From positions 1 through 28,903 of the IMG/VR virus record IMGVR_UViG_3300044736_000100: DNA of 28,903 nt, one strand, 5' to 3'. Made by a program: the position numbers and the translations under genes. Origin of the DNA: a virus. Below the pieces are notes generated by a model. The model worked only from the letters and a program-made list of their open reading frames with translations. It ran no database searches and had not been told where the DNA came from. Shown piece after piece: positions 1 through 28,903 of this stretch (position 1 is its first letter; each line of letters begins with the position of its first letter).

Positions 1-570
1 ATGTCCGCCATCCTGCTCATCCCGCCTTCCGCCGAGCCGTGGTCGGTGGCCGAGGCGAAAACCTTCCTGCGCGTCGAGCATGACGATGACGACGCCGTGA
101 TCGCGGCGCTGATCGCAGCCGCGCGCGGCCATGTCGAGGCCCTGAGCCGGCGCGCGCTGCTGGTGCAGCGCTGGCGCTTCGTGCTCGATGCGTGGCCCGA
201 CAATGGCCGGCTCGATCCGCGCATCGGGCCGCTGCGCAGCATGATCGCGGCGCGGGTGTTCGATGCCGCGAACAATGCCCATGGCATCGACGTCGGAACC
301 TTCGTGGTCGATGCCGCCGCCAATATCATCGCCTCGCCGTGCTGGGCGATGCCGCTGCCGGGCCGCCTCACCGCCGGCATCGAGCTCGACGTCGAGCTTG
401 GCTATGGCGCGCTCGCGGCCGACGTGCCGGATGCCTTGCGTCATGCCATCCGCATGCTGGTGGCGCACTGGTACGAAAACCGCGGACTTGCCGCGATCGG
501 CGGCAATGTCGCGATGCTGCCGGCCGGCGTCGGTGCGCTGGTCGCGCCTTACAGAATGCTGTCGTTATGA
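1..570 (+). CDS. Head-tail connector protein (phiE125 gp8 / GTA gp6 type)
   Basis: This 189-aa protein resembles the head-tail connector adaptors of siphophages and GTAs, which form a ring under the portal. The N-terminal part (about residues 10-60) has the family pattern of a short Pro-rich strand followed by a helix-rich segment that starts near 'WSVAEAKTFLRV', with an acidic DDDD turn and then 'IAAARGHVE'. The C-terminal half carries the usual 'P.ALRHAIRMLVAHWYENR' helix (about residues 142-158). Length is normal for the family. The window begins exactly at its ATG, so its own ribosome binding site and the upstream head genes are not visible. Its stop overlaps the start of the next gene (ATGA), indicating translational coupling. 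The assignment rests on sequence pattern and gene order; confidence is high for the family. Confidence 0.88.
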   Translation: MSAILLIPPSAEPWSVAEAKTFLRVEHDDDDAVIAALIAAARGHVEALSRRALLVQRWRFVLDAWPDNGRLDPRIGPLRSMIAARVFDAANNAHGIDVGTFVVDAAANIIASPCWAMPLPGRLTAGIELDVELGYGALAADVPDALRHAIRMLVAHWYENRGLAAIGGNVAMLPAGVGALVAPYRMLSL

Positions 571-896
571 TCGACCCGGGCAGATTGAAGACACGGCTGC
601 AGATCCAGGCGCCGGTGGAGACCGACGACGGGCAGGGCGGCCTGACGCGCAGTTTTGCGACGCTGACCACGGCATGGGCTGAGGTGACGCCGATTTCCGC
701 GCGCGGCGGCGGCGTGGATGTCGAAGCCGAGGCGCAAGGCGCCACGGTGAAGTACCGCATCCTTCTGCGCAGCAATTTTGTCCTCACCCTGCAGCACCGC
801 CTGGTCGACGGCGCGCGCATCTACCGCATCGCTGCGATCCGCGACGCCGCCGACCGCCGCTTCATCGCGCTCGATGCGGAGCTAAGGGTGGAGTGA
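567..896 (+). CDS. Phage head closure / head-tail adaptor (GTA gp7 type)
   Basis: This 109-aa protein starts at the ATG overlapping the previous stop (ATGA). The pattern is that of SPP1 gp16-like head closure proteins: an N-terminal 'DPGRLKTRLQIQ' strand, a 'D.QGG' turn, 'TTAWAEVTPIS', a central 'VKYRILLR' strand and a C-terminal strand pair ending 'RFIALDAELRVE'. These proteins form the ring that closes the connector and joins the tail. A longer reading upstream in the same frame exists but runs through gene 1 and has no independent support, so the overlapping start is preferred. The gene sits between connector and DUF3168, exactly as in GTA clusters. Directly downstream is a long palindromic repeat instead of a tight junction. 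Confidence 0.87.
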   Translation: MIDPGRLKTRLQIQAPVETDDGQGGLTRSFATLTTAWAEVTPISARGGGVDVEAEAQGATVKYRILLRSNFVLTLQHRLVDGARIYRIAAIRDAADRRFIALDAELRVE

Positions 897-924
897 AAGG
901 CGCGCCGCGCGCAACACACACCGC

Positions 925-1039
925 CGTCATCCTGAGGAGCCGCGCGCTTGCGCGGCGTCTCGAAGGACAGACGCGCGCACCGGCGCTTGTGGCCATCCTT
1001 CGAGACGCGCGCAAAGAGGCGCGCTCCTCAGGATGACGG
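925..1039. repeat. Intergenic palindromic repeat, family A copy 1
   Basis: Two inverted arms, the left starting CGTCATCCTGAGGAGC and the right ending GCTCCTCAGGATGACGG, each continue with a CTCGAAGGA/TCCTTCGAG segment, with a short spacer. The RNA or cruciform would be a long hairpin. It fills the gap between the head closure gene and the DUF3168 gene. Two more copies of the family lie at 10083-10219 and 14832-14934. This looks like a chromosomal interspersed repeat, not a phage sequence. Confidence 0.9.
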
Positions 1040-1065
1040 GTGAGCTTTATTGAAAGGAATCCCCC

Positions 1066-1476
1066 ATGCCATCCGCCACCGTCGCTCTCCGCTCCGCCAT
1101 CCACGACGCGCTGATCGCCGATACCGCGCTCGCCGCCGCGCTTGGCGGCGCCCATGTCTATGACGAGCCGCCGCGCAATGCGGCGTTTCCCTATGTCACG
1201 CTCGGCGAAGCGCATATTGCCGATGCTTCCGCCGACGACAGCCCGACCCAGGAACACCAGCTGACGCTGCATGCGTGGTCGCGGCAGGGCGGCCACAAGC
1301 AGGCGCATGTCATCACCGGCGCGCTGCTCGCTGCGCTCGACGACGCGCCGCTTTCGCCCGCCGGGCACCGGTTGGTGAATTTGCGTTTTTCCATCGCCGA
1401 CATCAGGCGCGAATCCGACGGGCGCACCTATCACGCGCTGGTGCGGTTTCGCGCCGTCACCGAACCCGCAAGTTAA
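1066..1476 (+). CDS. DUF3168 tail terminator/completion protein (GTA gp8 type)
   Basis: This 136-aa protein has the DUF3168 pattern: an N-terminal helix 'ALRSAIHDALIADTALAAAL', then 'VYDEPPRNAAFPYVTLGE', 'HQLTLHAWSRQGGH.QAH.I' in the middle, and a C-terminal 'DGRTYHALVRFRAVTE'. Family members cap the tail tube and join it to the neck. The start has an AAAGGA Shine-Dalgarno-like site about 9 bases upstream. The gene is followed after 9 bases by the major tail protein gene. Length and position agree with GTA gp8; nothing is unusual about it except the palindromic repeat in front of it. Confidence 0.88.
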   Translation: MPSATVALRSAIHDALIADTALAAALGGAHVYDEPPRNAAFPYVTLGEAHIADASADDSPTQEHQLTLHAWSRQGGHKQAHVITGALLAALDDAPLSPAGHRLVNLRFSIADIRRESDGRTYHALVRFRAVTEPAS

Positions 1477-1485
1477 GGAGCAACC

Positions 1486-1893
1486 ATGGGCGCACAAAAA
1501 GGCAAGGACCTGCTGGTCAAGATCGACGGCGGCGCAGGTTTTGTGACGGTGGCGGGACTGCGCAGCCGCAGGATCGCGTTCAATGCCGAACTGGTCGATA
1601 TCACGCATGCCGAGTCGGTGGACCGCTGGCGCGAACTGTTGGCCGGCGCCGGCGTCAGGCGCGCCTCGATCTCGGGGCGCGGGCTGTTCAAGGACGCAAG
1701 CTCGGACGCGCTGGTGCGGCAGGCGTTCTTCGACGGCGCCGTGAATCATGCCCAGGTGATCGTGCCGGATTTCGGCACCATCGAGGGCCTGTTCCAGATC
1801 TCCAGTCTGGAATTTGCCGGCGAGCACAATGGCGAAGTGACGTTCGACCTCGCGCTGGAATCGGCGGGCGCGCTGACGTTTACGGCGATGTAA
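1486..1893 (+). CDS. Major tail protein, TP901-1 family (GTA gp9 type)
   Basis: This 135-aa tail tube subunit starts 'MGAQKGKDLLVKID' with a good AAGGAG site upstream of the ATG. The family signatures are visible: 'VTVAGLRSRRIAFNAELVDITHAESVDRWRELLAGAG' and 'SGRGLFKDA', then 'FQISSLEFAGEHNGEVTFDLALESAGALTF' at the C-terminus. These subunits stack as rings to form the tube. Normally the tail chaperone gene follows directly; here the operon is broken after this stop and the chaperone does not begin until 6412, with a foreign-looking cargo island in between. Confidence 0.9.
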   Translation: MGAQKGKDLLVKIDGGAGFVTVAGLRSRRIAFNAELVDITHAESVDRWRELLAGAGVRRASISGRGLFKDASSDALVRQAFFDGAVNHAQVIVPDFGTIEGLFQISSLEFAGEHNGEVTFDLALESAGALTFTAM

Positions 1894-1934
1894 GGTGCCC
1901 CGACGCAGCATGCGGAAATGTTATTTTAAGGCGC

Positions 1935-1970
1935 TTGACTTTGTGAGAACATAATGAGAACATCGGGTTC
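1935..1970 (+). promoter_or_regulatory. Candidate SOS promoter with alphaproteobacterial LexA box
   Basis: GAAC-N7-GAAC lies at 1947-1961 (GAACATAATGAGAAC), which matches the direct-repeat LexA site known for alphaproteobacteria (GTTC-N7-GTTC on the other strand). It sits inside the spacer of a possible promoter: TTGACT at 1935-1940 and GAACAT at 1958-1963, 17 bases apart, reading rightward. A GTTC at 1967-1970 adds an inverted half-site. Downstream is only a short 22-codon reading frame at 2009-2077 that I do not recognise; transcription would continue antisense to the regulator gene and then into the rightward HD-nuclease operon. Confidence 0.6.
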
Positions 1971-2055
1971 CGCTGTCAAGCTAAAGTGCTGACGGCGCCG
2001 GGCTGCAAATGCACTCGGAGTCAGGGGATATGTCGTTTGAACGGGGAGTGCAAGG

Positions 2056-2469
2056 CTACAGAGGTAAACTGTATTGATCGGACTTGAGCTGAGAGAGTAT
2101 TGCCTGCGCCAATGGAGCAAATCGAATAATGATCGCTCCTTTGCCGATTTCTTCGTCGGCTTTTGGCATGGCAGTTCGAACCTCGCAGGTTCCGGACGTG
2201 AAGAGCAAGATTTTTTGACTCGCTTCTTCGAAGGTCATGCTGTGACAAATGTCAAAAACATTGTCCACTGTTTGGGCGAGATGGCCAACCGCACAACCGA
2301 GATCTCGGACCGCGGTCGTAAGCACGGCAAGGGCGAGAACGTCAGCCAGCTTAAATTTGCGCCCTTTTCCTTTGAGCGTTCGAAGACGCGGCATGGTTTT
2401 TCCCCAATATACAAAGGTGCCTTCTTCAATTCCGATCAGCTCACGCACTTGTTGCTGGGTGAATTCCAT
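2056..2469 (-). CDS. MerR-like HTH regulator, cargo island
   Basis: This 137-aa protein is read leftward. Residues 1-60 look like a winged helix-turn-helix of the MerR/AlpA kind: 'FTQQQVRELIGIEEGTFVYWGKTMPRLR' (helix-turn-helix), then 'GKGRKFKLADVLALAVLTTAVRDLG', in which the basic wing is followed by the 'DVLALAV' helix. The rest (about 65-137) has no recognisable effector domain. It may be a DNA-binding switch for the island. It is divergent from the 135-aa/HD-nuclease operon, sharing a 127-bp gap with a perfect 12-bp palindrome, an arrangement typical of autoregulated regulator-effector pairs. A rightward frame over the same bases is a shadow lacking such a motif. The family call is from motif only; the regulatory target is inferred. 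Confidence 0.65.
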   Translation of the reverse strand: MEFTQQQVRELIGIEEGTFVYWGKTMPRLRTLKGKGRKFKLADVLALAVLTTAVRDLGCAVGHLAQTVDNVFDICHSMTFEEASQKILLFTSGTCEVRTAMPKADEEIGKGAIIIRFAPLAQAILSQLKSDQYSLPL

Positions 2470-2523
2470 GAAACGATCTTTAGAGTTGCCCGGCTGGGGG
2501 GCGGTGCAAATCGAATACTAGCT

Positions 2524-2535
2524 CGGCTTAAGCCG
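2524..2535. promoter_or_regulatory. 12-bp perfect palindrome between divergent genes (operator candidate)
   Basis: CGGCTTAAGCCG is perfectly self-complementary and lies in the 127-bp divergent gap between the MerR-like gene (start 2469) and the 135-aa gene (start 2597). MerR-class regulators bind inverted repeats of about this kind, so it may be the operator for both directions. No clear promoter boxes could be fixed around it. Confidence 0.4.
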
Positions 2536-2596
2536 TTGTTAACATCGACTTCAGATGCTATTTCTACGTGCATGGCAAGCTGATTCGGGGCGAAAT

Positions 2597-3004
2597 ATGC
2601 GCATTTATTACGAATTAGCGAATTTCCTGCTTTCAGCTTGGAGACTCGGGCGGCCCGGCACGCGGCTTCCCACATCTCACGGTATTCTGGATCGTGCATT
2701 GGAGGAAGTTGCTGCGCAGTTGCCGCCGCGCTTCAAAGGGAAGCTGACTTTTGTTGAAACACCCATCGGGCGTCTGTGTCGGGAGCTTCCAGAGATTCTG
2801 CGAGCTGCGCAGGAAAGCTACCTTACGTCAGAGCCAAATCCGACGTACAGAACAGCTGAAGTGAAGTTATCAGCAGCAGCAGCATTTGATCTTCTGGACC
2901 GGCTCGACATCGATATTGAGGCCGCGAAAAATTTTGGTGAAGAACTTTCGAAATCGATTGATCGTCAAGTCAAGGCTGTGGCGACTGCCGTTCCAGCCGC
3001 TTGA
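2597..3004 (+). CDS. Hypothetical protein, first gene of HD-nuclease operon
   Basis: This 135-aa protein of unknown family starts 'MRIYYELANFLLSAWRLGRPG'. I take the ATG at 2597 and not an earlier one at 2555, because the earlier 14 residues lie in the shared regulatory gap and do not look conserved; a weak GGGG stretch precedes the chosen ATG. It is mostly helical in appearance, soluble and acidic-basic mixed, with 'RALEEVAAQLPPRFKGKLTFVETPIGRLCRELPEIL' in the middle and 'AAAAFDLLDRLDIDIEAAKNFGEELSKSID' near the end. It has no signal peptide or membrane segment. Only 9 bases separate its stop from the HD-nuclease start, so the two are very likely co-expressed and may work together, as a partner, sensor or antitoxin-like protein. 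That role is a guess from position only. Confidence 0.6.
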   Translation: MRIYYELANFLLSAWRLGRPGTRLPTSHGILDRALEEVAAQLPPRFKGKLTFVETPIGRLCRELPEILRAAQESYLTSEPNPTYRTAEVKLSAAAAFDLLDRLDIDIEAAKNFGEELSKSIDRQVKAVATAVPAA

Positions 3005-3013
3005 TCACCCCAT

Positions 3014-5518
3014 GTGAATATGGCCGCAAACGAGGATGAGCTATTCGACGAACTTGCGCGCGTCGCGCCGCGACTAAAAGTTGCCATTGACAGCCTTACT
3101 GAACAATGGTTGTCCAAAATTCGTGCCGATGAAAATACGGGGCCGACTCGCGACAAACAATTCAACGACGCGATTTGGGGTACAATCACCCTGTACCCTT
3201 GGGAGGTCGCGCTTATCGATACCCCTCTTTTTCAGAGACTTCGGGGCGTTAAGCAGAACGGCCTAGCCTACCTCGTTTTTCCTGGCGCGACCCACGATCG
3301 CTTCACACATATTTGCGGTGTGGTCGAGGCTTCGCAGCGGATAATGGAAAATCTTAATCGGAACGCGGCGGCACGCCGGCGCATTGGAGGGCATAGCAGA
3401 CATCCTCAACAACAAATCGATGCGCAAGACCAATATGTAATTCGCTTGGCAGCATTGATTCATGATGTCGGACACGGTCCGTTTAGCCATGCAATTGAGC
3501 CTGTACTTCGGCAGCATTACCTCAGTGAATTTGAAGCCCTTGAGCGCGTTTTGAGAGAGCGGTTCATCAATACTTATCACGTACCGGTTTCGGAATGTGT
3601 AGCAGCGTTGATCGTGTCCAGCCCCGCATTCTTGTCCGTAATGCTCAAGAAAATAATGTCGCCTGTTCTCGGCGGCAAATCTGAAAAAACAATCGTATAT
3701 CGCCTAGTGATGGCGCTCGTCGGAGCTTCGGACGGTACATTTTCAGGATGTCTCGGAGGTCTAATCAGCAATCAAATTGATGCAGACAAGCTCGACTATA
3801 TGGCGCGCGACGCTCATCATGCGGGGTTACCAATCGATTTTGATACCGACCGACTGATTACAAAGATGGAGCTTTTGACAGTAGAAGAAAACGCTCTATC
3901 CCGCCGGCTCCACGGATTGATAGAGCGTGTTCGGAAGCCTCGCCCTCCGAGCTATGTTGAAATCGGAATCTCATACGGGGGGACCGGAGCATTTGAGCAA
4001 ATGCTTATCGGGCGCATCTTTTTATATGACCGACTATATCATCATCATAAAGTTCGTACTGCAGATGCAATGGCTCAACGCCTCGTTCACTATGCCACAT
4101 CAAATGAAAAGGCCCTCGACATCAAAACTTTGTATGCCTCATTGCCCGATGATGCGGTAATAAGGGCGTTCGGAAACTTGATCGAAATCAAGAGCGAGAT
4201 TCCTGGCGAGACGATCAACTTTCCGACGTCAGAACAATCCACGCATCTCGCCAAGGCCCTTTTAGATCGTAAATTATATAAACGGGCCTTTGCCTTCGCG
4301 GGCCGTTATATTGCCGGCCTGGAGATTGAGACGCCAATTCAAGATACAGGCGAAGTCAGAGAGCCCGACAGTCTTCCCACGGAAGACGAGCAAGACGCCG
4401 AGCGCAGTCGCGTTATGCAGCGGGTGAACAATGACCTTGCTGATTTTTCGGGCCGCATTAGCGCTGAGCAAAGTATTGCGAAACTGGCTCGTGAGTTAAG
4501 CAGCCATCTCGACAAAAATTCACTTTTATACACGCAAGGTCAGACGTTAGAGGACCATCACGTCATCGTTGATTTGCCTCGTTCGCCTTATCCTGCGCGC
4601 ATCACGACGATTGCATGCCGAGAGAATGATTTGCTCGACGTGCCGGATTTATTCTACGATCCCGCGAGGTGGGCCGAGGTCTATAATATTCAACGCAGAA
4701 CCGCTTATGTATTTGCAAATCCCGCGCAGGTAGAAATAGTTGCCTTGGCGGCGCGAATTTGGTTTCTCCGGAAGTATCATTGCGTTCTTGATGAATCGGC
4801 GTATCGGTTTTCAACGACCGATGGCGTAATGAAGGAGAAGTGGATTGAACAGTTGAAAAAGTCTGGCGCCTTAACGAACGAGGAGAGCGGTTACTTACTA
4901 AGACCCCGATTAGTCCATGTTCCGTTTCGGTTGGAATGGAAGCACACCCCCTCTGGTTGGCGATCAATCTCTTCGAATTTTGTTGATGAATTCAACCGGA
5001 GCTTCAATGAGGTTCTCACAGAGGGAATACCGGCTCTCGCAGAACAAGACCTTCGGGCGACTCTCAGATGCATTTTTCAATACGTTCAGTGGCGCTCAGA
5101 GGATGGGTCTGTTACGAGTAGTTTTTCGAGCGAGAAAGAGCTGCAAAAGGATTTGGCGCGCTCGTTGCGCCACCAGTTTCTCGATGATATTACCGAGGGG
5201 AGTAAGGTCGCAGGAGGCGAGACTGATTTGATAGTCGGTCGCCGCGTTGTAATTGAAAACAAGTTGTTAAGAGATAAAACGGATGATCCGTTTACAGCAT
5301 CTGTTACGCGCGCAGGCTTGCAAGCAAGGAGATACGTTCTGCCAACTGGACAGAAATTCGCTATTACCGTCGTAGGCTATGCTTCAAAAACAGAGAACGG
5401 TAAGTTTTCTCCTCACGAGTGCGTGCGAGTACGTCAGCTCAAGGCACTCACTTCGCATTTTGCTGAAATAAGAATAGCCGTTAGATACGGCGACACTGTG
5501 CCTTCGGCCGCTAGATAA
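3014..5518 (+). CDS. HD phosphohydrolase fused to PD-(D/E)XK nuclease domain
   Basis: This protein is about 834 aa. The N-terminal half matches the COG1078 HD superfamily (dNTPase-like, SAMHD1-related): 'HDRFTH' with H99, the metal-binding 'HDVGHGPFSH' at 150-159 (H150, D151, H159), and 'QIDADKLDYMARDAHHAG' at 254-271 (D256, D261). The family region 'RIFLYDRLYHHHKVR' follows at 334-348. The C-terminal about 130 residues carry a restriction-endonuclease-like core: 'GGETDLIVGRRVVIENKL' with D738, E748 and K750, followed by a Q770-x3-Y774 pair, as in RecB/Cas4-type nucleases. Stand-alone COG1078 proteins are roughly 400-500 aa, so the nuclease half is an addition. Likely activities are dNTP or nucleotide hydrolysis plus DNA cleavage, in the cytosol; no substrate can be read from sequence. 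The start is GTG 3014 or ATG 3020 (neither has a strong ribosome site), coupled to the gene upstream. Codon use is AT-richer than in the tail genes. Good candidate for phage defence or exclusion. Confidence 0.82.
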   Translation: MNMAANEDELFDELARVAPRLKVAIDSLTEQWLSKIRADENTGPTRDKQFNDAIWGTITLYPWEVALIDTPLFQRLRGVKQNGLAYLVFPGATHDRFTHICGVVEASQRIMENLNRNAAARRRIGGHSRHPQQQIDAQDQYVIRLAALIHDVGHGPFSHAIEPVLRQHYLSEFEALERVLRERFINTYHVPVSECVAALIVSSPAFLSVMLKKIMSPVLGGKSEKTIVYRLVMALVGASDGTFSGCLGGLISNQIDADKLDYMARDAHHAGLPIDFDTDRLITKMELLTVEENALSRRLHGLIERVRKPRPPSYVEIGISYGGTGAFEQMLIGRIFLYDRLYHHHKVRTADAMAQRLVHYATSNEKALDIKTLYASLPDDAVIRAFGNLIEIKSEIPGETINFPTSEQSTHLAKALLDRKLYKRAFAFAGRYIAGLEIETPIQDTGEVREPDSLPTEDEQDAERSRVMQRVNNDLADFSGRISAEQSIAKLARELSSHLDKNSLLYTQGQTLEDHHVIVDLPRSPYPARITTIACRENDLLDVPDLFYDPARWAEVYNIQRRTAYVFANPAQVEIVALAARIWFLRKYHCVLDESAYRFSTTDGVMKEKWIEQLKKSGALTNEESGYLLRPRLVHVPFRLEWKHTPSGWRSISSNFVDEFNRSFNEVLTEGIPALAEQDLRATLRCIFQYVQWRSEDGSVTSSFSSEKELQKDLARSLRHQFLDDITEGSKVAGGETDLIVGRRVVIENKLLRDKTDDPFTASVTRAGLQARRYVLPTGQKFAITVVGYASKTENGKFSPHECVRVRQLKALTSHFAEIRIAVRYGDTVPSAAR

Positions 5519-5528
5519 GTCGAGACGT

Positions 5529-5762
5529 TCAGTGTCCATTGGAATCAGGCAGCGGATACAACTTTTTCAGTTCATCAATTGTTAGATGCTCTCTCTCCCT
5601 TGGCAGTTGCCATTTTTTAATGATCATTCGCTTCTTCCACTCTCCGATTCCGAGGTCCATCATCATCCATTTTTGAGGCTGGGCCGGCCCAGCAAGATTC
5701 CGGGCCCAAACGAAAAAGACTGCGGATTCTAGATCGTCATCTTCGACCTTCCTGTTGCTCAT
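5529..5762 (-). CDS. Small hypothetical protein, cargo island
   Basis: This 77-aa protein is read leftward and converges with the HD-nuclease gene (10 bases between stops). It starts 'MSNRKVEDDDLESAVFFVWARN' and is rich in Trp, Met and Lys in the middle ('QKWMMMDLGIGEWKKRMIIKKW'), ending 'LTIDELKKLYPLPDSNGH'. It has no signal peptide, membrane segment or motif that I recognise. The composition is protein-like (charged, few rare runs), which favours a real gene over chance. It follows the other leftward small gene after about 40 bases and may share its transcript. Function unknown. Confidence 0.5.
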   Translation of the reverse strand: MSNRKVEDDDLESAVFFVWARNLAGPAQPQKWMMMDLGIGEWKKRMIIKKWQLPREREHLTIDELKKLYPLPDSNGH

Positions 5763-5803
5763 TCTAATATCCGTTATTGGGCTGCCAAAGCCTGATCTGC
5801 CAA

Positions 5804-6127
5804 TCAGCGCTTACGCCTGAGTCGAACTTCGCAACTAGTTCCCTCTAGCCATAGAACCTCGGCAACGAATGCATGGCCCGCTAGGATGCAATCCGCCACT
5901 ACCGCCTTTACTGATGAACCAATTGAACCTGCTCCTGAGCCGGTCTTTGCCATTACGACAAGTAAAAGTGGTGGCCCCGTTCTCAATTCCACGGGGAGAA
6001 TATCCCCCACGTGAACTGTCGAAAGAGCCGTACGGTTGGGCAGGTCAAGTAGCAGCGTCTCGACGAGATCGCACGGGTCTCGCACCTGCCCTGCTCCACG
6101 AGACCTTCTTGTATTCGACAATCTCAC
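5804..6127 (-). CDS. Small hypothetical protein, cargo island
   Basis: This protein of about 107 aa is read leftward. The frame is open from TTG 6157, but I choose GTG 6127 because an AAGGAAG site lies 5 bases before it. The N-terminal part is basic ('RLSNTRRSRGAGQVRDPCDL'), followed by a beta-rich segment: 'LPNRTALSTVHVGDILPVELRTGPPLLLVVM', 'GSGAGSIGSSVKAVVADCILAGHAFVAEVLWLEGTSCEVRLRRKR'. This looks like a compact soluble all-beta or alpha/beta domain with a Gly/Ser-rich loop. No known family could be named with confidence. It lies upstream of the 77-aa gene in the same direction, and a palindrome at 6204-6221 lies about 77 bases upstream of its start. Confidence 0.5.
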   Translation of the reverse strand: MRLSNTRRSRGAGQVRDPCDLVETLLLDLPNRTALSTVHVGDILPVELRTGPPLLLVVMAKTGSGAGSIGSSVKAVVADCILAGHAFVAEVLWLEGTSCEVRLRRKR

Positions 6128-6203
6128 TGCGTCTTCCTTGCAGATTTTTGCCGACAAAGACTAAACATACATCCAAACGTAAATATCCGCAATTTCGGAG
6201 ATT

Positions 6204-6221
6204 GTAGGAGCGTGCTCCTAC
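6204..6221. promoter_or_regulatory. Palindrome at right edge of cargo island
   Basis: Arms GTAGGAGC and GCTCCTAC are separated by 2 bases. It lies upstream of the leftward 107-aa gene and may be its operator, or a scar of the island boundary; there is no T-run, so it is not an intrinsic terminator in itself. The rest of 6128-6411 holds no gene that I can support; the rightward frame here lacks any family feature. Confidence 0.3.
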
Positions 6222-6411
6222 TCCATCTCCTTGCTTGTACCCCGGTTTTGCAAGCTCGGCAATTTGGTCCGTGTCCGCGCGATGAGTATCGACGCAGCCG
6301 TTGCCAAGTTCCGGGCGCTGCAGACTTTGAAGCTAGAATCTTACGCTCCGTATTGAAGAATAGACGGAGCAGAGCGAAGCGCGCGTCGGTGAGAGGATGA
6401 AGGAAAACACC

Positions 6412-6732
6412 ATGCCCAACAAACACCGCGGCGAGATCGAGGCCGAGATCGGCGGCGTCAGGCATACGCTGGTGCTCACGCTTGGCGCGCTGGCGGAGCT
6501 GGAGTCCGCATTCGCAGCGGGCGACCTGATAGCGCTGGCGGAACGCTTTGGCACGGGGCGGTTGTCCGCGCGCGACCTGGTCCGCATCATCGGCGCCGGC
6601 CTGCGCGGCGCCGGAGCGACGATCAGCGACGACGAGGTCGCGGCAATGACGGTGGATGGCGGCGCCTCCGGCTATGTGCGGATCGCGGCCGAACTGATCG
6701 CCGCTACGTTCGAAGGCACGTCGGCGCCGTGA
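6412..6732 (+). CDS. GTA gp10-type tail protein / tail assembly chaperone
   Basis: This 106-aa protein has the GTA gp10 family (PF11836) pattern: 'HRGEIEAEIGGVRHTLVLTLGALAELESAFAAGDLIALAERF', then 'LSARDLVRIIGAGLRGAGA' and 'GYVRIAAELIAATFEG'. It helps to assemble the tail tube around the tape measure. I choose ATG 6412, which has AAGGA 7 bases upstream; an earlier in-frame ATG at 6397 would have its GAGAGG directly touching the codon. This gene marks the resumption of the tail operon after the cargo island; it overlaps the next gene by GTGA. Confidence 0.85.
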   Translation: MPNKHRGEIEAEIGGVRHTLVLTLGALAELESAFAAGDLIALAERFGTGRLSARDLVRIIGAGLRGAGATISDDEVAAMTVDGGASGYVRIAAELIAATFEGTSAP

Positions 6733-7001
6733 CAAAGCCATTTCCCTGGGACGCGGCGATGGGGTTTGGCTTCGGCGTGCTGCGTCTCGCACCGGAAGCG
6801 TTCTGGAAGATGACGCCGCGCGAACTCGCGCAAGCCATCATCGCCGTGCGCGGCCCGATGCTTCCGCCGATCGAGCGCGGCGATTTTGATGCGCTGATGA
6901 AAGCGTTTCCGGATGGTTCAGCCGTCATTGCGAGCGAAGCGAAGCAATCCAGCGCCCCGGGCACAGACTGGATTGCTTCGTCGCTTCGCTCCTCGCAATG
7001 A
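6729..7001 (+). CDS. Phage tail assembly chaperone (rcc01693 type), C-terminus encoded by a repeat
   Basis: This 90-aa protein starts at a GTG overlapping the previous stop (GTGA). The family core is complete: 'FPWDAAMGFGFGVLRLAPEAFWKMTPRELAQAIIAV' and 'FDALMKAFPD', as in the small chaperone between GTA gp10 and the tape measure. After about residue 62 the frame runs into palindromic repeat B (6924-7003), which encodes the last roughly 25 residues ('VIASEAKQSS...WIASSLRSSQ') and supplies the stop. That peptide is a known by-product of this repeat type and not a protein domain. The functional core seems untouched, so the gene is probably active. Confidence 0.82.
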   Translation: MTKPFPWDAAMGFGFGVLRLAPEAFWKMTPRELAQAIIAVRGPMLPPIERGDFDALMKAFPDGSAVIASEAKQSSAPGTDWIASSLRSSQ

Positions 7002-7003
7002 CG
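6924..7003. repeat. Palindromic repeat, family B copy 1 (inside 3' end of chaperone gene)
   Basis: The left arm CGTCATTGCGAGCGAAGCG and right arm CGCTTCGCTCCTCGCAATGACG form a hairpin with an inner GCAATCC/GGATTGC pair. It overlaps the last codons of the tail chaperone and ends 20 bases before the tape measure start. A second copy lies at 14739-14818. Confidence 0.9.
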
Positions 7004-7022
7004 TGGATGGAGTGAGCAAGCC

Positions 7023-7607
7023 ATGGCCGACAGCACCGATCTCCTCGGCACGTCGAGCACGCTCGACAGCCTGAGCCTGAAGACAAAAGACCTCACCGCC
7101 AGCGTCGGCGGGTTCGCGCGCGCGATGACGCAGGCGTTTTCGGCTTCCGTCACCGGCGGCAAGCAGTTCGACGATGTGTTGAAATCGCTCGCGTTGCGCA
7201 TCTCCGATCTCGCGGTGCGCCTCGCCTTCAAGCCGCTGGAGAAGTCGCTCACCAGCGGCATCTCCAGCCTGCTCTCGGGAGTGACCGGCAGCGCCGGCGG
7301 CGCGGCGTCGTCGTCGCTGGCGGCGGCCTCCGGCGCGATAAAACCGTTCGCATCCGGCGGCGTGATCGGCACGCCGACCTATTTTCCGCTTGTTGGCGGC
7401 GGCGTCGGCCTTGCCGGCGAGGCCGGGGCCGAGGCGATCATGCCGCTGGCCCGCGGCCCGGACGGCCGGCTCGGCATCGCAGGCGGTGGCGGCAACACCA
7501 TCAACGTGCAGATCGCCACCCCCGACCTCGACAACTTCCGCCGCTCCGAGAGCTACATCACCGGCCAGATCGCGCGTGCGGTGGCAAGAGGGCAGCGGAG
7601 TTTGTGA
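7023..7607 (+). CDS. Short tail tape measure protein (GTA gp11 type)
   Basis: This 194-aa protein begins 'MADSTDLLGTSSTLDSLSLKTKDLTASVGGFARAMTQAFSASVTGGKQFDDVLKSLALRISDLAVRLAFKPLEKSL'. This helical region, the Gly/Ser-rich 'SGISSLLSGVTGSAGG' stretch, and the 'FASGGVIGTPTYFPLVGGGVGLAGEAGAEAIMPLARG.DG.LGI' segment (about 110-155) are the C-terminal signature of lambda-type tape measures. It sets tail length and is ejected or passed through the tube. Siphophage tape measures are commonly over 600 aa; a protein this short matches the GTA type and predicts a short tail. A GGAG site lies about 10 bases upstream. Repeats flank it on both sides. Confidence 0.85.
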   Translation: MADSTDLLGTSSTLDSLSLKTKDLTASVGGFARAMTQAFSASVTGGKQFDDVLKSLALRISDLAVRLAFKPLEKSLTSGISSLLSGVTGSAGGAASSSLAAASGAIKPFASGGVIGTPTYFPLVGGGVGLAGEAGAEAIMPLARGPDGRLGIAGGGGNTINVQIATPDLDNFRRSESYITGQIARAVARGQRSL

Positions 7608-7609
7608 CT

Positions 7610-7733
7610 CCGTCGTCCCCGCGCAGGCGGGGACCCATACACACCGTCGCTCGTGTTGAAGCACGACGTCGCATCGTCAGTGCGCAACCACAAACGCCGG
7701 TGGTTATGGGTCCCCGCCTTCGCGGGGACGACG
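7610..7733. repeat. Palindromic repeat, family D
   Basis: Arms CGTCGTCCCCGCGCAGGCGGGGACCC and the matching GGGTCCCCGCCTTCGCGGGGACGACG enclose a roughly 70-base spacer; each arm also contains its own small hairpin. It fills the gap between the tape measure stop and the DUF2460 gene. Confidence 0.88.
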
Positions 7734-7749
7734 ATGGGGATGCTGAATT

Positions 7750-8385
7750 ATGTCCTTCCACGAAATCCTGTTTCCCCTCGACATCGCGCTGCGCAGCGCG
7801 GGCGGGCCGCAGCGGCGGACCGAGCTTGTCACGTTCGGCTCCGGCCGCGAGCAACGCAATGCGCGCTGGGCGGATTCGCGGCGGCGCTATGACGCCGGCT
7901 ATGGCGTCAAGACGCTGGGGGCCCTGCAGGCGGTGGTGGCGTTCTTCGAGGAGCGCCGCGGGCAGCTCCATGGCTTCCGCTGGCGCGACCGGCTCGATCA
8001 TGCAAGCGCGGCACCAGGCGCGCCGCTCTCGCCTCTCGACCAGGGCATCGGCACCGGCGACGGCGTGACGGCAATGTTTCAGCTGGTGAAGACCTATGGC
8101 GCGGGTTTTGCGCCCTATGCGCGCGAGATCAGGAAGCCGGTGGCGGGCAGCGTGCGCATCGCGGTCGCCGGCGGCGAAGTTTCGGGCAGCGCGTTCAGCT
8201 GCGATGCGACCACCGGCGTCGTCACGTTCTTCTCCGGGCATATTCCCGCCGCCGGCGCGGCGATCACCGCGGGATTTCTGTTCGACGTGCCGGTGCGGTT
8301 CGACACGGATTATCTCGAAGTCGATCTCTCCGCGTTCGCGGCGGGCGCGATCCCGAAGATACCGCTGGTGGAGATACGGGTGTGA
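7750..8385 (+). CDS. DUF2460 distal tail protein (GTA gp12 type)
   Basis: This 211-aa protein has the DUF2460 pattern: 'FHEILFPLDIALRSAGGPQRRTELVTFGSGREQRNARWADSRRRYDAGYGVKTL' at the N-terminus, 'VAFFEERRGQLHGFRWRDRLDH' near 70-90, 'GDGVTAMFQLVKTYG' and the final 'PVRFDTDYLEVDLSAFAAGAIPKIPLVEIRV'. The GTA counterpart is the distal tail (Dit-like) ring between tube and hub. Length is normal. Start ATG has GGGGA upstream, directly after repeat D. Confidence 0.9.
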   Translation: MSFHEILFPLDIALRSAGGPQRRTELVTFGSGREQRNARWADSRRRYDAGYGVKTLGALQAVVAFFEERRGQLHGFRWRDRLDHASAAPGAPLSPLDQGIGTGDGVTAMFQLVKTYGAGFAPYAREIRKPVAGSVRIAVAGGEVSGSAFSCDATTGVVTFFSGHIPAAGAAITAGFLFDVPVRFDTDYLEVDLSAFAAGAIPKIPLVEIRV

Positions 8386-8389
8386 TGTC

Positions 8390-8503
8390 GTAGCCCGCCA
8401 TGAGCGAAGCGACATGCGGGGAGCCCGGGGCGCGAGCGGTCCCGGATTTCCGCCATCGTCGGACCGCGCATTCGCGCGACCTATTGGCTCATCCGGGCTA
8501 CAG
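8390..8503. repeat. Palindromic repeat, family E
   Basis: The outer arms TAGCCCG(CC)ATGAGCGAAG and GGCTCATCCGGGCTA are inverted, with inner GC-rich inverted segments. It lies between DUF2460 and DUF2163 genes and begins 5 bases after the DUF2460 stop. The DUF2163 ribosome site lies just after it. Confidence 0.85.
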
Positions 8504-8518
8504 GACTGGAGTTTTGCC

Positions 8519-9427
8519 ATGCGCCCCATCCCTTCCGCCCTGCAGACAAAACTCGACTCCGGCGTCACCACGCTGGCGCGGTGCTGGAAGGTTTCGCGGC
8601 GCGACGGGGGGGTGATGGGGTTTACCGATCATGATCGCGACCTCGTCGTGGGCGGCGTGACGTTCCGCGCCGGCACCGGGTTTTCCTCTTCCGAAGCGGT
8701 TAGCCGCTTCGGCCTTTCGGTGGACGGCGCGGAAATCTCCGGCGCGCTCGCCGATGACTCCCTCACCGACGCCGATCTCGCCGCCGGGCGCTATGACGCG
8801 GCGCTTGTCGAGAGCTGGCTGGTGGACTGGAGCGATCCGTCGCTCAAGGTGCTGACCGCGCGCGGCACGCTCGGCGAGGTCAGGCGCGAGGGCCAGGCGT
8901 TCGTCGCCGAACTGCGCGGGCTCGCCGACCTGTTGTCGCAGGAGAGCGGGCGGCTCTACACCGCCCGATGCGGCGCCGATCTCGGCGATGCAAGGTGCAA
9001 GGTCGATCTGAGCAATCCGGCACTGCGCGGCGTGGGCGCGGTCAGCGCGGTGGAGGGCACTTCGATTTTCGTCGCTTCCGGTCTCGATGGGTTCGCCGAC
9101 GGATGGTTTTCGCTGGGCCGGTTGGCATGGACGAGTGGCGCGAACCATGGGCTCGCGATCGAAATAAAAGAGCATCGGCTCGCCGCCGGCCACGCGCGGC
9201 TGACGCTGTGGCAGGCGATGCCGGAGCCAATCGCGGTCGGCGACGCGTTCACGGTGACCGGCGGCTGCGACAAGAGTTTTGCGACCTGCCGCGCCCGCTT
9301 TGCCAACACCGACAATTTTCGCGGCTTTCCGCAAATCCCCGGCAACGATTTCCTGCTCGCCTCGCCGGTCGCTGGCGCGCCGGGGAATAACGGATTGTCG
9401 CTGTCGCCGCCGGTGGCGGCCGGGTAG
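8519..9427 (+). CDS. DUF2163 tail hub protein (GTA gp13 type)
   Basis: This 302-aa protein starts 'MRPIPSALQTKLDSGVTTLARCWKVSRRDG' (ATG 8519, GGAG 8 bases upstream). The DUF2163 signature runs through 'MGFTDHDRDL...TFRAGTGF', 'VDWSDPS', 'LRGLADLL', and 'YTARCGADLGDARCKVDL'. Four cysteines at 151, 160, 250 and 257 occur in two pairs (C-x8-C and C-x6-C); this is the arrangement expected for a metal or Fe-S site in lambda gpL-like hubs. It forms the hub below the distal tail ring and accompanies the NlpC/P60 and baseplate proteins. No frameshift is seen. Flanking repeats separate it from neighbours which in compact GTA clusters usually touch. Confidence 0.9.
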   Translation: MRPIPSALQTKLDSGVTTLARCWKVSRRDGGVMGFTDHDRDLVVGGVTFRAGTGFSSSEAVSRFGLSVDGAEISGALADDSLTDADLAAGRYDAALVESWLVDWSDPSLKVLTARGTLGEVRREGQAFVAELRGLADLLSQESGRLYTARCGADLGDARCKVDLSNPALRGVGAVSAVEGTSIFVASGLDGFADGWFSLGRLAWTSGANHGLAIEIKEHRLAAGHARLTLWQAMPEPIAVGDAFTVTGGCDKSFATCRARFANTDNFRGFPQIPGNDFLLASPVAGAPGNNGLSLSPPVAAG

Positions 9428-9590
9428 AGGCTCGTTCCCCGGACGCAGCGCAGCGCGTAGCACTTCGCGGAGCGGTGCGCTGTAGAGCCGGAGCCCCGGT
9501 ACCTTAAACCTCAAGAACCGGGGTCCCGGTTCTGCGAAGCGGCACTCCGCGAAGTGCTACGCGCCGCATCGCGCCCGGGACACGAGAGAC
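9428..9590. repeat. Palindromic repeat, family F
   Basis: Complex repeat: the outer CTCGTTCCCCGG / CCCGGGACACGAG arms enclose GCGTAGCACTTCGCGGAG / CTCCGCGAAGTGCTACGC arms and an inner CCCCGGT / ACCGGGG pair. It covers the whole gap between hub and NlpC/P60 genes. Confidence 0.88.
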
Positions 9591-9595
9591 TTCCC

Positions 9596-10036
9596 ATGCC
9601 CCCACCTCTGACCCGCGCGGCAATCGTCACCGAGGCGCGCAGCTGGATCGGCACGCGCTATTGCCATCAGGCCTCGCTGAAGGGCGTCGGCTGCGACTGC
9701 CTCGGGCTGGTGCGCGGCGTCTGGCGCGCGTGCATCGGCGATGAGCCGGAGGCGGCGCCGCCTTATGCACCGGATTGGGCCGAGGCTAAAGGCGAGGAGT
9801 CGCTGGCCGACGCGGCGTTCCGTCATCTCATCCCCGTCGCGCGCGAAAATTTTGCCGCCGGCGACGTGCTGCTGTTTCGCTGGCGCGAGGGGTACGTTGC
9901 AAAACACGTCGCCATCGCCGCGTCTGCAACCACCATGATCCACGCCCATGACGGTGCAGCGGTCTGCGAAGTCGCCATCGCACCGTGGTGGCGGCGGCGG
10001 CTGGCATATGCGTTTGCCTTTCCCGGCGTGATGTAA
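9596..10036 (+). CDS. NlpC/P60 family tail peptidase (GTA gp14 type)
   Basis: This 146-aa protein starts at ATG 9596, just after repeat F; a longer frame from 9554 would lie within the repeat. Catalytic features of NlpC/P60 cysteine peptidases are visible: 'GTRYCHQASLKGVGCDCLGLV' with nucleophile C35, then 'GDVLLFRWREGYVAKHVAI' with H104, and a further polar 'HAHDGAAV' near 116-123. Such tail-tip enzymes cleave peptidoglycan peptides to open the cell wall during entry. The position between DUF2163 and the large baseplate protein is the standard GTA order. Confidence 0.9.
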   Translation: MPPPLTRAAIVTEARSWIGTRYCHQASLKGVGCDCLGLVRGVWRACIGDEPEAAPPYAPDWAEAKGEESLADAAFRHLIPVARENFAAGDVLLFRWREGYVAKHVAIAASATTMIHAHDGAAVCEVAIAPWWRRRLAYAFAFPGVM

Positions 10037-10038
10037 TC

Positions 10039-10287
10039 GTAGGGTGGCAAAGGCGCGCTTGCGCCGTGCCCACCATCCGATGCGTCATCCTGAGGTGCTC
10101 GCCGCCCTTCGCGGCGAGCCTCGAAGGATGGAAGCGCGTCGTGGCCCATCCTTCGAGACGCCGCGCAAGCGCGCGGCTCCTCTCGCGATAACGGCGAAGC
10201 CGTTACGCGGGGATGACGGTTGTGTATGTCTGGTGGGCACGCCATCGGACGCGCATTCGCGCGATCCGCTCGCTTTGCCCACCCTAC
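10039..10287. repeat. Palindromic repeat, family C copy 1, split by a nested family A copy
   Basis: The outer arms are TAGGGTGG(C)AAAGGCGCGC... and ...CGCTTTGCCCACCCTA, with inner GCCCACCATCCGATGCG / GCACGCCATCGGACGCGC segments. Between the arms lies family A (10083-10219), whose own arms begin CGTCATCCTGAGG and end ATGACGG. The family C copy at 14175-14273 is intact and much shorter, so the nesting is best read as insertion of A into C. Confidence 0.85.
10083..10219. repeat. Palindromic repeat, family A copy 2 (nested in family C)
   Basis: Starts CGTCATCCTGAGGTGCTCGC, includes GCCTCGAAGGATGG and CCATCCTTCGAGACGC inverted, and ends GGGGATGACGG. It sits inside the loop of a family C repeat. 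The right side also holds a small CGATAACGGCGAAGCCGTTACG hairpin not present in the other A copies. Confidence 0.85.
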
Positions 10288-10309
10288 AAGACGTACAAGG
10301 TTTTCGATC

Positions 10310-13300
10310 ATGGCTGCTCTTGTCCTTTCCGTCGCGGGCGCGGCGGCCGGTGCGGTGTTCGGGCCGGCCGGCGCGATCGTGGGCAGGATCGCAGGCGCGC
10401 TGGTCGGCAATATCATCGACAAAAAACTGTTCGGGCCGGGCGACCAGAATGTGGTGGGACCGCGGCTCGCCGATCTCGATGTGATGGCGTCGACCGAGGG
10501 CGCGCCGATCCCGCGGGTGTACGGCCGCGCGCGGCTCGCGGGGCAGGTGATCTGGGCGACGCAGCTCGAGGAGGTGGTGTCGAATTCCACCACATCGTCG
10601 GGCGGCAAGGGCCATCTCGTCTCCGGGCCGCGCACGACCACCACGACCTATTCTTATTTCGGCAATTTCGCCGTGGGCCTCTGCGAAGGCGTGATCGGCG
10701 GGGTGGGGCGGATCTGGGCCGACGGCAAGCCGCTCGATACCTCGCATCTCACCATCCGCGTTCATCGCGGCTATGAGGATCAACCGGTCGACGACCTTAT
10801 CCTGGCCAAGGAAGGCGCCGGCAATTCGCCGGCCTATCGCGGGCTTGCCTATGTGGTGTTCGAGCGGCTGCCATTGGCCGATTTCGGCAACCGCATTCCA
10901 CAACTGTCGTTCGAGATCATCCGCCCCGTCGGACAACTCGAACGCATGGTGCGCGCGGTGACGCTGATCCCCGGCACCACCGAATTCGGCTATGAGACTT
11001 CCCCGCTCGTGAGCGTTCTCGCGCCAGGTACGTCCGCGCAGGAGAATCGCCACGTGACGAGCGCGGCCTCGGATGTACAGGCCGCGCTCGACGATCTTCA
11101 GGGCCTGTGCCCGAATCTCGAACGCGTCGCATTGGTGGCGGCGTGGTTCGGCACCGATCTGCGCTGCGCCCATTGCACGGTGCAGCCCGGCGTCGAGATT
11201 GCCGTCAAGGGCCTCAACGGCGCGGCTTGGTCGGTTGACGGCATGACGCGGCCAAGCGCGTATCTGGTCTCGCAGGTCGGCGGACGCCCGGCGTATGGCG
11301 GCACGCCGTCCGATCTCAGCGTGCTGCATCTGATCGCGGAACTGAAATCGCGCGGCTTGAAGATCACCTTCTATCCGTTCCTGGTGATGGATATTCCGCC
11401 CAGTAATGCGCTGCCCGATCCATGGAGCGGCGCGGCCTCGCAGCCGGCCTATCCCTGGCGCGGCCGCATCACCTGCGATCCGGCGCCGGGGCGGCCAGGC
11501 TCGCCGCAGGGCACGTCGGCGGCGGCGGCGCAGGTGACGAGCTTCTTCTCCGGCGGCACCTGGAACTACCGCCGCATGATCTTGCATTATGCGAATCTCG
11601 TTGTCTCGGCGGGCGGCGTCGATGCGTTCCTGATCGGCTCGGAGTTGAGGGCGTTGACGCGGGTGCGCTCCGGCGCGGGCGTCTATCCTGCGGTCGATGC
11701 ACTGGTGACGCTGGCGGCGGATGTGAAGGCGATCGTCGGTTCGTCCACGCTTGTGACGTATGGCGCCGACTGGACCGAGTATGGCGCGGACGTGATCGAT
11801 GCAAGTGAGGTGCGCTTTCCGCTCGACCCGCTGTGGGCTTCCTCGGCGATCGGCGCGGTCGGCATCGACTATTATGCGCCGCTGGCGGACTGGCGCGACG
11901 AGGCCGGGCATCGCGATGCGCTTGTCGCATCGTCCACCTATGATCTCGGCTATCTCGGTAACAACGTTCGCGCCGGCGAAGGTTTTGATTGGTATTACGC
12001 CGACGATGCCGCGCGCGCGGCGCAGACCCGCACCGACATCGTCGACGGCCTCGGCAAGCCGTGGGTGTTTCGCTCCAAGGACATCTGGAACTGGTGGACC
12101 AACCTGCACTACGGACGCGTCGCCCATTCCGAACTGTCCACGCCGACCGCGTGGATTCCGCGCTCAAAACCGGTCTGGTTCACCGAGGTCGGCTGCCCCG
12201 CGGTCGACAAGGGCGCCAACCAGCCCAGCGTGTTTCCCGACCCGAAATCCTCGGAAAACCATTTGCCGTATTTTTCCAACGGGGCGCGTGACGATCTGAT
12301 CCAGCGCCGCGCGCTGCAAGCCTTCGTCGGCGCGTTCGATCCGGCGTTCGGCGCCGACGATGCACAGAACCCGGTGTCCCCGCTCTATGGCCGACGCATG
12401 GTCGAGGTCTCCGCGCTCCATCTGTGGACCTGGGATGCGCGGCCGTATCCGGTGTTTCCGGCGGCCAGCGACATCTGGAACGACGCGCCGAACTGGCAGA
12501 CCGGGCACTGGCTCACCGGGCGGCTCGGGGCTGCGCCGCTCGATGCGCTGGTCGGCGCGCTGCTTGACGACGCCGGTGTCGATGGCGTCGACACATCGGC
12601 CTTGCGTGACGGCTGCGACGGCTATGTGGTGGACCGGCCGATGTCGCCGCGCGCAATGATCGAGCCCTTGGCGATGGCCTATGCCTTCGACGCCACCGCG
12701 GCGGACGGCACGCTGCGATTCATCCAGCGCGGCGGCGCGCCGGTTGCGGAAATCCTTGAGGACGATCTGGTGCTGCCGGATTCCGGCACGGTGGCGCGAT
12801 TGACCCGGGCGCAGGAAACCGAGCTGCCGCGCGAGGCGAGTTTTGGTTTCACCGACGCGGCCGCGGACTATCGCCGCTCCGCGGTGACCTCGCGAAAACT
12901 GGTGGGCGCCGCCGGCCGCACCCTGCATTCCGACCTTGCCGTGATCACCAATGACGCCGCGGCAACGCGGCGCACGGAAATCTGGCTGCAGGATTTGTGG
13001 GCGGGCCGAGAAGCCGTGGAGTTTGCGCTGGGCATGAATGCGTTGCGGCTAGCCCCCGGCGACGTGGTCGCGCTCAGCTTGAGCGGACGGCGACGGCTGT
13101 TCGAGATCGGCGACCTGATCGATACCGAGGCGCGGCAGGTCAAGGCGCGCAGCATCGATCCGGAAGTGTTTTCGGTAGCCTTGATGGCGCCGCGCAAAAA
13201 GCTGCCGGCGATTCCGGCGGCGCTGGGGCCGGTCGCGGTGACGGTGCTGGATCTGCCGGCGCTCGACTCCGCCAGCCCGGTTGTTCTGACGCGGCTCGCC

Positions 13301-14158
13301 ATCACCGCCAATCCCTGGCCGGGCTCGGTGGCGGTCTGGCAATCGTCGGATGGCGCAAGTTTCGAGGTCGCCGCGGTGGCCGCGGCGCCATGCGCGATCG
13401 GCGCGACGCTGGATGATTTGCTACCCGGGCCGACAGCGCGCTGGGATCGCGGCAGCCGGCTGCGCGTCAAATTATACGGCGGCGCGCTGGCGTCGATCAG
13501 CGAAGCCAAAGTGCTGGAAGGCGGCAACGCCGCGGCGGTGCAGAATGCCGACGGTGCCTGGGAGATTCTGCAGTTCGCCAATGCCGAACTGGTCGACGGC
13601 CAGACCTACATGCTGTCGCGGCTGCTGCGCGGCCAGGCCGGCAGCGAAGTTGCGATGGCGGGTTTGCTGGCGGCTGGCGCGCCGTTCGTCGTGCTCGGCG
13701 CCCATATGGTGCCGATCGCAGCCGGCCTCGACGCGCTGGCGCGGCCGATGCAATTGCGCATCGTGGCGAGCGGGCGCAACCACGACGATCCAATAGCGGT
13801 GGCCTTGACGGTGACGCCCGGCGATACCGCGCTAAGACCGCTGGCGCCGGTACATGTCGCCGCACGTCGCGCCGGCGACGGCGTTCACATCTCCTGGATC
13901 AGGCGCACGCGCATCGATGGCGACGGTTGGGGCGTCGAGGTGCCGCTCGGCGAGGAGAGCGAGGCGTATGCGCTTGACATACTCTCCGGCAGCGCGGTGG
14001 TGCGAACGATCGCGAGCACGTCACCGCAGGCGCTGTATGCGGCCGCGGATGAGCTGGCGGATTTCGGCGCGGCGCAAACGAGCTTGCATGTTCGCGTCGC
14101 GCAGCTTTCATCAACGGTTGGTGCTGGATATGCCGCGGAAGTCACGCTCGCGATTTGA
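10310..14158 (+). CDS. GTA TIM-barrel/baseplate megaprotein (GTA gp15 type)
   Basis: This protein of about 1282 aa starts at ATG 10310 ('MAALVLSVAGAAAGAVFGPAGAIVGRIAGALVGNIIDKKLFG', a Gly/Ala-rich helix pair typical of the family); longer readings upstream would run through the repeat. Visible regions in order: an N-terminal segment with 'PIPRVYGRARLAGQVIWATQLEE'; the TIM-barrel-like domain with 'LHYANLVVSAGGVDAFLIGSELRALTRVR', 'TYGADWTEYG' and 'VWFTEVGCPAVDKGANQPSVFPDPKSSE'; and a phage baseplate region with 'LTRAQETELPREASFGFTDAAADYRRSAV'. A C-terminal beta-rich part has 'LLRGQAGSE' and 'PLAPVHVAARRAGDGVHISWIRRTRIDGDGWGVEVPLGEESEAYALDI'. It forms the tail tip and host contact. Length agrees with GTA counterparts. 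Confidence 0.92.
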   Translation: MAALVLSVAGAAAGAVFGPAGAIVGRIAGALVGNIIDKKLFGPGDQNVVGPRLADLDVMASTEGAPIPRVYGRARLAGQVIWATQLEEVVSNSTTSSGGKGHLVSGPRTTTTTYSYFGNFAVGLCEGVIGGVGRIWADGKPLDTSHLTIRVHRGYEDQPVDDLILAKEGAGNSPAYRGLAYVVFERLPLADFGNRIPQLSFEIIRPVGQLERMVRAVTLIPGTTEFGYETSPLVSVLAPGTSAQENRHVTSAASDVQAALDDLQGLCPNLERVALVAAWFGTDLRCAHCTVQPGVEIAVKGLNGAAWSVDGMTRPSAYLVSQVGGRPAYGGTPSDLSVLHLIAELKSRGLKITFYPFLVMDIPPSNALPDPWSGAASQPAYPWRGRITCDPAPGRPGSPQGTSAAAAQVTSFFSGGTWNYRRMILHYANLVVSAGGVDAFLIGSELRALTRVRSGAGVYPAVDALVTLAADVKAIVGSSTLVTYGADWTEYGADVIDASEVRFPLDPLWASSAIGAVGIDYYAPLADWRDEAGHRDALVASSTYDLGYLGNNVRAGEGFDWYYADDAARAAQTRTDIVDGLGKPWVFRSKDIWNWWTNLHYGRVAHSELSTPTAWIPRSKPVWFTEVGCPAVDKGANQPSVFPDPKSSENHLPYFSNGARDDLIQRRALQAFVGAFDPAFGADDAQNPVSPLYGRRMVEVSALHLWTWDARPYPVFPAASDIWNDAPNWQTGHWLTGRLGAAPLDALVGALLDDAGVDGVDTSALRDGCDGYVVDRPMSPRAMIEPLAMAYAFDATAADGTLRFIQRGGAPVAEILEDDLVLPDSGTVARLTRAQETELPREASFGFTDAAADYRRSAVTSRKLVGAAGRTLHSDLAVITNDAAATRRTEIWLQDLWAGREAVEFALGMNALRLAPGDVVALSLSGRRRLFEIGDLIDTEARQVKARSIDPEVFSVALMAPRKKLPAIPAALGPVAVTVLDLPALDSASPVVLTRLAITANPWPGSVAVWQSSDGASFEVAAVAAAPCAIGATLDDLLPGPTARWDRGSRLRVKLYGGALASISEAKVLEGGNAAAVQNADGAWEILQFANAELVDGQTYMLSRLLRGQAGSEVAMAGLLAAGAPFVVLGAHMVPIAAGLDALARPMQLRIVASGRNHDDPIAVALTVTPGDTALRPLAPVHVAARRAGDGVHISWIRRTRIDGDGWGVEVPLGEESEAYALDILSGSAVVRTIASTSPQALYAAADELADFGAAQTSLHVRVAQLSSTVGAGYAAEVTLAI

Positions 14159-14174
14159 TGCGATGACGTAAGGT

Positions 14175-14273
14175 CGTAAGGGTGCCCTTGCGCCGTGCCC
14201 ACCAATTGCGCGTGATGGTGGGCACGCCATCGGGCGCGCCTTCGCGCGACCCGTCGGCTTTGCCCACCCTACG
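14175..14273. repeat. Palindromic repeat, family C copy 2
   Basis: Arms CGTAAGGGTG(CCC)TTGCGCCGTGCCCACCA and the matching TGGTGGGCACGCC...GCCCACCCTACG form a hairpin. It lies directly after the baseplate gene and overlaps the last codons and stop of the leftward membrane gene at 14269. Confidence 0.85.
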
Positions 14274-14562
14274 AGCCTGCTCTATGGACACGCCGCGAGC
14301 TTTCCTCGACGGCGGCGCTGGCGTTGCGGACGGCTTTGGCGAAAGCTTCGAGCGTCTCGATATGCGACGTGAGCTGCTCGCGTTCCGCTTCAGACAGCGG
14401 AAGGGCTGGATTGGTCGCTTGGCGCAAGGCATCGGCCTGCTTTTGCCTCAGCTGCCTTGCAGCTGCCCCGTCGTCGAAATAGTCAAGCACGAGGATGAAG
14501 AATCCCACGACCAAGGGTACGGAAAAGGACGCTGTGATCAGCAGTGCCTGGAACCATGTCAT
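14269..14562 (-). CDS. Small membrane-anchored protein, antisense to the tail operon
   Basis: This 97-aa protein is read leftward. Residues 1-27 are a membrane segment ('MTWFQALLITASFSVPLVVGFFILVLD'), followed by acidic 'YFDDGAAARQLRQKQADAL', then an amphipathic helix-rich part 'LPLSEAEREQLTSHIETLEAFAKAVRNASAAVEESSRR' that could be coiled coil. The ATG has GAGGA 6 bases upstream, which supports it as a real gene. The stop falls within the border of repeat C. I do not recognise the family; it may be a moron-type single gene with its own promoter in the 14563-14738 region. A longer rightward frame over the same bases is a shadow. Confidence 0.55.
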   Translation of the reverse strand: MTWFQALLITASFSVPLVVGFFILVLDYFDDGAAARQLRQKQADALRQATNPALPLSEAEREQLTSHIETLEAFAKAVRNASAAVEESSRRVHRAGS

Positions 14563-14738
14563 TCTGCGTCCTCAAGGTCATTCAGGAATGTCCTGCCGGC
14601 AGCGACCAATGAGCTGCAGCTAGCCAGCTTCGTCGAGAAACCGGCCTTAGTTTACACCCGGCGTTTTTCAGCCGGCAAGATGCGGAGCGGCGCAGCCCAT
14701 AGTCGCAATTTTTCCGACGCTCTCGGTTTTGGACGCTC

Positions 14739-14818
14739 GTCAATTGCGAGCGAAGTGAAGCAATCCAGAAGGCGGACGAAGCGCTGGATTGCTTCGTCGC
14801 TTCGCTCCTCGCAATGAC
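14739..14818. repeat. Palindromic repeat, family B copy 2
   Basis: TTGCGAGCGAAG...GCAATCC and GGATTGC...CTTCGCTCCTCGCAATGAC are inverted arms, as in 6924-7003. It lies in the 393-bp gap 14563-14955, which otherwise contains repeat A copy 3 and about 175 bases (14563-14738) in which I see no gene. Confidence 0.88.
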
Positions 14819-14831
14819 AATAACATACTCT

Positions 14832-14934
14832 CCGTCATCCTGAGGTGCTCGCCGCGCCAGCGGCGAGCCTCGAAGGACGTGCCACGCCGCCGCCCTTCGA
14901 GACGCGCGCAAGAGCGCGCTCCTCAGGGTGACGG
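14832..14934. repeat. Palindromic repeat, family A copy 3
   Basis: CCGTCATCCTGAGGTGCTC starts the left arm and GCGCGCTCCTCAGGGTGACGG ends the right; the inner GCCTCGAAGGA/CCCTTCGAGAC parts are inverted. It ends about 20 bases before the DUF2793 gene. Confidence 0.88.
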
Positions 14935-14955
14935 CTACTGCATGGACCACCCATC

Positions 14956-16806
14956 ATGACCGACACACCGAACCTCGGGCTGCCCTTCATCGAGGGCAGC
15001 CAAGCGCAGAAGCATGTCACGCATAACGAGGCGCTGCGGATCCTCGATGCGGCGATCCAGGTCGCGGTGCTGGATCTGACGCGGACGGCGCCGCCGTCGT
15101 CACCGGTCGACGGCGAGCGCCATGTCGTGGCGGCATCGGGCGCGACCGGGGCGTGGGCGGGACACGGCAATGCGATCGCGACCTGGCAGGATGGCGCGTG
15201 GGCATTCCTGGTGCCGCGCACCGGCTGGTGCATCTGGTCGGTGGCGGACAATATCGTCTTCGTATTCGACGGCACCCATTGGCGCGATCTGCGCGACCTG
15301 CCGGTGACGCTGGACAATGCGGTTCACGTCGGCGTCAACACCTCAGCGAGTTCGCCCAATCTGCTCAGCGTCAAGTCCAATGCGGCGCTGCTCACGGCGA
15401 TTCCACTCGCCGAGGGCGGCAGCGGCGACGCGCGGCTGCAAATCTCCAAGGAGAGCGCGGCGAAAACCGCGTCGGTGTTTTTCTCCGACGCGTTTTCCGG
15501 ACGCGCCGAGTTCGGCCTCGTCGGCTCCGATGCGTTCAAGCTGAAAGTGTCGGCCGACGGCTCTGCCTGGGTCGAGGCGTTCAATATCGACCAGACCACC
15601 GGCAATCTCGCGCTGCCGCGCGGGCTTATCCTGACCGGCGTCATTTCGCCGCCGCAGATCACGGCGAACCAGAATGACTACAACCCGACCGGCGTCGCCA
15701 CCGCCTCAGCGCTGCAGCTGTCGTCCGATGCGTCGCGCAACATCACGGGGCTGGCCGGCGGCGCGGAGGGACGCCTCGTCAGCCTCATCAATATCGGCAG
15801 CCAGCCGATCGTGCTGGCGGATGAGAGCTCATCGTCATCGGCCGCCAACCGCTTCACGCTTGGCGCCAGCCTGACGGTTGCCGCAAAACAGGCGGCGCTG
15901 CTGCGTTATGACGGCGCCGCCGCGCGCTGGCGGCTGCTCGCGGGCGCAAGCGGATTGCTGGCGGCGGCAAACAATCTTTCCGATCTCGCAAGCACAGCCG
16001 CCGCGCGTGCGAATCTCGGCGTCCGCGAGCAACTGGCGGCGAACCGCACTTACTATGTGCGCAACGACGGCTCCGACAGCAATAACGGCCTCGCCAATTC
16101 AAGCGCTGGCGCGTTTCTCACCATCCAGAAGGCGATCGACACCGCCGGGGCGCTGGACCTGTCGATCTACAACATCACCATCCAGGTCGCCGACGGCACT
16201 TACACGGGAACGGTGACGGTGACCGGCCCCTGGGTCGGTTCCGGCAGCGTCACCCTGCAGGGCAATACCACGACGCCGGGCAACGTCGTGATCACGACGT
16301 CCGGCACCGGCGCTGCCGCGCTTTCGGTTCAATCGGGCGGCCGTCTTTCCGTTACCGGTCTCAAACTCGTTTCGTCGGGCGCCGGGGCGACGGCGGGATT
16401 GAGGTCGGCCGGTTCGGCGATCCTGGTGACCGGCGCGATGGATTTCGGCGCCGCGAACCGCCAGATGCAAGCGAACGCGAGCGGCAGCATCACGGTTGGC
16501 GTCGGCGTCACCTACAACATCAGCGCGGGCGCGGTAACGCATATTTTCTGCTCGTCGGGCGGTAACGTCGGGATCGAAGGCTGCACCATCACCACGACAG
16601 GGACGGTGGCGTTCTCCGGCGCTTTCCTGACGTCATCCTACGCCGGCGTCGTGTTCATTGATTCGAACAACTTCGCAGGCGCGAGCGCTACCGGGTCGCG
16701 CTACTCGATCACCGCAAACGGCGTGGTCTACACCGCCGGCGCAGCGACCACCTATTTGCCGGGCAATGCGGCCGGATCGACCGCCAGCGGCGGGCAATAT
16801 GTCTAG
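14956..16806 (+). CDS. DUF2793 tail fibre with C-terminal beta-helix
   Basis: This 616-aa protein starts 'MTDTPNLGLPFIEGSQAQKHVTHNEALRILDAAIQVAV', the clear DUF2793 signature, through 'GAWAFLVPRTGWCIWSVADN...FDGTHWRDL' (residues 1-115). The middle contains a repeated 'TGVASASALQLSSDAS'-type linker and 'NNLSDLASTAAARANLG', a motif common in phage fibres. From about 360 a pectate-lyase-like right-handed beta-helix begins: 'YYVRNDGSDSNNGLANSSAGAFLTIQKAIDTA', then Gly/Thr-rich rungs to the C-terminus. It is likely the receptor-binding fibre attached to the baseplate protein upstream. It has no signal peptide, unlike the following spike genes. Confidence 0.85.
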   Translation: MTDTPNLGLPFIEGSQAQKHVTHNEALRILDAAIQVAVLDLTRTAPPSSPVDGERHVVAASGATGAWAGHGNAIATWQDGAWAFLVPRTGWCIWSVADNIVFVFDGTHWRDLRDLPVTLDNAVHVGVNTSASSPNLLSVKSNAALLTAIPLAEGGSGDARLQISKESAAKTASVFFSDAFSGRAEFGLVGSDAFKLKVSADGSAWVEAFNIDQTTGNLALPRGLILTGVISPPQITANQNDYNPTGVATASALQLSSDASRNITGLAGGAEGRLVSLINIGSQPIVLADESSSSSAANRFTLGASLTVAAKQAALLRYDGAAARWRLLAGASGLLAAANNLSDLASTAAARANLGVREQLAANRTYYVRNDGSDSNNGLANSSAGAFLTIQKAIDTAGALDLSIYNITIQVADGTYTGTVTVTGPWVGSGSVTLQGNTTTPGNVVITTSGTGAAALSVQSGGRLSVTGLKLVSSGAGATAGLRSAGSAILVTGAMDFGAANRQMQANASGSITVGVGVTYNISAGAVTHIFCSSGGNVGIEGCTITTTGTVAFSGAFLTSSYAGVVFIDSNNFAGASATGSRYSITANGVVYTAGAATTYLPGNAAGSTASGGQYV

Positions 16807-16818
16807 ATCATTCGACCT

Positions 16819-16946
16819 TCCCCGCAACGTGAACCGGGCGATCCGCCTCGTTCCCTAACTTTCAGGACATCTTGACATGATCTCACGACGCATCCTTGCG
16901 GCGGTCGCACTGCTGTGCGCGCTGGTCATTCCGGCGCATGCGCAAA
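16819..16946 (+). repeat. Spike leader element copy 1 (5' UTR plus signal-peptide codons)
   Basis: 128-bp direct repeat with 18782-18909, differing at only 3 positions. It starts CCCCGCAAC, contains a 5' UTR of about 58 bases and continues through the ATG and signal peptide codons to GCGCAAA. In another frame the UTR encodes 'LPRNVNRAIRLVP' plus stop, a tail-end peptide of some lost upstream gene. Degenerate relatives lie at 23098, 24644 and 25740. Confidence 0.9.
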
Positions 16947-18365
16947 CCTACAACCCGATCACCGATCCGGCCTACGCGGGCGGCGCTCGATGCAACGGGG
17001 CGGACGATTCCGCCGCGATTCAGGCGGCCATCAACGCGCTGCCGGCGCAGAACGGCTATATCGACGTGCCGCCGGGATGCCTGTCGTATTACGGAACACC
17101 GCTTTCGAGCGCCGGGAAGAACTTCGTGACGGTGCGCGGTTACACGCCGATCGACAGCGGCTCCGGCAGCAACGTATCCGGACTCGTGTACACGGGGACC
17201 GGGGCGCGAGCGATCGACATCCGTGACAGCACCGGGTGGAGGTTCGAAAAGCTGTGGCTGATGTACAACAATCCCAGCTTCGCGGGCGCGATCATCGACG
17301 CGGGCGGGCTCACGATCGGGGCAAGCGTCTCCAGCGGTGTTGTCCTGAGAGAAAATCTGCTTGGCCCGCTCAACGCCACGTCCGTTCCGAACCCGTTGGC
17401 GACGTGCCTGCTGGTCGATCAGACCATCTCTTCGCACAGCTACCACAACAGATACGAGGTGCGCGCCGGCGATCCACGGCAACCTGATCAGCGGCTTCAA
17501 CGACGTGTTCAACAGCACGCTCGACGAGTTCACAAATTCTATTGGCTCTCCGGTGATCGAGTGCGGCGTGAGCTGGAATTTCACCAGCGCCACGGTTGAA
17601 TCCGATTATCTGGGACGGGCGCTCTTCTTCCAGAACTCGCCCTCGCTGCCATGCATCGGCATGACGATGAACACGAACTGGTACGGCGACGTCGTCGGCA
17701 GTGCAATATCGGCGTGGTTCCAGCTGACCGCGACCGGCTTCAAGGCCATCGGCGATGCGATGGGAGGTTCGTCCACGTCCACCGCATACGCCATCGTCGG
17801 CGGGAGCGGATACTCCTGGGAGGGCGGTAACTACAACACGTTCTACAACGGGTTCGGTTGCAACAGCAATCCCACGGGGATGCGATGGACGACCAACACG
17901 TTCGCGAACGTGACCAACATAGTCGTCCCGTTCTCGCCGTGCCTCAACGCCACGGCTGAAAACAACACCCCGGAAATTCCCGGAGGCATCGCGACATTCC
18001 CGCTTCCATCATGGACGGCCGTGCTCTCGCCAACTGTCACGCCGGCTGGGTTTACTTACAACAGCACAACGGGGGGAAACAGCGGCTGGTACAAGAAGAG
18101 CACCAACGTCACGGACGTTTGGCTCACCGCGACCATCACCGCGAACGGCACGGGAACCGGCACCCTGACAATGTCCGGGCTGCCGTTCACCCTCGCCAGA
18201 ACGTGCACGTTCACAGGAACGACCTCGATAGGTGGTGGGACCATCGCCATCACCGGTCTCGGCACCAACGGAACCGGAGCCGTGGCGCTGTTTAGCACCA
18301 GCGGATCGTATCCCTTCATTACGGGATCAGTCATCAACGTGTTCGGGTCTTGCCCGACCAACTAA
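16877..18365 (+). pseudogene. Exported beta-helix tail spike-like gene, frameshifted
   Basis: Frame 1 (16877 to about 17460) encodes a 22-residue Sec signal ('MISRRILAAVALLCALVIPAHA', cleavage AHA-Q), then 'YNPITDPAYAGGARCNGADDSAAIQAAINALPAQNGYIDVP', the start of a pectate-lyase-like beta-helix. Homology to the intact copy (18840) then continues in another frame from about 17470: 'HGNLISGFNDVFNSTLDEFTNSIGSPVIECGVSWNF' to the C-terminal 'FPLPSWTAVLSPTVTPAGFTY...VFGSCPTN' (stop 18363-18365). The shift is +1 between about 17450 and 17485, with no homopolymer there. Each half alone is a broken protein. It may be a true pseudogene or a sequencing error; a programmed slip has no visible signal. It shares with its paralog the C-terminal jelly-roll-like end and downstream small exported gene. 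Confidence 0.75.
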
Positions 18366-18376
18366 GGAGTTCAAAA

Positions 18377-18637
18377 ATGCGAACTATGGCAACCATTACT
18401 ATCGTCATGCTGCTGTCGTGCTTGACCGCAGCTCATGCCGATCAGGCCGCCGACGATCTTCTTCGGCTCAAGCTTATTCACTGCGGCAAGCATTACGACA
18501 AGGGCACCGCGTCGGGCTACGCCGAGGGCTTCGAAGAGTGCGCGGACCTGCGGCAGCGCTGGGACGCGATGGTGAAGGAACGGCAAATTCAACAGCAGCA
18601 GAACGAGGCGACGCAATTCAAGGAAATAGGCCGCTGA
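18377..18637 (+). CDS. Small exported Cys-containing protein (spike companion 1)
   Basis: This 86-aa protein starts at ATG 18377 with a perfect AAGGAG site 7 bases upstream, 11 bases after the spike stop. Residues 1-21 are a signal peptide ('MRTMATITIVMLLSCLTAAHA'). The mature part is 'DQAADDLLRLKLIHCGKHYDKGTASGYAEGFEECADLRQRWDAMVKERQIQ', helical with two Cys. The 'C...LRQ(R/K)WD..V' motif is shared with the protein at 21202-21513, the companion of the second spike. So the pair spike plus companion appears twice. Function unknown; possibly a periplasmic chaperone or spike partner. Confidence 0.65.
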   Translation: MRTMATITIVMLLSCLTAAHADQAADDLLRLKLIHCGKHYDKGTASGYAEGFEECADLRQRWDAMVKERQIQQQQNEATQFKEIGR

Positions 18638-18680
18638 GAGGAACAAGAACGCCTCATCGCGCCTGCCGCCTCGCTGCTTG

Positions 18681-18821
18681 CGATTTGGCGTGCCTGCGGC
18701 GGGCGTCACGGTCAACGCAAACACCGCCGGGGTAACAATCAACAACGCTGCGGCCGGGTGCAACCGGCTGTTTTCGGCTTCTCCCCGCAACGTGAACCGG
18801 GCGATCCGCCTCGTTCCCTAA
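18681..18821 (+). pseudogene. 3' remnant of a lost gene before leader copy 2
   Basis: An open frame without a start reads 'FGVPAAGVTVNANTAGVTINNAAAGCNRLF' and then 'SASPRNVNRAIRLVP' with its stop inside leader copy 2. It resembles the low-complexity end of a phage fibre. The same end peptide is encoded in leader copy 1. It is likely the residue of an upstream gene carried along when the leader element was duplicated. Confidence 0.35.
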
Positions 18822-18909
18822 CTTTCAGGATATCTTGAGATGATCTCACGACGCATCCTTGCGGCGGTCGCACTGCTGTGCGCGCTGGTCATTCCGGCGC
18901 AGGCGCAAA
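18782..18909 (+). repeat. Spike leader element copy 2
   Basis: Matches 16819-16946 at 125 of 128 bases by direct reading. It covers the 58-base 5' UTR and the signal peptide codons of the spike gene at 18840. The three differences are two in the UTR next to the ATG and one near the signal cleavage site. Confidence 0.9.
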
Positions 18910-21185
18910 AGACCAGGGCGCAACTCAATACGGAAATCGGAACTTCGTTCCCGGACAACAATTTTCCGCTGCTGTTACGGAATGTCACGAATGACATCGT
19001 CAATTCGATCATGCCCACCGCACCCGTGGTGTCCGGCAACCTGGCGTGCTTCAGCGGCACGACGGGACTGCTGCAGGATTGTGGGTCGGTTCCGAATACT
19101 TTGACGGTCGGCACATCCGTTATTGCGGGCGGCACGAGCAACGGATTACTCTACAACAATTCCGGCATTTTGGGAAATTTGGCAACCGCCAACAGCGGTG
19201 TTGTGGTTACCTCAAATACGGGCGTCCCTTCGATTACGAGCGGCCCGCTTGGGATTGATCACGGCGGCCTTGGCGCAACTTCATTTACCGCAAACCTTCC
19301 GATCATAGGTAATGGATCTTCCAATCCAATAGTTGGTTCGCGCTCCGGCAACACGACGGTGTTTGCGACTTCAAATGGCGCGCTAACCGCCAACGATTGC
19401 GTCAAGGTCGATGCCGGCGGCAACTTTGTGGACGCCGGTGCAACGTGCGGGGCGAATGCCAACACGCCTTATGTGCAGGACTTCCTTGCCGGCACGGGTT
19501 TTACGGCCGGGACCAGTACGTCGATCACGCTGATGAACTCGCCATCAGCCGCGGCGCTTCTCGCGGTCAGCTTCGACGGCGTTGTGCAGTCGCACAACAC
19601 CTGGTCGCTGGCCGGCCCGGTCGTCACCTTCAACGCCGCCATCCCTGCGAATACGCGGGTGGTCGAAGCGCACTGGTACGCGCCCTCGACCACGGCGGGC
19701 GTCGGCAATCTCAACGGCGCATCCGGGGCGCTCAACCTTCTCGGCGTCAACGGGGCGACGGTTGCGACGCTTGGCCAGAATATCTCCGTCGGGCTCACGC
19801 CGTTCCTCTACAACCCCGTCACGAATCCGGCCTATGCGGGCGGAGCCAAGTGCAACGGCTCGAACGACAGCGCCGCGATCCAGGCGGCCATCAACGCCTT
19901 GCCGGGGCAGGGCGGCTATATCGACATTCCGGGCCTGTGCTACTTCGCGACCCCGCTGGATTTCAGGGGACACCCCAACCTTATCCTGCGAGGACAGGGC
20001 GGTCTCAGTGGCGGTGCTAACACACCGTCGCTCCTGATCTATACGGGAGGCTCGGCACCCCGCGCGCTGGATTTCCGAGATAGCAGTGCTGTCCTCATCG
20101 AGGGTCTGAGCATCATCGCGACAAACCCGAGCTTCACAGGATTTTTGATAGACGCCGCGATGAATATCGCAGCCACAGAGAATATCAAATTCAGCGACCT
20201 CACAATGGGGGCTAACTACGCAGGCGGCACCGCGCCAGGCTGCATAAATATGTCGGGAGCGATTTCATTCATCATCGATCGCGTGAACTTTGCTCGATGC
20301 AGTCCGGGCATTTACGGTCCTGCAGCAGGGATCGGGGTCATTTCGAATAACCAGTTCGTCAATACCATCGGCTCGGCGATCCATGAGTGCGGCGCCAACT
20401 GGCTGCTGACGAATAACGCTTTTGAGCCCGACGTGAACGGCGTGCCGAACGCGATGACCAACTCGCCGTCCTTGCCCTGTAACAACATGACCTCAATCGG
20501 TAATTGGCACGGCGACGTTACTTCGCTGTCTACCGGCTCCAGTAATTGGTACAATATCACGAGCAACGGCTTCATTTCGATCAATGACTTCGTTGCCGCC
20601 GACGTTATCATAGGCGGCGATCGGACTTTCGGCGCTTACAACATCATTGGGGGAGGTGGGTACACCTTCCGGGGCTCCACCTATCAGAACCTTTTTTACG
20701 TGATAGGAGGCAATGGCCTTGCGGTTGGTTGCAGGCTTGAAGGTCTCACCACTACGGGTCAGGTCGCTACTATATTCGGCCCCGGAGCGCAGTGCATCGA
20801 CACGACTGCGGAGAACAATAATCCGAACGTCGTCGTGCCGCTGCCTTCATGGGTCCCGGTGCTAACGCCCTCGATCACCCCCGGATCGTTCGCATATTCG
20901 ATCAACTATGCAAACTATCGTAGGCGCGGCAACTACACGATGTTCTGGCTTGAGGTGGTTATCAACACGCTCAGTACCGCTGCTGGACGCATCGATATTT
21001 CCGGCCTGCCGGTCACCCTTGCGCAAGACTGTCCAATTTCCGGATGGGATGCCCTCGGCAAGCTGGCAATCTCCGGCTCCGGCGGTCAGGGATCAACGTC
21101 GTTTTCAATCTTTAAGTACGACGGCGGCTTTCCGGCGGTCAGCGGCTCTGTCCTGAGGCTTCACGCGACTTGTCCAACCAACTAA
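18840..21185 (+). CDS. Exported beta-helix tail spike-like protein, intact copy
   Basis: This 781-aa protein has signal peptide 1-22 ('MISRRILAAVALLCALVIPAQA'). Residues 25-55 ('TRAQLNTEIGTSFPDNNFPLLLRNVTNDIVNS') match the N-terminal adaptor seen in many phage fibres. A fibre stalk with 'LGIDHGGLGATSF' and 'YVQDFLAGTGFTAGTSTSITL' runs to about 320. From about 323 ('YNPVTNPAYAGGAKCNGSNDSAAIQAAINALPGQGGYIDIP') a pectate-lyase-like beta-helix follows, and a C-terminal domain 'PLPSWVPVLTPSITPGSFAY...LHATCPTN' ends it. The beta-helix and end are homologous to the frameshifted copy upstream, but about 300 residues of stalk are additional here, inserted just after the shared leader. A Sec signal on a tail spike is odd; it may instead act in the periplasm or outside on host polysaccharide. 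Confidence 0.8.
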   Translation: MISRRILAAVALLCALVIPAQAQKTRAQLNTEIGTSFPDNNFPLLLRNVTNDIVNSIMPTAPVVSGNLACFSGTTGLLQDCGSVPNTLTVGTSVIAGGTSNGLLYNNSGILGNLATANSGVVVTSNTGVPSITSGPLGIDHGGLGATSFTANLPIIGNGSSNPIVGSRSGNTTVFATSNGALTANDCVKVDAGGNFVDAGATCGANANTPYVQDFLAGTGFTAGTSTSITLMNSPSAAALLAVSFDGVVQSHNTWSLAGPVVTFNAAIPANTRVVEAHWYAPSTTAGVGNLNGASGALNLLGVNGATVATLGQNISVGLTPFLYNPVTNPAYAGGAKCNGSNDSAAIQAAINALPGQGGYIDIPGLCYFATPLDFRGHPNLILRGQGGLSGGANTPSLLIYTGGSAPRALDFRDSSAVLIEGLSIIATNPSFTGFLIDAAMNIAATENIKFSDLTMGANYAGGTAPGCINMSGAISFIIDRVNFARCSPGIYGPAAGIGVISNNQFVNTIGSAIHECGANWLLTNNAFEPDVNGVPNAMTNSPSLPCNNMTSIGNWHGDVTSLSTGSSNWYNITSNGFISINDFVAADVIIGGDRTFGAYNIIGGGGYTFRGSTYQNLFYVIGGNGLAVGCRLEGLTTTGQVATIFGPGAQCIDTTAENNNPNVVVPLPSWVPVLTPSITPGSFAYSINYANYRRRGNYTMFWLEVVINTLSTAAGRIDISGLPVTLAQDCPISGWDALGKLAISGSGGQGSTSFSIFKYDGGFPAVSGSVLRLHATCPTN

Positions 21186-21201
21186 ACTGGAGAAACGCAA
21201 A

Positions 21202-21513
21202 ATGAAAAGACTGGCCATGCTCCTGATCCTGTCCGCTACTTCCGGCGCGGTCGCGCAAACGACGCCAGCGGCCCCGCCGTTGCGGGCGTTCGCGATCCCG
21301 GAAGAAACCGCCGAGGCGAAGCGCCAGGAAACCTTACGCCTCGGCGTCACCGCCTGCATGAGAATGCAGACCACTCATCCCGAGCTGGCGGCGTCGGATG
21401 ACTGCAAGCTGTTGCGACAGAAGTGGGATGAGACCGTCCAATCCAACATCAAGCTTCAGGGCGATGCTGCGTCCAAGCAGATCAAAGACGCCGTCGATAC
21501 CCTCAAAAGGTAA
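21202..21513 (+). CDS. Small exported protein (spike companion 2)
   Basis: This 103-aa protein starts at ATG with GGAG 9 bases upstream, 16 bases after the spike stop. Its signal peptide is about 1-18 ('MKRLAMLLILSATSGAVA'). The mature part is 'QTTPAAPPLRAFAIPEETAEAKRQETLRLGVTACMRMQTTHPELAASDDCKLLRQKWDETVQSNIKLQ', helical with two Cys (C56, C71), and the 'LRQKWDETV' motif is shared with the 86-aa companion of the first spike. It is likely the same family with a longer N-terminus. Function unknown. Confidence 0.68.
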   Translation: MKRLAMLLILSATSGAVAQTTPAAPPLRAFAIPEETAEAKRQETLRLGVTACMRMQTTHPELAASDDCKLLRQKWDETVQSNIKLQGDAASKQIKDAVDTLKR

Positions 21514-21529
21514 CCTCTCCCGCTAGGGC

Positions 21530-21928
21530 ATGAAAATGAAGAAATATCTAGGGGCTGCAATCGCGCTGCTGTTGTCGGCGCCGCTAGGCCACGCGCAGCC
21601 GGCAACGACAAGGCCGTCGTTGATCGACATGCTGGCGGCAAACTGTCCGTCGCCGCGCGCCATCATCGGCGGCGCGGCGCAATCCGAGCGAATGTTACAG
21701 TTACTGCTCAAGGAACTGGAACAGGAAGGCATTTTTATCAGTCTGCCATTCACGGCTCAAGGTTCTTCTGGCTACATTGGAAATTCGTTCGAAACTGCCA
21801 CTGCTACCTCGGGTTGGGCCTTGGTCGCTTCCGCTAGCTCAGTCATGAGCTGTCGAAACAGCGTAGGCGCCACTTACATCGTGACCGGACAAACAGTGGT
21901 AGCACAGGTGCAATATGAAGTGCCGTAG
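21530..21928 (+). CDS. Small exported protein of unknown function
   Basis: This 132-aa protein has signal peptide 'MKMKKYLGAAIALLLSAPLGHA' (1-22); the second Met (21536) is an alternative start. The mature part has 'SLIDMLAANCPSPRAIIGGAAQSERMLQLLLKELEQEGIFISLPFTAQGSSGYIGNSFETATATSGWALVASASSVMSCRNSVGATYIVTGQTVVAQVQYEVP', a helical first half and a beta-rich second half with two Cys, perhaps one disulfide. It follows the second spike companion after 16 bases, so it is likely in the same operon. It converges with the leftward methyltransferase gene. Confidence 0.65.
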   Translation: MKMKKYLGAAIALLLSAPLGHAQPATTRPSLIDMLAANCPSPRAIIGGAAQSERMLQLLLKELEQEGIFISLPFTAQGSSGYIGNSFETATATSGWALVASASSVMSCRNSVGATYIVTGQTVVAQVQYEVP

Positions 21929-21940
21929 CAACATTAATAG

Positions 21941-23083
21941 TCACGGGCGCGCGGTAGAAAAGTGAACTATTTCTTCCACGTAGCCGCGCCGTAACCAGTA
22001 AGGAGCGCGGCTGGCGGGTGTTGGTCCCATCAAATCCGCAACGGTGAATTTATTGGCTTCATGGTTTACCGAAAAGAAAATGTCTGATCGCGACTCGATG
22101 GCTCGCCAGTAGTCATCGGCGGCTCTTCGTCCGATCTCGGTCAGAGAGTCGATGTTTACGATTAAGTCATATCGTGAAGTGTCACTCAGGAATGTGGAGG
22201 CCGAGATGAGCTTGATCTGCGATGGCGAGCCAGGTTCACCTGCCAGCGCGACATGATTTTCGCCAATTGTCCTTCCAAGGAAGTAACCTTGCGCAAGTGA
22301 ACTAATCGGGATGTCCACCACCGAATAGTCAAGAATTCCGAACTGGCGCGCATAGAGGGCGGTTCGACCGAGACCTCCGCCGATTTCAAGAATGCGAGGG
22401 TTGGGTAGCCCTGACACAAGCTGCGAAATCCGCCACGCCTGATAGAGGGCTTGCGGGACGCGAAACGATGCAATGCCGCGTTCAGTGACGAGGCCGTATT
22501 CGGAGGGGAACGGATTGGGAATCGAAAACTTGAAGCCGATAGCCGCGTCGATCTGCGATAATACCGTTTCACAGTCGAAGCTGGTTCCGCTTCCCATGCG
22601 ATAGTTTTCAGGAAAATCAACCCGACGCGCCTTAATCGCCTCCGCGAGCGTCACAAACGCATCAAGCACCAATCGAGGCATGTGTTGATCTTCGATGCGC
22701 ATGCCGCCGTCGCGAAGCGATTTTGCGAGACTGTCAAAACCATACAGAAAGTCCGACGCAACGGGGTTGCGAAATAGCTGTTGAATTCTGGCGCTATCGT
22801 TCGAATTCAGTATCGCAACGATGTCCTGATGGCGATCCGAATAAATATCCGACCAGATGCCCGATGGAGTTTCTTGTCGCGATTTGTGGCTCTGGACGAG
22901 GCGAGCGATTAGCGAAGCATCTTCGGCTGACTCCCCTTTAGCGTAGGCAGCTTTCGCCGGAAGGTCGCTCATCCTGTGTTGATATCGATATCTCATCATC
23001 GGCCCCTTGAGCAGCTTTCCTGCTGTCTCTTCAAGAAGGGGCATATGTCGAGCGACGCGGCGCAATAGCGATTTGATGCTCAT
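21941..23083 (-). CDS. SAM-dependent sugar O-methyltransferase-like protein
   Basis: This protein of about 380 aa is read leftward. I choose ATG 23083 ('MSIKSLLRRVARHMPLLEETAGKLL') over a far upstream codon, because the longer reading runs through the leader repeat. It has a class I methyltransferase motif I 'PRILEIGGGLGRTALYARQFGILDYSVVDIP' at about 229-260, preceded by a long helical part, as in the putative sugar O-methyltransferases (NanM-like) of polysaccharide loci. The later region 'SDTSRYDLIVNIDSLTEIGRRAADDYWRAI' is also family-like. It may methylate a surface sugar and so change phage or host surface properties. It converges with the spike operon and starts 14 bases from leader remnant 3. 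Confidence 0.75.
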   Translation of the reverse strand: MSIKSLLRRVARHMPLLEETAGKLLKGPMMRYRYQHRMSDLPAKAAYAKGESAEDASLIARLVQSHKSRQETPSGIWSDIYSDRHQDIVAILNSNDSARIQQLFRNPVASDFLYGFDSLAKSLRDGGMRIEDQHMPRLVLDAFVTLAEAIKARRVDFPENYRMGSGTSFDCETVLSQIDAAIGFKFSIPNPFPSEYGLVTERGIASFRVPQALYQAWRISQLVSGLPNPRILEIGGGLGRTALYARQFGILDYSVVDIPISSLAQGYFLGRTIGENHVALAGEPGSPSQIKLISASTFLSDTSRYDLIVNIDSLTEIGRRAADDYWRAIESRSDIFFSVNHEANKFTVADLMGPTPASRAPYWLRRGYVEEIVHFSTARP

Positions 23084-23097
23084 AATAAAAGTTTTTC

Positions 23098-23168
23098 TAC
23101 CCCGCAACCACCCCGCGAACAAGCCTGACGGCAGGTGCGTTGCGGGCGATGAGTGGACGCCATGATCT
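23098..23168 (+). repeat. Spike leader element copy 3 (degenerate)
   Basis: Starts TACCCCGCAACCACC and continues to GCGAACAAGC (27 bp shared with 24644 and 25740). The leader core ends in ATGATCT at 23162-23168, the same start as the intact leader, 62 bases from CCCC. Immediately after ATGATCT the sequence jumps to the 3' module of a lost spike, out of frame. It lies 14 bases upstream of the leftward methyltransferase start and so may contain its promoter. Confidence 0.55.
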
Positions 23169-23498
23169 ACCTGTACGCCGACCGTCACGGCGGGGTCTGG
23201 GGCTTTCACGACCGTTTCGGCGACCGGTCGCTACAAGCGGATCGGCAAAACTTTCTTTGTCGTGATCAAGATCACCATTACTACCAACGGCGCCGCGGGT
23301 ACGTACATTAGCGCGACGCTGCCTGTCACCGACCAAGGCTCTACCATCAACCAGGTGATCTTTGGACGCGATAGTTTCGGTATAGCAGTCCTCGCAAATA
23401 TGAGCGGCGGGACGACGTTCATCAAAAAATATGATGCTTCTTATCCCGGCTCCGACGGTGCGCAGATCACGCTGCAGGGTGTTTACGAAGCGCAGTAG
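23166..23498 (+). pseudogene. 3' remnant of a lost tail spike gene
   Basis: The frame reads 'TCTPTVTAGSGAFTTVSATGRYKRIGKTFFVVIKITITTNGAAGTYISATLPVTDQG...YDASYPGSDGAQITLQGVYEAQ', the jelly-roll-like C-terminal module common in phage fibres and related to the 'SWTAVLSPTVT'/'SWVPVLTPSIT' ends of the two spikes here. Before it, 'DEWTP' and an in-frame stop (23163-23165) show that the frame is broken. Only the last about 110 codons remain. The end overlaps the 3' end of the leftward acyltransferase gene by 32 bases. Confidence 0.7.
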
Positions 23499-24633
23499 CG
23501 ATGGCAACGGGGGCGCGTTCGGCCGAAGCCATCGGCTGGGCGCCAAACATGCCCGGCGTGACAACTTCCCGGCTTAGCCGCTTGCGCAGGCGCATCACCG
23601 GCCGCTCGACAAAAACAAAAACAAGCTGGGCCGCCAGGATTGCCGAACCAAGCAAGATCAGAAGCATTTCACCAAAATCAAACACGGCTCCCGACGCCTT
23701 GAGTGCAGAGGCAACCGCCATCATGATCGGACCGTGAATGAGAAAAACCGGGTAGGAGATATCGCCCAACCAGCGGTCTAACTGCAACTCCCGGCCATCC
23801 TTCGCCAGATGGCACGCCATGATGACCGCAAACATCAGTCCGCCGGCGAGCGTGACGAGGCTACCGGGATAGTTCCAGATGAAAACCTTTTGCGAAAATT
23901 TATAGTCGTTGCCGGCGATGAATAGGATCAGCACTACGAGCCACATCGCCCAAAGCGGAACCTTGACGGCAAGTCGTCTGATCTCCCTTTCGTGGACCGC
24001 CAGCGCTGCGCCCATCAGCCATGATCCGAACAGCACAAGTGAGAAGCCGTAATTGAAAGGCAACAGAAAATATAGAAGGATCCCGGCAACGAGGCTTACG
24101 GGAACAGCCAACAGAGCCGGCGATAGCGCGAGCACCGCGCCCCACACGGCATAAAACAGAAGTTCGAAACTAACGGTGTAGGTCGGGGAGAAAGAGCCGA
24201 ATTGCCCGTAATAGCCCGACATACCGAACAAGCTGGCGATAAAATTGTGCAGATTGAGACCGTGGTTCCAGACCACGACGCGATTGGGGCTACCGAGCAA
24301 CACCCATTCGACGAGGCCTGCAAAGCAGGCGCAGACGATCAGGCTCGGAAAAAGCCGGGTTGCGCGCAGCGCGGCATAGCTGCCGATGCTGAAACTGGAT
24401 TTCGTCGATCGAGCGATGCAATAGCCGCTAATGACAATGAAGCCCAAGACATAATCGAACCCGCCAAACTGAAACAGCGGAAACAAGAATTTATAAAAGC
24501 CATCAGACGTCGTTGGGTAAAGCTGTGAGATATCCGACGCGTGCGTGAGGGCGACGCCAAGCGCCAAGAGCCCGCGCAGCCGATTGATAAACGGGTTCAT
24601 ACGCGCGAGCTGAGGGAGGGAAGCGGCGTGCAT
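23467..24633 (-). CDS. Acyltransferase 3 family membrane protein (OafA-like)
   Basis: This 388-aa protein is read leftward (ATG 24633; ATG 24600 at 'MNPFINRLRG' is an alternative). It has about ten hydrophobic segments and the PF01757 opening 'INRLRGLLALGVALTHASD', with the conserved Arg and His, and later 'VISGYCIARS' and 'WLGDISYPVFLIHGPIMMAVA'. Such integral inner-membrane enzymes O-acylate surface glycans such as O-antigen, capsule or exopolysaccharide. In prophages they are known as seroconversion genes that block superinfection. It is placed between spike remnants, overlapping the upstream remnant's end, and its start is 10 bases from leader remnant 4. A second function is unlikely; the sugar target cannot be told. 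Confidence 0.85.
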   Translation of the reverse strand: MHAASLPQLARMNPFINRLRGLLALGVALTHASDISQLYPTTSDGFYKFLFPLFQFGGFDYVLGFIVISGYCIARSTKSSFSIGSYAALRATRLFPSLIVCACFAGLVEWVLLGSPNRVVVWNHGLNLHNFIASLFGMSGYYGQFGSFSPTYTVSFELLFYAVWGAVLALSPALLAVPVSLVAGILLYFLLPFNYGFSLVLFGSWLMGAALAVHEREIRRLAVKVPLWAMWLVVLILFIAGNDYKFSQKVFIWNYPGSLVTLAGGLMFAVIMACHLAKDGRELQLDRWLGDISYPVFLIHGPIMMAVASALKASGAVFDFGEMLLILLGSAILAAQLVFVFVERPVMRLRKRLSREVVTPGMFGAQPMASAERAPVAIATALRKHPAA

Positions 24634-24643
24634 GTGTCTCTAC

Positions 24644-24670
24644 TACCCCGCAACCACCTTGCGAACAAGC
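24644..24670 (+). repeat. Spike leader element copy 4 (degenerate)
   Basis: The 27-bp segment from TACCCCGCAACCACC to GCGAACAAGC resembles those at 23098 and 25740 (two changes in the middle). In frame with the downstream fibre remnant it encodes 'LPRNHLANK', and copies 3 and 5 encode 'LPRNHPANK' and 'LPRNHPTNK' in the corresponding frames. No ATGATCT is left here. It lies 10 bases upstream of the leftward acyltransferase ATG. Confidence 0.55.
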
Positions 24671-24816
24671 GCCTACCCCAACTTTTTCACCTGTACGGCG
24701 GTGGCGGCAGCGGCGGTGTCCCGGTCAATTCCGCCAGTGCGTTCGCTGGCGGCAACGGCATGACCGGGGTCGTGTTCATCACCGAGTTCTGTTCGCAACA
24801 GGTGGCCGGGCACTAA
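24671..24816 (+). pseudogene. 3' remnant of a lost tail fibre gene
   Basis: The frame reads 'FHLYGGGGSGGVPVNSASAFAGGNGMTGVVFITEFCSQQVAGH' and a stop. The Gly-rich 'GGGGSGG...GGNGMTGVVFITE' end is typical for C-termini of phage fibres. No start or upstream domain is present. It overlaps the 3' end of the leftward methyltransferase by 38 bases, as the other remnant does with the acyltransferase. Confidence 0.6.
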
Positions 24817-25609
24817 CGTATTCGCTACATCCGGCACCCCAAAGACCATGCTCTGGATCAATCTCGAAACTTCGAACCTTGCTTAGTCCAAGCCCGGATA
24901 ATTTAGAATGCACTTCCTGGGAAGATGCGGATTCATAGGGATAGCCACCCAACCAGTCGTGAACGTCGTGTGACCAGTTCATGCCGCGGTCGCGCTTGTA
25001 GTTCCTGACGAACCCGATGGGGTCCCAACCGGTGACCGGCAGAAATCCCAGAAAGGCGCTCATGTAGATCAAACGCAAGATCGCCTGGACGAATTTCGGA
25101 CTGCTCTTGTAGAACTTTTTTTCCTTTTTCCAGAACCCGCAGCGCGGCGTCTTGGTATAGATCGCGATAGCGTACAAACCACCGGGTTTTACCAGCGCCG
25201 CAGCGTGCTCGATCGCCCGCCACATATCGCCGGTGTGATGCAACACGCCCCACGAATAGACGACATCGAACATGCCCGTCTTGGCGGGCGATAGATCGAA
25301 AACAGAAGCAACGCTGGCGGTCCACTTGGCATCCGGCGCGTATTTCGTCAGGAGGTCCCGTGTGGTGCTGACGGAGTTTTCATCAATATCGGTTGCCGTG
25401 ACAGATGCGGCACCGAGCGAAAGCGCCGCCAGAGAATGAAGCCCCGAACCGCATCCAATATCGAGGAAGGTTTTTCCCGCGAGACCGTCAGGGAACAGTT
25501 TTCGAACACCAAGAATCGCGGCGTCGATGCGTTTCTGGTCGATTGATTTTGCATAATCACGCCAGTTTTCGCCGAACTCAAAATGGCTCTCGCGATCCGT
25601 CAGGCTCAA
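24779..25609 (-). CDS. Class I SAM-dependent methyltransferase
   Basis: This 276-aa protein is read leftward. It begins at a TTG (25609) with AGGAAG 6 bases upstream, followed by 'SLTDRESHFEFGENWRDYA', a conserved-looking start. Motif I 'FLDIGCGSGLHSLAAL' is at 48-62, the acidic motif II 'VTATDID' at 70-76, and 'FDVVYSWGVLHHTGDMWRAIEHAAALVKPGG' follows, as in Methyltransf_11/12-type enzymes. The C-terminal half is larger than in minimal enzymes. The substrate is unknown; the context of glycan enzymes suggests a sugar or lipid. The stop of a 29-aa membrane peptide lies in its Shine-Dalgarno region, hinting at translational coupling. Confidence 0.8.
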   Translation of the reverse strand: MSLTDRESHFEFGENWRDYAKSIDQKRIDAAILGVRKLFPDGLAGKTFLDIGCGSGLHSLAALSLGAASVTATDIDENSVSTTRDLLTKYAPDAKWTASVASVFDLSPAKTGMFDVVYSWGVLHHTGDMWRAIEHAAALVKPGGLYAIAIYTKTPRCGFWKKEKKFYKSSPKFVQAILRLIYMSAFLGFLPVTGWDPIGFVRNYKRDRGMNWSHDVHDWLGGYPYESASSQEVHSKLSGLGLSKVRSFEIDPEHGLWGAGCSEYVSARPPVANRTR

Positions 25610-25619
25610 TTTCGGCTTC

Positions 25620-25709
25620 CTACGGTAAAAGGGAGTTGATCGCCATACCTAAACCAAAGGTGATCGCAAGGACGATCACACTCATTGCGGAAACTCCAAC
25701 CAATATCAC
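25620..25709 (-). CDS. Possible 29-aa membrane peptide coupled to the methyltransferase
   Basis: The frame from GTG 25709 reads 'ILVGVSAMSVIVLAITFGLG' and ends 'MAINSLLP', a single membrane-spanning helix. A strong AAGGAGG site at 25735-25741 precedes an ATG (25723) that opens only a 5-codon frame, whose TGA overlaps this GTG (GTGA). Its stop is 10 bases before the TTG of the methyltransferase, so the three frames could be coupled. It is too short to be sure; it could be a relic of a longer membrane protein. Confidence 0.35.
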   Translation of the reverse strand: MILVGVSAMSVIVLAITFGLGMAINSLLP

Positions 25710-25739
25710 GGCCTGGCTCTCATTTTATCCGCCCCTCCT

Positions 25740-25828
25740 TACCCCGCAACCACCCCACGAACAAGCGGCAGCGCAGGCAGTTTTCCAAAAATATGGGCAT
25801 GATCTCGCGATGCCTCGTCCCATTCTGA
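25740..25828 (+). repeat. Spike leader element copy 5 (degenerate, start codon kept)
   Basis: Starts TACCCCGCAACCACC and reaches ATGATCTCGCGATGCC at 25799; the distance from CCCC to ATG is 57 bases, exactly as in the intact leaders (16820 to 16877). The reading frame gives 'MISRCLVPF' and a stop, a decayed form of 'MISRRILAAV'. No spike gene follows. In the other direction it stands before the 29-aa peptide/methyltransferase pair. Confidence 0.55.
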
Positions 25829-25851
25829 TCATTCGACGTTCAGCGGCTTAC

Positions 25852-26370
25852 CTAGCGGGCGGTTGGCGGCAGCGGCGCGCCTCCGACCGAAATCCCCGGG
25901 GGCTGCTTGGGAACTCCAGGCCGCTTTCGCGCGGCCGGTGGCGGCGGTGGTGACGGCGGGACAGGGGCGCCGGCTTGTGCCGATGCGGCCGGAGGCTGCG
26001 GCGCGTCGATCTTCGCGGATAAGGCCGCGACCTGGTCGGACAGGCGTTTGATCTCCGCCTGCTGGGCGGCGACAAGTTGCGCGGTCGATTGCACGGTCGC
26101 TGCGATCTGCTGCTGAAAGGCCTGAAAATCCTTCAGCCCGACGGTCTTGTCCGGAACCTCGGCGGGCGCGGCGCCGGGTGCTGGACCCGACGAGGTAAAG
26201 GACGGCAGCGCCGGAAGGGCGTCACGCAAGACGTACCAAGCCCAGGCCGAGGCCGACCCGAGCAACGCCAGCCCGGCGACAACGGCGATCGGCACCCAGC
26301 GCCTGCGTGCAGGCGCCGGCTGGTGCAGGTCCTCGATGTCGTCAGGCGCGTTATTGAACAGATGGGCCAC
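25852..26370 (-). CDS. Single-pass membrane protein with coiled coil and Pro-rich tail
   Basis: This 172-aa protein is read leftward. The start is GTG 26370, supported by GAGGAG 6 bases upstream. A cytosolic N-terminus ('AHLFNNAPDDIEDLHQPAPARRRW') is followed by a membrane helix at about 26-48 ('VPIAVVAGLALLGSASAWAWYVL'), then a helix-rich segment 'VGLKDFQAFQQQIAATVQSTAQLVAAQQAEIKRLSDQVAALSAKID' that is probably coiled coil (about 77-122), and a Pro/Ala-rich tail 'PVPPSPPPPPAARKRPGVPKQPPG'. It is probably anchored in the inner membrane with the rest in the periplasm. I know of no named family. Alone, upstream of the lysis module, it may be spanin-like in layout, but that is only a guess. Confidence 0.7.
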   Translation of the reverse strand: MAHLFNNAPDDIEDLHQPAPARRRWVPIAVVAGLALLGSASAWAWYVLRDALPALPSFTSSGPAPGAAPAEVPDKTVGLKDFQAFQQQIAATVQSTAQLVAAQQAEIKRLSDQVAALSAKIDAPQPPAASAQAGAPVPPSPPPPPAARKRPGVPKQPPGISVGGAPLPPTAR

Positions 26371-26446
26371 CGCGGCTCCTCAATTGTGCGCCCGACTTTA
26401 CGACTTATCCCGCCCGTCACTCAAGACACCCGCAACGTTTCCGCCC

Positions 26447-26509
26447 ATGTCCCAACCGTCTTTCGGCGAGGCCTTGTTGCGCCTGGGCCCAGGGGGACGC
26501 CGAGGCTAG
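26447..26509 (+). pseudogene. Truncated start of a second GH19 endolysin gene
   Basis: ATG 26447 opens 'MSQPSFGEALLRLGPGGRRG' and then a stop. The first part ('SFGEALLRLGP') matches the start of the intact endolysin at 27520 ('SFGDALMRLWP'), after which similarity ends. The 383-bp region 26371-26753 holds nothing else that I can support. It is probably the stub of a lysis gene copy removed by deletion. Confidence 0.45.
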
Positions 26510-26753
26510 CGGCCGTCGCGCGCCGACGGCGCCCGGCATCCGATAACCCTCAAAAATTCAGGACTGACCATGTTCGCACGTCTTCGCGCGATGGGCGCGC
26601 TTGCGTGATTCGGCAGCTACCATGACGAGCGCAGCCTTACGCCGGCAATCCGCGGGAGCTTGCGCCTTCATCGGCGTCGGCGAGGGCTCTCCCGTGTGCA
26701 GCAAGGTCACGCTCGCCGGTCCGTACCGGCTGGGATTTCCAACGAAAGCCCCT

Positions 26754-27155
26754 TCACGGCTGGACCGCCCGATAACTTCTTCCGTTTTTGTTCGGGTCGG
26801 AGTTGTCGCTGGTCGAAAAGATAAAGCCGTTGCCGAAGTAGTGAGAAAAACGCCCGCGACCAAGCGCATCAATATCACCGTGAGACGAGTGCGCCGGTCC
26901 CAGTGCAGTGCCATTCTCACAGATAAAGGCTGTGGACCGTGTTGGATCGCTTGGTGTGTCGGAGCGATTGTTAAGCGACGGCGCCGGCGCCACATAGGCG
27001 AAGCCGGACGCGAACTTTTGGAATGGCCCCTGCAGCGCAAGGCCGCTGCCGCAACCGGGCCAGTAACGGTCCATCGCGACAAGCGAAACAACAAACGAGG
27101 CCGCAACGATACCGATCGCGCCCAACGCTTTGATCCACCAAGGCCACCCTGCCAT
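26754..27155 (-). CDS. Membrane-anchored periplasmic protein of unknown function
   Basis: This protein of about 133 aa is read leftward from ATG 27155 ('MAGWPWWIKALGAIGIVAASFVVSLVAMDRYWP'), with a membrane helix at about 8-28. The periplasmic part contains 'RSTAFICENGTALGPAHSSHGDIDALGRGRFSHYFGNGFIFSTSDNSDPNKNGRSYRAV', a segment of the type 'ENG..LGPAHS.H.DI...G.GRFSH......FS.SDNSDP.TNGR' that I recall from rhizobial polysaccharide-related proteins. The frame is open further upstream but that part lacks such features, so I keep the shorter start; the ribosome site is poor. It could be linked to glycan modification. Two alternative frames over the same bases have no features. Confidence 0.55.
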   Translation of the reverse strand: MAGWPWWIKALGAIGIVAASFVVSLVAMDRYWPGCGSGLALQGPFQKFASGFAYVAPAPSLNNRSDTPSDPTRSTAFICENGTALGPAHSSHGDIDALGRGRFSHYFGNGFIFSTSDNSDPNKNGRSYRAVQP

Positions 27156-27484
27156 CCTCGTTAGATATCCGTGACCGTCGAAATAGACAAGTCCCCAGCC
27201 GGGCCCGCGCGGCTGGCACATTTGCGGGGCAGCTCGACACGCTGACGCCGGCCGCCCTTGCGGCGTCCACAAGCAACGGCGCGAGGTGGTCGGCATTACG
27301 ATCGCTGTCGACGTATATCCCTCCGCAAAGATGATCATGCAGGCGAACCATCCGGCCCACACCGATCGAGTGGGATGCCAGTGGCGTTTCCGCAACGGCG
27401 GTGAGGGTCGAAATCGGTCCGTGCATCGGGCGCGGAAGCAACCCCGCGATCATCCCGCGAACGGGCATGACTTCAATTTTTTTC

Positions 27485-27504
27485 ACCGCCTTCGGGCGGT
27501 TTTT
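27485..27504 (+). terminator. Intrinsic terminator hairpin just before the endolysin
   Basis: ACCGCC-TTCG-GGCGGT makes a 6-bp stem closed by a very stable UUCG tetraloop, followed by a T run (27500-27504). It lies only 15 bases before the endolysin ATG. It would stop rightward transcripts from upstream or attenuate the lysis transcript. The rest of 27156-27519 holds no gene that I can support. Confidence 0.75.
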
Positions 27505-27519
27505 CTTGGGAACAATGCC

Positions 27520-28299
27520 ATGCCGACAAACGCAGTCTCTTTTGGCGACGCCCTCATGCGCCTGTGGCCGAACGGCGATCAGAAGACGCCTGGCCTGCGG
27601 GCCGGCATTATCGAGAGCGCCGAATCCGTGTTCCAACGCCACGGCATCACGACGCCTCTGCTCGCCGCCCATGTGATGGCCCAGATCAGCCACGAATGCG
27701 GCGCCGGTCACGACGTCGTGGAAAACCTGAACTACACCGCGGGCCGCATGATGCAGGTGTGGCCGTCGCGCTTTCCGACCATGGCGAGCGCGCAACCGTA
27801 CGCCGGCAATCCGCGCGCGCTTGCCAACAAGGTCTACAACGGCCGCATGGGCAACGCGTTAGGCTCCGACGATGGTTGGAATTTTCGCGGCCGTGGCGCT
27901 TCGCAGACCACCGGGCGCGAAGGCTATGCGCGGCTGGCGAAGGCAACCGGCCTCGATCTCCTCAACCATCCCGACCTGGTCAACGATCCGCAGCGGTTTC
28001 TCGAATGCGGCGTCGCCGATTTTATCCTGTGCGGCTGCCTGCCGTTCGCCAAGGCCGATGACCTCGTGAACGTCACGCGGCGGCTGAACGGTGGCACCGT
28101 CGGCCTCGCGCAACGCCAGGCCTGGCTCGCCAAATGGAAGGCGGCGCTCGGCTCGGCGCCGCTCGTGTTCGGCTCGGCGCCGGCGCCGGCGAGCGCGCGA
28201 ACACCCGCGCCGGTTGCGCCGCCGCCGTCTGCCGCGAAACCGCAGTCTCTACTCGCGCAATTCATCGCTGCGATCGTCGCGGCTTTCAGGAGGAAGTGA
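27520..28299 (+). CDS. GH19 chitinase-type endolysin
   Basis: This 259-aa protein starts at ATG 27520 (an overlapping ATG at 27515 is out of frame). It shows the GH19 pattern: 'MAQISHECGAGHDVVENLNYTAGRMMQVWPSRFPTM' with the likely catalytic Glu pair E59 and E68, and 'GWNFRGRGASQTTGREGYARLAKATGLDLLNHPDLV'. In phages GH19 enzymes act as endolysins that cut peptidoglycan. After about 215 an Ala/Pro-rich linker leads to a hydrophobic end ('SLLAQFIAAIVAAFRRK') that could touch the membrane. It has no signal peptide, so release should depend on the holin that follows after 31 bases. Confidence 0.88.
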   Translation: MPTNAVSFGDALMRLWPNGDQKTPGLRAGIIESAESVFQRHGITTPLLAAHVMAQISHECGAGHDVVENLNYTAGRMMQVWPSRFPTMASAQPYAGNPRALANKVYNGRMGNALGSDDGWNFRGRGASQTTGREGYARLAKATGLDLLNHPDLVNDPQRFLECGVADFILCGCLPFAKADDLVNVTRRLNGGTVGLAQRQAWLAKWKAALGSAPLVFGSAPAPASARTPAPVAPPPSAAKPQSLLAQFIAAIVAAFRRK

Positions 28300-28330
28300 T
28301 CATGTTTGAACTCATCAGGGGAGGCGTGTG

Positions 28331-28903
28331 ATGGACTGGGGCGATCTTGCAAAACAGGTGGTCTCGCTCGGCGCGCCGATGCTCGGCACCGCGCTTGGCG
28401 GTCCGCTCGGCGGCGTGGCCGGCGAAATTTTGGCCAAGGCAGTCGGATCAGTGAGTGTCACGCCGGCGGCGGTGCAGGCCGCGCTGCCGGCGGCCGATCC
28501 GGCAAAACTTGCGGAGGCGGAAACGCAATGGGCGGAAATGATCCGCGCCGAGGCCGAGACGCAGCGCACCGCGATCTCGGAGACGCAACAGACCATCCGC
28601 GCCGAGATCGCCTCCAGCGATCCGGTGCAGCGCTGGTGGCGGCCGGCCTATGCGTTCGAACTGACGCTCGAATGCGCCGCGCTGTGGATCGTGCTGGTGC
28701 ACGAATTCTGGACCGGCGATATCGCCACCATCAACGCGCTGGTCGGCGCCACCACGCTGCTGGTGGCCTATTGGGGGTTCCGATTCGGCGTGCTAGGCGT
28801 CTATGTCTCCGGCCGCACCCGCGAGAAGGTCTCTGCCGCAAGCGGCCAGGACGCGCCCGGCATGATCGAAAAAATCGTCAAGGCGGTTGTGAAGAAAAAG
28901 TAA
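28331..28903 (+). CDS. 3TM holin family protein (Holin_3TMs type)
   Basis: This 190-aa protein starts at ATG 28331 with GGGGAGG 6 bases upstream (GTG 28328 is possible). The N-terminal region is Gly/Ala-rich ('VSLGAPMLGTALGGPLGGVAGEILAKAV'), then helical ('AKLAEAETQWAEMIRAEAETQRTAISETQQTIRAEIASSDPVQRWWRPAYAFELTLECAALWIVLVHEFW'), with a second hydrophobic part 'ATTLLVAYWGFRFGVLGVYVSGRTREKV'. The 'SSDPVQRWWRPAYA' motif is typical for this holin family of GTA and prophage lysis modules. A 9-codon frame ('MFELIRGGV', 28302-28331) overlaps its start. The stop is the last codon of the window. Confidence 0.85.
   Translation: MDWGDLAKQVVSLGAPMLGTALGGPLGGVAGEILAKAVGSVSVTPAAVQAALPAADPAKLAEAETQWAEMIRAEAETQRTAISETQQTIRAEIASSDPVQRWWRPAYAFELTLECAALWIVLVHEFWTGDIATINALVGATTLLVAYWGFRFGVLGVYVSGRTREKVSAASGQDAPGMIEKIVKAVVKKK

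Follow-up and report, generated by a model that had tools for sequence, protein, structure and literature searches.

A SAMHD1-type core joined to a C-terminal PD-(D/E)XK-like domain: a candidate two-gene defence module inserted in a probable gene transfer agent cluster

Organization of the Locus

The window, that is, the whole stretch of DNA analysed here, is one linear IMG/VR record with a length of 28,903 bases, and its features are collected in Table 1. It contains a gene for an 834-aa protein that joins an HD, SAMHD1-type core to a C-terminal PD-(D/E)XK-like domain, and this gene forms an operon with a 135-aa gene, with 9 nt separating the end of the latter from the start of the former. 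Both genes lie in a 4.5-kb low-GC insert, as homology to relatives that lack it ends at about position 1893, the stop codon of the tail-tube gene, and returns at about 6409, and the GC content of the insert is 0.49–0.52 versus 0.67–0.69 in the flanks.

Table 1. Coordinates of the features of the module, the insert, and the adjoining genes in the window
Feature	Position	Strand	Basis or remark
Tail-tube gene (g9)	1486..1893	+	Pfam Phage_tail_2, E 1.5e-45
Low-GC cargo insert between tail-tube (g9) and g10 genes	1894..6408	.	Homology breakpoints, GC
LexA-box-like GAAC-N7-GAAC (alphaproteobacterial) within TTGACTTTGTGAGAACATAATGAGAACAT	1947..1961	.	Left end of insert
MerR-like regulator gene, 137 aa, divergent	2056..2469	-	Alignment with eight divergent upstream genes
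Partner gene, 135 aa, with the conserved motifs PTSHGILDRAL and SEPNPTY	2597..3004	+	Alignment; model
HD/SAMHD1-type core and PD-(D/E)XK-like domain fusion, 834 aa	3014..5518	+	GTG start
SAMHD1-type core, residues 45–633	3146..4912	+	SAMHD1 alignment, structure match, invariance
C-terminal PD-(D/E)XK-like domain, residues 695–834	5096..5515	+	Conservation and model; no library match
D738	5225–5227	+	
E748-N-K750	5255–5263	+	
Q770	5321–5323	+	
Y774	5333–5335	+	
Small ORF in insert, 77 aa	5529..5762	-	No Pfam match
Small ORF in insert, 117 aa	5804..6157	-	No Pfam match; relative in L006
GTA-gp10 gene	6397..6732	+	Pfam Phage_TAC_11 (GTA-gp10), E 2.8e-31

The genes that flank the insert follow an order like that of g6 to g15 (these labels, g9 and g10 included, follow the RcGTA gene numbering) and include Pfam matches to GTA-gp10 and to a GTA holin, the head genes of the cluster being outside the window. 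Of 199 related genomes, 116 contain the tail-tube gene, each as a single copy; this pattern is more in keeping with a gene transfer agent than with a prophage, and an active prophage is thus the less likely host element. A location inside a tail operon had been recognized in an earlier sequence-only reading, and correctly so; more precisely, gene content and order point to a probable RcGTA-type gene transfer agent cluster, which looks vertically inherited and carries a clean insert. The suggestion that a phage uses the module for superinfection exclusion is not supported for this reason, and also because most relatives of the module are found on plasmids or chromosomes.

In 108 relatives of the cluster (78 viral contigs and 30 genomes, possibly overlapping), the spacing between g9 and g10 ranges from -12 to 381 bp and no comparable insert is present, so that a cargo hotspot at this junction is not supported; among the relatives checked, the window version alone holds foreign cargo there. 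Neither end repeats nor a target-site duplication were found at the insert, no integrase was recognized within it, scans for promoters and terminators returned scores at the level of shuffled sequence, and comparison of its left and right ends with 150 related genomes yielded only short homologous matches. The LexA-box-like promoter at the left end points into the antisense of the MerR-like gene, and in a different genome (L143) a similar stretch of DNA precedes an ssb gene.

Elsewhere in the window, repeated intergenic elements of REP-like appearance (~900–1075, 9430–9590, 10083–10182, and 14738–14962) recur at junctions of related gene transfer agent clusters, some of them g9/g10 junctions. 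A pair of paralogous ORFs, tail-fibre-like or beta-helix-like (16877–18365, which appears frame-shifted, and 18840–21185), begin with near-identical Sec-type signal peptides (MISRRILAAVALLCALVIPA). The minus strand from 21941 to 25609, with the fibre genes on one side and the holin region on the other, encodes acyltransferase-3 and methyltransferase-like proteins, possibly surface-modification cargo.

The SAMHD1-Type Core

The 834-aa protein matches the Pfam families HD (E 7.2e-6) and HD_assoc_2 (E 1.4e-7), with no Pfam match to a SAM domain, and phmmer aligns it with SAMHD1 4bzc at E 3.1e-25. Its AlphaFold model has a mean pLDDT of 82.8, and residues 45–633 of this model were matched via fold search to the whole SAMHD1 core, with Z ~31 over ~440 residues and an rmsd of 3.4–3.8 (chain 9mr6 is a fungal SAMHD1). 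As the match spans all of these residues, the apparent middle region of the protein corresponds to the C-terminal lobe of SAMHD1 and not to a separate domain.

The metal site of the core comprises H99, H150–D151, and D258, and its catalytic residues are H154, H159, and E162; in the phmmer alignment, H99, H150, D151, H154, H159, and D258 are paired with SAMHD1 H167, H206, D207, H210, H215, and D311, respectively. The positions of the residues named in the sequence-only reading were right throughout. However, D256, which it had listed among the HD motifs, is not the aligned metal ligand, since SAMHD1 D311 pairs with D258 instead, even though D256 is invariant as well. All of these metal and catalytic residues, together with D256, are invariant in the 12 nuclease-type homologues and in 17 sequences covering both branches of the family (see below). 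Moreover, the putative allosteric residues K48, N51, D69, Q74, and R77 align with SAMHD1 K116, N119, D137, Q142, and R145, and K48, D69, Q74, and R77 are invariant in the 17 sequences from both branches. In SAMHD1, K116, D137, Q142, and R145 bind the activating GTP. Judged by alignment and model, the region is a complete SAMHD1-type dNTPase core in which the metal, catalytic, and GTP-allosteric residues are all conserved, and it would be expected to hydrolyse dNTPs.

The C-Terminal PD-(D/E)XK-Like Domain

The C-terminal residues that had been proposed as a nuclease motif, D738, E748-x-K750, Q770, and Y774, are invariant in 12/12 homologues with 33–37% identity, and N749 likewise. Invariant positions in these homologues include E707, Q711, E728, G729, G734, G735, D738, E748, N749, K750, Q770, R772, R773, and Y774, and as only 15 of the 140 columns of the domain are invariant, the chance of all five named residues being so is ~1 in 100,000. 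The last ~130 residues of the model also show a nuclease-like topology, with a helix at 707–720, strands at 726–728, 739–741, and 745–751, a second helix at 767–778, and a last strand at 782–790. This alpha-beta-beta-beta-alpha-beta order is that of PD-(D/E)XK proteins, in which D738 opens strand 2 and the E-x-K motif lies in strand 3.

Profile searches of Pfam with this domain gave no convincing family, the best being REase_MTES_1575 (E 0.063) in one member, and a sequence search of the PDB with the C-terminal profile gave no match. In the fold search with the whole model, the list was filled with SAMHD1, which covers residues 45–632 only. Conservation and modelled topology nevertheless argue strongly for a PD-(D/E)XK fold, and the domain is likely to act as a nuclease. 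The earlier observation of an HD core and a PD-(D/E)XK-like C-terminus within one protein is thus confirmed.

The Partner Gene and Other ORFs of the Insert

The 135-aa gene, which had been suggested as a partner of the large protein, deserves this name, as it is found directly upstream in all nuclease-type loci examined (17/17), which belong to Alphaproteobacteria, Acidobacteriota, and Desulfosarcina. Its product had no match in Pfam or PADLOC searches, and its model (pLDDT 89.5) gave weak fold matches (Z <=6.0), mostly to winged-helix domains, including Wadjet and Lamassu chains, so that it may possibly be a winged-helix protein. When the partners of the two branches of the family were compared by hhalign (probability 53, E 1.3e-4), the result was no more than suggestive of homology between them.

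The MerR-like gene is usually divergent and located upstream of the module in the loci compared. In the alignment of this regulator, 8 of 9 members match the MerR_1 profile, the 137-aa sequence of the window being the one that does not. Regarding the two small ORFs, membership of the 77-aa one in the system is not supported. The 117-aa one has a relative (L006 10320–10622; tblastn 32%, E 2.6e-9) in the Methylocystis parvus locus that carries a truncated module, where it stands ~0.9 kb upstream of the partner gene, beside PfkB-kinase and QueC-like genes.

Relatives, Sister Branch, and Genomic Neighbourhood

Full-length homologues with ~35% identity are encoded on plasmids of Desulfosarcina, Rhizobium, and Sphingobium, and further ones in genomes of Alphaproteobacteria and Acidobacteriota and on a second viral contig. 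The Methylocystis parvus copy (L006 11941–13254) is a truncated one that has an IS6 transposase gene beside it, and three homologues, all from MAGs, are each split into two frames at differing places (L013 7977–10466, L014 7995–10422, and L017 1593–4090), being either assembly errors or decayed genes. The family is very patchy, yet found in more than one phylum, and carriers are rare: among 297 genomes from its family and 385 from its class, the anchor genome is the only one.

In a sister branch, the same SAMHD1-type core is followed by a different C-terminus, a PRTase-CE domain (Pfam PF24390, E down to 1.5e-32) that also matches PADLOC PRTase_III-A (E 1.2e-21). A small partner gene of 130–140 aa is present in every PRTase-type locus read, on the opposite strand in Nocardioides. 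One PRTase-type operon (L002 7235–10369) lies in a phage tail operon, near the tail-tube gene and in antisense orientation to the tail genes; members of the two branches have been inserted at similar places in different elements. Moreover, a prophage (L108) contains only the bare core, which follows a 129-aa ORF and has an adjacent integrase. The tree of the core is compatible with a single origin for each type of C-terminus, its long branches making the deep forks uncertain. A separate viral contig (L109 5479–8079) encodes an 866-aa protein with a kinase-like N-terminal part and a SAMHD1-like HD domain.

Several relatives of the module have immune systems as neighbours, as seen from PADLOC matches that were read locus by locus and not set against random loci. 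The module is near a CBASS operon with NucC in Desulfosarcina (L003), beside Septu, a CBASS cyclase, and Hachiman in Rhizobium (L004), and adjacent to Septu in Sphingobium CFD-2 and Litoreibacter (L005 and L011), and there are restriction or modification genes near it in Aestuariivita and Enterovirga (L014 and L016). Several other loci read, such as L008, L010, and L012, had no obvious defence neighbour. These defence-island neighbours, the mobility of the module, and its patchiness support the earlier suggestion of a role in defence, which we infer to be the best account of its function.

Comparison with Known Systems

SAMHD1 and the bacterial HD dNTPases of Enterococcus faecalis (2o6i/4lrl) and Aquifex (2hek) share the core fold, the HD metal site, and the H/E catalytic residues with the 834-aa protein, in which the residues of the GTP allosteric site of SAMHD1 are aligned too. 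In comparison with these SAMHD1-like dNTPases, the protein has additional N-terminal helices, a C-terminal nuclease-like domain, and a constant small partner gene.

The CloA protein of Clover is an anti-phage dNTPase switched by nucleotides, with metal residues and an HE dyad equivalent to those of the 834-aa core, and CloB is a nucleotidyltransferase that makes p3diT (PMC12265719). Clover likewise consists of two genes, the dNTPase being the large component; however, a C-terminal effector domain such as that of the 834-aa protein is not mentioned for CloA in the text searched (PMC12265719). Assignment of the module to Clover was rejected, since the 135-aa partner is no recognizable nucleotidyltransferase, with no Pfam match and different conserved motifs. 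The anti-phage dGTPase (PADLOC dGTPase; NF041026) belongs to the same HD dNTPase superfamily and gives weak matches over the HD motif, at 16.2 bits versus a cut-off of 400, whereas the module has another core subfamily, a fused effector, and a partner; it was thus not assigned to this system either.

Proteins with PRTase and winged-helix domains are effectors of type III retrons (PMC12548924), which links the C-terminus of the sister branch independently to phage defence. The sister branch shares the PRTase-CE domain and a small partner gene with type III-A retrons, the SAMHD1 core taking the place of the reverse transcriptase and ncRNA, and none of the loci read was seen to have a reverse transcriptase gene. 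The window protein, in contrast, has a nuclease-like domain and no PRTase domain, and does not qualify as a type III retron accessory. No library searched describes the core–effector architecture, and a literature search that covered few subscription papers found no description of it.

Proposed Function and Alternative Explanations

We propose that the module is a defence system of two genes, directed against phages (or mobile elements), with a SAMHD1-like core that controls or joins a swappable effector, a proposal that we consider about as likely as not. In such a system, the SAMHD1-type core would bind and hydrolyse dNTPs, and through its conserved allosteric site it could react to the nucleotide pool, the state of which is changed by phage replication. 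As the effector, the PD-(D/E)XK-like domain at the C-terminus would cut DNA in a manner coupled to the state of the core, so that the core would license the nuclease. The 135-aa partner, possibly through a winged-helix fold, could hold the complex in check or dock it on DNA, as a brake or an adaptor, and the divergent MerR-like gene might control expression. Sensing by the core, the role of the partner, and defence itself are thus predicted features of the system.

The combination of a constant core with an exchanged C-terminus (nuclease, PRTase-CE, or none) favours the core as a sensor or switch, and sensing is argued from this exchange and from residue conservation. The narrower account, in which the SAMHD1-type core acts, with the small partner, as a nucleotide-pool sensor/switch of an exchangeable C-terminal effector (nuclease or PRTase-CE), is tentative and in our view possible rather than probable. 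The sequence-only reading had instead described one protein that joins two strategies, so that the HD core would deplete dNTPs while the nuclease cuts DNA, and the small partner or another factor would then have to do the sensing. Both domains are indeed there, each with a conserved active site; with its catalytic site intact, the core could have such an activity, and defence by dNTPases is known (PMC12265719). Nevertheless, this can no longer be the sole reading, since the C-terminus is swapped on a constant core, as is usual where an unchanging sensor or regulator is paired with differing effectors, and since the SAMHD1 allosteric residues are retained as well; we regard it as unlikely.

Roles outside a dedicated defence system seem less probable still. 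The constant presence of the short upstream gene and the occurrence of the family on plasmids and other mobile elements could also suggest toxin–antitoxin or plasmid addiction, with the large protein as the toxin, the 135-aa protein as its neutralizer, the MerR-like protein as autoregulator, and phage protection as a secondary effect; however, such a toxin would be unusually large and contain two enzymes, the neighbours are immune systems, and the Pfam search revealed no antitoxin family, which makes this decidedly improbable. A cellular enzyme for the dNTP pool or for DNA repair, with no immune role, would agree with the presence of a LexA-box-like site at the insert's left end and with the participation of SAMHD1 and bacterial HD proteins in dNTP homeostasis and repair, but it is made quite improbable by a distribution that is extremely patchy and mobile, a GC content unlike that of the surroundings, and immune systems nearby. 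There is still less reason to expect that an immune module, once captured, is now put to use by the gene transfer agent, be it to lyse the host or to process DNA. Its position exactly between two structural genes of the cluster, on the same strand, would be in line with this, and LypABC of Caulobacter, which is required for release of the gene transfer agent (PMC13236601), provides an example, yet the module is absent from 108/108 relatives of the cluster and the family is mostly found outside gene transfer agents, so that we consider this very improbable.

Significance of the Core–Effector Architecture

Anti-phage dNTPases are already known, but the details of their activation are known for few of them, Clover being the case found. 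If the account of the core as a nucleotide-pool sensor is true, bacterial SAMHD1 would be a sensor and not merely an effector that depletes nucleotides, and the combination of a constant core with exchanged effectors makes nucleotide-pool sensing by a SAMHD1-like core directly testable. Moreover, with an immune-type module inside a gene transfer agent cluster, the cluster could spread the module or make use of it.
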